Of a stretch of DNA of 64,000 nucleotides, positions 1 to 64,000 are shown one piece after another. How positions within the stretch are numbered: position 1 is the first letter of the stretch; each line of letters opens with the position of its first letter. The position numbers and the translations under genes were made by a program. Origin of the DNA: Arthrobacter sp. B1I2 (GTDB taxonomy: Bacteria > Actinomycetota > Actinomycetes > Actinomycetales > Micrococcaceae); the NCBI RefSeq assembly GCF_030816485.1, contig NZ_JAUSYC010000002.1, positions 62,001 to 126,000 on the forward strand. The letters are read 5' to 3'. Under the pieces are notes generated by a model. The model worked only from the letters and a program-made list of their open reading frames with translations. It had not been told where the DNA came from and did no database searches.

Positions 1-31
1 TTATCATTCAAGCTGCGGCACAGACTCAACG

Positions 32-244
32 ATGAGGGGAACGATGGAGTGCAATGACGAACAGCACGCTGTGGTGTCGGTAATCAACAACCTGGCCGGC
101 AGGTTTCCGGGCCGCGCCAGGACCGACATCGAGGACGCGGTCTGCGAAGAGTATTCAACCTTCAATTCGGGTCCGGTGCGGACGATGGTACCCGCCCTGG
201 TCGAGCGCGCCGCCATCAAGCAACTCCAAGGCAGCTGCCTGTAG
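32..244 (+). CDS. small three-helix-bundle dimerization-domain protein
   Basis: This 70-residue protein matches the pattern of the small actinobacterial three-helix bundle dimerization domain: a helix ending in LAGRFPG, then a conserved VCEEYSTF segment, then RTMVPALVERAAIKQL. Such domains usually sit next to phosphatase or regulatory genes and have no known enzymatic activity. There is no signal peptide or membrane segment. The first ATG (32) and an internal ATG (44) are both possible starts. The gene stands alone at the window edge beside a dispersed repeat. Family assignment is from memory of the consensus; the molecular role is unknown. Confidence 0.55.
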   Translation: MRGTMECNDEQHAVVSVINNLAGRFPGRARTDIEDAVCEEYSTFNSGPVRTMVPALVERAAIKQLQGSCL

Positions 245-250
245 AAGCAC

Positions 251-335
251 CTCGGACACGTTCCCCATGGTCCATACCCTGCGCTGCCGACGCACCGGCC
301 GCGGGGGTCAATGATCACCAGCAGGGACGACACCT
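251..335 (-). repeat. partial inverted copy of the 300-bp dispersed repeat
   Basis: Read on the minus strand, this stretch contains the blocks GTGTCGTCCCTGCTG, GGTGCGTCGGCAG and TGGACCATGGGGAA. They occur in the same order and similar spacing as in the repeat copies near 5.2 and 6.4 kb. The rest of the unit is missing here. No gene is seen in it. Confidence 0.6.
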
Positions 336-648
336 ATTCAGGCTGCCCGCCAAGCACTCGCGCGAACGTCAGCCGGGCGTCCGTAGCCATCTCAGGCGCA
401 TGGGGGCTGCCGCCGGGGGAACCTACGGGGATGGCCACAGTCGCCGGCGGCGTCACTGTCGATTTCAGAAGCTGACTGCACAGCTGCCCGCTGAATCCCG
501 CGGTTTGTGCACACGGGTTGTGATTAGTGACTGCCCGCTACTCCTGTGCACAAGTGTCCGCCTGCCCTGCACACCTGTTCACAAATCAGCGACCTCAATG
601 AGTCTTGAACCTCAGCCCGGCACCCCGCGGGAGTGCTCCGGCCACATT
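336..648. other. non-coding stretch with GTGCACA-like boxes
   Basis: No convincing gene is present between 245 and 648. From about 508 to 586 there are two GTGCACA boxes (GTGCACAC, GTGCACAAG), a related TGCACACC and an inverted TGTTCACAAA. The spacing is irregular. They could be binding sites or decayed iterons. No replication protein gene is adjacent, so the role is open. Confidence 0.3.
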
Positions 649-1182
649 TCAGTTCGTCCATCCTGCAGCTGAGGGATAAACAGGGGCCTTTTTCATCCGC
701 ATGACGATAACGCATCGGGAGATGATGAGCGCGTTCAGGCCGAGCGCGCTGAACTCGACTCCGCCAGGTGACTTTGTCATCATATAGAGGACGATCAGGA
801 TGGATGCAGCGGCCGTCAGGATAATAGCGCCGACCAAAGGTGGCCTGGACGTGGAGTGACGGGCAATGATGTTCCAGGTCCCTACTCCGATGTAGGCCAG
901 GGCTAGTACGCAGAAGACCGCGATGATCGTTATGACGTGGCTCATGGCATCGCCGGGGATGTAGCCGCCGGACGTCGCGGCCGTATTCATTGCGCGGATG
1001 ACCACGGAGATGTCGGTATAAGCGTAGAAGCCCGACATGAGGCCCAGGAACACGGAACTGCACCCCAGGACGAGCCGCCACCGCCGGGACTTCTCAGCGT
1101 CCAGCGGGGAGAGGATTTCTACCTCGGGTTCTGGCTTCGAAAGCCATGGCTGCTGGTGGGAATACTGCTGGTCATAGCTCAT
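649..1182 (-). CDS. four-helix membrane protein, unknown function
   Basis: The 177-residue product has a soluble acidic N-terminus (about 1-34) followed by four hydrophobic segments near residues 37-56, 82-106, 116-136 and 144-161, and a short basic and polar tail. This predicts an integral membrane protein with both ends on one side. No catalytic or ligand motif is recognisable. It is transcribed on the minus strand about 100 bases downstream of the LysM lipoprotein gene, so the two may be co-transcribed and both belong to the cell envelope. I do not recognise a family. Confidence 0.6.
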   Translation of the reverse strand: MSYDQQYSHQQPWLSKPEPEVEILSPLDAEKSRRWRLVLGCSSVFLGLMSGFYAYTDISVVIRAMNTAATSGGYIPGDAMSHVITIIAVFCVLALAYIGVGTWNIIARHSTSRPPLVGAIILTAAASILIVLYMMTKSPGGVEFSALGLNALIISRCVIVMRMKKAPVYPSAAGWTN

Positions 1183-1280
1183 ACGGGCGGCGCTCCTTCA
1201 AGCACATGCAGAAGCGCTCTTTGGCGGCGGCGATAGCAGCGCCTGGAGCGCCCAGCGGCATGGTCAGTGGTTCCACCGGG

Positions 1281-2327
1281 TTATTGGTGGATAGGTTTGG
1301 TCAGGTTGAGGCTGATGGTCTGGCCCGGGGCCAGTTCGTCGGCGGACAGATCAGTGAAGTCGTACCAGACGCGGTCTGTGCCGGTGAGTGGGCGGTTCGC
1401 CGCTGACAGATCTGCGATCTCGGGGATCCCGAAGCGGAAGGCGACCTGGCGCTGGGTGTCCCCGGGTGCCGTGGTGTAAGTCAGAGGAATCCCGTCGGCG
1501 TCGGTGGTGAAGGTGCCCTGTGCACCGTCGATCGTGACTTCGCCGGGCATGAGTCTTACCTTGGTTCCCGCCGGGATGGGCCGGTCTGCTGCAAGGGTTG
1601 TGTTCCACCGGAGCAACTGGTCTGTGGTGCACCGGAATTGGTAGCCGATGCTGTCGAAAGAGTCACCGTCGACGGTGGTGTAGTAAATGGCTTGGCCGAA
1701 AGAATTTTTAACGCTCTTTCCTTGGCCGGATCTGCTATCGACGGGGTTTTTCTGGAGCTGGATGTGGTTGCCGGCCCGGACAAAGAAGACGTTCCCCTTC
1801 TCGTACGTGAACGCCACCTTGTTCGCTTCCGCCAACTGCTCATCGGTCAGGTTGAACCGGTAGGTGATCCCCGCCAGGCTGTCTTCGGGCTCAATTGTGT
1901 AACTCGTTGGAACGCCGTTTGCGTCAACCGTGGCAGCGCCCATGGCACCCGGCATGGGACCGTCCGGGATCAGCCGCAGCCGTGTGCCCGGAGTGAGGGG
2001 AGCTCCGGGCTGGAGTCCGTTGAACCCGGCGACCTTCGCCTCGGATAGCTTGTACGCCGCCGCGACGGCCGAGAGGGTGTCTCCAGGAACGGTGGTGTAG
2101 AAGTCGGCGTTGCCAAACGAGTCCTGTACAGTTTCTCCACTCAGGGCCGGCTTCGCGGTGGAAGACGCAACTGCAACGGGGGTCGTCTTGACGACGGCCG
2201 GTTGCGCCTGGCTTGGAGCACCCTCGTAAGTGCACCCTGCCAGTCCCAGCGACAGCACAACAACCAGCGCTGGCCGGACTAGGGGCAGGCCCATCGTCGT
2301 CTTTGATGTACTGCCAGTTCCCGCCAT
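1281..2327 (-). CDS. LysM-repeat lipoprotein
   Basis: A lipoprotein signal is visible: a basic N-region, a hydrophobic stretch LVVVLSLG and the lipobox LAGC with Cys32. After a Pro/Ala/Thr-rich linker come four LysM-like repeats, each with a YTT..GD(T/S) start (YTTVPGDTL, YTIEPEDSL, YTTVDGDSF, YTTAPGDTQ). Three of the four end in PAGT/PGT-RLxP-like strands. LysM repeats bind peptidoglycan, so this is probably a membrane-anchored cell-wall-binding protein. Start 2327 is preferred because GGGGG lies 8-12 bases upstream. A GTG at 2372 and an ATG at 2294 are alternatives. No enzyme domain is attached. Confidence 0.8.
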   Translation of the reverse strand: MAGTGSTSKTTMGLPLVRPALVVVLSLGLAGCTYEGAPSQAQPAVVKTTPVAVASSTAKPALSGETVQDSFGNADFYTTVPGDTLSAVAAAYKLSEAKVAGFNGLQPGAPLTPGTRLRLIPDGPMPGAMGAATVDANGVPTSYTIEPEDSLAGITYRFNLTDEQLAEANKVAFTYEKGNVFFVRAGNHIQLQKNPVDSRSGQGKSVKNSFGQAIYYTTVDGDSFDSIGYQFRCTTDQLLRWNTTLAADRPIPAGTKVRLMPGEVTIDGAQGTFTTDADGIPLTYTTAPGDTQRQVAFRFGIPEIADLSAANRPLTGTDRVWYDFTDLSADELAPGQTISLNLTKPIHQ

Positions 2328-2553
2328 CAATGTGCCCCCAAATAGGTCCGGCGTAGCCGAGTCAAGGCCCACAACGGACCAAAAGCGAGCCTAGTGGATG
2401 AACCGTGAGCGGGCTGTGCAGATGACTTCTGACATCCGTGCAGTCAGCTTCTGAAATCGACAATCTTCTTGTAGCGCAGTGAGATAGAGCTGCATACCCT
2501 TGGCAGCACAAGTACCAATAAAAACCCTTGGAAATACGGGCTAAAACCCCTAT

Positions 2554-2569
2554 TCATTCAGTTGAATGA
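2554..2569. promoter_or_regulatory. palindrome upstream of the NrdH-like gene
   Basis: TCATTCA-GT-TGAATGA is a perfect 7-bp inverted repeat with a 2-bp centre, 70 bases before the redoxin start. It lies in a locally AT-rich stretch, as expected of a promoter-operator. The binding protein is unknown. Confidence 0.4.
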
Positions 2570-2638
2570 TTGCTAAAATTGAGGTAGCAAGTCACCCAGA
2601 CGAACGAAACTTATTTGATACGAAACCAGGTGCTGAAA

Positions 2639-2905
2639 ATGACTGCAACACCGGCCGCTTACACGGTTTACACCAAGCCCGATTGCCCGAACTGCGAAAA
2701 GACGAAGGACTACTTCGACTCCAAGGGCATCACCTATACGACCGTGGACATCACCGAAGTCCCGGCAGCGCTGGAGTACATCACCGCCGAACTCGGCTAC
2801 TCCCAGGCACCCGTGGTCGTGAACAACTCCGATGACCAGGACCACTGGTCCGGCCTGCGCCGTGACAAGCTTGTCCACGCGGCCATGAGTCACAAGGCGG
2901 CGTGA
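2639..2905 (+). CDS. NrdH-like redoxin (glutaredoxin fold)
   Basis: The 88-residue protein starts with the strand [12 protein letters not shown]. The redox centre CPNC (Cys16, Cys19) opens the first helix, and a QAPVVV cis-proline strand and a WSGLRRDKL helix follow. This is the glutaredoxin/NrdH fold, a small cytoplasmic disulfide reductant, classically for class Ib ribonucleotide reductase. No nrdI/E/F genes are nearby, and redoxins of this type are common on actinobacterial plasmids and phages. ATG 2639 is chosen over an upstream start because the fold begins right after it. Its stop overlaps the GTG of the next frame (GTGA), indicating translational coupling. Confidence 0.8.
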
Positions 2906-3294
2906 GGACCGTGACGAACTTTCGCCCGGTCGTCGGGTTCAAACTCAGCCCGCGGATCCCGTTGGAGGTGGACCTGTTCCGGCAGGTCAACCCCAGCGGC
3001 AGGATCTACCCCGACGTTGTGGAACCCGACGTTGTAGAGCCCGCCATTGTGGAACCCCTCATGGAGGACCTGTGCGAGGGCTTTTACGCCGTCCCGGACA
3101 AGGGAGGGGATGACCGGTACCTTGAGGCGATCAGCCGAGCCCCGCTCGGGGAAGGCGGGCTCTGGGACGAGCACACCGCGAACCAGTACCAACCCAACGA
3201 CCTCACCCACGAAGAACCGGGTGGGACCGAACCTCAGAACGAACCCACAACACACACCGAGAACATCACCAGCACACGAGGAAAAGGAACCATC
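2902..3294 (+). other. coding-like N-terminal extension fused in frame to SSB
   Basis: From GTG 2902, which overlaps the redoxin stop as GTGA, an open frame of 131 codons runs without a stop straight into the SSB gene. Codon third positions are G/C-rich as in real genes. The peptide includes a tandem [15 protein letters not shown] repeat and an acidic, Thr/Asn-rich tail. It may be a real small protein whose stop was lost, giving a longer fused SSB form, or a remnant gene. I recognise no domain. Confidence 0.45.
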
Positions 3295-3810
3295 ATGGCC
3301 GGCGAAACCACGATTACTGTCATTGGAAACCTGACATCAGATCCAGAGCTGAGATTCACTCCGAGTGGGTCGGCCGTAGCGAACTTCACCATCGCTTCAA
3401 CGTCCAGGACCTTCGACCGTCAGTCCAACGAGTGGAAGGACGGGGAGACGCTTTTCCTCCGTGCCAGCGTGTGGCGGGAAGCTGCTGAGAACGTAGCCGA
3501 GTCCCTGACCAAAGGCATGCGCGTCATCGTCACGGGCCGGTTGAAGTCCCGATCCTATGAAACCAAGGAAGGCGAGAAGCGCACCGTGATCGAGCTCGAA
3601 GTGGACGAGATCGGTCCCTCACTCCGCTCCGCCAACGCCAAGGTCAACCGCACGCAGCGCGGCAACCAGGGCGGCCAGGGGAACGGCCTCCAAGGCAACG
3701 GCAACAACCAGCCACAGTCCGGCCCGCAGGATGATCCCTGGGCCGTGCCGGCCAACAGCAACGCCGCCGGGGGATGGGGCAACGGACCCGACTCTGAACC
3801 CCCCTTCTAA
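3295..3810 (+). CDS. ssb: single-stranded DNA-binding protein
   Basis: This 171-residue protein has a canonical OB-fold (about residues 1-113; [15 protein letters not shown] and [18 protein letters not shown] are typical SSB segments). A Gly/Gln/Asn-rich linker follows, ending in the acidic tip DSEPPF that docks partner proteins. SSB coats single-stranded DNA during replication and plasmid transfer. The start is set by GAGGAAAAGGA about 6 bases upstream of ATG 3295. The frame stays open upstream to 2902, so a longer form is possible. Its place in the plasmid backbone suggests a transfer- or replication-linked copy rather than the chromosomal one. Confidence 0.9.
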
Positions 3811-3934
3811 AACAGCCCAAGCGTCGGGGGCAGCCGATACGCTGACCCCGACGCACGACTGTCCGAATCCCGGTCAGAGAACACCAGGGACGCGTAGCTG
3901 AAACGGCGCGTCCCCTAGAAGCAAGGAGCCCTCC

Positions 3935-4297
3935 ATGAGTGATGAAACGCCCGCCGTTGTCCAGGAAGCCGATGCCATCTATGACGCGGTACGCGCGATC
4001 TGCCACATGAGCGAAACTCACCCGGCGCCCATGGTGTACAAGGTGCTGGGAAATCTGAAAGGAGCCACGGGGCACATGTTGGCCCAGGCCCTTCAGCAAC
4101 TCGCCGCCGGCCTGGAGAGGTCAGTTACCGAATACAACGTCTACGAGGATGACGGCCGGGATCCGGCTCAGTCTGCCGCCGTGGCCGCTGAGCATATGCG
4201 TGCTGCCGCTGGCTTGGCTGCACAGCTCGGCGAACATTTGGCCGAGGCGCAGAACGCCATCGCCGGGCAGGGATACAAAACAGAGGGGGACTCATGA
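3935..4297 (+). CDS. conserved plasmid hypothetical protein, helical
   Basis: The 120-residue, Ala-rich, acidic protein is predicted to be almost entirely helical. A segment HAAGL-like 'MVYKVLGNLKGATGHMLAQALQQL' is followed by 'AAVAAEHMRAAAGLAAQLGEHL'. It starts at an ATG preceded by AAGGAG. It sits between ssb and the ParB-like gene with short gaps, so it is probably part of the same backbone operon. No known domain is evident. By position it may take part in replication or partition, but that is a guess. Confidence 0.6.
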   Translation: MSDETPAVVQEADAIYDAVRAICHMSETHPAPMVYKVLGNLKGATGHMLAQALQQLAAGLERSVTEYNVYEDDGRDPAQSAAVAAEHMRAAAGLAAQLGEHLAEAQNAIAGQGYKTEGDS

Positions 4298-4353
4298 TCA
4301 GCAATCTGGGGACCTGCCCGAGTGCACCGGGCGCCTGAAAGCAGAGATTCTTG

Positions 4354-4620
4354 ATGGCGAAACCAAAGAAGGTTCCGGCATTCACCCCGTACTACACCGA
4401 AGACCAGGCCGGGCAGGTCCGTGCCGCGTTCAAGGCGGCCGGCCTGCAGGAGGGCGATGCCAGCGTCTCGGATTTCATCGTCCGTGCGACGATGCGTGAA
4501 GTGAAGCGTCTGCAGCGCAAGTACAACGGCGGCAAGCCGTGGCCTCCCGTGCAGGCCGGCGAGCTGCGGCGAGGGCAGAGGACGATGGATGAAATGCAGC
4601 ACCGAAACGAGGAAACGTAA
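4354..4620 (+). CDS. ParB-like ribbon-helix-helix centromere-binding protein (putative)
   Basis: The 88-residue protein carries a C-terminal pattern found in small actinobacterial plasmid ParB proteins: YYTEDQAGQVRAAFKAAGLQEGDASVSDFIVRATMREVKRLQRKYNGG. This fits a short ribbon-helix-helix DNA-binding dimer with the conserved NGGKPWPP end. Such proteins bind the plasmid centromere and act with a ParA ATPase. No parA is inside this window, so its partner may lie outside. ATG 4354 is preferred over the adjacent TTG 4351. The next gene starts 2 bases after its stop. Confidence 0.55.
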   Translation: MAKPKKVPAFTPYYTEDQAGQVRAAFKAAGLQEGDASVSDFIVRATMREVKRLQRKYNGGKPWPPVQAGELRRGQRTMDEMQHRNEET

Positions 4621-4622
4621 CG

Positions 4623-4910
4623 ATGGGCCAGTGGACTGACGAAGTGAACAAGACCGGCGTCCGGACGTCTCTGCCGTTCCCGAAGATGCTGACGATGGCC
4701 GAGGTCCAGGAAATTCTGAACCTTGGAAAACCGATGGTCTACGCGCTCCTGCGAAGCGGCGAGCTGAGGGGAGCGCAGTTCGGGCCCAGGGGCATCTGGC
4801 GGGTCCGGGAAGACGACCTGGCAGCGTACATTGATGCCGCTTACGAGAAGACAGCGGAACGGATCGCGTCCGGCCAGGTGCCCGAGGGCGAGACCCCCGC
4901 GGACAACTAA
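4623..4910 (+). CDS. excisionase/AlpA-type helix-turn-helix protein
   Basis: This 95-residue protein has the winged-helix pattern of the excisionase family (HTH_17): 'MLTMAEVQEILNLGKPMVYALLRSGELRGAQFGPRGIWRVREDDLAAYI', about residues 22-70. The family binds DNA as a small accessory or regulatory factor for recombinases, plasmid copy control or transcription. It follows the ParB-like gene by only 2 bases, so they are translationally linked. The role could be partition control, excision or repression. Confidence 0.7.
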   Translation: MGQWTDEVNKTGVRTSLPFPKMLTMAEVQEILNLGKPMVYALLRSGELRGAQFGPRGIWRVREDDLAAYIDAAYEKTAERIASGQVPEGETPADN

Positions 4911-5051
4911 ACCGCGAGCGTTTGAGACAGGGAAGGGCGGCACGCAATGACGGGTGCCGGCCTTCCTCTCTTTCTGACCAGGCTCGCTTCTTGTGAAGCC
5001 TCTTGCTGCGGCTGGTGCCATTGTTCGGATCACGCGGGGCTGCGGAAGTCG

Positions 5052-5355
5052 GTGGTGATTAGCGCCGCCCTGCAGCTTGTGGTTGTCACCGCCCTGTACC
5101 GGCCCGGGAAGCCCCCCTGTGCCTTAGAAGCCAGCCCCCGCGAGTGGTTCCGTGTGCACTCAGGGATACCCCCCTCCGCGGTCCTGTGTCGTCCCTGCTG
5201 AAGAAAACCTGCCGCCCCTTCGGGTGCGTCGGCAGTGTCGGTCTTGGACCATGGGGAAAGCTGCCGCTGGTGCGTGCTGGCGTTCGAGACTGTGCTGCAT
5301 TCGCGGTTTCGGCGGAGAGGTTCGTGCTCGTGGTGAGCTGGCGTCTGTGTGTGCG
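5052..5355 (+). repeat. dispersed non-coding repeat, copy A
   Basis: This fills the gene-free gap 4911-5396. It is an imperfect direct repeat of 6291-6590. Strong shared blocks are CCGGGAAGCCCCC, TGGTCCTGTGTCGTCCCTGC-like, GAAGAAAACC and CTTGGACCATGGGGAA, in the same order with similar spacing. It ends about 40 bases before the membrane-anchored protein gene at 5397. Neither copy contains a conserved reading frame, so it is more likely a regulatory leader, structured RNA or mobile repeat than a gene. Confidence 0.65.
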
Positions 5356-5396
5356 GTCAACCTTGACTTGCCGCCCCGGAGAGTACACGATCAGCC

Positions 5397-6173
5397 ATGG
5401 GCACACCCACACCTGAGGACCGGCCAAAGTCGTGGAAAAGGCATTTGCCCGAAATGGGGCGGCAACTCCTGGTGACGTTTCTGGGCTCGTTGTTCGCCAT
5501 CGGGCTCGCCATCGGGGTCACACCGGTTCTTCCCCTTTTCGACGAAGCATTGAGTCGGTGGCAGTACGTCGTGCCCACCTGCGGGGACCCTCGGGGACTG
5601 GAGTTACTAGACATTGCAGCGATGCAAGCAAAGGGTGACGCGAAGGTCGAAGTGTCGTCCGAGTCCGGGGAGAAAAGCCAAAGAGCAATTAATGCCTTCG
5701 ACGGTCGTCCTGGCTCCGGATGGGTGCCAGAGACTGTGTCCCCCCGAGACGATGCCGCCGCGGCAGCCTCGGCTGAAGCCTCCAAAGACCGGATGGTCCT
5801 GACTTTCACAAGTCCTCAGCGGATCGCTCTGATGTGTGTCGTTAATGGCAACGCCAGTGATTGGAATTCCTACATACGGGCAGACCGTGCCCGTACTGTG
5901 GAGGTCCGTCTCGGTGAAGGGGAGCAAGAAGTCACCCGCAGTACCTCGCTGCGTACGCTGCCGCAAAATGAGCTACAAAACCGCCAGGACCTCAAGGTGC
6001 CTGACCCAAAGACTTTGTGGGCTTCCAATGCGTACAAGCAGGTATCCCTTACGTTGCTCAACCGTTACCTGGGATCGCAGGTCGACGATCCGAATACGGG
6101 GGAGGTAGTCGACGAAGCCTCCCGTTTGGTGATGCTCGCCGAGGTGGAGGTATGGATTGACAAGAAGCAGTGA
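5397..6173 (+). CDS. membrane-anchored protein with NADase-type glycan-binding (discoidin-like) domain
   Basis: The 258-residue product has a cytoplasmic basic N-terminus and one membrane helix near residues 23-47 (LLVTFLGSLFAIGLAIGV). The extracytoplasmic part contains 'RAINAFDGRPGSGWVPE', then 'MVLTFTSPQRIALMCVVNGNASDWNSYIRADRARTVEV' split over beta strands. This is the pattern of the discoidin-like NADase-type glycan-binding domain. I see no enzymatic domain. The gene is bracketed by two copies of the 300-bp repeat and has no good ribosome-binding site close to ATG 5397. It could be translated from a leaderless or unusual start. The function is probably sugar or surface recognition, by domain homology only. 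Confidence 0.6.
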   Translation: MGTPTPEDRPKSWKRHLPEMGRQLLVTFLGSLFAIGLAIGVTPVLPLFDEALSRWQYVVPTCGDPRGLELLDIAAMQAKGDAKVEVSSESGEKSQRAINAFDGRPGSGWVPETVSPRDDAAAAASAEASKDRMVLTFTSPQRIALMCVVNGNASDWNSYIRADRARTVEVRLGEGEQEVTRSTSLRTLPQNELQNRQDLKVPDPKTLWASNAYKQVSLTLLNRYLGSQVDDPNTGEVVDEASRLVMLAEVEVWIDKKQ

Positions 6174-6290
6174 CGTTTGGTTCGCGTCACCTGACGGATG
6201 ACGACTTGGCGCGCCCATTTCAACTGAACGATGTTGCGTTCGCCCATGAAAATTGACATCGCTTCGGCACGTGGCTCTTCGAACGCCTCG

Positions 6291-6590
6291 TGCTGATTAG
6301 GTCGCCGCCCTGCTACTTGTGTTTGTCCCCGCCCCGTACCAGCCCGGGAAGCCCCCTGTGCCATAGAAGCCACCCCCTGGTAGTGGTGCCGCGTGTGCCG
6401 CTGTGTGGTCCTGTGTCGTCCCTGCCGAAGAAAACCCGAGCGCTCCTCCGGGCATGTCGGCAGCGCAAGTCTTGGACCATGGGGAACTTATCCGTCGGTG
6501 TGCTGGCACTGTCGAGGCTGTGCACATGCGCCGGTAACCGATGGTGACGTTCCCTCGGGGGTGTCCTGGCGCTTGTGTGCAGCCGGTCAC
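6291..6590 (+). repeat. dispersed non-coding repeat, copy B
   Basis: Second long copy of the repeat at 5052-5355, in the same orientation and occupying most of the gene-free gap 6174-6670. Shared blocks include AGCCCGGGAAGCCCCCTGTGCC, split in copy A by one base, TCCTGTGTCGTCCCTGC and CTTGGACCATGGGGAAC. Downstream of it is the 3' end of a convergent gene rather than a start, so it does not simply serve as a promoter for the next gene. Confidence 0.65.
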
Positions 6591-6670
6591 TTGGGTCCCG
6601 TCGTCCACATGTGTGCGGGAAAAGCCCGAAGGAGTTAGCTTTTGCCGTGCCCATGTGGGCGAGGGCAAGC

Positions 6671-6979
6671 TTACTCAGCCTCGGTAGCCCCGCAGTCTGA
6701 GGACGGGGAACCCTCGTCCGTGGTCCGGGTGGTGGCCGGCTTCCGGCGTCGCGCTGCGGCGCCGGATTCAAGCCCGAGTTTTTTCAGCTCCTCGGGGCTC
6801 CAGCCGTCTTTGGTGGCGCGCACGTAGGCGCGCTTGTCTTCACGTTCTGCGTCGGCGAGCTGTTCGCGCAGGTCAGTGATCCGCTGCCTGGTCTTGACCA
6901 GGTTCGTGACGGATTCGATGCGTGAGTCCAGGAGGGCGCGGGCCTGGTTGCGGGTCTGTTCGATGTCGATGGTTGGCAT
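6671..6979 (-). CDS. conserved small coiled-coil protein next to the mobilization genes
   Basis: Starting at ATG 6979 (MPTIDIEQTRNQ), the roughly 102-residue protein forms a long charged helix, 'LLDSRIESVTNLVKTRQRITDLREQLADAEREDKRAY', with heptad hydrophobics. Then comes 'WSPEELKKLGLES' and a basic and acidic low-complexity tail. It is divergent from mobC across a palindrome-containing gap, a typical position for mobilization accessory or regulatory genes. Proteins like this recur on Arthrobacter mobile elements. Function unknown; relaxosome accessory is a guess from context. Confidence 0.6.
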   Translation of the reverse strand: MPTIDIEQTRNQARALLDSRIESVTNLVKTRQRITDLREQLADAEREDKRAYVRATKDGWSPEELKKLGLESGAAARRRKPATTRTTDEGSPSSDCGATEAE

Positions 6980-7106
6980 GCACCCACGGTAACCACAGGG
7001 GCAGCGGTTTTTCGGGCAGCGACGCGCAGCGGCGTGCCACTTCCGGGAGCGGAGCACCACAAAGGGAGGAGAAGCGTGGGAGCCGTTTGAGGCGCAGCAA
7101 GCTATA

Positions 7107-7126
7107 CATTTACACGGGTGTAAATG
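7107..7126. promoter_or_regulatory. 18-bp palindrome between divergent mob genes (operator or oriT element)
   Basis: CATTTACAC-GG-GTGTAAATG is a perfect 9-bp inverted repeat with a 2-bp centre. It lies in the intergenic region between the minus-strand coiled-coil gene and mobC. A TTGACA box follows at 7155-7160. The site is well placed to be a repressor operator or an arm of the transfer origin; the sequence alone cannot decide. Confidence 0.5.
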
Positions 7127-7232
7127 GCGTGTCGCTCATGCTCCTGTGGTTGTTTGCTTGACACACTGGTCGTGTGGCCCCCGGGTTTCGGGGTTGCTGC
7201 GCTGGGCCGTTTTGAGGGAATTGGGGGAGTGC

Positions 7233-7622
7233 GTGTCTGAAGAGAGTGTGCCGCGTTCCCGCCTTTCGAAGCGGCGCCGCGCGAATTCCCCGGCGGGGAC
7301 GAAGAAGCGCCGTGATGTCTGGGTGACAGCGGAGGAGGAAGCGGCTCTGGTTGCGAGGGCTGCGCGGGAGAAGGTCACGGTCCCGAACCTGCTGCTTACC
7401 GCTGCTTTGTCGGGGTCGTCGGAGACGCCGACGGAGCGTAAGGCGGCGATGGCTGAACTGATGGCAATCCATACGTTGTTGGCGCGGGTGTCGAACAACG
7501 TGAACCAGATTGCCCGGCATGCCAACGCGGGCGATGAATTCCCCCAGGATGCCCAGGCGACACTTGCGTATGTGCGAGAGGTTGCGATGCGGATTGACCG
7601 GACGATTGAGGGGCTGATGTAG
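7233..7622 (+). CDS. mobC: MobC-type relaxosome accessory protein
   Basis: From GTG 7233, preceded by GGGGGAG, the product is about 129 residues. A basic N-terminus 'RSRLSKRRRANSPAGTKKRR' is followed by a ribbon-helix-helix-like 'VWVTAEEEAALVARAAREKVTVPNLLL' and the MobC signature 'HTLLARVSNNVNQIARHAN' near the C-terminus. MobC proteins bind oriT and assist the relaxase in melting DNA around nic. It lies 4 bases upstream of the relaxase gene, a standard mobCA arrangement. Confidence 0.8.
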   Translation: MSEESVPRSRLSKRRRANSPAGTKKRRDVWVTAEEEAALVARAAREKVTVPNLLLTAALSGSSETPTERKAAMAELMAIHTLLARVSNNVNQIARHANAGDEFPQDAQATLAYVREVAMRIDRTIEGLM

Positions 7623-7626
7623 GGAG

Positions 7627-9267
7627 ATGATTCCGAACATCACCCGCGGCTCCCGCATGTCCGGGCTGCTGCTTTACCTGGCCTCCACGGACACTGATAA
7701 GACGAAGAACGCCCACACCGATCCCCACCTGGTTGCCGGGGACGCGGCCATCATGGCGTGGTACGACGACGGCGTCCTGGACAGGGACGACGCGGTGGCG
7801 ATCGCGAAGCATCTGGACCAGCCCCGCGAGGCCTTCGGCGTCGAGGTGCTGCAGAAGGATTTCCGCTGGGACCCGGTCAAAAAGGAACGGGTACCGAACG
7901 GCCACAAGCAGGCCGACGTGTGGCACTGCTCCCTGAGCCTCCGTGCCGAAGAAGGCGCCCTGACCGACCAGCAGTGGGGCGACATCGCGCACGACTTCGT
8001 CGACGCCATGGGCTTCACCGAGGCAAGCGGAAAAGCCCAGTGCCGGTGGGTGGCGATCAACCACGGAACGAGTGAGAACGGGAACCACCACATCCACATC
8101 GCGGTGTCCCTGGTCCGCGAAGACGGCACCAAAGCCTCCACCCATGGCGACTACAAACGCGCACAAAAGACCTGCCGCGAACTGGAAACCAAGTACGGCC
8201 TCGAAGAGCTCTCCAGCGTGCACGCCACCCGCGGCTATGACCGGGCCGAAAAGGCCACCGCGGTCCGGGACGACCGCGAAATGCACCGTGCTTCCCTGGC
8301 CCGCAAGGTACGTGCCAGCGCCAGCGCCTCAGCTACCGAAGCTGAGTTCGTCCGCCGCGCCCGGGACACCGGACTGCTGGTCCGCCCGCGGTATGCCAAG
8401 AACACCACAGACGTCATAGTCGGGTACTCCGTCGCGGAGCGTCCCAAGCCGGGGGAGCGCCCTATCTGGTTCGGGGGTGGCACGCTTGCTTCCGACTTGA
8501 AGCTTGGTGCGTTGCGTGAGGAATGGATGGACTCACCGCACCTGGCTACCGAGGCCGCGGCGGAATGGAACGCCGCCGCTCGCAACAAGCGCAAGGTCTC
8601 CAAGGCCGGTCCCGAGCACGCCACCCCTTCAGCGGATGTATGGGTGGAATACACCCGAAACGCCGCAGCACTGGCTGACCAGCTGCGCACCATTCCGCGT
8701 GACGATCACGCGACCTGGGCGAAAGCAGCGCGTGAGGTATCCGGTGCCTTTGCAGCATGGTCGTACCGGCTGGAACATACGCCCGGTCCTCTGGCCGCCA
8801 CAGCTGCCGAACTGTCCCGCACGGCCCAGCTTCGGGCTCCCCGGCAGCACGGCAAGCCCGTCGCGCTGCCATCAATTGCAGGCACGGCCATGTTGTTCAT
8901 GGCAGCGTCGAGTAAGAACAAGACGGCCGCGCAAACAGCGCTCATGCTGCAGCTGATCAACACCGCGTTCGCGGTGTACGAGATGCACGCCCAGTCCGGC
9001 CGAGCCCGGGAAGCCCAACGCATCCGATCGGTGGTCGAAAACCAGCTGGCCCCGTTCACTGCGACGATGCCCAAGGCCGTTCCCGTAGGAGCCATACAAC
9101 AGCCGGCCGAAGAGACTGCGGTGCGACCGAGGGCAGTCGATATTGCACGCCGCGGCATGGCACCGATCTGCCCGGGTTCGGTGGTTCCCACGACACCTAC
9201 ACCGGCGACACCAGCAAAGACCTATCAGCCCAGCCGCCGTGACTCCGGGCCGGGACTCGACCGATAA
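7627..9267 (+). CDS. mobA: relaxase/mobilization nuclease
   Basis: This 546-residue protein carries the relaxase domain (PF03432 type) in its first 200 residues. An early Tyr in 'GLLLYLAS' (Tyr17) is the likely nicking residue. A conserved 'WHCSLSL' (His100) and the metal-binding 'NHHIHIAV' (around 153-160) follow. The enzyme nicks oriT and pilots the strand during conjugative mobilization. The C-terminal half is Ala-rich and helical with no helicase or primase motif. It is preceded by mobC (4-base gap) and followed after 30 bases by a coiled-coil gene. No type IV secretion genes are in the window, so the element looks mobilizable rather than self-transmissible here. Confidence 0.88.
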   Translation: MIPNITRGSRMSGLLLYLASTDTDKTKNAHTDPHLVAGDAAIMAWYDDGVLDRDDAVAIAKHLDQPREAFGVEVLQKDFRWDPVKKERVPNGHKQADVWHCSLSLRAEEGALTDQQWGDIAHDFVDAMGFTEASGKAQCRWVAINHGTSENGNHHIHIAVSLVREDGTKASTHGDYKRAQKTCRELETKYGLEELSSVHATRGYDRAEKATAVRDDREMHRASLARKVRASASASATEAEFVRRARDTGLLVRPRYAKNTTDVIVGYSVAERPKPGERPIWFGGGTLASDLKLGALREEWMDSPHLATEAAAEWNAAARNKRKVSKAGPEHATPSADVWVEYTRNAAALADQLRTIPRDDHATWAKAAREVSGAFAAWSYRLEHTPGPLAATAAELSRTAQLRAPRQHGKPVALPSIAGTAMLFMAASSKNKTAAQTALMLQLINTAFAVYEMHAQSGRAREAQRIRSVVENQLAPFTATMPKAVPVGAIQQPAEETAVRPRAVDIARRGMAPICPGSVVPTTPTPATPAKTYQPSRRDSGPGLDR

Positions 9268-9297
9268 GAATCACACCACTAGTGCAAGGGGAACACC

Positions 9298-10527
9298 ATG
9301 AGTGAATCAGACGGCATCGACGACTTTTTCGACAACGGGATGCGGCAATCCCTGATGATCGCCTCGCGCATCGCCGAGACGCTGGCGCGCCGCCGGCAGG
9401 AAGCCCAGCGACAGCAGGAACACCTGGACTCCCAGGCTGCGCATGAAGCCCAAGCGCGCCTTACGGCTGAACGCAGCTCAGCCCTCGCCGTCCTCGCGCC
9501 CGTACAGAAGGATGAGTGGTGGGACAAGGCACAGCCGTCTGACATCGCCCCGGCACACGCCGTCGCTGAGGGCTGGAAAGACCACGACCCCACCGCCCTT
9601 GAAGCCTCCGCGAAGATCCGCGAAGAAGTCCTCGCCCGATACGGTATCGACACACACGACATCGGCACGGACACCCCCTACCTTGAATCTGGGATCACGA
9701 CTATCGCAACAGAGACGGCCCGGCTGGACGAGCTGACGCGCAGCCAGGAAGAAACACGGAAAGCCGCTGCCGAACACGAGAAAGCAATGCAGCTGATCGC
9801 GGCTGCGCAAGCAGAAGAACTTCGAGCCCAGGCGACAAAGCTGGCACCTGAAATGGAGCGCCACCAGGTACCCGTGGAGTACCTGGCAAACCCTGAACTG
9901 GCACAGGCCCTGCAGCGCGCCCATAACGCGAAAACGCCCAAAGCTGCTGCGGCTGCAGACGCTGACATCAAAGAGCGGCTGTTCCTCATCGGCAAGGACG
10001 GAATCAACGGCCCTGACATTGAGCAGCTGCGCAAAGAAACCACCGCGAACCTCAACGGTGCCGGCGAACCCCACTTCCAGGACCCCGAGTTCGTCAAAGC
10101 GGCCAAAGAGCTGCACGAAGCAAAGCTCCTTGCCGAGGGCGGCTTTGAAGGTTCGCAGTGGGCGTCCATCGAGCAGCGGTACGAACGGGCTGAAAAGGAA
10201 CTTTTCGCCCGCCTCGAAGGTGTTGGCCGAGAGATCGAAGACCGCGTCACCGGGAACGACAGCACCCGCCCCAATGATCAGGGCCTCAAAGAAGAGACCG
10301 CATCAGTCGCCGGCTATGGCTCAGCCGAACATCATGAAAGGTTCGCCGAGTCCCTGGAGAACACCGGCGCTAAGGACACGCAGATCCGCGGCCGCCTTGC
10401 AGCAGCCCGCAGCGAGGGCACGCACCCCAGCGCCGCGGTCACGGTGGGAAAAGCAACAAAGGCGAGGAAGACGCGCGCGGGTGCAGCAGTAGGGGCTGAG
10501 CGGGCGAAGAACGGCCTCAGCCGGTAG
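9298..10527 (+). CDS. coiled-coil protein of the mobilization operon
   Basis: The 409-residue product is highly charged and Ala/Glu/Arg-rich, with long predicted coiled coils, for example 'RIAETLARRRQEAQRQQEHLDSQAAHEAQARLTAERS' split across residues 22-60 and again 140-200. It ends in a Lys/Arg-rich tail. There is no signal peptide or membrane segment. It follows the relaxase by 30 bases and is surely in the same operon. Similar proteins accompany relaxases on actinobacterial plasmids, but no function is established. A structural or DNA-handling role in transfer is inference. Confidence 0.65.
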   Translation: MSESDGIDDFFDNGMRQSLMIASRIAETLARRRQEAQRQQEHLDSQAAHEAQARLTAERSSALAVLAPVQKDEWWDKAQPSDIAPAHAVAEGWKDHDPTALEASAKIREEVLARYGIDTHDIGTDTPYLESGITTIATETARLDELTRSQEETRKAAAEHEKAMQLIAAAQAEELRAQATKLAPEMERHQVPVEYLANPELAQALQRAHNAKTPKAAAAADADIKERLFLIGKDGINGPDIEQLRKETTANLNGAGEPHFQDPEFVKAAKELHEAKLLAEGGFEGSQWASIEQRYERAEKELFARLEGVGREIEDRVTGNDSTRPNDQGLKEETASVAGYGSAEHHERFAESLENTGAKDTQIRGRLAAARSEGTHPSAAVTVGKATKARKTRAGAAVGAERAKNGLSR

Positions 10528-10601
10528 CGGGGCAGCGTCTGGTCTGACCGGACATTGGGGCCGCGGCAAAGGCCGTCAGAGCCTCCGGATACTGTGGGAC
10601 C

Positions 10602-11633
10602 ATGACCCAGCTCGAACCGGACTTTCCTTCCGGCTATGCGGACCTGCTTGATGAACTGAAGATGCGCGTGCGTTCAGCCCGTACGGCCACCCTGCGCATA
10701 GTCAATACCCAGCTCGTGGAGCTTTACTGGACTATTGGTCAGTACGTCCGCAAAACACAGGAAGCTCAGGGCTGGGGGAGTGCGGTCATCAGGCAATTGT
10801 CTGAGGACCTTCGGAGAGAGTTCCCGGATATGAAGGGATTGTCCGCCCGAAACATCCAGTACATGACCACTTTCGCGAAGGCTTGGGACGAGGGGCCAAT
10901 TGCGCAACAGGCTGTTGCGCAATTGCCCTGGGGCCATATCACCGTTCTTCTCGATAAACAGCTCGACCCTGCCACCAGGAATTGGTACGCATCGTCTGCT
11001 GTTGAGTTCGGATGGTCGCGCAACGTACTTCTGAACATGATCATGAACAAGACACTGGAACGCTCCGGCGCCGCCCCATCCAACTTTGCGCAACAGCTTG
11101 TTGCGCAGGATTCCGAACTCGCCCAGCAAATCGCCAAAGACCCATACAGCTTCGAATTTCTCGGCCTTTCCGGGGAAGTAGCAGAGCGGGATCTCGAACA
11201 GAAGCTGATGGACCGGATTACCGAGACCCTCCGCGAACTCGGGCCCGGATTCGCCTTCGTGGGCCGCCAGGTGCACTTCGACGTTGGCGGTGAGGACTTT
11301 TACATCGACCTGCTCTTTTTCCACGTTGAGCAACTCCGCTACATCGTCGTTGAACTTAAGACCGGGAAATTCAAGCCCGAGTACGCTGGCAAGCTCAACT
11401 TCTACATCGCTCTCGTAGATGACCGCCTACGGCGAGAAGCCCATGCTGAAACCGTAGGCATACTGATCTGCGGGAGCAAAAATGACCACATAGTCCGCTA
11501 CAGCCTTGGCCGAACCACCTCGCCCATGGCCGTTGCCTCCTACACTTACGACGCACTTCCGCCCGACGTAAGGCAAGAGCTGCCCGATGCCGAATCAATC
11601 ACCGCAGCCTTGGACTGGACTGAACCAGCCTGA
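10602..11633 (+). CDS. DUF1016/YhcG-type PD-(D/E)XK nuclease-fold protein
   Basis: The 343-residue protein matches the YhcG (DUF1016) architecture. The N-terminal domain has 'LRIVNTQLVELYWTIGQYV' and 'AVAQLPWGHITVLLDK'. The C-terminal PD-(D/E)XK nuclease fold has Asp236 in 'FYIDLLFFH' and the E-x-K pair Glu251/Lys253 in 'VVELKTGKF'. It is cytoplasmic. The family is widespread on mobile elements and in restriction-modification neighbourhoods; its exact role is unsettled, with possible DNA cleavage or recombination. Length and motifs look complete. It sits at the end of the mobilization region, 75 bases after the coiled-coil gene, and contains a remarkable inverted repeat at 10897-10925. Confidence 0.85.
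   Translation: MTQLEPDFPSGYADLLDELKMRVRSARTATLRIVNTQLVELYWTIGQYVRKTQEAQGWGSAVIRQLSEDLRREFPDMKGLSARNIQYMTTFAKAWDEGPIAQQAVAQLPWGHITVLLDKQLDPATRNWYASSAVEFGWSRNVLLNMIMNKTLERSGAAPSNFAQQLVAQDSELAQQIAKDPYSFEFLGLSGEVAERDLEQKLMDRITETLRELGPGFAFVGRQVHFDVGGEDFYIDLLFFHVEQLRYIVVELKTGKFKPEYAGKLNFYIALVDDRLRREAHAETVGILICGSKNDHIVRYSLGRTTSPMAVASYTYDALPPDVRQELPDAESITAALDWTEPA
10897..10925. repeat. perfect 14-bp inverted repeat inside the DUF1016 gene
   Basis: CAATTGCGCAACAG-G-CTGTTGCGCAATTG has 14-bp perfect arms around one base. A related shorter repeat (TGCGCAACA / TGTTGCGCA, 3-base spacer) occurs near 11087-11107 in the same gene. Both encode a Gln-Gln-x-Val-Ala-Gln motif, so protein constraint may explain part of the symmetry. 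Confidence 0.6.
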
Positions 11634-11706
11634 ACCAGCCGTCCTCGATAAAGAACGCCGGTGTACAGATTCGTTCTTTCGGGTTCGAACAGACCCCTTA
11701 TCCGGA

Positions 11707-12312
11707 TCACATCTGCCATACGTCGCGATTGGATGATGCGATGGCGACCGCACCGGCGCCCAATGCGCTGATGACATCCTGCTTGTCACATACCAGACCT
11801 CCGGCGATGAGCGGCAGGTCGGTGTCCTCGCGCACCCATGAAATGACGCGGGGCATGCAGCCAGGCAGTATCTCGATGGCGTCTGCGCCAGAAATGGCGA
11901 CTTGCTTCGGCACATTGTTATAGCTAAATGAATCTACGAGGAAGAGCCGATGTATGGCGAGGAGCCCTACCGATTTCGCGTGCTTGATCATCGTGGATTT
12001 CGAGCTGAGCACGCCATCGGCCTCCGTGTGCTGCGTCAAGAAATCGATGACGACAGGCTTGGTCGAGAACCCGTCGACCAAGTCCACATCTACGAACACG
12101 ATCCGCCCATCATCCTTCAAAGTTTTTACGATGTCCGTGATGGTCAGTACTGAGCCGAAAAGTACGAACACCACAGGGCAGTGCGTCCGCATCACTGCCC
12201 GCAACCCGTCCTCGTCTTTGATGCTCGCGATTACCGGATGCAGCAGCAGAATTTTCTCTATGGGGTGGGCTTTGTTGTCCAGCCCACCTTTGCCCGCGCG
12301 CGTAGTGGTCAC
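11707..12312 (-). CDS. glpP: GlpP-family RNA antiterminator
   Basis: This 201-residue protein has the GlpP pattern (PF04309, a TIM-barrel-like fold). Early comes 'HPVIASIKDEDGLRAVMRTHCPVVFVLFGSVLTI', then 'VFVDVDLVDGFS', 'ADGVLSSKSTMIKHAK' and 'ADAIEILPGCMPRVISWV', with 'LPLIAGGLVCDKQDVISALGAGAVAIASS' near the end. GlpP proteins bind mRNA leaders and prevent early termination, classically in response to glycerol-3-phosphate. The start is GTG 12312 with AGAGG upstream. The gene is divergent from an operon that begins with a terminator-containing leader (12550-12610), its probable target. GlpP is mainly known from Firmicutes and is unusual here. Confidence 0.85.
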   Translation of the reverse strand: MTTTRAGKGGLDNKAHPIEKILLLHPVIASIKDEDGLRAVMRTHCPVVFVLFGSVLTITDIVKTLKDDGRIVFVDVDLVDGFSTKPVVIDFLTQHTEADGVLSSKSTMIKHAKSVGLLAIHRLFLVDSFSYNNVPKQVAISGADAIEILPGCMPRVISWVREDTDLPLIAGGLVCDKQDVISALGAGAVAIASSNRDVWQM

Positions 12313-12461
12313 CGATGGCCTCTTTCCGAGTTATTGAGTGATTGTAGCGTGGGCAAACCAAAGGCAGGACCCGCGGGAGAACGCACGGGCCGGATCAGTG
12401 AAGGGTTCCTCCCGGGGGCGGTCCCAAACGTCCCCGCTGAGCAGCAACAAGAAGTTTAGCT

Positions 12462-12510
12462 ATCGGTTCAGTACCGATCGCTAGACGAGCCTTGTGACGC
12501 GTGCTACAGT
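12462..12510 (+). promoter_or_regulatory. palindromic operator and putative promoter of the GlpP-controlled operon
   Basis: A palindrome ATCGGT-TCAGT-ACCGAT (12462-12478) lies just ahead of a possible -35 TAGACG (12482-12487). After 17 bases follows a possible -10 TACAGT (12505-12510). This would start transcription about 35-40 bases ahead of the leader hairpins. The palindrome suggests an additional DNA-binding regulator not encoded next door. Confidence 0.45.
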
Positions 12511-12549
12511 AACGACAAACTTCATACACATTTCGCGATCATGCGGAAT

Positions 12550-12610
12550 GGTTGCTAGAGACTAGAGAACAGCAACCTCCTTTTCCTTGGGAGGTTGCTG
12601 TTCTTTTTTT
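12550..12610 (+). promoter_or_regulatory. leader terminator/antiterminator switch, probable GlpP target
   Basis: A textbook intrinsic terminator lies in the 5' leader. Its stem is GAACAGCAACCTCC (12567-12580) paired with GGAGGTTGCTGTTC (12590-12603), 14 perfect pairs with a 9-base loop, followed by seven T's. Upstream GGTTGCT (12550-12556) is complementary to AGCAACC (12571-12577) inside the left arm, so an alternative hairpin would break the terminator. The FAD-oxidase gene starts 62 bases after the T tract. Placement next to glpP makes it a likely antitermination switch; that link is inference. Confidence 0.8.
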
Positions 12611-12671
12611 GTCTCATCTCCCATTTGAGGTCGTCTCTGTCCGATCTCCCTATGAAAAGGAACCCGACTCC

Positions 12672-14135
12672 TTGTCTCCCACCCTTACTGACCAGATCAC
12701 ACGCGAAGAGATCGTCGCTGCCTACACTGAGATGCTCGGCTCTGACCGTGTCATTACTGATGAACAGGTACTGAAAGAGAATAGCGTCGACCGCTACTAC
12801 AAGGTCGAGAACATTTTCGGCGTCTACTCGCTCCCCCTGCCGGCCGCGGTCCTTAAGCCGGCGAGCACTGAGGACGTGGCGAAGATCCTGTCGTTCGCGA
12901 ATGAGCACCTGATTAACGTCGTTCCGAAGACCGGCGGTAGCGCAACCGAGGGCGGCCTGGAGACCGTCATTGAGAACTCGATCGTGGTCGACGGCTCCAC
13001 GATGGACCGGATCATCGATATCAACACTGAAGACATGCTCGCGACAGTGCAATGCGGGGTCGGCCTGGAGCAGCTCGAAAACGAACTCCGGGAGATGGGA
13101 TATACCACCGGGCACTCGCCGCAGTCCAAGCCGCTGGCCCAATTCGGTGGACTCGTCGCGACCCGATCAATCGGGCAGTTCTCGACCCTTTACGGGGGCA
13201 TCGAAGATATGGTCGTGGGTGTCGAAACGGTGTTTCCCAACGGGGAGATTTGCCGTATCAAGAACGTCCCCCGCCGCGCCGCCGGACCGGACATCCGCCA
13301 CCTCGTTATCGGGAATGAAGGGGCGCTGAATTACATCACCGAAGTGACCGTCAAGATTTTCCGGTACTACCCCGAGAACAACAAGTTCTACGGATACCTG
13401 CTCAACGACATCAAGACCGGCCTCCAGATCCTCCGAGAGGTTGTTACCCAGGGGTACCGCCCGTCGGTCGCGCGTCTGTATGACAAGGAAGATGGCCTGT
13501 ACCACTTCAAGCACTTCTCCGACGGCCGGTGCGTGCTGATTTTTGTGGCAGAAGGCCCTGAACGCATCGCCCAGGCGACCGGCACAGCGATCGAAGAGAT
13601 CGTCGCCTCGTTCGAGGGCGCTGAACGGGTCGATGGAGCCCTGATCGAGGACTGGTTCAACCATCTTAACTGGGACGTATCCAAGCTCGAGGAAGAGCGC
13701 ATCGAGATCCGGGAAACGCTCGTCAACGGGTTCACGACCGAGATCTCAGGCAACTGGAGCGTCATCGGCGACATCTACGAAAACGCGCTCACGCGCATTC
13801 GCGCGGAGATCCCCGCGCAGTTCACGATGCTGGGCGGGCACTCCAGCCACAGCTACCTCAACGGCACGAATATGTACTTTGTGTACTACTACAAGGTCGA
13901 CGTTGACCCCACCGAAGAGCGGACAACGTACCACGACCCGATCCAGAACATCATTGTCGAGGAGACGCTGAAGCTCGGCGGCTCGATGTGTCACCACCAC
14001 GGCGTCGGCAAGCACCGCACCCACTTCCTCGCGGAGGAGTACGGTTCATCGCTGTACATGCTCGAGACGCTCAAGTCGGCGTTCGACCCCAACGGAATCA
14101 TGAACCGCGGGACAATTTTCCCACTTCAGAAGTAG
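12672..14135 (+). CDS. FAD-binding oxidase, AgpS/GlcD-like
   Basis: The frame gives 487 residues from TTG 12672, which has AAAAGGA 9 bases upstream. The in-frame region before it is the leader terminator and is unlikely to be translated. The N-terminal half is an FAD_binding_4 (PCMH-type) domain: 'NVVPKTGGSATEGGLE', 'MLATVQCGVGLEQLE' and 'TTGHSPQSKPLAQFGGLVATRS'. The C-terminal half ends with 'GSMCHHHGVGKHR', the HHHGVGK signature of alkyl-dihydroxyacetone-phosphate-synthase-like and D-hydroxyacid oxidases. It probably oxidises a polyol, hydroxyacid or glycerol-ether-type substrate. It is first in the operon oxidase-SDR-FGGY kinase-MFS. Substrate unknown. Confidence 0.85.
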   Translation: MSPTLTDQITREEIVAAYTEMLGSDRVITDEQVLKENSVDRYYKVENIFGVYSLPLPAAVLKPASTEDVAKILSFANEHLINVVPKTGGSATEGGLETVIENSIVVDGSTMDRIIDINTEDMLATVQCGVGLEQLENELREMGYTTGHSPQSKPLAQFGGLVATRSIGQFSTLYGGIEDMVVGVETVFPNGEICRIKNVPRRAAGPDIRHLVIGNEGALNYITEVTVKIFRYYPENNKFYGYLLNDIKTGLQILREVVTQGYRPSVARLYDKEDGLYHFKHFSDGRCVLIFVAEGPERIAQATGTAIEEIVASFEGAERVDGALIEDWFNHLNWDVSKLEEERIEIRETLVNGFTTEISGNWSVIGDIYENALTRIRAEIPAQFTMLGGHSSHSYLNGTNMYFVYYYKVDVDPTEERTTYHDPIQNIIVEETLKLGGSMCHHHGVGKHRTHFLAEEYGSSLYMLETLKSAFDPNGIMNRGTIFPLQK

Positions 14136-14227
14136 CGAGAACCCTACGGGTATAGTGCCGGGACCCAGGTGGCCCCGGCCACACTCCCTCAAAACAGCTC
14201 CCTATTCCAACTAATTGACAGGCACTC

Positions 14228-15016
14228 ATGAACGACATGAACATCGCCGATTTTGGCGCGGACTTTTTTTCCCTAAAAGGGAAAAACGCGATCGTCACCG
14301 GCGGCAATACAGGGCTCGGTCAGGCCTTCACCCTGGCGCTGGCGAAAATGGGTGCGAACGTCCTCGCGGCCAGCATTATGCCCGATGACGGCACCACCGC
14401 CACACTCGTGGAAGATGCAGGGTCCCGTTACTCCTACCTTCGCTCCGATATCACTGCCGAGGGAAACCCGAAGCGCGTGGTAGATGCGTGCATCGATGAT
14501 TTCGGCAGCGTCGACATACTTATTAATTGCGCGGGCCGGGGCATCAACGAGCCCGACGTGTTGAAATTTACCCGCGCGCAGTGGGATCCGATGGTGGCCC
14601 TTAACCTCACCGCAGCCTTTGAGATGTCACACGCAGTAGCGCAGCATATGGTGCCCCAGCGCAGCGGCAAAATCATCAATATCTGCTCGGTTTTCTCGTT
14701 CCTGGGCGGCCAGTGGTCGCCGGCCTACGCGGCGACCAAACACGGCATTGCCGGGCTGACGAAGGCTTATTGCGACGAGCTCGCTCCGTTCGGCATCCAA
14801 GTCAACGGAATCGCACCCGGATACTACGCCACCGCACTGACCACTGAGACCCGGGCAAACGTCCAAGCCAACCAGCGCGTAATGGATCACGTCCCGGCGG
14901 GACGCTGGGGGCAAACGCAGGACCTCATGGGTGCAACGGCGTTCTTGGCCAGCCGCGCCTCGGACTACGTCAACGGTCATATTTTGAGCGTCGACGGCGG
15001 ATACCTGGTGCGCTGA
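14228..15016 (+). CDS. short-chain dehydrogenase/reductase, polyol/sugar-acid type
   Basis: This 262-residue classical SDR shows the cofactor motif TGGNTGLG (about 24-31), the NCAG motif of the central sheet (97-100), catalytic Ser in 'ICSVFSFLGG', Tyr-x3-Lys in 'YAATKHG', and the C-terminal 'ILSVDGGYLVR'. It resembles KduD and gluconate- or deoxygluconate-dehydrogenase-like enzymes. It is cytoplasmic and NAD(P)-dependent. The gene lies 92 bases after the oxidase gene and 24 bases before the kinase, so it likely interconverts an alcohol and ketone in the same pathway. The exact substrate cannot be read from the sequence. Confidence 0.85.
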   Translation: MNDMNIADFGADFFSLKGKNAIVTGGNTGLGQAFTLALAKMGANVLAASIMPDDGTTATLVEDAGSRYSYLRSDITAEGNPKRVVDACIDDFGSVDILINCAGRGINEPDVLKFTRAQWDPMVALNLTAAFEMSHAVAQHMVPQRSGKIINICSVFSFLGGQWSPAYAATKHGIAGLTKAYCDELAPFGIQVNGIAPGYYATALTTETRANVQANQRVMDHVPAGRWGQTQDLMGATAFLASRASDYVNGHILSVDGGYLVR

Positions 15017-15040
15017 GCGCCGGAGGATAGCGACTAACAG

Positions 15041-16477
15041 ATGACAAAGAAGTACATCGTGGGCATAGACGGCGGCTCGCAGAGCTCGAAGGTGCTCATT
15101 TTCGACACAGAGGGCCGGATCGTAAGCGAGGCCGCTGAAGCTTTGGCGCCGATGCACACCCCCAAGCCCGGCATAGCCGAACACCCTGACGATGACCTGT
15201 ATGACACTATCGTGGCTGCGGCGCGCCGAGCACTCACCGCCTTCACCGGCGACGTAGCTGACATCGTCGGGGTGGGGCTCTGCACGATTCGGTGCTGCCG
15301 CGCCTTGGTGCGCGCAGACGGCACCCTCGCCGAGCCGGTGCAGAGTTGGATGGACCATCGTCTGTCACGCCCGTACGAGCACACGAACGACGAAGTCGCC
15401 TATGTGACAACCACGTCGGGGTATCTGATGGGACGGCTGACAGGAAACCGCACGGACACCGCGGCTAACTACATCGGCCCGTGGCCCATGGACGTGAACA
15501 CATGGAACTGGTTCGCCGACCAGGAAACCTTCGATTCATTCAACGTGCCACACAACATGCTCTACAAGCTGCAGATGCCGGGGGAGATCGGCGGATACCT
15601 TACAGATGCGTTCGCTGCCGAGACCGGCATTCCCGCTGGCCTTCCTGTCGTGCACACCGCAAACGACAAGGCAACCGAGGCGCTCGGCGCGGGTCTGCGC
15701 GACGGGAGCACCGCGCTCATCTCGCTCGGCACGTACATCGCCGGCATGGTCGTCGGCGAAGACTTCGTGGCGGAGCCACAGAGCTATTTCACAAACTTCG
15801 CATCGGAGCCGAAGCGCTACATTTACGAGAGTGCAGGCATCCGCCGCGGAATGTGGACCGTGACGTGGCTGCGAAACCTGGTCGGCACCGAGATCGCGCA
15901 GGCAGCGTCAGATGCAGGGGTGTCTCCTGAACAACATCTGAATGCCCTTGCCGCTCAAGTTCCGGCAGGGTGCGACGGCCTCATGTGCGTCCTCGACTGG
16001 CTGGCCTCGCCAACGCAGCCGCACAAAAAGGGAATGTTCATCGGCTTCGATGAACGCCACGGATACGCGCATATGTACCGTGCGATTCTGGAGGGTATTT
16101 CGTTCCGGATGAAACAGAATGTAGCGGACATGGAAGCCGAGCTCGGCATCCAGGTCGAAAAGCTCGTCATCTCCGGTGGTGGTTCAAACAGCGATGTGGG
16201 GATGCAAATCTTCGCCGATATGTTCAATCTGCCCGTCGTGCGCAATGAAGTACGCAATGCGGCCGGGTTGGGGGCCGCGATTTGTGTGGCGGTCGCATGC
16301 GGCATCTACCGCGACATCGATGAGGCCACATCACGAATGGTGCACGAAGCCGACGGGTTCAGGCCCGACGCGGCCCGCGCGCAGCTATACCGAAAACTCG
16401 GCGCGGTCTATTCGGATATCTCTGCGGAGACCGATGCGATCCTCGAACGCACTCACAACATTCTGTCCGAACAATAG
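15041..16477 (+). CDS. FGGY-family carbohydrate kinase
   Basis: The 478-residue protein has the FGGY/actin-like kinase layout: N-terminal phosphate-1 loop 'IVGIDGGSQSSKVLIFDTEG', substrate-region 'QSWMDHRLSRPYEH', ATP-domain 'ALISLGTYIAG', 'RAILEGISFRMKQN' and adenosine loop 'LVISGGGSNSDVGMQIFADMFNLPV'. Members phosphorylate xylulose, glycerol, erythritol and related polyols or ketoses. The residues CTIRCCRAL early in the protein replace the usual GQxHG-like segment, so the substrate is probably atypical. A GGAGG lies about 14 bases before ATG. If GlpP senses a polyol phosphate, this kinase would make the inducer. Confidence 0.88.
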   Translation: MTKKYIVGIDGGSQSSKVLIFDTEGRIVSEAAEALAPMHTPKPGIAEHPDDDLYDTIVAAARRALTAFTGDVADIVGVGLCTIRCCRALVRADGTLAEPVQSWMDHRLSRPYEHTNDEVAYVTTTSGYLMGRLTGNRTDTAANYIGPWPMDVNTWNWFADQETFDSFNVPHNMLYKLQMPGEIGGYLTDAFAAETGIPAGLPVVHTANDKATEALGAGLRDGSTALISLGTYIAGMVVGEDFVAEPQSYFTNFASEPKRYIYESAGIRRGMWTVTWLRNLVGTEIAQAASDAGVSPEQHLNALAAQVPAGCDGLMCVLDWLASPTQPHKKGMFIGFDERHGYAHMYRAILEGISFRMKQNVADMEAELGIQVEKLVISGGGSNSDVGMQIFADMFNLPVVRNEVRNAAGLGAAICVAVACGIYRDIDEATSRMVHEADGFRPDAARAQLYRKLGAVYSDISAETDAILERTHNILSEQ

Positions 16478-16489
16478 GAGTATGACGAC

Positions 16490-17815
16490 ATGCCCAAGCT
16501 CGCCCAATCAAGGAAGATTTTCGAGCTAGTCCTTTTGATCCTCGCCGCGGGATCAATCTATCCGTTGGTCTATTTGCGCCAGAACTTCGAAAAGACCATC
16601 CTCATCTCGTTCGACATGAACCAGGCGGAGCTGGCCAACCTGTATTCGATGCTCGGCATTATTTTCGTCATCGGGTATCTGCCCAGTGGATGGTTGGCCG
16701 ATCGGTTCCCGGTCAAGTTCCTCATCATCTTCTCGTTGCTGCTAACGGCTGGCACCGGCCTGTGGTACGCGCAAGTCCCTGACAAGTCCTCTTTGGTGTA
16801 CATCTATCTCATCTGGGGTTTCGCGACGGTCTTCACGTTCTGGAGCGCGATTCTGAAGACAGTGAACTTGCTCGCAGATGCGAACGAAGAAGGCCGCTAT
16901 TTTGGTGCACTGGACGGCGGCCGCGGCCTGGTGGAGGCGATCCTGGCAAGCGCCGCGGTCATCGTGTTCTCGCTGGCTGCCGGCCCGGATGGGGCCGACG
17001 GGGCGGCAACGCGTGCTGGCTTCCATGCGGTCGTCTACATGTACTGCATTGCGATTATCGTGATCGCCGTCGGCTTGTTCTTCCTCATGCCGGGTGGCCG
17101 CGATAAGGAGATAAAGGCGGACGCGCAGAGCAAGGTAAACGTCAAGTCGACGTTTACCGCGATTGCGGGGATTCTGAAGATTCGCGAGGTGTGGGTGATG
17201 ATCGTCATCCTCTTCTGCGGGTACACGTTGTTCTGGGGGCACTACTACTTCTCGGGCTTCTTGAACGTTAACCATGGAGTATCACAAGTGGGCGCAGGCG
17301 TCGTAACAGTGATCGTTCTCTGGATGCGGCCGATCGGTGGATTTGGCGGTGGATTCCTCGCAGACAAGTTCGGCCGATCCAGAGTGCTAACGCTTGCCAT
17401 GGCGCTCACTGCGGCACTAATGATTGCCCTCGCAGTGCTGCCGGGCGGGTCACCGATCGGCCTAATCTACGTGCTGATTGTGGCGGCCGGTCTGGTGATG
17501 TACGTGGTACGAGGCGTGTACTGGTCCATTCTCGATGAGTGCCGTGTGCCGGTTGCGGTGACAGGTATCGCGATCGGGATCATCTCCTTCTTCGGCTACT
17601 TGCCCGACATTGTCCTGCCGCAAATCAGCAGCGCGATCTACACGAACTTCGGCGAGAATGTAGGGGGAGCAAACAGCGTCTACTTTGTCGTGACGGCGGT
17701 GATCGGCCTGATCGGTGCCGGGGCCGCAATGTACTTCACACTGCTGTTGAAGCGCCGCGCCGCCGCCGAGGCACTCGAGGCAAAAGCCGCACCTAACTCG
17801 GTGGTGGAAGCCTAA
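16490..17815 (+). CDS. MFS transporter, probable polyol/sugar uptake
   Basis: The 441-residue product is a 12-helix major facilitator. The loop 2-3 motif appears as 'GYLPSGWLADRFPVKF' (about residues 63-78), and its echo in the second half as 'GGFGGGFLADKFGRSRV'. The C-terminus is a short Ala-rich cytoplasmic tail. It starts 12 bases after the kinase stop, with AGGAG upstream, and closes the GlpP-controlled operon ahead of a strong hairpin. It is expected to import the substrate of the pathway by proton symport. Substrate not assignable from sequence. Confidence 0.85.
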   Translation: MPKLAQSRKIFELVLLILAAGSIYPLVYLRQNFEKTILISFDMNQAELANLYSMLGIIFVIGYLPSGWLADRFPVKFLIIFSLLLTAGTGLWYAQVPDKSSLVYIYLIWGFATVFTFWSAILKTVNLLADANEEGRYFGALDGGRGLVEAILASAAVIVFSLAAGPDGADGAATRAGFHAVVYMYCIAIIVIAVGLFFLMPGGRDKEIKADAQSKVNVKSTFTAIAGILKIREVWVMIVILFCGYTLFWGHYYFSGFLNVNHGVSQVGAGVVTVIVLWMRPIGGFGGGFLADKFGRSRVLTLAMALTAALMIALAVLPGGSPIGLIYVLIVAAGLVMYVVRGVYWSILDECRVPVAVTGIAIGIISFFGYLPDIVLPQISSAIYTNFGENVGGANSVYFVVTAVIGLIGAGAAMYFTLLLKRRAAAEALEAKAAPNSVVEA

Positions 17816-17912
17816 AGCAGGACGGCACGGAAGCGCCCCGTCCAAAGGTGGATATTACGGGTCGCTACGACCCACTGGTGAATGAGTTAAGTAGCCAAGA
17901 GTAGATCATGCG

Positions 17913-17947
17913 AAACGCTCGGCTGGAGTCGTCCAGCCGAGCGTTTT
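17913..17947 (+). terminator. intrinsic terminator after the MFS gene
   Basis: A perfect 15-bp stem AAACGCTCGGCTGGA (17913-17927) pairs with 17932-17946 around the GTCG tetraloop and runs into TTTT. It ends the oxidase-to-MFS operon. The A-rich left side could make it work from the other direction too. Confidence 0.85.
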
Positions 17948-18092
17948 GCACGACACCATCGAGTTCCTGGACGGGTTCAACTTTCCTCAAGCCCGTAAGA
18001 GGACAGGGTGCAGATATGACCTCAGGGGGCCATCTGTCAGTTTGGAATCTATGACTCTTGGTCAGGGGAGTATAGAAATGCCTTGAAGGACT

Positions 18093-18308
18093 CTAGCCTG
18101 ACGGTATTTCAGCGACCCCCTGACGTCCGGTTGGGGTGTACTCCGGCATGACGTCCTGCAGGAACAAACCATTTAGAACGCCTGGACTTGTCTGGAGCAG
18201 CGCGGCAACGTCTTGCTGTTTGGACCAAAAGATGCCCCTGAGTTCCGGTTCTTGGATCGGGCGTTCCCATCGTCCAAGTTCCCTTTCTTCGCGGGGCGGC
18301 TTAGGCAT
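18093..18308 (-). CDS. small hypothetical protein at the end of the glycosidase operon
   Basis: This 71-residue frame begins inside the last codons of the gene before it (the start and stop overlap in ATGCCTAA), an arrangement typical of coupled genes. The product is basic at the N-terminus ('MPKPPREERELGRWERP') and then mildly amphipathic ('LRGIFWSKQQDVAALLQTSPGVLNGLFL'). I recognise no family. It may be real because of the coupling, or a chance frame. Confidence 0.35.
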   Translation of the reverse strand: MPKPPREERELGRWERPIQEPELRGIFWSKQQDVAALLQTSPGVLNGLFLQDVMPEYTPTGRQGVAEIPSG

Positions 18309-18561
18309 GGCGGACGTACACGTCGGGGCCTTTCTCGATGATGCGTCGAGGTACCGCCCCGTTCTGCTGCAGCCACAGGAGGCTTCCGTCGTGTGTCACG
18401 CATTCGACTGTCCCGAGGTCTACCAGCTTTCCGAGATGGTGAACCTCGACGGGCGAGCCAGCCAAGGTGCTCCAATCGTCTTCTGGCTGCCAGTGGCTTG
18501 GTGTTGTGCCGGTGCTGGGTCCGGTCGGGGGCCCGTTCACTGTGATTTCGTTGGGGTTCAC
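18301..18561 (-). CDS. small conserved actinobacterial hypothetical protein
   Basis: The 86-residue product contains 'DDWSTLAGSPVEVHHLGKLVDLGTVECVTHDGSLLWLQQNGAVPRRIIEKG' in pieces. This pattern recurs in short Arthrobacter-type proteins: an SPVEV strand, a GTV-DxVT-DGS-LWL core and a final RxLxEK. It looks like a single small beta-barrel domain. It follows the zinc-ribbon SDR gene by 66 bases on the same strand. Function unknown. Confidence 0.55.
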   Translation of the reverse strand: MNPNEITVNGPPTGPSTGTTPSHWQPEDDWSTLAGSPVEVHHLGKLVDLGTVECVTHDGSLLWLQQNGAVPRRIIEKGPDVYVRHA

Positions 18562-18627
18562 GGCGTTCCTGTCTCTTGCTTCTTTGGGGGTTCCGTGTCT
18601 GGGTGTTGTGATCGTTCCTGAGCGGGG

Positions 18628-20154
18628 TCAGGGCTTTCGCTGTGGTGTACCGGCTGCACCGCCCGATGCTGCGGCTGTCGGGACTGGTTGTTCCGTGGTT
18701 TGGACAAGTTGGGCGAGGAAAGGGTTCCGCGCGGCTTGGTCCGGGTAGGTGGCAGTGTCGGCAACGCAGGTGGGGCACCAGTGACCGGCTGTCAGGACCA
18801 GCCGGGGGCTGGCATCGAAGACGTGGCCGAATGCGCACCTCCACTGGATGGTCCTGGTGAATTGTCCCGGGGCGATGTCATGGGTCAGCAGTTGGCCGCC
18901 TCTGAATTCGGCGGCGGATCTGTAGTCGGTTTCGGTCCATTCGGATGGTCTTTTGGCTTCGTCGTACCCGTGATCCAGCAGGACTGGTGTCCGGTCAGGC
19001 ATCGGGGGCTGGAACGTGGACCAGTCTCCGATGGACTGCCAGTTGGCGAGGGATCCGAAGTGGGCGTTGATTTCCGTGGGGTTGCCCGATCTGATGGCCT
19101 GCATGGTGCCGCGTGGCTGTCGGGTTAGGGGTTTCATGACCAGGTGTTTGATGAGCCAGCCGGGGACTTTCCCGGCGGACTTTACGGCAGGGGGCAGGGT
19201 GGCGACGGCCCGTGACAGGGCTTCGGGGAAGGTGTCCTGGCGGAAGGGTACGAGCGCTTGCAGGCGGTCGCTGTCGGTGTACCAGTGGCCGTGGAAGTTT
19301 CCGGTGGCGAACCAGTTGCGGTCGTACCAGCGCCGGATGTCCTGTACTCCCAGCGCGTCGGCGATGGCGGTCTGAAGTTCCCAGTTGGTGAGCCGCCACG
19401 GGTCTCCGCCGCCAATGTTGTAGATCCCGCCCCAGAATTCCTCGGGGACCGCGGGTTCGCAGATGTTGGCCAGCAGCCGGGCGGAGTCTTCTACCGATAC
19501 CCATTCGATAACCCCGTCCAGGGTGGAGTGCGTCATGATGGGGTCGCGGATGGTGAGCATGTCCGGGTGGAAGATCCCGGTTTGCCGGAGCCAGGCCCAG
19601 CGGGGGAGCCCGGAGTCGACCAGTTCCCGCTCTGCGATGACTTTGGTTTGCCCGTATTCATCGAAGGTTGAGACGCGGATCGGGTCACCAATGCGGCCCC
19701 AGTGGTGGGGAACAGCGCGGTTCCCGGTTTCGGCCACCGATCCGACTCCGACCACTTTGATCCGGGACGGATCGGGCTGGTTTTTGACGGCCCGGATGAT
19801 GTTGCGCATGCTGCCGATGTTGACCTTGCGGGCCAGTTCGGGGTGCTGGTCAGCCAGGGGGGAGACCACGGCTCCGACGTGCAGGATGATGTCGGCATCA
19901 GCGACGCAACGCTCTACGGCTGCCGGGTCGGTGAGGTCTCCCCAGACCACGTCCAGGTTTTCCATGTCGCTGAATTGCTCCAGCGCGGCCCGGTCACGTT
20001 TAGTGGGCAGCACGAGCGCAGTCACACTGAACCGGTCCCCGCGTTCCCTGAATTCCCGGAGCGTGGCGCGTCCCCAGTTGCCCGTTGCACCGGTGAGGAA
20101 AACACGGGTCCGGGCAGCCGTCCTGGTGGCGGCTCCGTTTGCGGCGGTGGTCAT
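18628..20154 (-). CDS. NAD-dependent epimerase/dehydratase-fold protein with C-terminal zinc ribbon
   Basis: The 508-residue protein starts with an extended-SDR Rossmann motif TGATGNWG (21-28), has 'VVWGDLTDPAAV' at the acidic loop and the catalytic Tyr-x3-Lys in 'DEYGQTKVIAE', and extends to about residue 360. An unusual C-terminal extension follows, ending in a Cys-rich module 'QWRCAFGHVFDASPRLVL' and 'HWCPTC', a probable zinc ribbon. It starts on the last base of the GH3 stop (TGATG overlap), so it is the fourth gene of the operon. It may oxidise or epimerise a sugar or aglycone released by the glycosidases. The zinc module's role is unclear. Confidence 0.75.
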   Translation of the reverse strand: MTTAANGAATRTAARTRVFLTGATGNWGRATLREFRERGDRFSVTALVLPTKRDRAALEQFSDMENLDVVWGDLTDPAAVERCVADADIILHVGAVVSPLADQHPELARKVNIGSMRNIIRAVKNQPDPSRIKVVGVGSVAETGNRAVPHHWGRIGDPIRVSTFDEYGQTKVIAERELVDSGLPRWAWLRQTGIFHPDMLTIRDPIMTHSTLDGVIEWVSVEDSARLLANICEPAVPEEFWGGIYNIGGGDPWRLTNWELQTAIADALGVQDIRRWYDRNWFATGNFHGHWYTDSDRLQALVPFRQDTFPEALSRAVATLPPAVKSAGKVPGWLIKHLVMKPLTRQPRGTMQAIRSGNPTEINAHFGSLANWQSIGDWSTFQPPMPDRTPVLLDHGYDEAKRPSEWTETDYRSAAEFRGGQLLTHDIAPGQFTRTIQWRCAFGHVFDASPRLVLTAGHWCPTCVADTATYPDQAARNPFLAQLVQTTEQPVPTAAASGGAAGTPQRKP

Positions 20155-22397
20155 CAGGCTGCGGGTTCCTTCCGGCTGAGCTCCATCAATGACTGCAGGG
20201 CTTCCGGTGGGAAGGCTCCGTTGGTGAAGGCCAGGAACTGCTGCATGGGCATGGACTCAACCATTTTGAGTTGGGCTGGGTTCTCTTGGGCCTGTTGGGC
20301 TTGCTCTTCGGTCATAGACGCGCTGAGGCCGGCCATGAGTGCCGGGCCGACGGTGGGGTGGGCGAACCAGTCCCCGACGGTGGAGTCTAGGGTCAGTTCT
20401 CGGATAATGCTGTCCCCTGCAAGGGTGATGTCCTGTTCGGCCACAACGGTGGAGGCGTCGGAGCAGAGCTGTACGGTGTACGTTCCTGCCGGTACCACCC
20501 AGCGGCCCAGTTCGATGTCCCAGTAGGCGAAAGCCCGGCGGTCCAGGGTCAGTGCGACCTGCTTGCTTTCACCTGGTGCAAGGCTGATTTTGGTGAAGGC
20601 ACGCAGTTCCCGGAGGGGCCGACGGACCGGGCCGGCCGTTGTGGCGACGTAGACCTGGACGACGTGCTTGCCGGGCCGGTCCCCGGTGTTGGTGACGGTC
20701 ACGTGGACGGTGACACTGTCGTCGGAAAGCGTCTCGACGTCCAAGCCGGAGGTGTCGAAGGTCGTGTAGGAGAGTCCGTGCCCGAACGGGTAGCGGACTT
20801 TTACGCCGGCGGTGGTGTAGTAGCGGTAGCCGACGAAGACTCCTTCGCTGTAGCGGACGTGTCCCTGTTCTCCGGGGAAGTTCAGCCAGCTTGGGTTGTC
20901 TTCCAGGCGCAGCGGGATGGTTTCGGCAAGCCGCCCGGAGGGGTTGACGATACCGAAGAGGACGTCGGCGAGTGCCCCGCCGCTGGCTTGCCCCAGCAGC
21001 CAGCCCTCAACGATGGCGTCGACGTCATCGTGCCATCCTTCGAGGGAGACGACGCCTCCGTTGGACAGCACGACCACAGTTTTCGGTGCTGCCGCGGCAA
21101 CGGCCCGGATCAGTTCGACCTGGTTGGCTGGCAGTTCAAGACCGGTCCGGTCGAAGCCCTCGGACTCTTCACGTTCGCTGAGCCCGGCGAAGATCACGGC
21201 GACGTCGGCAGTCCGGGCAAGGTCTACAGCTTCATCCTGCAGGATCGCGGCGTCCGGTTCTTCAAGGGAGAAACCGGGTGCGAAATCGATTGTCCCGTTG
21301 TGGTCCATTGCGAGGGCCGTGAGTTCATTTAGTGCCGAGTCAGTCCGGGTGGCGTTGATGTGGGAACTTCCGCCGCCCTGGAAGCGGGGGGACACGGCGA
21401 AGGGGCCGATGACGGCGATGCGTTGTCCTCCGCCCAGCGGCAGGACTGCCTGGTTTTTCAGCAGCACGATCGATTCTGCTGCGACTTCGCGGGCCAGGGT
21501 GTGGTGCTGGTCAACTGGCACCTTGTTCGTGGCTTCCCCGCCGGGAAGGTTGGTCAGTGCGAGGACGCGGCGTACGGCGTCGTCGACTTGGTCTTCGGTG
21601 AGCCGGCCGTCGCGGACGGCGTCGACGATCTGCTGGTCGGTGCCTCCGCCGCTGCCTGGCATTTCGAGGTCCATCCCGGCGGCGACGCCTGCGACGCGGT
21701 CACTGACCGCGCCCCAGTCGGACACGACGGCGCCGTCGAAGCCCCAGTCATCGCGCAGGACATCGGTCAGCAGCCACTTGTTGTGGGAGGCGTAGACGCC
21801 GTTGACCTTGTTGTAGGAGCACATAACGGTGGCGGGTCGGGCTTCGGTGACGATGCGTTCGAAGGCGGGGAAGTAGATTTCGCGCAGGGTGCGTTCATCC
21901 ACGTCTGCGCTGATACGCATCCGTTCCGTTTCCTGGTTGTTGGCTGCAAAATGCTTGAGGGAGGCACCGGGGCCGGTTTCCTGGAGGGCGGTGACGTGGG
22001 CGGATCCGAGCACGCCGGAGAGCAGGGGGTCCTCGGAGTAGTACTCGAAGTTCCGCCCGCACAGCGGGGACCGCTTGATGTTCACGCCCGGCCCCAGGAC
22101 GACGGACACGCCGAAAGCGAGGGCTTCACGGCCGACGGCGGCACCCACCTTGGCGGCCACGCCCGAATCCCAGCTCGAGCCCACTGCAACGGCGGGCGGA
22201 AAGCAGGTGGACGGCAGGCTGTCGTTGATGCCCAGGTGGTCGGACTCGGCGTCCTGCCGGCGGATCCCGTGGGGGCCGTCGGTCAGGACGATCGACGGTA
22301 TGCCGGCCTCATCGATGCTCTTGGTCGTCCAGAAGTCTTTTCCGGACAGCAGGGACGCCTTCTGTTTGAGAGTCAGCAAGGAAATGTCGGCGGTCAT
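20154..22397 (-). CDS. GH3 beta-glucosidase (arm 1)
   Basis: This 747-residue enzyme has the GH3 layout: a TIM-barrel with 'LTDGPHGIR' (39-47), 'KHFAANNQE' (148-156) and the nucleophile Asp227 in 'GAVVSDWG', then the alpha/beta sandwich, and a C-terminal fibronectin-III-like domain ('RYPFGHGLSYTTF' precedes it). There is no signal peptide, so it acts inside the cell on imported glycosides. It overlaps the upstream rhamnosidase gene by 4 bases and the downstream SDR by one. It probably removes the glucose left after rhamnose cleavage. It differs clearly from the second GH3 at 28.2 kb. Confidence 0.9.
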   Translation of the reverse strand: MTADISLLTLKQKASLLSGKDFWTTKSIDEAGIPSIVLTDGPHGIRRQDAESDHLGINDSLPSTCFPPAVAVGSSWDSGVAAKVGAAVGREALAFGVSVVLGPGVNIKRSPLCGRNFEYYSEDPLLSGVLGSAHVTALQETGPGASLKHFAANNQETERMRISADVDERTLREIYFPAFERIVTEARPATVMCSYNKVNGVYASHNKWLLTDVLRDDWGFDGAVVSDWGAVSDRVAGVAAGMDLEMPGSGGGTDQQIVDAVRDGRLTEDQVDDAVRRVLALTNLPGGEATNKVPVDQHHTLAREVAAESIVLLKNQAVLPLGGGQRIAVIGPFAVSPRFQGGGSSHINATRTDSALNELTALAMDHNGTIDFAPGFSLEEPDAAILQDEAVDLARTADVAVIFAGLSEREESEGFDRTGLELPANQVELIRAVAAAAPKTVVVLSNGGVVSLEGWHDDVDAIVEGWLLGQASGGALADVLFGIVNPSGRLAETIPLRLEDNPSWLNFPGEQGHVRYSEGVFVGYRYYTTAGVKVRYPFGHGLSYTTFDTSGLDVETLSDDSVTVHVTVTNTGDRPGKHVVQVYVATTAGPVRRPLRELRAFTKISLAPGESKQVALTLDRRAFAYWDIELGRWVVPAGTYTVQLCSDASTVVAEQDITLAGDSIIRELTLDSTVGDWFAHPTVGPALMAGLSASMTEEQAQQAQENPAQLKMVESMPMQQFLAFTNGAFPPEALQSLMELSRKEPAA

Positions 22398-24892
22398 ACG
22401 TGGGTTCCTTGGGAAGCGGAGGTGAGTGCGGAAGTGAGGTCGTTTTTGAGCTCGTCGGAGGCGCCGGGGACGTAGTCCAGCATCGTGCGGACGGACATGA
22501 CGGCCGCCTCAGGTGCGCGGCCGTCCAGGGGCACTCCCGGGAAGTGGCTGGCGAAGGCGTCGGTGAAAGCGCGCCAGGCCCGGGCGTTGCCGGCGATCTG
22601 GCCAAGGGTTGAATCCAGGGTGAAGACAGTATCGGCGGCTGCGTCTTCTCCCAGGTCGTAGGACCATTCGTGGGTGCCGCCGCTGATGTGGACTGTCTGG
22701 GAGTCAGGGTGCAGCGGGAGCGTGACCTCTGCGGTGGTTCCGGCCGGGATGGTGGCTTCGAGGGACACGGTTCGGTCCGTGATGGACCAGGAGATACGTA
22801 CTTCGCCGTGGACGGTGTCGTGGCGCAGCGTCGCGCGGGTCAGTCCGCCGCCGGGTTGGGGTGCGATGCGCATGTGCCGGTAGCCGGGCTCGAGCGCGCT
22901 GAGCCCGCCGATGGTGCGGTGCATCCAGTCCACGACTGCGCCGAGGGCGTAGTGGTTCAGGGAGGTCATTCCTGACGGGTTGATGGTCCCGTCGGGCCGG
23001 ATGGAGTCCCAGCGTTCCCAGATGGTCGTCGCTCCCATGGTGATGGGATACAGGAACGACGGGCAGCCGGTTTCGAGCAGGAGGAGGTAGGCCTCGTCGA
23101 GGTGGCCGGTCATGGAGAGCGCGTCGGTGACCAGGGGAGTGCCGGCGAACCCGGTGGAGATCCGGTAGCCGGATTTGGCCACGGTGGCGGCGAGGACTTT
23201 TCCTGCGACCTTCTGCTGTTCGGTGTCAAGGATTCCGAATGTGATCGCCAGGGCATATGCGGTGGCGGTTTGGTCGACCAAGCGTCCGTTCCTGGTGACG
23301 TATTCGTTGAGGAACGCCTCCCTGACACGTGCCGCGAGGGCCGTAAATTCTTCGGCGTCCGCTGCCCGGCCTAGGATCCTGGCGGTATCGGCCATTTCGC
23401 GGGTGGTGCGGCACAGGTAGGCCGAGGCGACGAGGTGCCTGTCGGTTTTCCCGCCTGCCGGGTTGTCCATGGGGGCGTCCGGGTCCAGCCAGTCACCATA
23501 TTGGAAGCCGCTGCTCCACAATCCGTTCTCGTCCAGCAGGCCTGCGACCTGGCGGATGAAGGCTGTCATGGAGTCATAGGCGTTGGCGAGGATGGTCTCG
23601 TCACCGTATTCGCGGTAGAGGGCCCAGGGCAGGCTGACCGCGACATCGCTCCACAGTGCTGTGGGGGAGGACGGGGTGGACAGGACGTCGGGAACCACCC
23701 ACGGCACGAAGCCCTTTTCCGCCTGTTCCGCGGCGAGGTCCTCCAGCCAGGATCCCAGTACGGCGCGTACGTCGTAGAGGAACGCTGCTGTGGGGGCGAA
23801 GGCGTTCAGGTCACCGGTCCAGCCCAGGCGTTCGTCGCGCTGCGGGCAGTCCGTGGGAACGCCGACGAAGTTGTCCCGCATGGACCAGACCGCGTTGGCG
23901 TGCAGCTGGTTCAGCAGCGGGTTTGAGGTTTCCAGCCAGCCGGCGCGGCGCATGTCCGAGTGCACCACGATCGCCCGCAGCGAATCATTGTCGGGGGTGC
24001 CGGGCCAGCCGTCGATCTCGACGTAACGGAAGCCGTGGAAGGTGAACTTCGGCTCCCAGGTTTCGGGCTTCCCTCCGCGGAGCGTGTACCTGTCGGTCGC
24101 CTTTGCGGTGCGCAGGGTTTCGACATCGATCTCGCCGTGGGTCATCACTTCGGCGTGCCGGAGCGTGACCACGGTACCGGTCGCGCCCTGGACCGTCAGG
24201 CGCACCCAGCCGGAGATGATCTGTCCGAAGTCCACTACGGTCTTGCCGCTGGGGGTGGTGAGGATCTCCACCGGGGCGATTTCCTCGATCCGGCGGATCG
24301 GATCGGCCGTGGCTTCGAACAGCGCCTCAAGGGGCCAGTCAAAGACCTCAACTGGATTCCAGGTCGAGTCGTCGAACCCGGGCTGGTCCCAGCCGTCGGA
24401 TTCGAGCCGGGCGTCGAAGTCTTCCCCGTCGTAAAGACTGTTGGCCCGAACGCCCCCGGTGCCTGCCCGGAAGGAGCCGTCGCTCGTGACTGTTTCAGTC
24501 CGGTGGGCATACTCCAGGACCAATTCCAGGAAGAGCGCCGGGCGATCAGTGTAGTGGTGCCGCTTGTCCTCCCAGCCCAGCCGGCCCATAGCCCATCCCT
24601 GACCCACAATGGCGCCGAGGGCGTTCGCTCCCAGGGTGATCACTTCTGTGACGTCGTGGGTGCTGACGGCCAGGCGGTGCTTGTATGAGGTCCAGCCGGG
24701 AGCGAGGACTTCATCGCCCACTGCTGCCCCGTTCAGGTGGGGTTCGACAAGTCCCAGTGCGGTGATGTGCAGGGTGGCGCGTACAGGGAGTTCGGGAACG
24801 TCGAATTCGCGGCGGAAGTAGACGGCTGGGTCGTTCTCCTGGCCGTGGCAGGTGGTGGGGGTGATGAACTGGCCGGTCCAGTTGCGGGGCAT
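22394..24892 (-). CDS. GH78 alpha-L-rhamnosidase (arm 1)
   Basis: The 832-residue protein has the rhamnosidase order: an N-terminal carbohydrate-binding sandwich ('HITALGLVEPHLNGAAVGDEVLAPGWTSY'), a second sandwich ('VVDFGQIISGWVRL'), the (alpha/alpha)6 catalytic barrel with the acid motif 'DCPQRDERLGWTGD', and 'GATTIWERWDS' further on. It lacks a signal peptide, so it is cytoplasmic. GAGGAATCCGTT precedes ATG 24892. The gene follows the MFS gene by 30 bases and overlaps GH3. It hydrolyses terminal alpha-L-rhamnose, as in plant flavonoid or saponin glycosides. Confidence 0.9.
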   Translation of the reverse strand: MPRNWTGQFITPTTCHGQENDPAVYFRREFDVPELPVRATLHITALGLVEPHLNGAAVGDEVLAPGWTSYKHRLAVSTHDVTEVITLGANALGAIVGQGWAMGRLGWEDKRHHYTDRPALFLELVLEYAHRTETVTSDGSFRAGTGGVRANSLYDGEDFDARLESDGWDQPGFDDSTWNPVEVFDWPLEALFEATADPIRRIEEIAPVEILTTPSGKTVVDFGQIISGWVRLTVQGATGTVVTLRHAEVMTHGEIDVETLRTAKATDRYTLRGGKPETWEPKFTFHGFRYVEIDGWPGTPDNDSLRAIVVHSDMRRAGWLETSNPLLNQLHANAVWSMRDNFVGVPTDCPQRDERLGWTGDLNAFAPTAAFLYDVRAVLGSWLEDLAAEQAEKGFVPWVVPDVLSTPSSPTALWSDVAVSLPWALYREYGDETILANAYDSMTAFIRQVAGLLDENGLWSSGFQYGDWLDPDAPMDNPAGGKTDRHLVASAYLCRTTREMADTARILGRAADAEEFTALAARVREAFLNEYVTRNGRLVDQTATAYALAITFGILDTEQQKVAGKVLAATVAKSGYRISTGFAGTPLVTDALSMTGHLDEAYLLLLETGCPSFLYPITMGATTIWERWDSIRPDGTINPSGMTSLNHYALGAVVDWMHRTIGGLSALEPGYRHMRIAPQPGGGLTRATLRHDTVHGEVRISWSITDRTVSLEATIPAGTTAEVTLPLHPDSQTVHISGGTHEWSYDLGEDAAADTVFTLDSTLGQIAGNARAWRAFTDAFASHFPGVPLDGRAPEAAVMSVRTMLDYVPGASDELKNDLTSALTSASQGTHV

Positions 24893-24922
24893 AACGGATT
24901 CCTCAAATAAGACGTGGATGGT

Positions 24923-26275
24923 TTAGCGGACGGAGCGGATACGGAGGACGACCAGGCCGCCTAGGATCGTGCACGCGGCGGCTATGACGTACAGCAGGAG
25001 GTAGTTCTTTTCCCCTGAGGCGCTCACCCCGACAGCGAGGAACAGCGGGGCGATAAGCGGCGCGATCGACTGGGGGATGGAGGTGGCAAACCCTGTGATG
25101 CCCATGAATCGTCCCGCGTCCGTATCCCGTTCGGGAAGGACGTCCAGGAGAAGGGCCTGGTCCACTGCGGAGAACGCGCCGATTCCAAGGGATCCAAGGA
25201 GGGAGCCGACCACGAGCATTGGCATGTCGGTGGCGAACGCCATGACAATCGCGCCGGCGCCAAAGATGATGCCGGAACCGAAGATAAAGGCGCGCCTGCG
25301 CCGCAGTTTGTCCGAGATGAAGCCGCCGCCGATGGCACCGGCGGTCGTGGCGAGGATCCCGGCCATGGAGAGAATGGCGATGATGCCCGCCACCTCGGTG
25401 ACGCTGACCCCGAGGCGTGAAGCGAAGAAGAACGCGGTGAACGTGGTGTTCAGGGTCAGGCCAAAGTAGAACAGGAAGCGCCCCAGCCAGTTCCAGGAGA
25501 AGTCGGGGTACTGCTTCGGGTTGTAAAGATATTTCCGGAGCAAACCGCCCAGGTTGAGCTTTTCCTCGAAGGTGTTGCCCCGGCTGTCCTTTTCGTGCAC
25601 CAGGAGAACGAACAGGAGGGTCAAGAGTACGCCGATGGCTCCGGGAACAAGGAAGAGCAGCAGGTTGTTGGTGGTGAAGCTGCCGGCGAGGACCACGCCG
25701 ACGACGGGTGCCACCTGGGTGGCAAAGCCGGTAAGGCCGGCAACCTTGCCGCGTTGGCTCTCCGGCAGGCGGTCAGCAGTGGAAATCTGCAGGTTGCTCA
25801 GTACCTGGCCCCAGCCAAGCTGGGCGAGGATCCATCCTGCTCCCAATACAAGTACGTTGGGGGCAACGGCCATGACAACCAGGGAGATGACTCCGAGGAT
25901 CGTGCCGCCGATCATGAAGGGGCGGCGGCGGCCGAGCCGGGTACGGGTCCGGTCACTTGCTACCCCCAAGAATGGGGCGGTGAGCATGACGGCGAAAGCA
26001 CCTGCACCGGTGATGTAGCCGAGGTATTCCTCCCGTCCCGGTGCCAGCTGGCTCAGCCGGATGGCCAGGGAAATGGCCAATGGCGTGATGAAGGCGACGA
26101 ACACGCCGAACTGGGCGAGCACCATCAACCAGATGTATTTCTTGCCAACGGGAGTTAACCGCTCTGCCGATGGTGTCGCTGCAGCCTCAGGGGACTCCGG
26201 GAAGACATCCAGCTGGGGGAGAGGGTGAGGCAAAGGTGCGTCGGAATGCGCGGTGTTGCCTATTGGAGAATTCAT
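24923..26275 (-). CDS. MFS glycoside transporter
   Basis: The 450-residue permease has a 45-residue hydrophilic N-terminus and then 12 predicted helices. The loop 2-3 motif appears as 'APFLGVASDRTRTRLGRRRPFMIGG', and its second-half echo as 'GGGFISDKLRRRRAF'. The RTRTRLGRRRPF form resembles the sucrose/glycoside-H+ symporter (SLC45/GPH-like) group. It is the first gene of the arm-1 operon, with GGAG before ATG 26275, and is directly downstream of a LacI-type operator. It probably imports intact rhamnosyl-glycosides for the cytoplasmic GH78 and GH3 enzymes. Confidence 0.85.
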   Translation of the reverse strand: MNSPIGNTAHSDAPLPHPLPQLDVFPESPEAAATPSAERLTPVGKKYIWLMVLAQFGVFVAFITPLAISLAIRLSQLAPGREEYLGYITGAGAFAVMLTAPFLGVASDRTRTRLGRRRPFMIGGTILGVISLVVMAVAPNVLVLGAGWILAQLGWGQVLSNLQISTADRLPESQRGKVAGLTGFATQVAPVVGVVLAGSFTTNNLLLFLVPGAIGVLLTLLFVLLVHEKDSRGNTFEEKLNLGGLLRKYLYNPKQYPDFSWNWLGRFLFYFGLTLNTTFTAFFFASRLGVSVTEVAGIIAILSMAGILATTAGAIGGGFISDKLRRRRAFIFGSGIIFGAGAIVMAFATDMPMLVVGSLLGSLGIGAFSAVDQALLLDVLPERDTDAGRFMGITGFATSIPQSIAPLIAPLFLAVGVSASGEKNYLLLYVIAAACTILGGLVVLRIRSVR

Positions 26276-26316
26276 TATGTGACTCCGTTGTCGATGCGAA
26301 GAAGGTGATGCGTATC

Positions 26317-26332
26317 GCTAGCGCGGGCTAGC
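26317..26332. promoter_or_regulatory. LacI-type operator, arm 1
   Basis: GCTAGCGCGGGCTAGC is a near-perfect palindrome with the central CG expected of LacI-family sites. It sits 42 bases before the MFS start and 52 bases before lacI. Fourteen of its first 15 bases match the site at 27566. Confidence 0.7.
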
Positions 26333-26354
26333 TCGATCGATGGTACCCGAGCAA

Positions 26355-26370
26355 ACTAGCGCGCGCAAGG
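26355..26370. promoter_or_regulatory. second LacI-type half-operator, in the lacI leader
   Basis: ACTAGCGCGCGCAAGG matches the main operator at 12 of 16 positions, strongest in its left half. It ends 13 bases before the lacI start. This position would allow autorepression, possibly with looping to 26317. Confidence 0.45.
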
Positions 26371-26383
26371 TAGTATTGGCGAT

Positions 26384-27382
26384 ATGGGCGTAGAGGCTAA
26401 GAATCGGCGAGTGACAGCGGCGGATGTGGCGAGGTCGTTGGGCATTTCCAGGGCGACGGTGGGCTTTGTCCTCAACAACACGCGGGGCCAGACAATCTCT
26501 GAGGGAACGCGGCAGCGGGTCTTTGCTGAGGCGGAGCGCCTTGGCTACCGGCCGCATAGTGCGGCCCAGGCCCTCGCGCGGGGGCGCAGCAAAATTATCC
26601 TGCTGGCGCTGCCCGACTGGCCGGTCGAGCACACTTTGGGCCAGCATATTGCAGAAGCTTCCAGAGTCCTGGAGGAGGCCGGCTATTCCCTGGTGACGTA
26701 TACGCTGCACGAGAGCGAAACAGTCAGGCCTCTCTGGGAAGTCCTTGACCCCGACGTGGTGATGGGCCTGCTCCCGTTTTCCGAACGCGATCTCACCTCG
26801 ATGCGGGCCAGCGGTATCTCCGCGATCATTCCCGACCCGTCGTCCGAGCCGGCATCGTGGGAAACGGGGCCGAGTATCATCGCGGGGCCCGAGCTTCAAG
26901 TGCAGCACCTTGCCGGTTTGGGGCATCGCAGGGTCGCCTTCGCGGCCCCGGATGATGCCCGCCTGGCACGCATCATCGAAGCCCGGTTCGCGGTAGTCAA
27001 GGACTGCGCGGCAAAGCTGGGCCTGACAGCACCGGGCCACCGCTACATCAGTTTGCATGATTCATCGGCGCAGCTGGCCCTCAAAGAGTGGCTGGCAGCC
27101 GGCATTACCGGCGTGGTTGCCTATAACGACGAAACTGCCGCAGCCGTCGTCGCCGCCGCCATCCGGGAGAACGTCGCCGTGCCGGGCGATCTGGCCGTCG
27201 TCGGCCATGATGACAATCCCTGGGCCGAGCTCTTCGTCCCTAGCCTCTCCAGCATAAGGTTCGACATAGAAGGGTTGGGCCGTCAAATCGCCATGAATGC
27301 CCTGGCTGCCGTCGACGGACGGGTCACACCCGCCGAGGACCCCACACCCATTGCCACCCTCGTTCGACGCGAATCCACCTGA
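26384..27382 (+). CDS. LacI-family transcriptional regulator
   Basis: The 332-residue protein has the N-terminal LacI helix-turn-helix 'VTAADVARSLGISRATVGFVLNN' (about 10-32) and the hinge 'YRPHSAAQALARGRSKII'. The periplasmic-binding-protein-like sensor domain follows, ending 'VVGHDDNPWAELFVPSLSSIRFD'. The inducer is expected to be a sugar freed from the glycoside, such as rhamnose, glucose or a disaccharide. It is divergent from the MFS-GH78-GH3-SDR operon and upstream of the GH3-GH78-esterase operon, with matching operators before both. It is therefore the likely common repressor. Confidence 0.9.
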   Translation: MGVEAKNRRVTAADVARSLGISRATVGFVLNNTRGQTISEGTRQRVFAEAERLGYRPHSAAQALARGRSKIILLALPDWPVEHTLGQHIAEASRVLEEAGYSLVTYTLHESETVRPLWEVLDPDVVMGLLPFSERDLTSMRASGISAIIPDPSSEPASWETGPSIIAGPELQVQHLAGLGHRRVAFAAPDDARLARIIEARFAVVKDCAAKLGLTAPGHRYISLHDSSAQLALKEWLAAGITGVVAYNDETAAAVVAAAIRENVAVPGDLAVVGHDDNPWAELFVPSLSSIRFDIEGLGRQIAMNALAAVDGRVTPAEDPTPIATLVRREST

Positions 27383-27565
27383 CCGCGGGAGTCATCGACC
27401 GACAACCCGCTCACGGCGCACTGACATCTCTTCCGCCTGGCGCGTCCGGCACTCGCCCATCGCCTGCGGGATGCCATGAGACTGACATCATGGGCTATGT
27501 CCCCGGCCGAGAAAGCTTCATGCGTTCTGCCGCTGGTCGGCAGAACACACACTCTTTACGTCTTG

Positions 27566-27581
27566 GCTAGCGCGTGCTAGT
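27566..27581. promoter_or_regulatory. LacI-type operator, arm 2
   Basis: GCTAGCGCGTGCTAGT is nearly identical to the arm-1 operator. It is the only such site before the second glycosidase operon and lies 573 bases upstream of its first gene. This places both arms under one regulator. Confidence 0.7.
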
Positions 27582-28153
27582 CTTCCGAGCACAGGAAAAC
27601 CGCGTACCCGCGGTCCGGACGACATCGGAGTCTTGCATGCCCACTTACAGACATCGCGCCAGAGGTGATCTCTGCCGGGAGCGGCCGGCGCGTGACGAAC
27701 TCCCATCCGTTGCAGGCGCCGGGGACACTCGCCTGACACGGGCTGAGGGTCGACAGGCTGAACCATCCGACTGATACCGCTAACCATGTCCCGACTGCAG
27801 TTGGAGGGCCCCGGTCCCGACGGGACCGCCAAATCAGCTATGAGCTCGAGGTGCTTCCTCCTCTGATCCGAACCCGCCACTCGGCGCGGTGGTCGAATGG
27901 TTCATCTCAGGAATCCGCGGACTTAGCCCGGCCGGCCGGGCTGCCGCTGAGCAAAATCGCCCGTCCCCCGAGCCGGGCTCACCCCCGCTTCAGTAACCAT
28001 TGATACCCCTTCGACCAAATCACCACCGGAAGCTGAACCCGGGATCCGGCATTCTTAGCGTCCAACTACCCGCAGGCGCCACCGTCGGCGTGCATCGCTT
28101 TCCCTCTATGACAACCTCGCTGACGCATCACAGCCTCCAATTAGGACATCTCT
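27582..28153 (+). other. long gene-free leader before the second GH3 gene
   Basis: About 570 bases follow the arm-2 operator before the GH3 start. I see no convincing gene here and no clear terminator. Small GC-rich complementary stretches occur, for example GGTCCC/GGGACC around 27812-27826. It may be a long untranslated leader or hold a second promoter near the gene. Confidence 0.4.
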
Positions 28154-30502
28154 ATGACTGATATTCCCGCACTGGTCCAGCGCCTCGACCTGGAAGAGAA
28201 AATCGCCCAGCTCCACGGCATCACCATTTTCGATCTCTTAGACACAAACCCCAACGCAGAAGCGGCTACCACCATGACCCGCTTTGATCTGTCCAGGATC
28301 ACCCAACTTCGCCCTCACGGTGTCGGCCATGTATCCCTCACTTGGCTGCTGAACCCCTCCTTTGGGGGTCTCAAACAGGACCTAGCGGAGCTTCAGGAAC
28401 ACGCCAGGCAAACCAGCCCCTTTGGGATAGGCGCCTTGATCCACGGAGAAGGCGTGAACGGATTCCTGCACGCCCAAGGCTTCCAATTCCCCACGGCATG
28501 GGCGCAGGCAACCACCTGGGAACCTGAGCTTGTTGGTCAAGTCGGCTCCATGGTGGGAGGGCAAATGCGCGCTGCCGGGGTCCATCTGGCATTCGCTCCC
28601 GTCCTGGACGTCGCAAGGGACCCCCGCTGGGGCCGCGTTCACGAAACTTACGGCGAAGACCCTGAACTCATTGCACAGATCGGGACCGCCTACATCCGGG
28701 GGGTACAAGGACAACATAACGACTCCGGTGTGCTCTGTGCCGCCAAGCATTTTGTGGGTTACGGAGCATCCGAAGGCGCCCTTAATCAGGCAATGGCATC
28801 CTTGGGCCGGCGGACCATCGCAGATGTCTACGCGGAGCCCTTCCGCCGCGCCATCACTGAGGCAGGCCTCTCATTGGTCATGAACTCCTACAACGAGATT
28901 GACGGGACCCCCTCCGTTGCCGATTCATGGCTGCTCACCGACTTCCTCCGCGGACAGCTCGGCTTCAGCGGCCTTGTCGTGAGCGACTACGATGCCGTCA
29001 GCATGCTATTGAAGACGTACCACACCGCCGCAACCGCCGGCCAAGCGGCAGCTCAGGCATTGACAGCCGGGCTCGACGTCGAACTCCCAGGCAACGAAAC
29101 ATTCGGGTCCCTGCGCGATGAAATCGCCAGTGGCCGTCTGGCCGAACACGTCCTGGACACCGCCGTCGAACGTGTCCTGACACTCAAAGCCCGACTCGGG
29201 CTGATCCCGGATATGACACCACGGCCCAAACTCCAGCCAGCCCGGGACCCTCAGCCCAAGGACGCCGCGGCCCTGACACGCACGATCGCCGACAAGAGCA
29301 TCGTGTTGCTGGACAACGACGGAACACTCCCGCTTAACCCGGCACGCCGGATCGCTGTCGTCGGTGAACTGGCCGATGAAATCCGCATCAACTTCGGGGC
29401 TTACACGGCGGTCGCCAACGAAGAGCAACCCTTGGGCATCATGCAGATCATGTCCGGCAAAGTCCGCGGAATCGACCCCGCAAACGCCATCTTCACCGAT
29501 CTCTTCCAAACCCGCCTGCCTGGCATCGAGCCGGTATTCGAGGCACGCGCCCGCGAAATCCACCCTGAAACGCCCACGATTATCGACGCTATCCGGAAGG
29601 CGTCCCCGGGAGCGGGCTACCACCCGGTCGGCAGTGTTCACCAGGACGCCGCGCCCATCAACGAGGATGAGCTTGCCCTCAGCCTCGAGGATGTGGATAC
29701 CGTGGTCGCAGTGGTCGGTGAGCGCACCGGATGGGTCGGCAACCACACAGCAGGGGAGGGACGCACCAGCGCCCTGGTTTCCCTGCCGGGCAACCAAGAA
29801 CAGCTGATCCAGGCCCTCTCCCGGCTCGGCAAAAAAGTCGTCACTATAGTCATCACTGGCAGGCCGCTGCTCCTCGAAGCCGTCGTCACCTCGTCAGCCG
29901 CGACCATCATCGCCCCACTGCTCGGTGAACATGCAGGGCCAGCCCTGGCCGACGTCGTATTCGGCAACACCAACCCCAGCGGAAAGCTGCCCTCCAGCTT
30001 CCCCCGGCACCTCGGCCAGTTACCCCTCTATCACGGACACAAGTACGGCAGCGGCTACGACCACCCCACCGGCACCCGCCACGGGTACACGGATCTGCCC
30101 GAGAACTCACCACTGTTCGCTTTCGGCCACGGACTGAGCTACACCACTTTCGAGACAACACTCGAAGAAGTAACGGCAAGAGCTGATGAACTTACGGTCC
30201 GTGCCACGGTACACAACACCGGCGCCACCAGCGGAGACACCGTCTTGCAGGTCTATGCCCGCGACGAGGCCGCAGTCATCGTCCGGCCGGTACGACAGCT
30301 CGTCGCCTTCCAGAGGGTATCCCTGGCCGCCGGAGAACAACAGACCCTCAAATTCGCAGTCCCTCTCACCCGGCTCGCCTACAGCATCTCGGAAGACCAT
30401 CGAATGCTCGAAGCCGGGGACCTGACTGTCATGGTGGGCTTCGCCAGCGATGACGTTCGCGCTGAAAAGACCATTCAGAATGCGCAGGTAGTCGCGGGCT
30501 AA
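28154..30502 (+). CDS. GH3 beta-glucosidase (arm 2)
   Basis: This 782-residue GH3 enzyme has 'GALIHGEGVNGF' (93-104), 'AAKHFVGYGASEGALN' (Lys198-His199) and the nucleophile Asp278 in 'GLVVSDYDAVSML'. The sandwich domain follows, then a C-terminal fibronectin-III-like domain after 'FAFGHGLSYTTF'. There is no signal peptide. It belongs to the barrel subtype with HGEG, unlike the arm-1 enzyme with TDGPHG, so the two are not recent duplicates and probably differ in linkage or aglycone preference. AGGA lies 9 bases ahead of ATG 28154. First gene of the arm-2 operon. Confidence 0.9.
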   Translation: MTDIPALVQRLDLEEKIAQLHGITIFDLLDTNPNAEAATTMTRFDLSRITQLRPHGVGHVSLTWLLNPSFGGLKQDLAELQEHARQTSPFGIGALIHGEGVNGFLHAQGFQFPTAWAQATTWEPELVGQVGSMVGGQMRAAGVHLAFAPVLDVARDPRWGRVHETYGEDPELIAQIGTAYIRGVQGQHNDSGVLCAAKHFVGYGASEGALNQAMASLGRRTIADVYAEPFRRAITEAGLSLVMNSYNEIDGTPSVADSWLLTDFLRGQLGFSGLVVSDYDAVSMLLKTYHTAATAGQAAAQALTAGLDVELPGNETFGSLRDEIASGRLAEHVLDTAVERVLTLKARLGLIPDMTPRPKLQPARDPQPKDAAALTRTIADKSIVLLDNDGTLPLNPARRIAVVGELADEIRINFGAYTAVANEEQPLGIMQIMSGKVRGIDPANAIFTDLFQTRLPGIEPVFEARAREIHPETPTIIDAIRKASPGAGYHPVGSVHQDAAPINEDELALSLEDVDTVVAVVGERTGWVGNHTAGEGRTSALVSLPGNQEQLIQALSRLGKKVVTIVITGRPLLLEAVVTSSAATIIAPLLGEHAGPALADVVFGNTNPSGKLPSSFPRHLGQLPLYHGHKYGSGYDHPTGTRHGYTDLPENSPLFAFGHGLSYTTFETTLEEVTARADELTVRATVHNTGATSGDTVLQVYARDEAAVIVRPVRQLVAFQRVSLAAGEQQTLKFAVPLTRLAYSISEDHRMLEAGDLTVMVGFASDDVRAEKTIQNAQVVAG

Positions 30503-30543
30503 AGTGAACGACTGCGACACCCATCCCAAAAGAGCGACCCTTA

Positions 30544-30578
30544 GGAGCGGGGTGGATCCAGGAGTGCCGCCCCGCTCC
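30544..30578 (+). terminator. hairpin between GH3 and GH78 (possible attenuator)
   Basis: GGAGCGGGG (30544-30552) pairs with CCCCGCTCC (30570-30578) and can extend inward with a wobble pair. No T tract follows, so it is a weak terminator or an mRNA-processing/stability hairpin between arm-2 genes. Confidence 0.45.
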
Positions 30579-30729
30579 CCGTCGAGGACGGCGCGACGGT
30601 CGTCGCCAACTTCTCCACTACCCGAAAAAATGGCTCAACCGTTGTTTGGCCGCGGCCAGGTCGTATGCCATTGAGACGGGGCCAATTCCTGAATTCACCC
30701 ATGACTCCACAGACTGCAGAAAGACTTCC

Positions 30730-33060
30730 TTGACTGCCAAGACTAATACCACCGTCCAGGACCTCCTTGCGAAGGCCGCCTGGATCCAGGCCGCTGAAGA
30801 CACTATCCCTCCAGCGGGCGCACGCCCGGCTTACGAGTTCCGCACAAAATTCACACTTGACGAGGTGCCATGGCATGCCAGCCTGGCGGTAACGGCGCAC
30901 GGGATCTACGAAGCCTTTATCAACGGGTTTCGTGTTGGCGATGAGGAGCTGTCACCAGGTCTGAGCAGTTACGCCAAAACGCTCTACGTTCAGGACCACG
31001 AAGTCACAGGTCTGCTGAGCACGGGCCTGAACGAACTGCGCCTGGTGCTGAGTGATGGCTGGTTCCGTGGAAGGTGCGGACCCAGCCGGGTTCCCGATAA
31101 CTTCGGGACGCGTACCGCTCTTATCGCACAGCTTGAAGTTCAAACGTCAGCCGACGTCATCAGGATCGCTACAGGACCTGACTGGGAATACGGCACCGGC
31201 CCCATCACCGCGGCAGACCTCATGGACGGGCAGACCGTGGACTTCACGAGAGCCGGAAATATTGCATGGCAGCCTGTCAGGATCGCACGTGATTCGTTGA
31301 CCCTGGACCGGTCCCGGCTATCGTTTTCGCCGGCGCCACCCGTTCGGCGTGTTCAGGAGTACGCGCCCACGGCGATCACCAAGCTGCCCGGCGGCCGCCA
31401 GATTGTGGATTTCGGACAAAACCTTAACGGCTGGGTCAGGTTGTCCGCACTCGGCCCGGCTGGAACAAGGATCACTCTTACCCATGGTGAAGCCCTCGAC
31501 CGCACCGGTGACCTCACTACCGCACACCTGGCCTACACCCAATACCCGGACCCCAACCCGCTGCCCACCGGCCAGACCGACACTGTCATCTCCCGCGGGA
31601 ATTCCCGTGACGTGTTCGAACCACGCCACACCACCCACGGTTTCCGCTATGTTGCCGTCGACGGACTTCCCGAGGACCTCAACTCAACCGATATCGCTGC
31701 GATCCTCGTGCACACTGACCTGGCCCCTACCGGCACCTTCGATTGCAGCGACGAACTCCTCAACCAGCTTCACCGCATCGCAAAAGCCAGCTGGCGCGCC
31801 AACGCCTGCGATGTGCCCACTGACTGCCCCCAGCGGGAACGCTGGGGATATACCGGCGACTACCAAATTTTCGTCCGCAGCGCTGCCTTCCTCGACGATG
31901 TTTACGGGTTCTCCAGAAAGTGGCTGAAATCGCTGGCCGATGACCAGCTCGACAACGGCTGCATCACCAACGTCGCCCCCAACACGGGAGTGGTCGACAA
32001 CCCAGAAATCCCGCTTTCCTTTGACGGGTCCGCTGGCTGGGGCGACGCAGCCACCATCGTGCCCTGGCAGCTCTACGTAACCTACGGCGATGCCCGCGTC
32101 CTCAAAGAGAACTTCGACATGATGACCCGATGGGTGAACTACGCCGCCCGGATCGCCGCAACCCAACGCCACCAATCCCGCCAGGAAATCAGGCCCAACC
32201 CGGCACCCCATGAACGCTTCCTCTGGGACTCAGGCTTCCACTGGGGAGAATGGGCCGAGCCGGGAGGAGCCTTCGACTTTGCCGGGGACAAAGGCATCGT
32301 GGCCACCGCATACATGGCCCGCTCCTCCGACATTGTCTCTAGAGCCGCCGCCGTCCTCGGCCGAAACGACCTCGCCCACCACTACCGGGAACTTCACACC
32401 AATGCTGTTAACGCCTGGCGGACCGAGTACCTCACTGCGGAGGGCCACCTCACGGTGGAGTCACAGGCGAACTATGTGCGCGGATTCGCTTTCGGTCTGA
32501 TCCCAGCAAAGCTTGAGACCAACGCCGTCAATCGCCTCGTCGAACTCATCCGGAAAAAGGACACCCACCTGTCCACAGGCTTCCTCTCGACACCTTTCCT
32601 CCTGCCAGTACTGGCAGATCACGGCAGAACAGATACGGCATACGAGCTCCTCTTCCAGGACACGGCTCCCAGTTGGATGACCATGCTCAACAGGGGAGCA
32701 ACCACGATCTGGGAATCATGGGAAGGAATCAGCGAGGACGGGATCCCACATGAGTCGCTGAATCACTACTCCAAAGGAGCGGTAATCACGTTCCTGCACG
32801 AATACATCGCGGGTATCCGTCCCGACGAAAACTACCCCGGGTACGAGCAATTCAGCATCGAGCCCAAGCCCGGACACGGACTGAGGTGGGCGCGGGCCAC
32901 CATGCGCACCGCGCGCGGAACGATCACCAGCTCATGGCACATCCAGAACAGTACGTTCACTCTGGACGTGAGAGTTCCTGCCGGCTGCACCGCCCAGGTC
33001 GTCATGCCCTCCGGGACGCGGTACACGGTCGGGCACGGAAACCACACCTTTACGGAGTAG
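30730..33060 (+). CDS. GH78 alpha-L-rhamnosidase (arm 2)
   Basis: From TTG 30730 the product is 776 residues; the frame stays open to a TTG at 30646, so the start is uncertain. The domain order is as in GH78: 'SLAVTAHGIYEAFINGFRVGDEELSPGLSSY', 'IVDFGQNLNGWVRL', catalytic barrel with 'VPTDCPQRERWGYTGD', and 'GATTIWESWEG'. The acid motif is one residue shorter than in the arm-1 enzyme, placing it in another GH78 subgroup. It is cytoplasmic, without a signal peptide. It lies between GH3 and the esterase gene (3-base gap) and probably attacks a different rhamnosyl linkage or an acylated glycoside. Confidence 0.85.
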   Translation: MTAKTNTTVQDLLAKAAWIQAAEDTIPPAGARPAYEFRTKFTLDEVPWHASLAVTAHGIYEAFINGFRVGDEELSPGLSSYAKTLYVQDHEVTGLLSTGLNELRLVLSDGWFRGRCGPSRVPDNFGTRTALIAQLEVQTSADVIRIATGPDWEYGTGPITAADLMDGQTVDFTRAGNIAWQPVRIARDSLTLDRSRLSFSPAPPVRRVQEYAPTAITKLPGGRQIVDFGQNLNGWVRLSALGPAGTRITLTHGEALDRTGDLTTAHLAYTQYPDPNPLPTGQTDTVISRGNSRDVFEPRHTTHGFRYVAVDGLPEDLNSTDIAAILVHTDLAPTGTFDCSDELLNQLHRIAKASWRANACDVPTDCPQRERWGYTGDYQIFVRSAAFLDDVYGFSRKWLKSLADDQLDNGCITNVAPNTGVVDNPEIPLSFDGSAGWGDAATIVPWQLYVTYGDARVLKENFDMMTRWVNYAARIAATQRHQSRQEIRPNPAPHERFLWDSGFHWGEWAEPGGAFDFAGDKGIVATAYMARSSDIVSRAAAVLGRNDLAHHYRELHTNAVNAWRTEYLTAEGHLTVESQANYVRGFAFGLIPAKLETNAVNRLVELIRKKDTHLSTGFLSTPFLLPVLADHGRTDTAYELLFQDTAPSWMTMLNRGATTIWESWEGISEDGIPHESLNHYSKGAVITFLHEYIAGIRPDENYPGYEQFSIEPKPGHGLRWARATMRTARGTITSSWHIQNSTFTLDVRVPAGCTAQVVMPSGTRYTVGHGNHTFTE

Positions 33061-33063
33061 CAC

Positions 33064-33984
33064 ATGAAAACACTTACCTCACCCCGGCCTTCCCTGCACA
33101 GTCGCCTGATGCGCTCCATCCTGCTCCGCACCAAGAACACCAGCGACATCGCTGCTACCGTCGCTAAATATCAAGCGGAGGAAGTTGATGGCAGACCTGA
33201 CCCAACCCCCACCCGCTCGGCTCTATCAGGCCTGGCAGTAACACGGATGATGATTGCAGACACAGTCGTTTTCCGCTTGAGGCCCAAACGAAGGGAGCCG
33301 AGAAGGGCCGTTCTGTATTTTCACGGCGGCGGCTACATTGAAGACACATCGGTAGGCACTTGGACACTCGGCGCCCGAATGGTCAAGGACGCCGATGCCG
33401 AGGTGTGGATACCCGCCTACCGGTTGGCGCCCCGGCAAACGGCCGAAACAACAGTGGCTGTTGGGCATGCCATGTACGAAAAACTGATTTCCGTCTGGGC
33501 CCCTGCAGCCGTGACCGTGTCCGGCGATTCAGCCGGTGGCGGGCTTGCCCTGGCAACGGTGCAAGCGGCCGCCGCGTCAGGCCTGCCGATGCCCGCGATG
33601 CTCGGCATGTTCGCGCCTTGGGTTGACCTGACAATGTCCGACTGGCGCGAAGAGACCGCTGAAGATCCCATGCTGGACCTCCATAGGCTCCGACAGTCCG
33701 CGAAAGCCTACGCCGGTGCGCTGGCTCTTGACGATCCCCGCGTCAGCCCGTTGCACGGACGCCTTGCCGACCTCCCCTTTACCTGGATCACCGTTGGCGA
33801 CGACGATCTGCTCGTTCACCAAAACCGCCGTCTGCGGACGCGTCTTGCAGAAGAAGAAGTGCCCCATCAGTACCTCGAAGATCCGGGGATGCCCCATGTT
33901 CACATTTTGTTTCCCATACCTGAGGGACGCAAAGCTTTGAACGCCTTCCTGGAAACGCTGAAAGCACGCACCGGCGCCAGGTAG
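33064..33984 (+). CDS. HSL-family alpha/beta-hydrolase (esterase)
   Basis: The 306-residue hydrolase shows the hormone-sensitive-lipase group motif 'YFHGGGY' (oxyanion hole) and the nucleophile elbow 'SGDSAGGG'. The acidic residue is in 'EDPMLD' or 'DDLLVH', and the catalytic His in 'GMPHVHIL'. It starts 3 bases after the GH78 stop, so they are translationally coupled. In this operon it may deacylate rhamnosyl-glycosides or cleave an ester aglycone. Its substrate cannot be read directly. Confidence 0.82.
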   Translation: MKTLTSPRPSLHSRLMRSILLRTKNTSDIAATVAKYQAEEVDGRPDPTPTRSALSGLAVTRMMIADTVVFRLRPKRREPRRAVLYFHGGGYIEDTSVGTWTLGARMVKDADAEVWIPAYRLAPRQTAETTVAVGHAMYEKLISVWAPAAVTVSGDSAGGGLALATVQAAAASGLPMPAMLGMFAPWVDLTMSDWREETAEDPMLDLHRLRQSAKAYAGALALDDPRVSPLHGRLADLPFTWITVGDDDLLVHQNRRLRTRLAEEEVPHQYLEDPGMPHVHILFPIPEGRKALNAFLETLKARTGAR

Positions 33985-34236
33985 CGAAGCAGCAACGTTG
34001 GCATCAGAGCAGTGCGGTGTTCGATGGCACGCCGGGTCGCGGCGGCACCCTGTGTCTGGCCTTCCGGAGCTTGAACGTATCCCCTCTGTGAGTGGACGGC
34101 CGATCCGACGCCTCCTGCGGCAGCGGTCCAGGCAACAAGGGCCAAGGACATCGGGTCCACCACCGGCATCTGCAGCCACAGGCGGGAATTGATCAAAAGG
34201 ATCACTCCGGCCGACACCGTCGCGACAGTTGCCTGG

Positions 34237-34310
34237 TTACGCGGCTTGATGATGGCGAACGACACAAGACAGGGCCAGGGCGATGCCTTCCCGCTGTCGT
34301 TCCCTGATGA
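34237..34310 (-). pseudogene. fragment resembling a serine-recombinase linker (decayed)
   Basis: Read on the minus strand from the edge of the IS remnant, the frame gives FIRERQREGIALAL, like the 'IRERQREGIALAK' stretch of resolvases and invertases, and then drifts to a stop. The rest of the gene is missing; an IS end sits exactly at its 5' side. This is probably a recombinase interrupted by the IS and then decayed. The match is short, so this is tentative. The flanking stretch 33985-34236 has no intact gene. Confidence 0.35.
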
Positions 34311-34510
34311 ACTGGGCCCCGATAGTTGGACTGGCTAAATGGGATTCTAGGCTGCGAGGGTTTGGGCCCGGTATTGCACCGGGCTCAGACCCTTAAGCTG
34401 CGGAGATTCTTTCGTTGTTGTACCAGCGGACGTACTTGTTCAGCGCCGTTGCCAGGGCCTCGGTGTTGAGGAACCGGACACGGTAAAAGAGTTCTTCCTT
34501 GAGGTGGGCT
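34308..34510 (-). pseudogene. IS3-family transposase remnant
   Basis: TGAACTGGGCCCC at 34308-34320 is a typical IS3-group terminal repeat. The minus strand then encodes the OrfB (DDE integrase) C-terminus: HLKEELFYRVRFLNTEALATALNKY split from VRWYNNERISAA, a frame break at about 34393-34397, then KGLSPVQYRAQTLAA and a stop at 34347. Homology stops near 34510, so only about 200 bases of the element remain. Confidence 0.75.
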
Positions 34511-34638
34511 GGGAAAACTCACGCCAATCGAATGTAAAACAATCAATCGGACCGCGCTCAAAGCGGCCTAAGACCCTAATCAAAAGCGGGCAGTCCCAAA
34601 TTTCTTGCCCTCCTCTTAGGTTGCTAGATGCCGGTTGC

Positions 34639-34857
34639 TCACCGGTAACTGGGGGTCAGGTCGAGTTCATGCGTCTGCCCATATGGCACCGTCGGAGATA
34701 GGGCGACGGTGAATTTGGCGTGATTATGGCGTGTAACGAGCACTCCGCAGGTTTTTTCAGCTGTTGCTGCTTTGATAGCGGTTCGCAGCGCTAGGGTCAG
34801 CTGAGTCTCCTTGTCTGCCGGGTTCTGTACGTGCAAATCGGCAATGATCCTTTGCAT
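34639..34857 (-). CDS. small conserved hypothetical protein
   Basis: The 72-residue product has an N-terminal helix ('KETQLTLALRTAIKAATAEK') and a C-terminal 'GVLVTRHNHAKFTVALSPTVPYGQTHELDL'. A short pattern like this recurs in Arthrobacter plasmid and chromosomal proteins. GAGAGGA lies 4 bases before ATG. It stands alone beside the IS remnant. Function unknown. Confidence 0.5.
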   Translation of the reverse strand: MQRIIADLHVQNPADKETQLTLALRTAIKAATAEKTCGVLVTRHNHAKFTVALSPTVPYGQTHELDLTPSYR

Positions 34858-35246
34858 GATTTCCTCTCATATGGTCGTTAAGACCTTTGTCATTGGTACT
34901 AAATCTTGGGTTGTGCTGACAGCGGCGGGCTGCGAGGGGACCAGCCGCGCCACCCCTCAGCGACCTGCGCTCAAATTTCGGGATGCGAGGCGGGCGAGGT
35001 CTCGTGAAACAGCTGCCATCGCTTCTATCCGCGCAGTACTGCTACTTGCCGTCTTTGGATATTTCCGCTTCCCGGGACTGTTGCCCCGCTGTCGGAGGGG
35101 CTTAGGGTTCAGCTCGTATGCTGTTAAGCCGGCGAGCGGGTCGTGGAAGATGCTCTCATGCTCCACCAATGCTGGCCTCCTGTCTCAGTGATTGAACTGG
35201 TATTCGTACTTTCAAATCCTGTGCGCGGAAGTGTTCTCTCAGCAGG
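34858..35246. other. gene-free stretch
   Basis: No convincing gene or strong hairpin seen. Frames here are short and lack ribosome-binding sites. It appears to be part of a decayed zone that continues to about 36.2 kb. Confidence 0.3.
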
Positions 35247-35483
35247 TCAGGGCAGCAACTTGCCAACTTGGGCTCTGTTTGATGGCGCTATGTCGAAAAC
35301 TAGGGTCCAAATGGTAGGTCTTCCGCCCAGCCGGGGCATGTTTTCCCCTTGTTCGAGGTAGCGAAATGGCGCGGGGTCACCGTCCGGCCGCCACCAACCA
35401 CTTACTGGCGCAAGGTCCCCGCTAGCTGCATTGAGGCACGCTTCCTGGTGCTCTTGCACGTGTTGTTCATTGGCTGGCGTCAT
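35247..35483 (-). CDS. small hypothetical protein
   Basis: The 78-residue frame contains 'WWRPDGDPAPFRYLEQGENMPRLGGRP' and begins with the polar MTPANEQHVQEHQ. AAGGA is close (2 bases) to ATG and TAGGA lies 11 bases upstream. No family is recognised. It may be real but is unsupported by context. Confidence 0.35.
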   Translation of the reverse strand: MTPANEQHVQEHQEACLNAASGDLAPVSGWWRPDGDPAPFRYLEQGENMPRLGGRPTIWTLVFDIAPSNRAQVGKLLP

Positions 35484-35706
35484 GGTCCTTGATGTTCCTA
35501 ATGCATGAGGTCGCCGTTGACGGACGCCTATGTCCTCAGATTCCCAGACTGAATCCAGGGGTGGTGGACTAGGGCCTCCCAGTTGCGAGAGTGGGAGGCC
35601 CTAGTGGTTTAGGTGATCCTCCGGGGAACGGGCTCGAGTCTGTCCTGCCGTAGTTCGTCGCTGCAGACTGGCGCCTTAGTTGGCTGGAGCTTGAGCTCCA
35701 GCCCGG

Positions 35707-35874
35707 CTAGGTTCCGCTGACTGCCATCTGCCGTGCCACATGCTGAGTGCCTGGCAGGCAGGTGAAAAACGGGGGTTGGACGACAGGCGCGAAAGGGACG
35801 ACGAGCCACTGGCCGCCGTACAACTCCACATACGAATCGGAAGGGCATTTTGCGTAGGCTTCTTCCCGAGTCAT
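35707..35874 (-). CDS. 55-residue hypothetical protein
   Basis: A strong AAGGAG lies 8 bases before ATG 35874 and opens a 55-codon frame: MTREEAYAKCPSDSYVELYG, then GQWLVVPFAPVVQPPFFTCLPGT and a short tail. The MTREEAYAKCP start, the aromatic core and the ribosome-binding site suggest a real small protein. About 93 bases upstream is a 22-base motif that also precedes the amine-operon permease, so expression may be co-regulated with that operon. Function unknown. Confidence 0.5.
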   Translation of the reverse strand: MTREEAYAKCPSDSYVELYGGQWLVVPFAPVVQPPFFTCLPGTQHVARQMAVSGT

Positions 35875-35966
35875 CTCGTTCTCCTTTGGACTGTGTCAAG
35901 TAGTTCGGCGAGCAGTAGATGGCGGATCGGTCCCGACCCCGGCAACTACTGGTTGTGATCTCGTTT

Positions 35967-35988
35967 ATAACTATAGTTTTAGATGTTT
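35967..35988 (-). promoter_or_regulatory. 22-bp shared promoter/operator motif, copy 1
   Basis: On the minus strand AAACATCTAAAAC followed by TATAGTTAT covers the spacer and -10 (TATAGT) of a likely promoter with -35 TTCCAA, 17 bases apart. It matches the motif at 50589-50610 at 21 of 22 positions. The wider gap 35875-36266 holds no other feature. Confidence 0.55.
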
Positions 35989-36266
35989 CCAATTGGAAGG
36001 GGTAGTTCAAAGTTTCTCCTACAAACAGCAGATTCTGCGGGCTTATCCGCTTTGCCTCAAAAATCTAAGGCCAAATGATTGAACGAGGATGTGCCCTAGG
36101 AGGAGAAAGACAGCGACGGTGCCCCGGGTTGGGCCGTCTACGTGTTGTGGCCAGGGCGGCCTGGAACCCCTCTGGTCGATTCCTAATTGAACGGGAACGG
36201 AGTAGAAGAGGCTACTTTCGCAGTTGAGGCCTGCCGCCGTTACAACAGTTGTGGTTGAGTGAAGCC

Positions 36267-38117
36267 ATGGCCGCCCCCATAGAGGATTACGCGCTGCTCT
36301 CAGATCTCCGTACCGGGCCCCTGGTGTCCCGGGATGGGAGCGTTGACTGGCTGTGTTTCCCACGCTTTGACTCACCATCGGTTTTCAGCAGCCTTTTGGG
36401 AACCGCCAAGCACGGCCGGTGGTTATTAGCTCCAAATGAGCCAACAGCAGTGGTTGTCGAACGCCGTTACATTGAATCAACCTTTGTGCTCCAGACCACC
36501 TGGGGGACGACGACAGGGCAGGTACTTGTCACAGATTTCATGCCGGTAGGGACCGAAGGTTCGTCTCTTGTGCGCCGGGTGACGGGGCAATCAGGAACGG
36601 TGGAAATGCGTCAGGAACTCATTATTCGTCCGGGGTATGCAGGGGTCGTGCCCTGGGTGAGCCGCGTCCAAGACGTTGCCGGCACAGGTGTGGCGGTCCT
36701 GCTCGCGATGGCGGGTCCTGACGCTTTCGCATTAAGAGGACCTACACTCCCACTTGCGTACGCTCACGGGCATGAAGGAACTTTTGACGTATCCGAGGGT
36801 GAAACCCTGGATTTCCAATTCACTTGGTTTCCTTCGTACCGTCCGGCCCCACAAGCCATTGATGTCGACCTTGCGTTGGAAGAGGCCGTCGACTTTTGGA
36901 CACGGTGGGGGAGCCACTGCCGCGACGAAGGTACCTATGGGGGCGCGGTAAAACGTTCGCTGTTGGTGTTGCGGGCCCTTACCCATCATGAGACAGGGGG
37001 TATTGTCGCCGCCCCCACAACATCGCTGCCAGAGGACTTCGGCGGGCCACGGAATTGGGATTACAGGTTCTGCTGGTTACGGGATGCAGCCCTGACTCTG
37101 GAGGTGATGCTGACCCACGGCTACGAAACGGAGGCACTGCAGTGGCGCAACTGGCTCCTTCGCGCCCTCGCGGGCGATCCCGAAGATCTTCAAATTATGT
37201 ATGGCGTTGGGGGCGAGCGGGACCTGCCGGAAAGAGAGCTTCTGCATCTTCCGGGGTACGAGGACTCGAAGCCCGTCCGTATCGGCAACGAGGCGGTGTC
37301 GCAATTTCAAGCCGATGTTGTCGGTGAAGTGATGGTGGCGTTGGAACGGTTACGCCTCGCCGGAGGCAAGGAGGACCACTTTTCCTGGGCCCTTCAGCGG
37401 GCATTATTGGGATTTGTCGGGAAGCACTTCGACGATAAGGATTTTGGCCTCTGGGAAATGCGAGGTGAACCCCAATACTTCACCCACTCCCGCGTCATGA
37501 TGTGGGCAGCCTTCGACTGCGGAATTCGGGCAGTACGCCAGCACGGCCTACCCGGCGATACCGACCTGTGGGAGCGTCTGCGCGACCGGCTCCGGGCAGA
37601 AATCATGGCCAAGGGCTTTGACCCTAAGCTCAATTCCTTCACCCAAACATATGGAGGGGGACAGACCGACGCTTCCCTATTGGTACTGCCCCAGGTTGGC
37701 TTCATCGCCTACAACGATCAACACATGCTGGGAACCGTCGCCCGGTTGGAGGAAGAGCTTCTAACGGACGGCGGCCTGTTGCTTCGTTACCGGACGGAGA
37801 GCGGGCTTGACGGACTGGAGCCCGGAGAACACCCCTTCCTGGCCTGTTCATTTTGGCTTGCTGAGCAGTACGTCCGCACGGGACGCCGGGCTGATGCCCA
37901 GTCCCTCATGGACAAACTTGTAGGGTTTACCAATGAGCTAGGCCTGCTGAGCGAAGAGTACGACGCAAAAGAGATGCGGATGGCGGGCAACTACCCGCAA
38001 GCTTTTTCCCACCTTGCTCTCGTGCGAGCAGCTGATGCTATGCATGGCGTCGACCGCCTTAGCCTTGCCGTCCAAACTGGTGACCAGGGCGACCCGCGTT
38101 CGGCCGGTCAAGGGTGA
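36267..38117 (+). CDS. GH15 family glucosidase (glucoamylase/trehalase-like)
   Basis: From ATG 36267 the product is 616 residues, beginning 'IEDYALLSDLRTGPLVSRDGSVDWLCFPRFDS', the hallmark of the bacterial GH15 N-terminal beta-sandwich (DUF5911/trehalase-like). The (alpha/alpha)6 catalytic barrel follows with 'GGPRNWDYRFCWLRDAALTLE' and 'LYRTESGLDGLEPGEHPFLACSFWLAEQ'-type segments carrying the catalytic acids. It is cytoplasmic. Such enzymes hydrolyse trehalose or alpha-glucans. The gene has its own transcription unit, with no partner around it, and separates the decayed zone from pdxS. Confidence 0.85.
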   Translation: MAAPIEDYALLSDLRTGPLVSRDGSVDWLCFPRFDSPSVFSSLLGTAKHGRWLLAPNEPTAVVVERRYIESTFVLQTTWGTTTGQVLVTDFMPVGTEGSSLVRRVTGQSGTVEMRQELIIRPGYAGVVPWVSRVQDVAGTGVAVLLAMAGPDAFALRGPTLPLAYAHGHEGTFDVSEGETLDFQFTWFPSYRPAPQAIDVDLALEEAVDFWTRWGSHCRDEGTYGGAVKRSLLVLRALTHHETGGIVAAPTTSLPEDFGGPRNWDYRFCWLRDAALTLEVMLTHGYETEALQWRNWLLRALAGDPEDLQIMYGVGGERDLPERELLHLPGYEDSKPVRIGNEAVSQFQADVVGEVMVALERLRLAGGKEDHFSWALQRALLGFVGKHFDDKDFGLWEMRGEPQYFTHSRVMMWAAFDCGIRAVRQHGLPGDTDLWERLRDRLRAEIMAKGFDPKLNSFTQTYGGGQTDASLLVLPQVGFIAYNDQHMLGTVARLEEELLTDGGLLLRYRTESGLDGLEPGEHPFLACSFWLAEQYVRTGRRADAQSLMDKLVGFTNELGLLSEEYDAKEMRMAGNYPQAFSHLALVRAADAMHGVDRLSLAVQTGDQGDPRSAGQG

Positions 38118-38219
38118 CTGCTCCCACTTTGGCTTGATGAGAAGACTGCACAGCTCGGCGACAGGACCGGACCGCCCAGCTGTTATCTGATATCGACACT
38201 CAAGGGCTCGATGTACTTG

Positions 38220-39116
38220 TTACCAGCCGCGTTCGGCGAGGCGGTGCGGCTGGGGGATCTCGTCGACGTTGATGCCCACCATGGCTTCGCCCAGGCCGCG
38301 GGAGGCCTTGGCGATGACATCGGGGTCATCGAAGAAGGTGGTGGCCTTCACGACGGCGGCGGCGCGCTGGGCCGGGTTGCCGGACTTGAAGATGCCGGAG
38401 CCGACGAACACGCCGTCAGCGCCGAGCTGCATCATCATGGCAGCGTCAGCCGGGGTGGCAATGCCGCCGGCGGTGAACAGCACCACCGGGAGCTTGCCGG
38501 CAGCGGCGACTTCCTTGACCAGTTCGTACGGGGCCTGCAGTTCCTTGGCCGCAACGTACAGCTCGTCCTCGGGCAGGGCGGCGAGCTTGGCGATCTCGGA
38601 ACGGATCTGGCGCATGTGACCCGTGGCGTTGGAGACATCGCCGGTGCCGGCCTCGCCCTTGGAGCGGATCATCGCCGCGCCCTCGTTGATGCGGCGCAGC
38701 GCCTCACCGAGGTTGGTGGCACCACAGACGAACGGAACCTTGAAGTTCCACTTGTCGATGTGGTTGACATAGTCGGCCGGGGTCAGGACCTCGGACTCGT
38801 CAATGTAGTCCACGCCCAAAGACTGCAGGACCTGGGCTTCGACGAAGTGGCCGATGCGGGCCTTGGCCATGACCGGAATGGACACGGCGTCGATGATCTG
38901 GTCGATCATGTCCGGATCGGACATGCGGGACACGCCGCCCTGGGCACGGATATCGGCCGGAACGCGCTCCAGCGCCATCACAGCAACAGCACCGGCATCT
39001 TCGGCGATGCGGGCCTGCTCGACGTTGACGACGTCCATGATGACGCCGCCCTTGAGCATCTCAGCCATGCCCCGCTTCACGCGGCTGCCGCCCATCACGC
39101 TGTCTTCTGTGTTCAT
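38220..39116 (-). CDS. pdxS: pyridoxal 5'-phosphate synthase lyase subunit PdxS
   Basis: The 298-residue protein is a full-length PdxS: '[33 protein letters not shown]', active-site Lys in '[15 protein letters not shown]', and the second Lys in '[13 protein letters not shown]'. It makes PLP from ribose-5-phosphate, glyceraldehyde-3-phosphate and ammonia delivered by PdxT. No pdxT is adjacent, which is unusual because pdxST are normally paired in Actinobacteria. ATG 39116 is preferred over an upstream TTG. It may supply PLP for the aminotransferase in the amine supercluster. Confidence 0.95.
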
Positions 39117-39290
39117 GTATATTTCACTGTCTTTCAAGGGCTCAGTTCCTTAGGAGCCGTGGCGCGCACTCATTTCAACGGCCGGCGTCTGGAGCTCTCT
39201 GGGAAGACCCTGCTACTTGCTGGCAGTTCAGATGATCGGATTGCTGCTTCGGTGATGTTGCTTTGAATGGCTGTGGGCAGTAAGAGTTGC

Positions 39291-39327
39291 AGCGGCGGGA
39301 GCCCGTTATCCACGGGCTCCCGCCGCT
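39291..39327 (-). terminator. strong hairpin after the succinate-semialdehyde dehydrogenase gene
   Basis: A perfect 16-bp stem, AGCGGCGGGAGCCCGT (39291-39306) with its complement at 39312-39327, surrounds a 5-base loop 24 bases past the dehydrogenase stop. There is no T tract, so it may act with Rho or protect the mRNA end. It separates the gene from pdxS. Confidence 0.75.
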
Positions 39328-39350
39328 GGCGACCGATGTCCCTGTCGGCC

Positions 39351-40766
39351 TTAGGGCTTTACTGAATCCCCGGCCCCTACCTTGGGAGCAGGTCGTTCAG
39401 GAGTGCGGATCAGCTTCTTGTTCACGAACTCGTTCATTCCGTAACGCGCGAGTTCACGGCCAACTCCAGACCGCTTAACTCCGCCGAATGGAAGATCGGC
39501 CTGGGAATCGGTGTTTCCGTTGATGAACACCATCCCAGTCTCGAGGCGGTCAGCAACGGCCTTGGCCTTTTCCACGTCCTTGCTGAACACCGCCCCGCCA
39601 AGGCCGTAGGGGGAATTATTAGCCAGCTCGACGGCTTCGTCCACGTCAGCGACCTTGTACACAACGGCGGCAGGCCCAAAGAGTTCCTCTGAGAAGGCTC
39701 GCATGTCCGGGGTTACATCCGCCAGGACTGTGGGTTCGACGAAGGCACCGGGCCCTGGCAGGTGCTTGCCACCAGTCTTCAGCGTGGCACCCTTGTCAAC
39801 GGCATCTTGGATCTGCTCGATCAAGTCATCGGCCGCTGCCTGGGTAGACATCGGTCCAAATTTTGTGTCCGGGGACAGCGGATCGCCAGGCTTAATCCGG
39901 GACATTTCATCCGTAAATTTCTGAACAAACTCATCGTAAAGATCAGCTACCACAATGAAACGCTTTGCGGCTGTGCAGGCCTGGCCGGCATTACTCATGC
40001 GGCCACTGACGGCAGCTTTCACCGTTGCATCCATGTCCTCGGTATCGAGCACAATGAACGGGTCACTGCCTCCAAGTTCGAGAACATATTTCTTGAGGTT
40101 ACGGCCGGCCACCTCGGCGACGGCTGCACCGGCACCCTCACTGCCCGTCAAGGAGATACCCTGAACCCGCGGGTCGGCGATAATCTGCGCCACCTGCTCG
40201 CGCCGTGCAAACACATTAATGTAGGCAGCTTCGGGAAGGCCTGCGTCATGGAAGATTTTCTCCATGGCCAGTGAGGACTGCGGGCAGTTGGCCGAGTGCT
40301 TAAGCAGGATTGTATTGCCCAACATCAGATTGGGGGCCGCGAAGCGGGCAACCTGGTAGTACGGGTAGTTCCAAGGCATGATTCCCAGGAGCACGCCGAC
40401 TGGGGTCGACCTGACGATGGCCTCACCGCCGCCTTTTACACTCAGGTGTTCATCCTGCAAGAAGCCCGGTCCTTCGACCGCGTAGTAGTCGAAGATGTCT
40501 GCAACGAATGAAACTTCACCACGGGCCTGAGCGAGCGGTTTCCCCATCTCAAGGCTGATGATGCGTGCCAGTTCGTCGTTGCGTTCGCGATAAAGCTCTG
40601 CGACCCTGGCAATGATCTTCGCGCGGCTTGCTACCGGCGTCTCACGCCACCTAAGGAATTCCTCCTGAGCGCGAGCGATTGCGTCACTGATTTCTGCTGA
40701 AGTGGCTTCCGGAAATACACGAAGTGTCTCGCCAGTAGCGGGGTTAATGGTTTTATAAGCAGTCAT
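39351..40766 (-). CDS. NAD(P)-dependent succinate-semialdehyde dehydrogenase family
   Basis: The 471-residue aldehyde dehydrogenase has catalytic Glu230 in 'LELGGSDPF' and Cys264 in 'GQACTAAKR', with 'PWNYPYYQVARFAAPNLMLGN' in the cofactor domain, which is characteristic of the short GabD/YneI-type group. It likely oxidises succinic or another omega-semialdehyde. It is divergent from the FadR-type regulator gene, with an inverted repeat between them, so it is probably controlled by that regulator. Confidence 0.9.
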   Translation of the reverse strand: MTAYKTINPATGETLRVFPEATSAEISDAIARAQEEFLRWRETPVASRAKIIARVAELYRERNDELARIISLEMGKPLAQARGEVSFVADIFDYYAVEGPGFLQDEHLSVKGGGEAIVRSTPVGVLLGIMPWNYPYYQVARFAAPNLMLGNTILLKHSANCPQSSLAMEKIFHDAGLPEAAYINVFARREQVAQIIADPRVQGISLTGSEGAGAAVAEVAGRNLKKYVLELGGSDPFIVLDTEDMDATVKAAVSGRMSNAGQACTAAKRFIVVADLYDEFVQKFTDEMSRIKPGDPLSPDTKFGPMSTQAAADDLIEQIQDAVDKGATLKTGGKHLPGPGAFVEPTVLADVTPDMRAFSEELFGPAAVVYKVADVDEAVELANNSPYGLGGAVFSKDVEKAKAVADRLETGMVFINGNTDSQADLPFGGVKRSGVGRELARYGMNEFVNKKLIRTPERPAPKVGAGDSVKP

Positions 40767-40816
40767 TTATTTGCCTTACCAATCGATAGTTTTTGACGGA
40801 CTGTGAAGTTAAAAGA

Positions 40817-40839
40817 TCTCGAATAGGATAAGTTCGAGA
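40817..40839. promoter_or_regulatory. inverted repeat between the dehydrogenase and the FadR-type regulator
   Basis: TCTCGAA (40817-40823) and TTCGAGA (40833-40839) form a perfect 7-bp inverted repeat with a 9-base spacer in an AT-rich divergent promoter region. A further repeat of ATAGAAT lies at about 40897-40917. It is a good candidate operator for the adjacent GntR/FadR protein. Confidence 0.5.
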
Positions 40840-40954
40840 AATATAATCGGCCAATATCCAACACGCTCGGGATGTCTGCTGTGTCGTCCGGGAAGGAATA
40901 TAGAATCGCATAGAATAGAAAACAGTTCGGTTGATGAAGGAGGCTGAAACGCGC

Positions 40955-41716
40955 ATGGCAGAGCTGGCTGACTTCAGTGCACAGATTTACCGCACCCTTC
41001 CCGAGTTGGACAGGGCCGATGCCATCGTGCAGCGCATCAACACCGCAGTGTCGCTTGGCCTCATCCGTCCTGGCGACCAGCTTCCGGCCGAACTTGAGCT
41101 TGCCGAAATGTTCGGTGTCGCAGTCGCCACGCTCAGAGAGGCTCTGGCCACGCTGAGGGACCTCAACGTTGTTGAGACGCGGAGAGGTCGCTTCGGGGGA
41201 ACGTTCGTCGTCGGCTCGCCTAGCCCCTCGTTGGACCTGCTGCGCAAACGCATCACGTCCCTGTCCATGGCTGAGCTGCGGGATCTGGGTGACGAGCACG
41301 CGACCATCGCCGCTGGCGCGATCCGCATGGCGGCCGATCGGGCGGACCCTACCGACCTGGACATGCTTGAGTCGCTGGCTCATGCACTGGAGCGTGCCGA
41401 TTCCCCCGGCGCCCGTACGCGTGCCGACAGCAGGTTTCATATCGGCATCGCGGTGGTGGCCCAGTCCGAACGGCTCATGACGTCCGAGGTCCGCCTTCAG
41501 GGAGAAGTGGGTGAACTGCTGTGGGCGCCCCTTACCAGGGAGTTCGATCAGGTCCGCGCGACGGAGGACCACCTCGCCATTGTTGCTGCCCTGCGCCGGG
41601 ATGACCGGGAGCTGGCCCAAAAAATTGCGCTCGAGCACATTCGTGCGAATATTTATCATCTGATTGACGTCAAACTAACGCTGACATACGCGACGCATGA
41701 CAGGGACCAATTATGA
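40955..41716 (+). CDS. FadR-subfamily GntR transcriptional regulator
   Basis: From ATG 40955, 11 bases after AAGGAGG, which decides the start over ATG 40934, the product is 253 residues. An N-terminal GntR winged helix ('IRPGDQLPAELELAEMFGVAVATLREALATLRDLNVVETRRGRFGGTFV') precedes a helical FCD ligand domain with 'ADSRFHIGIAVVAQSERL' and 'EDHLAIVAALRRDD', carrying the metal-binding Asp and His residues. Such regulators sense carboxylates. It overlaps the Cache gene by 4 bases (ATGA), so the two are coupled. Likely targets are the divergent dehydrogenase and the amine operon. Confidence 0.9.
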   Translation: MAELADFSAQIYRTLPELDRADAIVQRINTAVSLGLIRPGDQLPAELELAEMFGVAVATLREALATLRDLNVVETRRGRFGGTFVVGSPSPSLDLLRKRITSLSMAELRDLGDEHATIAAGAIRMAADRADPTDLDMLESLAHALERADSPGARTRADSRFHIGIAVVAQSERLMTSEVRLQGEVGELLWAPLTREFDQVRATEDHLAIVAALRRDDRELAQKIALEHIRANIYHLIDVKLTLTYATHDRDQL

Positions 41717-42423
41717 GCAATGACGCTATCGCACAGGAGTGCGCGAACAAGATCAGCCAATGGTTTAAATCCTTTTACCAGGACCTTGAATCCGCTTCCG
41801 ATAAAATGAGCGAATCGCTGACGCGTCGAATGGGCGACCGCACCAAGATCAATAATTCTGATTTGCTTGACCTCCCTGAAATATCCCGTTCGTTCCTCGA
41901 AGGACACCATGCCGCCGTTGGCGCCGGCGCCATCTTCGCGGTGGCCAGCGTCAGCAAGGCGCAGGGGGCTCTTGAGTGGTGGCTCCGGGATGATGCGGGC
42001 CGGATCAGCAAGCGGGAGTTCGACCTGGTTCCTGATACTGACGGCTTCTACGATTACGAGCAGCAGCCCTGGTTCACGATTGCTGCCCGTACCGGTCACC
42101 ACACCCTGGTAGGGCCTTACGTCGACTACCTCGGGATGGGGGAGTACATTCTCACCCTGACGGTGCCGCTGTACATCAATGGTGGCTTCGTTGGTGTTAC
42201 GGGAAGTGATATCAGGGTCAGGGACCTGGAAGGAGTATTCGTTCCGGCAATGCGCGCGGTACCGGGGGACGCGGCTGTGCTGAACAGCCAGGACCGGGTC
42301 ATTGTGAGTAACTCGGGCCGATTCCTGGTGGGGGACCGGGTTAAGAAGACCCCGCCGGGCGCACACAAGATCGCGCTGGAAGTTCCGGCTCTGGATCTTC
42401 ATTTCCTGTACCTGGCATCGTAG
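41713..42423 (+). CDS. stand-alone soluble Cache-domain sensor protein
   Basis: The 236-residue protein has a helical N-terminus ('CANKISQWFKSFYQDLESASDKM') and a Cache/PDC fold: 'WWLRDDAGRISKREFDLVPD', 'YDYEQQPWFTIAARTGHHTLVGPYVDYLGMGEYILTLTVPLY' and 'GVTGSDIRVRDLEGVF'. Cache domains normally bind small ligands outside the membrane in chemoreceptors or kinases. This one has no signal peptide, transmembrane helix or output domain. It overlaps the regulator gene, suggesting a cytoplasmic ligand-binding partner of that regulator. That pairing is inference. Confidence 0.7.
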   Translation: MSNDAIAQECANKISQWFKSFYQDLESASDKMSESLTRRMGDRTKINNSDLLDLPEISRSFLEGHHAAVGAGAIFAVASVSKAQGALEWWLRDDAGRISKREFDLVPDTDGFYDYEQQPWFTIAARTGHHTLVGPYVDYLGMGEYILTLTVPLYINGGFVGVTGSDIRVRDLEGVFVPAMRAVPGDAAVLNSQDRVIVSNSGRFLVGDRVKKTPPGAHKIALEVPALDLHFLYLAS

Positions 42424-42427
42424 GCGT

Positions 42428-43285
42428 TCACACCGGACCGCCTGTGTGAACCATTGCCTGGTTCTGCATCTTTTCGGCATGACTGCTGGCCTGTTCGACA
42501 AATGCTTTGAAGAGCAGCTCCCGGTCCTCGGCGTTTCCGTCGGAGTCCTCCGGGTGCCACTGGACGCCCACGACCCAGGTGTTGTCCTTATGTTCAGTTC
42601 CCTCGATGATGCCGTCATCGGCCACAGCGGCGACCCGGAGACGCGGCCCCACCTGTTCGACGGCCTGGTGGTGCCCCGAGCGGACAGTGATACGGTCTCT
42701 GCCCAGAATGCCGTGAAGGCGGCTTCCCGGCAGGATAGTGACCGGTTCGTCAAGGAACATGCTTTCTCCCTTGCCGCCGCGGTGCAGCTCGTAAGGGTCC
42801 AGATCAGGGATGAGTGTCCCCCCGCTGGTGAGATTCAGGAGTTGGGACCCTCGGCAAATGGCAAGCAGGGGTGCATCGCGGGCCAGCGTCTGGTCGATCA
42901 GTTCCATGCAGTATTCGTCGGCGCGGCGTTCCACTCCATAAAGGTTCGGCACCGGGCCGCGCACCCCATACAGGCTGGGATCAACGTCCCCACCGCCGAG
43001 GAAAAGCACGCCACTGGCGCCAGCGATGTGTTTGGGGTCTGGCAGGTTGGTGGCGCTGCTGTCCACCAGGACTGCCCTGGCCCCCGCTTTAAGCAGGGTC
43101 TCCAGAGCGGTCCTGGTGAAACGCTTCACCAGCTGGGAAACCTCGACGGTCATGTCAGGGAAGTTCAACGAAACGACCACCGCGATGATCGGCGCATTCC
43201 CGGGGAGCTCCGCAAAGCCAGCCGGGATAACATCAGCTGGCGTAATGGGAACCAAAGTCCTGACGCGGCCGTCTCGGTTTGTCAT
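42428..43285 (-). CDS. class-I-GATase gamma-glutamyl hydrolase (peptidase C26), copy 2
   Basis: From ATG 43285, overlapping the previous stop as ATGA, the product is 285 residues with the glutamine-amidotransferase-like triad Cys144 in 'LAICRGSQLLN', His244 and Glu246 in 'QWHPED'. It belongs to the PuuD/C26 group that cleaves gamma-glutamyl-amide bonds. It is the last gene of the amine operon. Together with copy 1, it probably releases glutamate from gamma-glutamylated intermediates. Two different copies suggest two substrates. Confidence 0.85.
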   Translation of the reverse strand: MTNRDGRVRTLVPITPADVIPAGFAELPGNAPIIAVVVSLNFPDMTVEVSQLVKRFTRTALETLLKAGARAVLVDSSATNLPDPKHIAGASGVLFLGGGDVDPSLYGVRGPVPNLYGVERRADEYCMELIDQTLARDAPLLAICRGSQLLNLTSGGTLIPDLDPYELHRGGKGESMFLDEPVTILPGSRLHGILGRDRITVRSGHHQAVEQVGPRLRVAAVADDGIIEGTEHKDNTWVVGVQWHPEDSDGNAEDRELLFKAFVEQASSHAEKMQNQAMVHTGGPV

Positions 43286-44088
43286 GAGTGAAGGTCTACT
43301 TTCTTTTTGTCTTCTGCTGCACGTGCTTCGGCCTTGCCCAGTTTCCTGGTGCGGGCTTCCCGCACGACCCAGTCGAACAGTGCTTGATCGGATGCCAGGG
43401 TTGCCGCGTTGTCTTCCGGATGCCATTGGATGGCGATGATCGGGGCGCTGTCGTGCTCGATTGCCTCGATCACCCCGTCGTCAGCGCGGCCGACGATCTT
43501 GAGACCGCGCCCCAGTTTCGCCACTGCCTGGTGGTGATAGGACGAGACCTTGGGCGTGAGGGTGCCAATTGCTGCCGCGGTTCGGGAGCCTTCTGAAATG
43601 TCCACGGTGTGCAGACTGTTGACGTGGTCGATCTCCTCCGCATCCAGGTGCTGGGTGAGGGTCCCTTCGCATGCGACGTTCAGCAGTTGGAGGCCTCTGC
43701 AGATGGCGAGCGTCGGTATCTCCAGTTCGATGCAGTCCCGGATCACCGCGATTTCGGCGGCGTCCTGCCCTCCGTAGTGCGCTACCTGGGTGGTGTCAGC
43801 AGGCACCTCTCCGTAGAGTTCCGGCGATACATCTGCGCCGCCGGGCAGGACCACACCGTCGAGCAACGCGTAGCGGGAGCGATCGTTGTGGTCTTCGCTG
43901 GGGAACAGAATTACCGGCTCTCCGCCAGCGCGCAGAATCGACCTCAGGACTTCCACCGCTACTGCAATGCCGTCAAAACGCAGGCCTTGGACCGAACCGG
44001 ACCACATGCCCGGCACGCCAATCAGCGGCCGTGCCTGGTCGTCGGGCTGATGGTTGCCGCCAGCTGCTGTGGTTTGCGGCGTTGTCAT
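43282..44088 (-). CDS. class-I-GATase gamma-glutamyl hydrolase (peptidase C26), copy 1
   Basis: The 268-residue protein starts at ATG 44088, sharing one base with the previous stop (TAATG). The triad is complete: Cys130 in 'LAICRGLQLLN', His223 and Glu225 in 'QWHPED'. It is cytoplasmic. It is homologous to PuuD, which hydrolyses gamma-glutamyl-GABA. In this operon it should cleave the gamma-glutamyl product made by the glutamine-synthetase-like enzyme after P450 oxidation. It overlaps copy 2 by four bases. Confidence 0.88.
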   Translation of the reverse strand: MTTPQTTAAGGNHQPDDQARPLIGVPGMWSGSVQGLRFDGIAVAVEVLRSILRAGGEPVILFPSEDHNDRSRYALLDGVVLPGGADVSPELYGEVPADTTQVAHYGGQDAAEIAVIRDCIELEIPTLAICRGLQLLNVACEGTLTQHLDAEEIDHVNSLHTVDISEGSRTAAAIGTLTPKVSSYHHQAVAKLGRGLKIVGRADDGVIEAIEHDSAPIIAIQWHPEDNAATLASDQALFDWVVREARTRKLGKAEARAAEDKKKVDLHS

Positions 44089-44801
44089 TACCGTTCCTTT
44101 TGAGGTTGGTTCAGTGGGAAGGCCAGATCGGGCATCCATTTCGTCCAGATGGCTTCAAGCCGTCCGTCGGCAATGACTGTCTCCAGGGCCGTGTTCAACT
44201 GCTGAAGCAGCTCCGAGTTGCCCTTAGCTACCCCAACTCCCCATCGGTTCCCAGTCGGTTCGGTGAAGGCGATCGCGAAGTCCGGGTCTGCTCCGAGCGG
44301 CACGGTGACGACGTCATCGTCCACGACCGCGTCGACGGTTCCTTTGCGAAGGGCGTCCAGCATGTCCGCGAAGACGTCATCACTTGCACCGAAGGGGACG
44401 GGAATGATGCCTGGAAAAGTTTCAGCAAGGGCCATGTTCGTGCTGTTGGCGATGGCGGCAACGCGGTAACCGGCAAGATCCCCGGGTCCCCGTGCCGGGT
44501 CATCCTTGCGGACGAGCACCGTCTCATCGAAGATCGCGTAAGGAGTAGTGAAATCAACGTGGGCCTGCCGCTCTGCAGTGATGCCCTGTCCGCACCACAC
44601 AGCATCCGCTTCGCCGGCCTGGACTTTCGGAATCATTTCGGTCCAGGACGTGATAAGCCAGTCCACCTCACGGCCGATCTCACCCGCGACAAGGGCTGCG
44701 GCTTCTGGCTCATAACCGGTTCGGCGCACACCGTCAGGGCTGGCATTGAACAGCGGAGGGGCCTCGGAGTCGATGCAGGCCAGTGTCAGTCGGTCGCTCA
44801 C
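44088..44801 (-). CDS. SBP_bac_3-type solute-binding protein without signal peptide
   Basis: From GTG 44801, overlapping the synthetase stop (GTGA), the 237-residue product has the amino-acid-binding-protein fold: 'RLTLACIDSEAPPLFNAS', 'GYEPEAAALVAGEIG', 'MIPKVQAGEADAVWCGQGIT' and 'YAIFDETVLVRKDD'. These proteins normally work outside the membrane with an ABC transporter. Here there is no signal peptide or lipobox, and no permease or ATPase genes nearby. It may be a cytoplasmic ligand-binding or lyase-like protein (cyclohexadienyl-dehydratase types share the fold), or have lost its export signal. Confidence 0.75.
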   Translation of the reverse strand: MSDRLTLACIDSEAPPLFNASPDGVRRTGYEPEAAALVAGEIGREVDWLITSWTEMIPKVQAGEADAVWCGQGITAERQAHVDFTTPYAIFDETVLVRKDDPARGPGDLAGYRVAAIANSTNMALAETFPGIIPVPFGASDDVFADMLDALRKGTVDAVVDDDVVTVPLGADPDFAIAFTEPTGNRWGVGVAKGNSELLQQLNTALETVIADGRLEAIWTKWMPDLAFPLNQPQKER

Positions 44802-46219
44802 GGCAGGGTCTCCCAGTACATGGCGCGGTCCCAGTCGGTGACGGCGCCGCAGTAACGGGCCCACTCGTCATTCTTGAGTGCGGTGTAAATGTCTCCGAGC
44901 TGTTCGGGGAGTGCATTCAGGATGTACGGGTCGGCGCTGAGCGAATCGATGGCGTCGCCCAGAGTCAGCGGCAAGGGCTTGAACTTGGGTTCGGCCGAAC
45001 CCCGGACCTGGTCGTCGAGGGGCTTGCCCGGATCGGTCTGCTTGTTGATGCCGTCTTCCATGGCAGCGATCAGCAGGGTGTGGGAAAGGTAGGGGTTGAC
45101 GCTCGCGTCCGGGAGGCGGTATTCCATCCGCCCGTTAGAGGAGATGCGCACCATGCAGGCCCTGCTGTCGAGGCCCCAGTTGACGGCGCTGGGCGCGAAT
45201 TGTCCGGCGTCCCAGAACCTCTTGTAGGAGTTCACGGTTGAGGCCATGATCGACATGGATCCCGCGGCGTGCTCAAGCATTCCGCCCACCGCGTAGCGGC
45301 CGATGTCGCTGAGGTGAAGTTCAACCCGTCCCTCGTCGATCAGGAGGTTGGTGTCGCCTTTCCAGAGACTGATGTTGTGGTGGCAGCCGTTGCCCATGGA
45401 TCCGGTGTAGGGCTTGGGCATGAAGCTGGCGTGAACGCCGAGTTCACGAGCAACCTGCTTACAGATCTGGCGGTAGGTAACAAGGCGGTCTGCTGTCAGT
45501 TCGACGCGGTCGTACATCCAGTTCAGCTCAAGCTGGCCGTCGTCCTCGTAGTCACCCTCGATCATGTCGAGTCCCAGGGCCTTTGAGTACGTCACGAGCT
45601 TCTTGAAAACCTCGCGCATGCGCTCGAGGTTTTCCACCTGGTAGGCGGGGCTGGAGCCTGGTTTTTTGATAACTTCCATGCCCGGACCGGTCCAGGTCAT
45701 TTCCGGTTCGCAGCCGGAGCGGACTTCCATGCCCGTGCGTTCGGTGAATGCTGCGTGGGCGCGCTTGAGCAGGCTGCGGGAATCCGTTGCCAGCGGGCGG
45801 CCACCGACTTCGTTGAGGTGGGGCGGCTCGTATGCGCTGCAGAAAACTCGGGCGACGCTGGTGTCCCACGGGAGGGGTGCGAAGGTTTCCGGGTCCGGAA
45901 GCCCGACAAATTCCTTCGCTTCAATTCCGCCACCGATGAGGTTGCCGAACCGGTCGGTCTGAAGATCAGCCAGCGCGGTGCGGTGGAACGCGATGCCCTT
46001 TTCAAGGTTGCGTTTGAAGTGGTTGGCAGGCACCATCTTCGCGATGACACGTGAGCCAATGGTGGGGAGCATGTAGTAGACGTACTCAACGCCGGCCTCA
46101 TTGATTTTGCGCTGCATCTCCTCGATGACGGCGGCGCTGAGGTTCTTTTCCTGGTGGGCGGCGAAGGCATTGCGGTCGCTGACTATGTCAAGGACGGGGC
46201 GTTCGGAAAGGGTAGTCAT
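44798..46219 (-). CDS. glutamine-synthetase-fold gamma-glutamyl-amide synthetase
   Basis: The 473-residue enzyme has the GS beta-grasp ('YVYYMLPTIGSRVIAKMVP') and the catalytic barrel with 'GCEPEMTW', 'MIEGDYEDDGQLELNW', 'SMGNGCHHNISLW', 'NSYKRFW' and 'RISSNGRMEYRLPDASVNPYL'. It resembles PuuA, IpuC and GMA-synthetase types that ligate glutamate to amines rather than ammonia. It sits in an operon with P450, ferredoxin, reductase, permease and two gamma-glutamyl hydrolases. It is therefore predicted to ATP-dependently gamma-glutamylate an imported amine. True nitrogen-assimilating GS is unlikely by context. Confidence 0.88.
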   Translation of the reverse strand: MTTLSERPVLDIVSDRNAFAAHQEKNLSAAVIEEMQRKINEAGVEYVYYMLPTIGSRVIAKMVPANHFKRNLEKGIAFHRTALADLQTDRFGNLIGGGIEAKEFVGLPDPETFAPLPWDTSVARVFCSAYEPPHLNEVGGRPLATDSRSLLKRAHAAFTERTGMEVRSGCEPEMTWTGPGMEVIKKPGSSPAYQVENLERMREVFKKLVTYSKALGLDMIEGDYEDDGQLELNWMYDRVELTADRLVTYRQICKQVARELGVHASFMPKPYTGSMGNGCHHNISLWKGDTNLLIDEGRVELHLSDIGRYAVGGMLEHAAGSMSIMASTVNSYKRFWDAGQFAPSAVNWGLDSRACMVRISSNGRMEYRLPDASVNPYLSHTLLIAAMEDGINKQTDPGKPLDDQVRGSAEPKFKPLPLTLGDAIDSLSADPYILNALPEQLGDIYTALKNDEWARYCGAVTDWDRAMYWETLP

Positions 46220-46238
46220 GGTGATCTCGGTCCTTGGG

Positions 46239-47498
46239 TCAGATGGCTTGAAGCTGGGTGTCTTGCTGCGGCTGGTTTGAATGCCGTTTGTCCACGAGCT
46301 GCCTGTAGTGCAGCTGCCTGTCAGCCGGCAGGCCCACGCTTACTACTGCTACGAGAGCTTGGTCCTGGTAGTAGCCCATGACGACTCCGTCATGGGGGGT
46401 CTTTGCGGAGCCTTCCAGTTCCACGATCCTGGTTGCCAGGTTGGGGCTGCCCACTCCCTGGATCTTGAGGTCAAACTGGTTGCTCCAGAAGCTGGGCAGG
46501 GGAATGGCCGGCTCTGGAAGTGCCGTGTTGTTAAGCTCGGCAATAAGGGCCTTGGCTGCGATTTTCGCTGTATCGCCCGGGATGGACCAGTGCTCGATCC
46601 GTCGGGCACCGGAGCCGTTCCGCAGATCTGGGAAGCGGGCGACATCGCCTACCGCCACGGCGTTCTTTGTTCCTACAACACGCAGGTGTTCGTCGCAGAG
46701 TACGCCATTGCTGATGTCAATATCATTGCCCTCAAGCCACTCGACGTTAGGGATCGAGCCGACTGACTCGATGATGACATCCGCCATGATCTCGGTGCCG
46801 TCCGCAAGCCTGATGCCGTTGCAGCTGGAGTCGCTTTCGGTATCAGCCTGGGTGGAGAGAAGGCCTGCAACCTTGGCATGCCCGTGGTAGGTCACGCCTT
46901 GCTGGACCAGGTAGTCCCGGATACCGGCGCTGAGCTCTTCACCCAATGCCCGTTGCATTGGTCCGCTGGTGCCCTCAATGAGGGTGACGGTGCAACCGAG
47001 CTTGGTTGCGGTGGCTGCTGTTTCGCAGCCGATGAAACCAGCGCCGATGACGGCTACCTTGGTGCCCGGGCGGAGTTCCTGGTGCAGTTCAACTGCATCT
47101 TCGAGTGTGCGCAGGACATGGCGTCCGCGCAGCGGTCCGGGCAATGGCAGCCTGCGGGGCCGGAGACCGGTGGCGATGACGAGTCCGTCGTAAGCCACGG
47201 TCTCGCCGGTGTCCAGGGTGAGGGTGTTTTCGGCCAGGTTCGCGCCGATAACCTCCGTGCCCAGTTGCCACTGGACGTCGGAGACCGAAGACCGGTGGCG
47301 GAACTTCACCGAATCAAAGGCATCGGCGGTCGTTCCTGGGTTCTCCAAGAGCTCCTTGGACAGGGGCGGCCGGTTGTAGGGCAGATGCGTCTCAGTGCCG
47401 ATGACCGTGATGGTTTCGGTCCAGCCTGCGGCCCGGAGCTGTTCTGCAGCGCGGAGTCCGCCCATTGATCCGCCGACGACGACGATTCGGCGGGTCAT
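46239..47498 (-). CDS. NAD(P)H:ferredoxin reductase of a P450 system
   Basis: The 419-residue flavoprotein has the FAD motif 'VVVGGSMGGLRAAEQLR' at the N-terminus, 'LPYNRPPLSKELL', and the NAD(P) motif 'VAVIGAGFIGCETAA' (149-161). A C-terminal domain typical of Rha/Hca-type oxygenase-coupled reductases follows. It overlaps the ferredoxin gene by 4 bases and precedes the synthetase gene by 20. It passes electrons from NAD(P)H to the adjacent ferredoxin. Confidence 0.9.
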   Translation of the reverse strand: MTRRIVVVGGSMGGLRAAEQLRAAGWTETITVIGTETHLPYNRPPLSKELLENPGTTADAFDSVKFRHRSSVSDVQWQLGTEVIGANLAENTLTLDTGETVAYDGLVIATGLRPRRLPLPGPLRGRHVLRTLEDAVELHQELRPGTKVAVIGAGFIGCETAATATKLGCTVTLIEGTSGPMQRALGEELSAGIRDYLVQQGVTYHGHAKVAGLLSTQADTESDSSCNGIRLADGTEIMADVIIESVGSIPNVEWLEGNDIDISNGVLCDEHLRVVGTKNAVAVGDVARFPDLRNGSGARRIEHWSIPGDTAKIAAKALIAELNNTALPEPAIPLPSFWSNQFDLKIQGVGSPNLATRIVELEGSAKTPHDGVVMGYYQDQALVAVVSVGLPADRQLHYRQLVDKRHSNQPQQDTQLQAI

Positions 47499-47689
47499 GG
47501 CTGGTCTTGGATGAAGATGGCCTGGACGGGGCAGGCGTCCATGGCGTCTTCAACATCGGCGAGCAGCGAGTCGTTGACGTTCTCCTCGTATTCGAGGATG
47601 CCTTCGGAGTTCATCCGGAATACATCGGGCGCGGCGATGGCGCACTGGCCGTGGTTTTCACAGAGCTGGCGGTCAACAAAGATTTTCAT
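47495..47689 (-). CDS. P450-type single-cluster ferredoxin
   Basis: The 64-residue ferredoxin shows Cys10-x2-His13-x2-Cys16 and a distal Cys53-Pro, where one Cys is replaced by His. This is the pattern of [3Fe-4S] (or His-ligated) ferredoxins that serve actinobacterial cytochromes P450. ATG 47689 is chosen since CAGGA is 6-9 bases upstream; the earlier ATG 47695 is too close. It is flanked by the P450 and reductase genes and completes a three-component monooxygenase. Confidence 0.9.
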   Translation of the reverse strand: MKIFVDRQLCENHGQCAIAAPDVFRMNSEGILEYEENVNDSLLADVEDAMDACPVQAIFIQDQP

Positions 47690-47730
47690 GGTCATTCCTG
47701 TTCTTGTGGGTCCGTTGGGGGCGGGTCCGG

Positions 47731-48931
47731 CTATTCGCCTTTGGTGAAGCTGATCGGCAGCCGGATCGGACCCGTGTTGCCGGAGTCAGGCATCCATTCG
47801 TCCGCGCCGTTGATCTGGGGGTTGCGGAGTCGCCGCGCCAGGAGCGGGAGAGCTTCGCTCATGTCCGATCGTGCGACAAAGTGACCGAGGCAGTGGTGGA
47901 CGCCGCCGCCGAAGCCGTGGTGCGGTGCGTGCTCGCCCAGCAGGTTCATTTCCGGTTCAGGAAAAGCTCTGGGGTCGGTGCCGGCGCTTTGCGTGAAGAG
48001 GTGGACGGTTGTGCCCTTGGGGACGTCCAGTCCTTCGTAGCTGAAGTCTTCGACTGCCTCACGGGTTACCCATGTGACAGTGGGGTTGATCCGCATGACT
48101 TCTTCAACGGCCTTGGATCCAAGCTCTGGGCGTTCTGCCAGAAGCTCCCACTGATCGGGATTGCGCATGAACGACTGCATCGCGAGTCCGAGCTGGTTCC
48201 GGGTGGTGTCCATGCCGCCGAAGATCAGCAGCACAAGTGCGTTCCGGAGTTCGGCGTCGCTCAGGCTGTCGCCATCCCGGCTGGCAAGCACCAGACGGCT
48301 GACAAAGTCTTCGCCCGGGTTGGCCTGGCGGTCCTTGATGAGTTCCTCGGCGTACTCATACAACTCGGCCAGGGCTTCTTCGACCTTGTGAAGATCCTGC
48401 TTGAGGGTTACTCCCAGGGCCAGGCCGATGGTTGAGGCGAGGCGGGCGATGGTCGGCCATTCAGATTTGGGGATTCCCAGCATGATGGTCAGCACGCGGG
48501 GTGGCGTAGGGCTCGGCGAAGTCGCTGACGAATTCACATTCGCCCTTGTCGATGAACGCGTCGACAAGTTCGTTGGCCAGGGCCTGGAACCTGGGAACCA
48601 GTGACTTAAGCAACCGGGGCGAGAAGGCAGGGTTCAGGAGCCGGCGGATGCGGTGGTGGTCTTCGCCCTCAAGGACCAGGAGGTTTTTGGTCCACCAGTC
48701 GTAGAACAGGCCACTGTGGACACCGTGGTGCTGGGGCCACTGAGCGCTGCCCTGCTTCAGCCGGGGGTCCTTGAGGAGCTTGGTGACTTCCTCATAGCGA
48801 AGGACGGCGATTCCATAGTTTGTGCGTGCGTACCAGCTTTGTTCACGGGCGTTCCGAAGTGCTTCGGACTGCATCGCGAAGGTGGGATCGGAAATATCCA
48901 GGTACGGGGCTTCAGCAATGGGTGTAGTCAT
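47731..48931 (-). pseudogene. cytochrome P450, interrupted by a one-base frameshift
   Basis: Two overlapping frames together encode one 399-residue P450. The first (from ATG 48931) ends soon after 'SDFAEPYAT'; the second carries on at 'RVLTIMLGIPKSEW'. Removing one base from the GGGG at 48498-48501 joins them exactly. The second part has the I-helix 'FGGMDTT', the ExxR 'EEVMR' and the heme loop 'FGGGVHHCLG' with Cys at about 347. All catalytic motifs are intact, so this is either a recent mutation, a sequencing error in a homopolymer, or programmed slippage. The gene is 10 bases after the permease gene and 42 before ferredoxin. Predicted to hydroxylate the gamma-glutamyl-amine. Confidence 0.88.
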
Positions 48932-48941
48932 GATGGTTCTC

Positions 48942-50492
48942 TCACAGGTAGTTTTCAACGTTGCGGGACTGGGCGTTATCTGCCACGGAGCCGTTGCTTC
49001 CGCTGGCCGGGACGGCGTCCGCTGCAGGGGCATCGCTGTGGGTGTAGGGCTTTTTGGCGAAGAGGTAAATCAGGCCTACTCCGACGACAACCACGGCGGA
49101 GAGCAGGACGAGGTAGTTCACAAACCAGGGGCTGTCGGGGGTTCGTGGCCAGACCATGTTGGTGATGCCCAGTACGCCCCAGGTCAGGGCGGCGATGTTC
49201 ACCGGCACACCCCACTTGCCGAGCTGGAACGCTCCTGACGGCTTCCAGCCTTTGAGGCGGGCCCGCAGGGCGGCGAGGACGACCAGCTGGAAGCCCAGGT
49301 AGATTCCCAGCGCGGCGAAGGAGACGATCACGACCAGAGCGTCCGGGGAGACAACGGATCCGAGGATGATCAGGACAGGCACGACGCAGGCCAGCAGGAG
49401 CGAGTATGGCGGAACGTGGCGCTTTTCCTGGAACTGGGCGAGGAGGTGGCTGGCGGGGAGCATACGGTCACGGGCCATGGAGTAGCTCAGGCGGCTCGCT
49501 GCAGCCTGCAGGCTCATGACGCAGGACAGGAAGGAGATGAGCACGATCGCCAAGACGACTTTGTGGCCAATTTCGCCGAATGCGCCGGCAAGGACTGTGC
49601 CGACGGGGTCGGTGTTCTCTCCGGAGATGACGGCGGCGTAGTCAGGTACCGCGAGGATGAGGGACAGGCAGACGAAGGTGGCGGCGAAGCCTCCGATGTA
49701 AATCGTCATGCGCATGGCTTTGGGGATTCGGACACCGGGGTTGGGAACTTCTTCAGCGACGTCACCGCAGGCTTCGAACCCGTAGTACTGGTAGATGCCA
49801 ATGAGGGCTGCAGCCGCGAACGCGATGAAGTAGTTGCTCCCGTCACCGCCGGCACCGAAGGAGTTGAAGAGGACACTGAGGTCATGCTGGCGTGCTGCAA
49901 CGAGGAGCCAGATGCCGACAACGAGCGCCCCACCCAGTTCGGCGAAGAGGCCGAGCATTGCAACTTTGCTGAGCAGCTTGGTCCCACCCAGGTTGATCGC
50001 GGTTGCCGCCAGGATGAGTGCAATGGCGCAAATGATGGTGGAAGTTGTCGTTGACTCCATGCCGACCAGGGCATCAAGGAATGTTCCTGCACCGTATGCC
50101 ACACCAGCGATGGTGGTCAGCAGGGCAATGAGGTAGACCCAGCCCGTCATCCAGCCCCACTTGGCCCCCCATAAGCGCCTTGCCCACGGGTAGACACCTC
50201 CGGCTACGGGGTAGTTGGAAACAATCTCGCCGAATACCAGTGCGACGAACAGCTGGCCCACCCCGACGATCAGGAATGACCAGATCATGGGTGGCCCGCC
50301 CAGGCCAAGGGACGAGGCGAAGAGGGTGTAGACGCCTACAACTGGGGAGAGGTAGGTAAATCCGAGAGAGACGTTCCCCCAGAACGACATTTCCCGCTTG
50401 AATTGTTTTTCGTACGTGTAGCCCAGCCGGGCGAGTTGCTCGGCGTCTTCATCTATTGGAGAGTGGTCCGCACTCTTGGCATTGGTGGACAT
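48942..50492 (-). CDS. APC-superfamily amine/amino acid permease
   Basis: The 516-residue protein has a hydrophilic N-terminus ending 'LARLGYTYEKQFKREMSFWGNVSLGFTYLSPVVGVYTLF', then about 12 membrane helices, and a soluble C-tail. The segment 'EIVSNYPVAGGVYPWARRL' and 'GFEACGDVAEEVPNPGVRIPKAM' are typical of the APC group for amino acids, GABA and polyamines. It is the first gene of the amine operon, and a 22-base promoter motif (50589-50610) lies about 97 bases upstream. It probably imports the amine substrate. Confidence 0.9.
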   Translation of the reverse strand: MSTNAKSADHSPIDEDAEQLARLGYTYEKQFKREMSFWGNVSLGFTYLSPVVGVYTLFASSLGLGGPPMIWSFLIVGVGQLFVALVFGEIVSNYPVAGGVYPWARRLWGAKWGWMTGWVYLIALLTTIAGVAYGAGTFLDALVGMESTTTSTIICAIALILAATAINLGGTKLLSKVAMLGLFAELGGALVVGIWLLVAARQHDLSVLFNSFGAGGDGSNYFIAFAAAALIGIYQYYGFEACGDVAEEVPNPGVRIPKAMRMTIYIGGFAATFVCLSLILAVPDYAAVISGENTDPVGTVLAGAFGEIGHKVVLAIVLISFLSCVMSLQAAASRLSYSMARDRMLPASHLLAQFQEKRHVPPYSLLLACVVPVLIILGSVVSPDALVVIVSFAALGIYLGFQLVVLAALRARLKGWKPSGAFQLGKWGVPVNIAALTWGVLGITNMVWPRTPDSPWFVNYLVLLSAVVVVGVGLIYLFAKKPYTHSDAPAADAVPASGSNGSVADNAQSRNVENYL

Positions 50493-50588
50493 GGGGACTC
50501 CTTTGGACGGCTGCGCCGCCGTCTATCGCTGAAAGGAAAGAAAGTCTGCTTGGGGGCTGGAATCAGCTCATCGTGATCCGCGTCACTG

Positions 50589-50610
50589 ATAACTCTAGTT
50601 TTAGATGTTT
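50589..50610 (-). promoter_or_regulatory. 22-bp shared promoter/operator motif, copy 2
   Basis: On the minus strand AAACATCTAAAAC then TAGAGTTAT forms the spacer and -10 (TAGAGT) of a promoter with -35 TTGCGA, 17 bases apart. It includes the palindrome TCTA-AAAC-TAGA. It matches copy 1 at 35967 except at one base. The rest of the gap 50493-50897 holds no gene. Confidence 0.6.
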
Positions 50611-50897
50611 GAAATCGCAAGAGATGACGTGAGGAATTTTGAGGAGATGTTCAACCGCGGACGGTAGACGGCTGGTCGCTTGGGTGATAAACCCATTCTG
50701 AGCGGGAAAATCCTCTTTTTTCGTTCCACCGTGTTACCGCAATGTAAAACATGGGATTTTAGATTTTTGGATGCACCTCCCCTGGAGTCTGCTTTCGCCT
50801 GCCTGCTGGGCACGAGCTATGGCGTTCCCGGTTCTGGTGAGATCCGGGCAGGTTGATTAAAAAGGCCCCCTGACGGGTGCCGCCGTACCTGCAGGTC

Positions 50898-51278
50898 TCA
50901 GTCAGTTTCCGGGCCGTTGCAGTAGTGGCAACCTTCCTCGCAGCCGTCCTGCGAGTCGACGCTGTCAAAAACCTGAAATGCAGCTTTTGGCAGAACTTGG
51001 GAGCGCTCGGCGGAATCCGACGCATTGATCCCATGAGGGGCACCAGTGCTGGCGCCAAGCGCCTGGCGCTCAGAGGGCGTGAACCTGGCGGCATTCATCT
51101 CGAGGCGAGGGGAGGCAGTCCAGTTCCGGGGCGTAGTGCTTGCCGGGGCGAGGAGCAGGCGGGCAACTCCTGGCCCCGGCACTGCGGGAAGGCCGGCAGG
51201 GGCGTGGGCGCCTGCCGGTCGTCGGGCTGCTACTTCACGTTCCGTCCCCTGAGCTTGCTGATGAACAATGCTTTTCAT
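50898..51278 (-). CDS. small Cys-containing hypothetical protein
   Basis: ATG 51278 is preceded by AAAGGA with a good 7-base spacing. The 126-residue product has a Pro/Ala-rich N-half and a distinctive end, 'KAAFQVFDSVDSQDGCEEGCHYCNGPETD'. Its Cys-x3-Cys-x2-Cys and His could bind a metal. No family is recognised. It lies between the permease promoter and the aldehyde dehydrogenase gene on the same strand. It may be real, given the start signals and codon use. Confidence 0.45.
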   Translation of the reverse strand: MKSIVHQQAQGTEREVAARRPAGAHAPAGLPAVPGPGVARLLLAPASTTPRNWTASPRLEMNAARFTPSERQALGASTGAPHGINASDSAERSQVLPKAAFQVFDSVDSQDGCEEGCHYCNGPETD

Positions 51279-51399
51279 CAAGATTCCTTTGAGTTTGACG
51301 ATCAGGGAGATCGCTCACGGATGAGGGTTTGGTGCTGCCCGGGCCGGTAATAAATGGGCCTAAGGTACGGTTTCCCCCGCTGACGAGGGACCCTGTCAA

Positions 51400-52908
51400 C
51401 TACCTGCCGGCGTAGGGATCAGCAATTCCGATGTACTGGGTGGTGGTGTACTCGGCGATGCCCTCGGAGCCGCCTTCACGGCCGAGTCCTGATTGCTTAA
51501 CGCCGCCGAAGGGTGCGGCGGCGTTGGAGATGATGCCGGCATTGAAGCCGACCATGCCGAACTCGATCTGCTCGGCAACGCGCAGGAGCCTGTTGAAGTC
51601 GCGGCTGTAGACGTAGGAGGCCAGACCGTATTCGCTGGAGTTGGCCAGCCGGATGGCGTCTTCCTCGGTGGAGAAAGTCGTGACGGGGGCGACGGGCCCG
51701 AAGATTTCCTGGCGGAGGATCTCGGCATCGTTGGGAACGTTGCCCAGCACCGTTGGCCGGTAGAAGTAACCGGCACCGGCCACTGGTGCACCTCCGGTAA
51801 CGGCGGTCGCTCCTGCGTCGAGGGCAGCAGATACGAGGGCGTGGACGTCGTCGCGGGCGCCGGCATCAATCAGCGGGCCCACTTGGGTGGCGGGATCGGT
51901 GCCGCGGCCTGTGGCCAGGGCGCCCATGGCTGCGGCGAACTTGGAGGTGAATTCCTGCGCAACTGACTCGTGGACGAGGAAGCGGTTGGCGGCGGTGCAG
52001 GCTTCGCCCATGTTCCGCATTTTCGCCGCCATGGCCCCTTCTACGGCCTGGTCCAGGTCTGCGTCTTCAAACACGATGAAGGGTGCGTTGCCGCCGAGCT
52101 CCATCGAGGTGCGCAACACATTCTGCGCCGCGTCGGCCATCAGCCGTTTGCCCACCGGGGTGGAACCCGTGAATGAGACCTTGCGGAGCCGCGAGTCTTT
52201 CAAAAGCGGTCCGGAGATGCTCGAGGCGCTGGAGGAGGACACCACGTTCAGGACGCCAGCGGGAAGGCCGGCCTCGATCATGGTCTGCGCAAAAAGCTGG
52301 GAGGTCAGCGGGGTCAGCTTGGCCGGCTTCAGGACCATGGTGCATCCTGCGGCGATGGCCGGGGCCACCTTGCGGGTGGCCATGGCGAGCGGGAAATTCC
52401 AAGGTGTGATGAGCAGGCAGGGTCCCACCGGCTTGTGCTGGACCAGGATCTTGTTCTTGCCTTCCGGGGTGGTGAGGTAGCGCCCGTAATCCCGGACCGT
52501 TTCTTCGGAGAACCAACGCAGGAACTCCGCCCCGTAGGCCACCTCGCCACGGGATTCCGCCAGCGGTTTGCCCATCTCCAGGGTCATCAGCAGCGCGAAG
52601 TCCTCGGCCCGCTCGGTAACGAGCTCAAAGGCACGGCGCAGGATCTCCGCGCGTTCCCGAGGCGCGCTGCGCGCCCAGGCTGCTTGGACGGCGTCCGCAG
52701 CGTCGAGCGCGGCGATGGCATCTTCGCTCGTGGCCGAGGCCAAGGTAGCGAGCACCTCTCCGGTGGCGGGGTCGTGAACATCGAACGTGCCGCCGTCGGA
52801 CGCGTCCCCCCACTGACCTCCGATCAATAAACCGGTGGGGACAGAGGCGAGGAGATCGGCCTCACGCTGGCGTGGGACAGCGGTCGGATCAACGAGGGCA
52901 GTAGTCAT
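51400..52908 (-). CDS. aldehyde dehydrogenase, semialdehyde type
   Basis: The 502-residue enzyme has catalytic Glu270 in 'SMELGGNAPF' and Cys304 in 'GEACTAANR', cofactor segment 'PWNFPLAMATRKVAPAIAAGCT', and 'PFGGVKQSGLGREGG' near the end. It is a GabD-like NAD(P)+ dehydrogenase. It lies downstream of the hydrolase-BVMO-alcohol-dehydrogenase genes but after a terminator-like hairpin, so it may have its own promoter. In a ring-ketone pathway it would oxidise the omega-oxo-acid made by the alcohol dehydrogenase to the dicarboxylate. Confidence 0.9.
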   Translation of the reverse strand: MTTALVDPTAVPRQREADLLASVPTGLLIGGQWGDASDGGTFDVHDPATGEVLATLASATSEDAIAALDAADAVQAAWARSAPRERAEILRRAFELVTERAEDFALLMTLEMGKPLAESRGEVAYGAEFLRWFSEETVRDYGRYLTTPEGKNKILVQHKPVGPCLLITPWNFPLAMATRKVAPAIAAGCTMVLKPAKLTPLTSQLFAQTMIEAGLPAGVLNVVSSSSASSISGPLLKDSRLRKVSFTGSTPVGKRLMADAAQNVLRTSMELGGNAPFIVFEDADLDQAVEGAMAAKMRNMGEACTAANRFLVHESVAQEFTSKFAAAMGALATGRGTDPATQVGPLIDAGARDDVHALVSAALDAGATAVTGGAPVAGAGYFYRPTVLGNVPNDAEILRQEIFGPVAPVTTFSTEEDAIRLANSSEYGLASYVYSRDFNRLLRVAEQIEFGMVGFNAGIISNAAAPFGGVKQSGLGREGGSEGIAEYTTTQYIGIADPYAGR

Positions 52909-52930
52909 GAGATTCCTAAAGAACGTGAGT

Positions 52931-52973
52931 GACGGCGATAGCCCCCGCCCTTGGGTGGCGGGCTATCGCCGTC
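52931..52973 (-). terminator. long hairpin between the hydrolase and aldehyde dehydrogenase genes
   Basis: GACGGCGATAGCC plus CCGCC on the left pairs with GGCGGGCTATCGCCGTC on the right, with a 2-base bulge and a CTTGGGT loop. It sits between the hydrolase stop and the dehydrogenase start, where it would end or attenuate the BVMO operon. Confidence 0.7.
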
Positions 52974-53009
52974 CTTGATTGATCGGATGAGGGACACACT
53001 TCATCTCAG

Positions 53010-53963
53010 TCAGATAGTGCGGTCCCTGATAAAGGCAGCGACCTGGTCCACTGTTTGTTCTCCCCGGGGAATTCGTCCCGCAGAGGTGAACAGCCCATGG
53101 GCGTACCCGGGAAGGTGCTGGTACAGGACTTCCGTGCCTGCCCGGGCTAGTGCGGCGGCATAGTTTGCGCCTTCATCAACCAGCGGGTCGTTGTCCACGG
53201 TAATCACGTATGTTGGCGGCAGTCCTGCAGGGAGCTGAGCCATGGCGGGGCTGATATCCGGTGCAGAGCGGTCTACACCGGCTGGCAGATAGTGGCCCGC
53301 AAACCAGGCGATGGTGTCGGCAACCAGGGGGAACCCATCAGTGACGCGGTTGTAGGACGGCGAGGACATAGTCAGATCCACCATGGGGTACAGGAGGACC
53401 TGGCCAACGACGGGCAGGGGATCCGTCGCGGTGGCGTTCTCATTGGCCAGGACTGCGGCCAACTGCCCACCCGCGCTGTCACCGACGAGCACAGCCTCGG
53501 TCACGTCTAGGCCGTGCTCGTTGCCGGCATCAAACAGCCAATGGATCGCGCGGCGGCTGTCGTCAATCGCGGCCGGGTAGGGGTGCTCCGGGGCAAGCCG
53601 GTAGTCCACCGCAATAACGGGAAGGTTGGTCAGCGAGGCCAATCGACGGCACAACCCGTCATGAGTTGAAAGGCTCCCCATGACCCATCCCCCGCCGTGG
53701 AAAAACAGAACGGCGGGGGTGGATCTTCCGGTGCTGCGGGGGTCATAAACCCGAACTCTGAATTCCTCCACGTTGTGATCTGTGACCGACGACAGCGGGT
53801 CACCGCTCAGTCCGTTGGCCGCGCAGCCGCTCTCATAGAGCTCGCGCACCTGCTTCACAGGGTAGGAGTGAAACGGGCGCCCGCCAGCGGCCCGGAATTT
53901 CTGCAGAACCTCTGCAGCGTCCGGTGCTACGGGCCTGCCGCTGAACCGGTCCGTTTTTGTCAC
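53010..53963 (-). CDS. HSL-family alpha/beta-hydrolase (probable lactone/ester hydrolase)
   Basis: The 317-residue hydrolase has 'FFHGGGWVMGS' (oxyanion hole), the nucleophile 'GDSAGGQLAAV', and an acid/His pair in the 'DPLVDEG' and 'GYAHGLF' segments. It overlaps the BVMO gene by 4 bases, so the two are translationally coupled. A hydrolase beside a Baeyer-Villiger enzyme typically opens the lactone or ester it forms, like ChnC in cyclohexanol degradation. No signal peptide is present. Substrate is inferred from context. Confidence 0.85.
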   Translation of the reverse strand: MTKTDRFSGRPVAPDAAEVLQKFRAAGGRPFHSYPVKQVRELYESGCAANGLSGDPLSSVTDHNVEEFRVRVYDPRSTGRSTPAVLFFHGGGWVMGSLSTHDGLCRRLASLTNLPVIAVDYRLAPEHPYPAAIDDSRRAIHWLFDAGNEHGLDVTEAVLVGDSAGGQLAAVLANENATATDPLPVVGQVLLYPMVDLTMSSPSYNRVTDGFPLVADTIAWFAGHYLPAGVDRSAPDISPAMAQLPAGLPPTYVITVDNDPLVDEGANYAAALARAGTEVLYQHLPGYAHGLFTSAGRIPRGEQTVDQVAAFIRDRTI

Positions 53964-55447
53964 TTCGCGGGCCCGGATTCGGCCAGCTGCAGGTAGTCGT
54001 CAAGCTGGAGGTCGTGGGTCTGGGCCCGGTATTCTTCGACGGTTCCGGACCAGTTGTTGATGACCCGGCCGTCCTCGTTCTTGTACCAAGAGGAGCATTC
54101 GGACGAGAACGCGGACTTCTGGAGTTCTTCCTGAACGTGTGCGTTGAACTTCTCCACTACCGCCCGATCTACTTCCAGGAACCGTGATTCATCGGCCGCG
54201 ATGTACTGGACAGCCTGGGCGATGTAGCGGTGCTGGGCCTCCAGCATAGAAACAACCGAGTTGTGGTTGAGGTTGGTGTTGGGGCCGTAGACCAGGAAGA
54301 GGTTAGGGAATTTGTCGACGGTGATGCCCAGGTAGGCTTCCGGGGCGTTGCCCCACCGCTCGTCGAGACCGATTCCGTCGCGCCCTGAGACGCGCATGGA
54401 TCCCATGAAGGCATGGCTCTTGAACCCGGTGGCGTAGATGATGACATCAAATTCGTGCTCGACGCCGTCAGCGGTTCGGAGGCCACTGGGAGTGAATTCC
54501 GTGATTGCCTCTGTCACGAGTTCTACATTCTCGCGTGTCAGTGCGGGGTAGAAATCGTCGCTCCGCAGGATGCGCTTGCAGCCGAAGTCGTAGTCGGGGG
54601 TGAGTTTGGCCCGCAGTTCCGGGTCGGAGACCTGGGTCTCGAGGTGCTGGCGAGCCAGTTCGACCCCTTCCTCGGAAGCTGAAGTATGTTTGCGGGTGCG
54701 TTCGAATCCGGCTTCGCGGAATTCGTGGATTTCCTGCCGCAGCTGGCGGTAGGTATCCGGGTTTTCCTGGAAGCGGGCGCTCTCTTCCTCGGTGAAGATG
54801 TACTGGTCGCGGGGGAGGATGTAGTTGGCTGAGCGCTGGAATACGGTCAGATTCGATGCGATCTTGGCAACCTCCGGCACGTACTGAACGGCAGTTGCAG
54901 CGGAGCCGATGGAAGCGACGCGTTTGCCGGTCAGGTCAAGGTCGTGCCGCCACTTGGAGGAGTGGAAGGCCACGCCTTCGAAGGTTTCGGTGCCGGGGAA
55001 GTTGGGGACGTTTGGTTCGTTCAGCTGGCCCCAGGCGGCCACCACGGAACGGGTCAGGAACTCCGAGCCGTCGGCCGTATGCACGGTCCAAAGCCGGCGG
55101 TCCTGGTCCCATTCAGTCGCGGTGATGTTCTGGCCGAAGTGGATGTGCTTGCCGAGCCCGAATTCCTCAACCATGGAACGCAGGTAGCCCTGGAGTTCCT
55201 CCTGACCGGCAAACATCCGGGTTACCTTGAGGTTCAGGAAGTAGCTGTAGCAGTAGACCAGGGCCTGCGTGTCGCAAGCGGCACCGGGATAGGTGTTCTC
55301 GCGCCATACGCCTCCTACATCGTTGCCGCGCTCGAGGATCAGGAAGTCCTCGATGCCTTCCTGGACGAACTGGGCTCCCTGGCCCAGGCCGCCGAAGCCT
55401 GCGCCGATGATGATCGCGCTGTAGATGTGGTCATTTGTGGAGGTCAT
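53960..55447 (-). CDS. Baeyer-Villiger monooxygenase (type I flavoprotein)
   Basis: The 495-residue protein carries the FAD motif GAGFGG (15-20), the diagnostic BVMO fingerprint F-x-G-x3-H-x3-W as 'FEGVAFHSSKW' (156-166), and a second dinucleotide motif 'VASIGSAATAVQ' whose last Gly is replaced by Ala. It uses NADPH and O2 to turn a ketone into an ester or lactone. It follows the alcohol dehydrogenase gene by 33 bases and overlaps the hydrolase gene. With them it forms a ketone-to-hydroxyacid set. Ring size of the ketone is unknown. Confidence 0.9.
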   Translation of the reverse strand: MTSTNDHIYSAIIIGAGFGGLGQGAQFVQEGIEDFLILERGNDVGGVWRENTYPGAACDTQALVYCYSYFLNLKVTRMFAGQEELQGYLRSMVEEFGLGKHIHFGQNITATEWDQDRRLWTVHTADGSEFLTRSVVAAWGQLNEPNVPNFPGTETFEGVAFHSSKWRHDLDLTGKRVASIGSAATAVQYVPEVAKIASNLTVFQRSANYILPRDQYIFTEEESARFQENPDTYRQLRQEIHEFREAGFERTRKHTSASEEGVELARQHLETQVSDPELRAKLTPDYDFGCKRILRSDDFYPALTRENVELVTEAITEFTPSGLRTADGVEHEFDVIIYATGFKSHAFMGSMRVSGRDGIGLDERWGNAPEAYLGITVDKFPNLFLVYGPNTNLNHNSVVSMLEAQHRYIAQAVQYIAADESRFLEVDRAVVEKFNAHVQEELQKSAFSSECSSWYKNEDGRVINNWSGTVEEYRAQTHDLQLDDYLQLAESGPAK

Positions 55448-55480
55448 GATGTTCTCTCTTCGGAGCTGGAGTGTGGGTGG

Positions 55481-56635
55481 TCAGGAAAAGGTGATGATCT
55501 GGCGCAGTGCGTGGCCGCCGTCGAGGGTGTCCATGGCGCGGTTGATGTCTTCGAGCGGGATCGTGTCTGAGACCAGGCCTTCAACGGCCAGCTGGCCGGA
55601 TCGCCAGAGTTGTTCGTAGATCGGGATGTCGTGTTCGGGGACTGCCGAACCGAGGTAGCTGCCCACGATTGACCGGGCCTCTGCTGTCAGGGTCAGGGGG
55701 TCGATGGAGACCGACTGGCCCGGCGCCGGCAATCCCACGGTGACGGTGATGCCACCGGGCTTCGTCAGTGCGATGGCAGCTTCCAGAGCCCGCGGGTGTC
55801 CGGCGGCTTCGATGACGGCGTCAAACTTTTCGCCGCGTTCCAGGGCCTCGGCAGAGGTTATGGCGTCCGCGGCACCCAGGTTCCGGGCGGCGTCCAGTTT
55901 CGCCGGCAGGGTATCGACGCCAACGACGTGTTCAACTCCGGTGGCGATGGCCGTAATGAGCGCCGCCATGCCTACTCCGCCAAGACCGACGATGGCTACC
56001 CGCGCGGAAGGCGCCGGCTTGGCGACATTGAGGATGGCTCCTCCGCCGGTGAGAAGGGCACATCCGAGCAAAGCGGCGATGTGCGCCGGGACATCGGACC
56101 CGACCGGCACAACTGAACGGCGGGAGACCACGGCGTGGGTGGCGAATGCCGAGACTCCAAGGTGGTGTTGGACGGGCTCACCCTCCCGGGAGAGTCGGCG
56201 GTTTCCACCCAGCAGCGTTCCTTCAGTATTGGAAGCGCTGCCCTGCTCGCACGGCGTTTTGCCGTTGGAATTGCATCCGGAGCATTCACCGCAGCGGGGG
56301 AGGAAGGTCATAACGACGCGCTGGCCCAGGGAGATGTCATTGACGCCCTCGCCCAGTTCCTCAACGATGCCGGCCGCCTCGTGGCCTAGCAGCATCGGAA
56401 CTGGTCGTGGCCGGTTTCCATTGACGACGGAAAGGTCAGAGTGGCATATGCCGGCTGCCTCGATACGGACCAGGATCTCGCCCTTGCCGGGACCTTCGAG
56501 TTCGAGGTTCTGCACATGGATGGGCCGGGAGTCCGCGTAGGGCCGCTCTGCCCCTATGGCCTCAAGTACAGCCCCGCGTATGGTCTTGGTGCCGGTGGCC
56601 GGCGTCGCGGCTGACTTCGTATCTTCGATCGTCAC
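55481..56635 (-). CDS. zinc-dependent alcohol dehydrogenase (MDR family)
   Basis: From GTG 56635 with GAGAGGA upstream, the product is 384 residues. It has the catalytic zinc site 'GICHSDLSVVNG', 'GHEAAGIVEELGEGV', the structural zinc lobe 'CGECSGCNSNGKTPCE' and the NAD motif 'VAIVGLGGVGMAA'. It belongs to the ADH/FDH-like medium-chain group. In the operon with BVMO and hydrolase it is a candidate omega-hydroxyacid dehydrogenase (ChnD-like). It could also oxidise a secondary alcohol. Confidence 0.88.
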   Translation of the reverse strand: MTIEDTKSAATPATGTKTIRGAVLEAIGAERPYADSRPIHVQNLELEGPGKGEILVRIEAAGICHSDLSVVNGNRPRPVPMLLGHEAAGIVEELGEGVNDISLGQRVVMTFLPRCGECSGCNSNGKTPCEQGSASNTEGTLLGGNRRLSREGEPVQHHLGVSAFATHAVVSRRSVVPVGSDVPAHIAALLGCALLTGGGAILNVAKPAPSARVAIVGLGGVGMAALITAIATGVEHVVGVDTLPAKLDAARNLGAADAITSAEALERGEKFDAVIEAAGHPRALEAAIALTKPGGITVTVGLPAPGQSVSIDPLTLTAEARSIVGSYLGSAVPEHDIPIYEQLWRSGQLAVEGLVSDTIPLEDINRAMDTLDGGHALRQIITFS

Positions 56636-56734
56636 GATTGTCCTCTCAGTGGTGCAGTAAGGCTGTGCACTGTCCATTGAGATTAGGCAGCCGCGAGGGT
56701 TGCGTCACGGTGCAGAAAGTCGATATATGCGCTT

Positions 56735-56745
56735 TCTTTTGTACG
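56735..56745. promoter_or_regulatory. 11-bp motif upstream of the alcohol dehydrogenase, shared with the PucR promoter region
   Basis: TCTTTTGTACG occurs here, 100 bases before the dehydrogenase start, and again at 58338 between pucR-type and aminotransferase genes. A shared regulator (the PucR-type protein) could bind both. One 11-base match in 1.6 kb is suggestive only. Confidence 0.4.
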
Positions 56746-56877
56746 AAGCGTCAAAGGGGGGGTCGTCGTAGAGTGTAACCACGCCACGGTTAGGGGAGGC
56801 CCACATCCGGCGCAGTATAAGCAGCATTATCGGGGTCGCTTCGTCCAGTGGCCGGTGGTTCCGGCTGGCGGTGCGAC

Positions 56878-58317
56878 CTAGTCGTTCCGGGTCGCCTGGG
56901 AGCGACCTCTAAGGGCGAGCCAGAGCTGGGCTGCTACGTCGGGGTCGTCCAGGTCAACCCCCAGCAGTTCCTTCGCCTGGGCAATTCGGTAGCGCACCGA
57001 GTTCCGGTGCACTCCCAGTTCGCGGCCCGCCGCCTCCCATTGCCCGCGGTGCGCCAGGTAGCAGCGGACCGTTTCCAGTAGCTGCCCGGGATGGGAGGCC
57101 AACTCGTCCACCCATTCATCGGCCGGCAGGTCGAGGCCGTGACCAACGCGTATCAGCTGGCCGGGGGCCGCTGAGGCGGCGACCTCGGCTACCTGCGATC
57201 CGATCTCGTGAAGCCGCCGCAGAGGCATAGGTCCACCCCATGCACCGCGGACACCTTTCGGCAACGTCGGATAAGGGCTCGAGGCTGCCTGAAGCACAAA
57301 TACGACATCGGAACGTTCGAGGACCAGCCCGGACAGGGCGTGCTGTGCCGCCAGCTGTTCGCTATCGGGCAGGACGGCGACGAAGGCTGTTTCCGGGAGC
57401 GGGTCGGAGTCCATCTGCTTTGCAAGGAGCCGGGCTGCATCGTCATGGCCTTCCAGGACCAGCGCTGCGAGCATACCCTCTGCGCGTCGACGCTCGGCCG
57501 CGGCGCTGCGCTGTCCGGCTGCTCTGGCCGCCAGGAGCGTGGATGCGGTGAGGAACAAGTGCCGCTCTGCAGCGGCCAGTTGCCCGCTTCTGCCTAACGC
57601 AAGGTAGCCCGAGGCGGCCGGACCATCAGATACCGGGTAGAGAGAAGCAACACCGGCGGCCAGTTGAATGTTGCCGGTGGCACCCCGGCGCGCGTTGCGC
57701 AAAATGGCAGATTCCCGTGTGAGTTCGGCCAGCAGTCCCGGCGGGAGTTCAGCGCCGTTGGCAGCCGAGGATGGGGCCCCGTCGCCTTCAGGCAGGTATG
57801 CAACCCAGGTCCCCAGAGCGCGGGACAATTCCCGGACGATCTCCGGTTCCGCATCATCCTGTGCGGCGGCCCGCGTCAGTGCCACCTGAAGCCCTAACAG
57901 AGCGGTGAGTTCGGCCTCGCCGCCCTGCCTGACAAGCTCCCAGTATGCGCGCGAAACGGCCAGGAACGGGGACTCGCGGGGAATAGTCAGAAGAGGAAGG
58001 CCAGCTTCCACGCATGCCGCCCGCAGTTCGTCCGGCACCATGGCATGTCCTGAACCCAACCCGAGACCCAGAGCAGCAACGCCGCCTTCCACCAGACGTT
58101 GCACATAGTTCTTAGCCGCCTCTTGGCGCGCATCTCCGTCAAGACCGGTGAGCTGCAGTCCGACAGTGAGGAGAAGCTCACCGCCGTAGAGGAACATTGT
58201 GGGATCCTCCAGCTCGGAGACGTGCACGCCCGTTAGTTCAACGCGGGGGAGCGGAATGGGCCAGTAGGGCGCCAAGTCGCGCTTTGCAGCCTCAACAAGC
58301 CTTGCGAGGGTGATCAT
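56878..58317 (-). CDS. PucR/CdaR-type transcriptional regulator
   Basis: The 479-residue protein has a PucR N-terminal domain ('VELTGVHVSELEDPTMFLYGGELLLTVGLQL', 'LVEGGVAALGLGLGSGHAMVPDELRAACVEAGLPLLTIP'), a middle region, and a C-terminal PucR-type HTH ('CYLAHRGQWEAAGRELGVHRNSVRYRIAQAKELLGVDL'). Members sense nitrogen compounds or organic acids and usually activate. It is divergent from the aminotransferase operon, with 124 bases between them, and is likely to regulate it. Confidence 0.9.
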   Translation of the reverse strand: MITLARLVEAAKRDLAPYWPIPLPRVELTGVHVSELEDPTMFLYGGELLLTVGLQLTGLDGDARQEAAKNYVQRLVEGGVAALGLGLGSGHAMVPDELRAACVEAGLPLLTIPRESPFLAVSRAYWELVRQGGEAELTALLGLQVALTRAAAQDDAEPEIVRELSRALGTWVAYLPEGDGAPSSAANGAELPPGLLAELTRESAILRNARRGATGNIQLAAGVASLYPVSDGPAASGYLALGRSGQLAAAERHLFLTASTLLAARAAGQRSAAAERRRAEGMLAALVLEGHDDAARLLAKQMDSDPLPETAFVAVLPDSEQLAAQHALSGLVLERSDVVFVLQAASSPYPTLPKGVRGAWGGPMPLRRLHEIGSQVAEVAASAAPGQLIRVGHGLDLPADEWVDELASHPGQLLETVRCYLAHRGQWEAAGRELGVHRNSVRYRIAQAKELLGVDLDDPDVAAQLWLALRGRSQATRND

Positions 58318-58337
58318 AGGTAAATCATAGGTGACCG

Positions 58338-58348
58338 TCTTTTGTACG
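58338..58348. promoter_or_regulatory. 11-bp motif in the pucR/aminotransferase intergenic region
   Basis: TCTTTTGTACG, identical to the motif at 56735, lies 20 bases upstream of the pucR-type start and 94 before the aminotransferase. It is a candidate binding site for autoregulation and operon control. Confidence 0.4.
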
Positions 58349-58441
58349 TTGGGACTGATCCTTGATTATCTCTGGATGAATCGTCCAACGACACGTCATC
58401 GGACTGTCCCTATGGTGGATTTCACCACACGAGGAGGACCT

Positions 58442-59800
58442 ATGACTGTCACATCAGAACTCGCCGCAAACCAGGCCAAAGATCCGGCCGCCGTTAAGGC
58501 CACAGCCCGCCGCCTGCTCACCGAGCTTCCGGGCCCGCGTTCCCGCGAGCTGGAGGCCGAACGCCGCCAGCATGTCACCGACGCTTTTGGTATCACTCTG
58601 CCCGTGTTCATCGACCACGCGCAGGACGCTCTGCTCGTCGACGTTGACGGAAACCACCTCATTGATTTCGCCTCAGGCATCGCCGTGACCAGCGTTGGTG
58701 CTGCAAACCCGAAGGTGGCCAAGCGCGCCGCCGCCCAGCTTGAGCGCTTCACCCACACCTGCTTCATGGTGACCGAATATGAGTCCTTCGTTGAAGTCTG
58801 CCGGTGGCTCAACGAGCACACCCCCGGTGACTTCGAAAAGCGGACCGCGCTGTTCACCACCGGCGCGGAGGCTGTAGAAAACGCCATTAAGGTCGCCCGG
58901 TCGGCTACCCGCCGGCCCAATGTTCTCGTCTTCGACGAGGCATATCACGGCCGCACCCAGCTCACGATGGCGATGACGGCAAAGGAGAACCCGTACCGGC
59001 TCAACTTCGGACCTCTCCCGGGCTCAGTTTTCCGCGGACCGACGGCGCCCGCACACACCTCTCCTGACGGACCGGGGAAGGCCCTGGAACAGATCGAGGC
59101 GCTTCTAGCAGAACACGGGGCGGAAACTTTCGCCGCTATGGTTATCGAACCGATTCAGGGCGAGGGCGGCTTCATTGTCCAGGCCCCCGGGTTCCTCGAA
59201 GGCATCCGGGAAATCGCAACCCGCCACGGCATCGTGCTGGTTATCGATGAGATCCAGGCCGGAATGGGCCGCACCGGCACGCTGTTCGCTTCCGAGCACG
59301 AAAGTATAGCCGGCGACATCACACTGTCCGCGAAAGCTCTTGGCGGCGGATTGCCGCTTTCGGCCGCGACCGGCCGCGCCGAGCTGATGAACGCTGTCCA
59401 CACCGGTGGTCTCGGCGGGACCTACGCTGGCAACCCTGTAGCCTGTGAAGCCGCTTTGGCTGTCTTCGAACTCCTCGAAGACGGCAAGCTTCTGGAGAAC
59501 GCCACTGCCATTGAAGCCGCAGTCAGGCGCCGTCTGGAGCCGCTCGTTGAGCTTGACGGCGTCGCAGACGTTCGCGGCAGGGGTGCGATGATGGCGATCG
59601 AATTCAGCGATGCTTCCGGGCCTCGTAAAGACCTTGCCACCACGGCCGCGAAGGCAGCCAACGCTCATGGTGTCCTGACTCTAACTTGCGGGACCAGCGG
59701 AAACATCATCCGGCTGCTGCCTCCGCTTGGCATCGAAGCGGACGTCCTTGATGAGGGCCTTGCGGTGCTGGAAGCATCCATTCGGTCGGTATTGTCGTGA
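58442..59800 (+). CDS. gabT: 4-aminobutyrate/5-aminovalerate aminotransferase (class III)
   Basis: From ATG 58442 with GAGGAGG upstream, the 452-residue PLP enzyme has 'TTGAEAVENAIKVARSATRRPNVLVFDEAYHGRT', the active-site aspartate stretch 'VLVIDEIQAGMGRTG', PLP Lys in 'LSAKALGGGLPLS' and 'HTGGLGGTYAGNPVACEAAL'. This is the GabT pattern for omega-amino acids. It feeds semialdehydes to the dehydrogenase further along. First gene of the PucR-linked operon. Given the glutaryl-CoA-type gene downstream, 5-aminovalerate is a likely substrate. Confidence 0.9.
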   Translation: MTVTSELAANQAKDPAAVKATARRLLTELPGPRSRELEAERRQHVTDAFGITLPVFIDHAQDALLVDVDGNHLIDFASGIAVTSVGAANPKVAKRAAAQLERFTHTCFMVTEYESFVEVCRWLNEHTPGDFEKRTALFTTGAEAVENAIKVARSATRRPNVLVFDEAYHGRTQLTMAMTAKENPYRLNFGPLPGSVFRGPTAPAHTSPDGPGKALEQIEALLAEHGAETFAAMVIEPIQGEGGFIVQAPGFLEGIREIATRHGIVLVIDEIQAGMGRTGTLFASEHESIAGDITLSAKALGGGLPLSAATGRAELMNAVHTGGLGGTYAGNPVACEAALAVFELLEDGKLLENATAIEAAVRRRLEPLVELDGVADVRGRGAMMAIEFSDASGPRKDLATTAAKAANAHGVLTLTCGTSGNIIRLLPPLGIEADVLDEGLAVLEASIRSVLS

Positions 59801-59834
59801 TTTTCCGGGGAAGGTGGACCCGTCGGGGTCAGCT

Positions 59835-61094
59835 ATGAGGTCGGGAGCGGACTCCGGCGCACCACTGGAGGGGATCGTCGTCGCGGATTTCTCCCGCGTG
59901 CTCGCCGGTCCGCTCGCGACCATGACCCTGGCCGATCTCGGCGCCCGGGTCATCAAGGTCGAGCGCCCCGGAACCGGAGATGACACCCGGGAGTGGGCGC
60001 CACCTTCCTCAAAGACAGGTGCGACGTACTTCGAAAGCGTCAACCGGAATAAGGAATCCGTCACCCTTGACCTGACCGACCCGGAAGACCTGGAGCTTGC
60101 CCGGGAATTGGCCCGCCGCGCCGACGTCCTGGTGGAGAACTTCAAACCTGGAGGGCTCGCCAAGCTGGGCCTCGGATATGAGTCACTGGCCGAGGAGAAC
60201 CCCGGGCTGGTGTATGCGTCAATTTCGGGTTTCGGCTCGGAAGGCGGTCGTGATCTGCCCGGATACGACTTCATCGTGCAGGCTGTCGGCGGACTGATGA
60301 GTATTACCGGTGACCCGCAGGGCGACGCCTATAAAGTGGGCGTCGCTCTGGTCGATGTTCTGACAGCGAAAGACGCCACGATCGGTATCCTCGCGGCCCT
60401 TTCCGAGCGTAATTCCACGGGTCGGGGCAGGCGGATCGAGGTCAATCTTCTATCGAGCCTCCAGGGCGCCCTTGCCAACCAGGGTCAGGCGTACCTGGGC
60501 GCCGGTGTTACTCCGACCCGGCTGGGCAATGACCACCCTTCCATCGTCCCTTATCAACTTCTTGCCACAGGTGATGACCCACTGGCCGTTGCCGTTGGTA
60601 ACGACTCGCAGTTCGCCAAGCTCTGCAGCGCCATCGGCAATCCGGAGCTTGCCGCTGATTCCCGGTTTGTCACCAACTCTGCGCGGGTCAGGCATAGGCG
60701 GGAGCTTGTCACGCTGCTGGAAGCCGGGCTCGCGGACGCTGGAGCGAAGGAATGGCAGGACCGGTTGGTTTCTGTGGGAGTACCGGCTGGCCGCGTCGCC
60801 GGCATAGGTGAAGGCATCGCGTACGCCGAAGCTTTGGGCCTGGAGCCGACCATTCACGTCCATGACGCCGACGGGAACGTTACCGGCCGCCAGATCCGCC
60901 ATCCGATCACCTGGACGCCGGCACTGCCGCCCCGGACCCAAGCTCCACCCGCCCTCGGTGAGCACACCGCAGACGTGCGGGACTGGCTACGGAACCATCC
61001 CCAAAGCAAAACGTTTACCTACACCCCTCAAAGTGCCGCCCATTCAGAAGTCGTTTATGCCCAGGAGGGACCACATCATGACTCTCGCCCCTAG
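59835..61094 (+). CDS. class III (CaiB/Frc) CoA-transferase
   Basis: The 419-residue protein starts 'APLEGIVVADFSRVLAGPLATMTLADLGARVIKVERPGTGDDTREW', the unmistakable CaiB/BaiF family start. 'ESVNRNKESVTLDL' and 'GLMSITGDPQGDAYKVGVALVDVLTA' follow. These enzymes move CoA between carboxylic acids through a glutamyl/aspartyl anhydride. It follows gabT by 34 bases and overlaps the acyl-CoA dehydrogenase start by 17. By context it resembles succinyl-CoA:glutarate CoA-transferase. ATG 59835 is chosen because the domain begins right after it. Confidence 0.88.
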   Translation: MRSGADSGAPLEGIVVADFSRVLAGPLATMTLADLGARVIKVERPGTGDDTREWAPPSSKTGATYFESVNRNKESVTLDLTDPEDLELARELARRADVLVENFKPGGLAKLGLGYESLAEENPGLVYASISGFGSEGGRDLPGYDFIVQAVGGLMSITGDPQGDAYKVGVALVDVLTAKDATIGILAALSERNSTGRGRRIEVNLLSSLQGALANQGQAYLGAGVTPTRLGNDHPSIVPYQLLATGDDPLAVAVGNDSQFAKLCSAIGNPELAADSRFVTNSARVRHRRELVTLLEAGLADAGAKEWQDRLVSVGVPAGRVAGIGEGIAYAEALGLEPTIHVHDADGNVTGRQIRHPITWTPALPPRTQAPPALGEHTADVRDWLRNHPQSKTFTYTPQSAAHSEVVYAQEGPHHDSRP

Positions 61095-62280
61095 TTCCGC
61101 CGACGTCGAGGCCGCTACCGCACTCGAGCCCTCGGATCTGATCTCCTTCGATACCCTCCTCACGGACGAGGAAATCGCCCTGCGCGACCGCGTGCGGAAT
61201 TATGTTCGGGAGGAAATCAAACCCAACATCGCCAGCTGGTATGAAGAGGCCCGGTTCCCGCTGGAAATCGTCCCTGATCTGGCCAAACTCGGCCTGCTCG
61301 GAATGCATCTGAAAGGTTACGGCTGCGCCGGCGGAAGCGCAGTGGACTACGGGTTGGCCGCTGCCGAACTCGAGGCCGGCGATTCAGGCATACGCACTTT
61401 CGTTTCCGTCCAAGGCTCTCTGGCCATGTCGGCAATCTCGAAGCATGGTTCTGAGGAACAGAAAGAGGAATGGCTGCCCCAGATGGCTGCCGGCACCGCC
61501 ATAGGATGCTTTGGCCTTACCGAACCCACTGCCGGTTCAGACCCCTCTGCCATGGCCACTTTTGCCCGCCGCGACGGCGAGGACTGGATATTGACCGGCT
61601 CCAAGCGGTGGATCGGACTCGCCAACATTGCCCAGGTGGCAGTTATCTGGGCCCAGACAGACACCGGCGCGCGCGGATTCGTGGTACCAACCCAGACCCG
61701 TGGCTTTACCGCCACCCCAATTCAGCCGAAGCTATCAATGCGCGCTTCTGTCCAATGTGACATCACTCTGGATGACGTGCGCCTGCCTGCCGACGCGGTC
61801 CTGCCAAATGTCACTGGCCTCCGCGGCCCTTTTACCTGCCTGAATGAAGCACGTTACGGCATTGCCTGGGGCACCATGGGTGCCGCGCGCGACGCCTTTG
61901 AAGATGCCCTGGACTACTCCAAGAATCGGCTTCAGTTCGAACGGCCCCTGGCCGGTTACCAATTGACCCAGCAGAAGCTCGTGAACATGGCCCTGGAGAT
62001 CAACAAGGGCTTCCTTCTCGCTCTGCACCTGGGACGGCTGAAAGACGCCGGCAAGCTGCAGAATCATCAGATCAGCATTGGCAAGCTCAACAACTGCCGG
62101 GAAGCTATCGAAATCTGCCGTGAAGCACGCACAATCCTGGGCGGCAACGGGATAACCCTCGAACACTCGCCCCTTCGCCACGCGAACAACCTTGAATCCG
62201 TTCGTACGTACGAAGGCACTGACGAGGTTCACACCCTCATCCTCGGCCAGAAGCTAACAGGTATAGGAGCCTTTCGGTGA
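61078..62280 (+). CDS. glutaryl-CoA dehydrogenase-like acyl-CoA dehydrogenase
   Basis: The 400-residue flavoprotein has 'RNYVREEIKPNIASWYEEARFPLEIVPDLAKLGLLGMHLKGYGCAGGSAVDYGLA', 'FGLTEPTAGSDPSAM', 'GSKRWIGLANIA', 'EARYGIAWGTMGAARDAFEDALDYSKNRLQFERPLAGYQLTQQKL', and 'NLESVRTYEGTDEVHTLILG' with the catalytic Glu of YEGT. These features match the glutaryl-CoA dehydrogenase group, which oxidises and decarboxylates glutaryl-CoA to crotonyl-CoA. It overlaps the CoA-transferase gene and is followed by GTGA overlap with the next. Strong operon logic. Confidence 0.88.
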   Translation: MTLAPSSADVEAATALEPSDLISFDTLLTDEEIALRDRVRNYVREEIKPNIASWYEEARFPLEIVPDLAKLGLLGMHLKGYGCAGGSAVDYGLAAAELEAGDSGIRTFVSVQGSLAMSAISKHGSEEQKEEWLPQMAAGTAIGCFGLTEPTAGSDPSAMATFARRDGEDWILTGSKRWIGLANIAQVAVIWAQTDTGARGFVVPTQTRGFTATPIQPKLSMRASVQCDITLDDVRLPADAVLPNVTGLRGPFTCLNEARYGIAWGTMGAARDAFEDALDYSKNRLQFERPLAGYQLTQQKLVNMALEINKGFLLALHLGRLKDAGKLQNHQISIGKLNNCREAIEICREARTILGGNGITLEHSPLRHANNLESVRTYEGTDEVHTLILGQKLTGIGAFR

Positions 62281-63788
62281 GTGCCGCCGTTGATGCACCC
62301 GACGCGTCAGGCACCGACCCCGGTGCCGCGGTGACGGTGCAGCTCAGGCTCCTCATCGACGGAAACTGGGTACCAGGCAAAGGCGGACACCTTACCTCTG
62401 TCAATCCCAGCCGCCCGGAGGAGGTAGTTGCCGAAGGCGGTGTTGCCGTCCTTGAGGATCTCGACAAAGCCATCATGGCGGCGTACGGCTCACAGCGGGC
62501 CTGGAGCCGCACCCCGATCCACGAACGGGGCGCGGTCCTGTCTCGCGCGGCCGCAGCCCTGGAGTCCCAAGCCGACCTACTTGGCCTCGAACTTTCCCGC
62601 GAAGAAGGCAAGACCCTAACCGAGGGACGGGCAGAGGTGCTCCGTGCGGTTCAGATCTTGCGCTACTTCGCCGCCGAGGGTGACCGCGCCGCCGGGGAAC
62701 ACTTTGCTTCGCCCCGGCCCGGGGAACGTATCCTTGTAACGCGTAAGCCGCTGGGCGTCGTCGGAATCGTCACCCCGTTCAACTTTCCGATCGCCATCCC
62801 GGCATGGAAGATCGCTCCCGCCCTGGTGCACGGGAACGCGGTGGTGTGGAAACCCGCTTCCACCGTCCCGCTTCTCGCCATACGCTTTGCCGACGCTCTC
62901 ATCAACGCCGGGCTGCCCGCCGGGGTACTCAACCTGATCGTTGGCCCCGGCACTCTCGGGACAGCCCTTGTTCAGAGCCCAGGCGTGGACGCCATGTCCT
63001 TTACCGGCTCGTCAGGGGTAGGACGCGCACTGGCAGCCCAGGCTGCCGTCCGGGGGATTCCCATGCAAGGAGAAATGGGGGGCAAGAACGCGGCGCTGGT
63101 TCTGGACGATGCTGATCTGGATCTAGCCTCGGAGCAGGTGCTTTTCGGGGCGTTCCGCTCCACCGGACAGAAATGTACCGCAACCTCACGACTCATTCTC
63201 GCGGACTCCATCGCCGACGAATTCCTGGAGCGCCTCACGCTCCGCCTCGGCACTTGGCAGACCGGGGACCCCGTTGACCCGGAAGTACAGATGGGGCCGG
63301 TGATCAACGAAGCGGCACGCAGGTCGATCACGAGCGGAGTCGACACAGCCGTAGAGGCCGGTGCCGTCGCCGTCGCCGGCACGTCTGCGAAGAATCCTTT
63401 TGCCGGCACTCCCGGCGCCTTCATCGCACCCACTGTACTCGAGCTCCCTGCAGGCCAAGCCGGATCTGCCAACCTCGCCTGGCGAGAAGAGCTTTTCGGC
63501 CCTGTCCTGGCGGTCCGCCGGGCCGCGACCACGGAGGAGGCATTCGGTCTGGCAGAAGAGTCCGAGTTCGGCTTGTCCGCGGCAGTGTTTACCCGTGATC
63601 TGGCGACAGCGCTGGAAGCAGTCGAAGCTCTCGATGTGGGCATCCTGCACCTCAATTCGGAATCTGCCGGTTCAGATCCCCATGTACCGTTCGGCGGATC
63701 AAAGAAAAGCAGCCTCGGGCCAAAGGAACAAGGTGGCGCGGCAAAAGACTTCTACACACACACGACAACGGTCTACCTCCGAGGGTAG
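62277..63788 (+). CDS. aldehyde dehydrogenase, glutarate/succinate-semialdehyde type
   Basis: The 503-residue enzyme starts at GTG 62277, overlapping the previous stop (GTGA). Catalytic Glu266 lies in 'MQGEMGGKNAALV' and Cys300 in 'STGQKCTATSRL', with 'PFNFPIAIPAWKIAPALVHGN' in the cofactor domain. It resembles the ketoglutarate-semialdehyde/2,5-dioxovalerate group. In this operon it probably oxidises the semialdehyde produced by the aminotransferase to the dicarboxylate. Confidence 0.88.
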   Translation: MSAAVDAPDASGTDPGAAVTVQLRLLIDGNWVPGKGGHLTSVNPSRPEEVVAEGGVAVLEDLDKAIMAAYGSQRAWSRTPIHERGAVLSRAAAALESQADLLGLELSREEGKTLTEGRAEVLRAVQILRYFAAEGDRAAGEHFASPRPGERILVTRKPLGVVGIVTPFNFPIAIPAWKIAPALVHGNAVVWKPASTVPLLAIRFADALINAGLPAGVLNLIVGPGTLGTALVQSPGVDAMSFTGSSGVGRALAAQAAVRGIPMQGEMGGKNAALVLDDADLDLASEQVLFGAFRSTGQKCTATSRLILADSIADEFLERLTLRLGTWQTGDPVDPEVQMGPVINEAARRSITSGVDTAVEAGAVAVAGTSAKNPFAGTPGAFIAPTVLELPAGQAGSANLAWREELFGPVLAVRRAATTEEAFGLAEESEFGLSAAVFTRDLATALEAVEALDVGILHLNSESAGSDPHVPFGGSKKSSLGPKEQGGAAKDFYTHTTTVYLRG

Positions 63789-63806
63789 GAACGGAAGCAG
63801 GATCAG

Positions 63807-64000
63807 ATGTCTCATACACTTTCACGAACGGCCGACGCCGTGCCCGTCTCAGCCGACAATCTTGGGCGGCCGAAAACGATTGGAACCTTCGGCGTCGTTG
63901 GCGCAGGTCTCATGGCAACTCAGCTCGTTCTGTTGGTCGCGGACAAGCTCCGCGTTCCGGTCCTCATCAGCGATCTTTCCGCGGAGCGGGTATCCGGCGC
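63807..64000 (+). CDS. 3-hydroxyacyl-CoA dehydrogenase, N-terminal part (cut by window end)
   Basis: The visible 64 residues begin MSHTLSRTADAVPVSADNLG and contain the NAD-binding loop 'GTFGVVGAGLMATQLVLLVADKLRVPVLISD', as in 3-hydroxybutyryl-CoA dehydrogenases. GGAAGCAGGA precedes ATG 63807. It follows the semialdehyde dehydrogenase by 18 bases. It would carry crotonyl-CoA, after hydration, towards acetoacetyl-CoA, completing the glutarate branch. The gene continues past the window. Confidence 0.8.
   Translation, partial: MSHTLSRTADAVPVSADNLGRPKTIGTFGVVGAGLMATQLVLLVADKLRVPVLISDLSAERVSG

Follow-up and report, generated by a model that had tools for sequence, protein, structure and literature searches.

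A conserved leader with overlapping antiterminator and terminator helices precedes ygc-type operons and is probably the target of a GlpP relative

The operon, its divergent GlpP gene, and the ygc cluster

The window analyzed here, a stretch of 64,000 nucleotides from Arthrobacter sp. B1I2, contains a gene for a GlpP relative and, divergent to it, a four-gene operon preceded by an RNA leader. The features of this locus, numbered from the first letter of the window, are as follows.

11707..12312, minus strand: putative antiterminator protein of the GlpP family (PF04309), YgcP clade (from the Pfam match and the GlpP tree)
12502..12510, plus strand: predicted promoter-like extended -10 sequence, TGCTACAGT, upstream of the terminator; a transcription start would be expected near 12517
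12529..12550, plus strand: P1 hairpin, adjoining the antiterminator; base 12550 can be used by either hairpin
12550..12556, plus strand: antiterminator 5' arm, GGTTGCT, pairing with 12571-12577 (supported by covariation)
12557..12570, plus strand: antiterminator loop, AGAGACTAGAGAAC, with AGAG repeated; predicted GlpP contact
12571..12577, plus strand: antiterminator 3' arm, AGCAACC, common with the terminator 5' arm
12564..12606, plus strand: intrinsic terminator hairpin (from pairing, folding, and helix covariation)
12604..12610, plus strand: T run of the terminator, seven T's
12672..14135, plus strand: YgcU-like FAD oxidase (FAD_binding_4 and FAD-oxidase_C) with an AGPS-like HHHGVGKHR motif; predicted start codon
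14228..15016, plus strand: YgcW-like short-chain dehydrogenase (SDR)
15041..16477, plus strand: YgcE-like FGGY kinase
16490..17815, plus strand: MFS transporter

The gene content is that given by an earlier, sequence-only reading of this DNA: the GlpP gene lies on the minus strand, and the oxidase, SDR, kinase, and MFS genes follow one another on the plus strand with gaps of 92, 24, and 12 nt. The GlpP product matched G3P_antiterm (PF04309) at 198.3 bits against a cutoff of 27; this was its sole Pfam match, and it had no NCBIfam match. For the oxidase, the mechanical ORF start at 12552 falls inside the leader, and the TTG at 12672, which stands behind AAAGGA, is the more likely start.

Among solved structures, the oxidase is closest to alkyldihydroxyacetonephosphate synthase (AGPS; E value, 3e-49), and a profile of 22 family members aligns to AGPS at the HHHGVGK.R motif. 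Oxidase residues R268, Y395, Y402, and H441 to H443 are invariant in 22/22 members and in the alignment face R419, Y571, Y578, and H615 to H617 of the AGPS chain, to which we presume a catalytic role; a literature search on these AGPS residues found nothing. The glycerol-type operon of a genome of the same genus encodes another AGPS-like oxidase, with SHHHGVG.

The operon belongs to a widespread, uncharacterized gene cluster, represented in E. coli K-12 by ygcP-ygcQRS-ygcU-ygcW / yqcE-ygcE. All four of the products by which we recognized this cluster (GlpP, a YgcU-type oxidase, an SDR, and an FGGY kinase) are encoded in the window. The E. coli GlpP relative is of the same clade, an SDR, an FGGY kinase, and an MFS transporter are present there too, and YgcU is 65% identical to the window oxidase (alignment A3). 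E. coli differs in having electron transfer flavoprotein (ETF) genes and divergent operons with two leader copies, one before yqcE and one before the divergent ygcW, whereas the window has one four-gene operon, no ETF subunit (ygcQR) among the four genes, one leader copy, and a P1 hairpin. Among 82 sequences, GlpP was matched in 82, the oxidase in 77, the SDR in 75, and the kinase in 74, but YgcR in only 24 and YgcQ in 22, so the ETF is not a constant feature of the cluster. The operon had been taken to be novel; we reject that reading because the same genes and leader are widespread and match the E. coli ygcP/ygcU/ygcW/ygcE cluster. Nor is the GlpP out of place in Actinobacteria, as had been supposed, since the same GlpP clade occurs with these enzymes and this leader in Arthrobacter, Cryobacterium, Streptomyces, and Saccharopolyspora and also in Firmicutes, spirochaete bins, and enterobacteria. 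To our knowledge, the E. coli ygc cluster has no known function. A search by title in a library with few subscription journals returned no paper on ygc function, so an earlier description may exist. For E. coli, ygcW<>yqcE appears in a list of CRP targets (PMC3105977).

Architecture, distribution, and covariation of the leader

The seven-T terminator proposed for the leader is present. Its stem pairs 12566-12580 with 12590-12604 (15 bp) and extends to 12564-12565 with 12605-12606. The competing pairing of GGTTGCT (12550-12556) with AGCAACC (12571-12577) likewise held up, both by position and by folding. When the leader was folded, as had been suggested, its 130 nt gave -53.5 kcal/mol compared to -28.9 (standard deviation, 3.4) for shuffled sequences (z, -7.2). 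Folded alone, the terminator gave -30 kcal/mol (0/200 shuffles equally good) and the antiterminator hairpin -7.4 kcal/mol (1/200). Because the terminator is so much the stronger of the two, transcription should stop by default unless something keeps the antiterminator in place. Folded only as far as 12577, the leader forms two adjacent hairpins, one pairing 12529-12536 with 12543-12550 and the other being the antiterminator; the energy of this fold, -15.5 kcal/mol, was matched by 2/200 shuffles. The P1 hairpin scored at least 8 in 33 of 40 actinobacterial copies (3 scored lower and 4 had no P1); the highest score among 58 non-actinobacterial copies was 7.0. Upstream, the pattern TGYTANNNT occurs 49 to 59 nt before the element in 13/13 Micrococcales leaders and in 0/27 other actinobacterial leaders, and a generic promoter scan did not pick up TGCTACAGT at 12502-12510.

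The window holds one copy of a conserved leader of the form RTTRCTAGAG-N-AGAGAAMAGYRAY-terminator-T run. In our genome collection, 149 stretches encode a GlpP relative, and the best 80 of the 149 were taken as named loci; the 12 nearest of these (L004-L015) have plainly similar leaders. A motif scan was followed by a scan for both helices, which accepted only copies having a terminator followed by a T run and pairing at 4 or more of the 5 arm positions. Applied to 84 sequences (L002-L084 and the window, with the duplicate L001 excluded), it found 98 copies in 76, the remaining eight being L002, L003, L027, L038, L058, L068, L074, and L075. A covariance model (R1) that leaves the antiterminator pairs unscored, searched over 82 sequences (the window and L004-L084), added eight full-length copies (L027, L070, L076, L079, L082, L084, and two in L041); two further full-length matches were the reverse strand of known copies. 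At least one copy was thus present in 75 of the 80 named loci. Neither scan nor model found one in L038, L058, L074, or L075, where no pathway gene was matched, or in L068, where an oxidase and a kinase were matched. Carriers span four phyla and include Streptomyces, Saccharopolyspora, Curtobacterium, Clostridia, Listeria, Enterococcus, spirochaete bins, and enterobacteria. At the gathering score, Rfam had no match in the window. Nine loci from other groups gave two, both away from the leader element; the best sub-threshold match was to a plastid family (28.4 versus 55.8 bits). The leader is a new class, without an Rfam match, inside a known kind of control.

The genome search for a glpP-leader-oxidase arrangement that had been proposed thus yielded 106 leader copies, all just upstream of a pathway gene. 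For each of the 98 scan copies, a matching gene starts no more than 700 nt from the end of the copy; these genes encode a YqcE-like MFS protein (44 copies), the FAD oxidase (25), the SDR (23), or a BCCT transporter (6), and the eight model-added copies also precede pathway genes. Since the loci were chosen around glpP, this placement holds within the locus, not genome-wide.

Covariation was assessed in a 54-row alignment (A2) of copies of up to 85 nt, from which near-duplicates were removed (53 of 98 kept) and to which the window row was restored. GAGA at 12565-12568 is invariant in 54/54 rows. In the antiterminator, double-changed cells numbered 40 compared to 13.2 in shuffled alignments, and the covariation score was 0.363 compared to 0.220 (0/500 shuffles); slid partners scored no more than 0.164. 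Pair 5-30 is A-U in 36 rows and G-C in 18; pair 2-33 is G-C in 42, A-U in 10, and unpaired in 2; pair 4-31 is U-A in 38, U-G in 14, and C-G in 2; and the outermost pair is unpaired in 20/54. The overall pairing of 93.1% arises partly by construction, and the antiterminator test is partly circular because the scan had required paired arm positions; moreover, related rows can beat shuffles without structure. Two of the five measures showed no excess over shuffles: 4 pairs had a double change compared to 3.4 (218/500), and 7 further pair types occurred compared to 8.9 (500/500), with a slide of +3 equaling or exceeding the true register on both (4 and 9). The eight model-added copies, on which no pairing demand was placed, paired in 38 of 40 inner-pair cells (5, 5, 5, 5, 5, 5, 4, and 4 of 5). 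In five of them (L070, L076, L079, L082, and L084), the last base of the 5' arm is C and the first of the 3' arm is G, in place of the U and A seen elsewhere; as a counter-case, eight copies (seven from the scan) with C or G at the end of the 5' arm keep the A and lose the pair. The terminator helix had 85 double-changed cells compared to 33.9 (0/500), and the arm common to both helices must satisfy both. For the E. coli and Geosporobacter copies, the isolated hairpin has no stability beyond that of shuffles (111/200 and 114/200), so there it would depend on protein.

Linkage of the element to one type of GlpP

In a tree of 127 GlpPs (with long branches and a midpoint root), the window protein falls inside a ygc clade of 82 rows (support, 100/98). 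This clade comprises all 77 oxidase-linked rows, four without an oxidase in reach, and one labeled glp (L074); the other 29 of the 30 glp-labeled rows lie outside it, together with 16 others. Members of the clade carry H121 (74/82), W159 (81/82), C175 (81/82), and D176 (76/82), whereas glycerol GlpPs have Q at the site matching H121 (26/29) and E at that matching W159 (21/29).

The element tracks this protein type in two samples. On the window's genome, a covariance model built from an alignment containing the window's own copy found the element once (73.2 bits; E value, 5e-14); up to an E value of 10 there were two more matches, of 32.8 bits (the reverse strand of the element) and 22.5 bits. 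Among 99 genomes of the same genus and order, the window's was the only one with an element at E values up to 1e-4, and three had a GlpP match: the window's genome, one with glycerol genes, and one below the cutoff. At a locus of a same-genus genome (G044), GlpP accompanies glpK- and glpD-like genes and an AGPS-like oxidase, and the model found no leader element there (L227). The other sample consisted of 79 genomes from the family of a Serratia genome (G110), which we take to be Enterobacteriaceae in GTDB. GlpP was matched in 15 of these, in 14 above the cutoff. The 12 with a GlpP of at least 203 bits each carried exactly two elements, on the same contig and within 7 kb, and neither of the genomes with only weaker GlpPs (172 and 151 bits) carried one. 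The model search found no element in 67 of the 79; because 29 of these are small (up to 2.4 Mb), the 38 of more than 3 Mb are the telling ones. In the Bacillus class, 61 genomes were searched, and the only one to exceed 45 bits was G099, which contains a ygc locus. Background there reached 41 bits, which in low-GC genomes overlaps the true Listeria copies (40.1 to 40.7 bits), and searches over more than 40 genomes used stricter filters, by which weak matches are lost. Of the many weak matches in 14 named genomes, nine (L118-L126) were inspected: L120 and L124 are ygc copies, and the other seven (L118, L119, L121, L122, L123, L125, and L126) have no 5' arm by eye and look like ordinary terminators, even though L118 reaches 40.7 bits.

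B. subtilis GlpP, with its glpFK and glpD leaders, has the PF04309 protein in common with the window but belongs to a separate protein clade with its own residues and serves another regulon; none of glpF, glpK, and glpD lies in the window operon, which lacks the canonical glycerol linkage of GlpP. G3P-bound GlpP has been reported to bind its antiterminator (PMC7430163). For comparison, we examined 47 loci of Firmicutes (from the Bacillus class and others), and 31 of them have a glycerol gene match. In 28 of the 31, a box lies within 300 nt upstream of a glycerol gene; L152 has its box before glpP instead, and none was listed for L156 and L224. The box consists of a short stem, a loop with two GAG repeats, and a 3' arm beside or inside the terminator arm. 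Because the box pattern was written after examples had been seen, the relevant control is its enrichment, ~105-fold, with 39 boxes in 23.7 kb compared to 12 in the remaining 763 kb of these loci. These leaders of Bacillus-class relatives (not the B. subtilis leaders themselves) have the same layout as the ygc leader, with a two-GAG loop and the 3' arm in the terminator, but their stem letters are unlike those of the ygc leader. From this comparison, a single target layout may serve all of the GlpP family.

A probable protein-dependent switch, its alternatives, and a possible substrate

The proposed partnership of GlpP with an antiterminator/terminator leader is backed by the two helices, their conservation and covariation, the co-occurrence of the element with this protein, and its position before pathway genes. 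We read the leader (approximately 12517-12671) as a GlpP-dependent antitermination switch of the four-gene operon, with a probability of about 0.86; binding, loop contact, ligand, and readthrough are the parts that we infer. Without inducer, the 15- to 17-bp terminator would win and transcription would halt near 12610. Ligand-bound GlpP, a YgcP relative, would bind the loop with its repeated AGAG and hold the weaker GGTTGCT/AGCAACC hairpin, depriving the terminator of its 5' arm, and RNA polymerase would then go on to transcribe all four genes, from the oxidase to the transporter. The likeliest ligand is an intermediate of the pathway that the kinase has phosphorylated, much as glycerol 3-phosphate serves GlpP. 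The layout resembles that of BglG/SacY/LicT antitermination, in which a protein stabilizes an antiterminator (RAT) hairpin overlapping a terminator, but the protein is unrelated, because the window protein matches only PF04309 in Pfam. On this reading, the orphan E. coli ygc cluster gains a likely regulator, an RNA target, and a defined regulon.

That the hairpin is an ordinary terminator of a neighboring gene, with the upstream pairing a by-product of its palindrome, seems extremely improbable. Such stems are common in terminators, the reverse strand of the hairpin also scores, and in L004-L008, L011, and L015 glpP does lie upstream in the same direction. However, glpP is divergent in the window, L009, L010, and L012-L014, and both E. 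coli copies sit in the gap separating the divergent ygcW and yqcE, so that no gene ends at the hairpin; for the divergent loci, gene orientation rejects a terminator of glpP. In addition, conservation extends 5' of the terminator, to sequence that covaries with the arm, and the model finds the element in 0/67 and 0/98 other genomes. Control of the terminator by a ligand-binding riboswitch or a factor other than GlpP is also very unlikely. Binding by GlpP is the inferred step here, and most Actinobacteria add a P1 hairpin, which would suit such a view, but the presence of the element follows this GlpP type in both samples and glycerol GlpP loci have the same layout. The minimal element, a short hairpin with one loop, also looks too simple for an aptamer, judged by what is usual for these.

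We would give equally little credence to the idea that GlpP, once bound to the leader, chiefly affects RNA stability or translation instead of termination. A precedent exists in that GlpP has also been reported to stabilize glpD mRNA (PMC7430163). Against this, the copies found use one arm both as the 3' arm of the antiterminator and as the 5' arm of the terminator, with a T run behind the hairpin, although this counts as weak evidence because the scan required both.

A tentative and rather unlikely suggestion about substrate is that the YgcP leader marks a conserved, undescribed pathway for compounds in which glycerol is joined to another group, with YgcP sensing a substituted glycerol phosphate. 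BCCT transporters with their own leaders, together with the AGPS-like oxidase, hint speculatively at a glyceryl ether or a betaine-type compound; one example would be the trimethylhomoserine head group of betaine lipids, a glyceryl ether. In such a scheme, BCCT- or ProV-type uptake would be followed by oxidation by the SDR and phosphorylation by the FGGY kinase, and the product, an alkyl-dihydroxyacetone-phosphate-like intermediate, would be attacked by the AGPS-like oxidase and sensed by the GlpP relative. The regulon, including BCCT transporters that have leader copies of their own, narrows the search for the substrate. Such BCCT permeases occur in the clostridial-type loci L025, L030, L031, and L041. 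None of six BCCT proteins reached an NCBIfam cutoff, their best scores being to the glycine betaine type, and for one of them the nearest solved structure was DddT. In the Enterococcus locus L078, the SDR gene is followed by genes for a ProV-type ATPase, which passes its subfamily cutoff, and an OsmF-like binding protein, which does not reach its own.

Probable mobile setting of the GlpP operon

The following feature was found near the GlpP operon in the window:

7627-9267, MobA/VirD2-like relaxase

This gene and the GlpP operon are carried on the same contig, which is 298,310 bp long in an assembly of 4 contigs. Across the sampled genomes of the same genus and the same order, the leader element was present in only 1 of 99. 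Because a relaxase lies nearby on a contig of this size and the element is so rare among close relatives, the operon region is likely to be of plasmid or other mobile origin.

A YhcG-type nuclease gene (DUF1016_N plus YhcG_C; 10602-11633) lies between the relaxase region and glpP. Elsewhere in the window, a cluster of the plant-polymer type (20154-30502) contains two GH3 glycosidase genes, an alpha-L-rhamnosidase gene, and an MFS transporter gene.

Promoters and transporters in ygc-type loci

By-eye reading placed a predicted TTGACA/TATAAT-type promoter before the antiterminator in six ygc-type loci (L025, L030, L031, L035, L039, and L041). From the promoter position, transcription in these loci is predicted to begin very close to the 5' arm of the antiterminator, so that this arm would form the 5' end of the RNA. 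In four clostridial-type loci (L025, L030, L031, and L041), BCCT transporter genes are preceded by leader copies of their own, a hint that the substrate resembles betaine, choline, or carnitine.

Directly 3' of the kinase gene in the spirochaete locus L028 is a SurE-family gene (positions 8480-9262 of that locus); in L033, the kinase gene is followed by a 260-amino-acid open reading frame of the same size.

A glycerol-type GlpP locus in the same genus

The GlpP locus of a same-genus genome (L227) contains glpK- and glpD-like genes, followed by a gene for an oxidase resembling alkyldihydroxyacetonephosphate synthase, with the motif SHHHGVG. The GlpP encoded there is 23% identical to that of the window.
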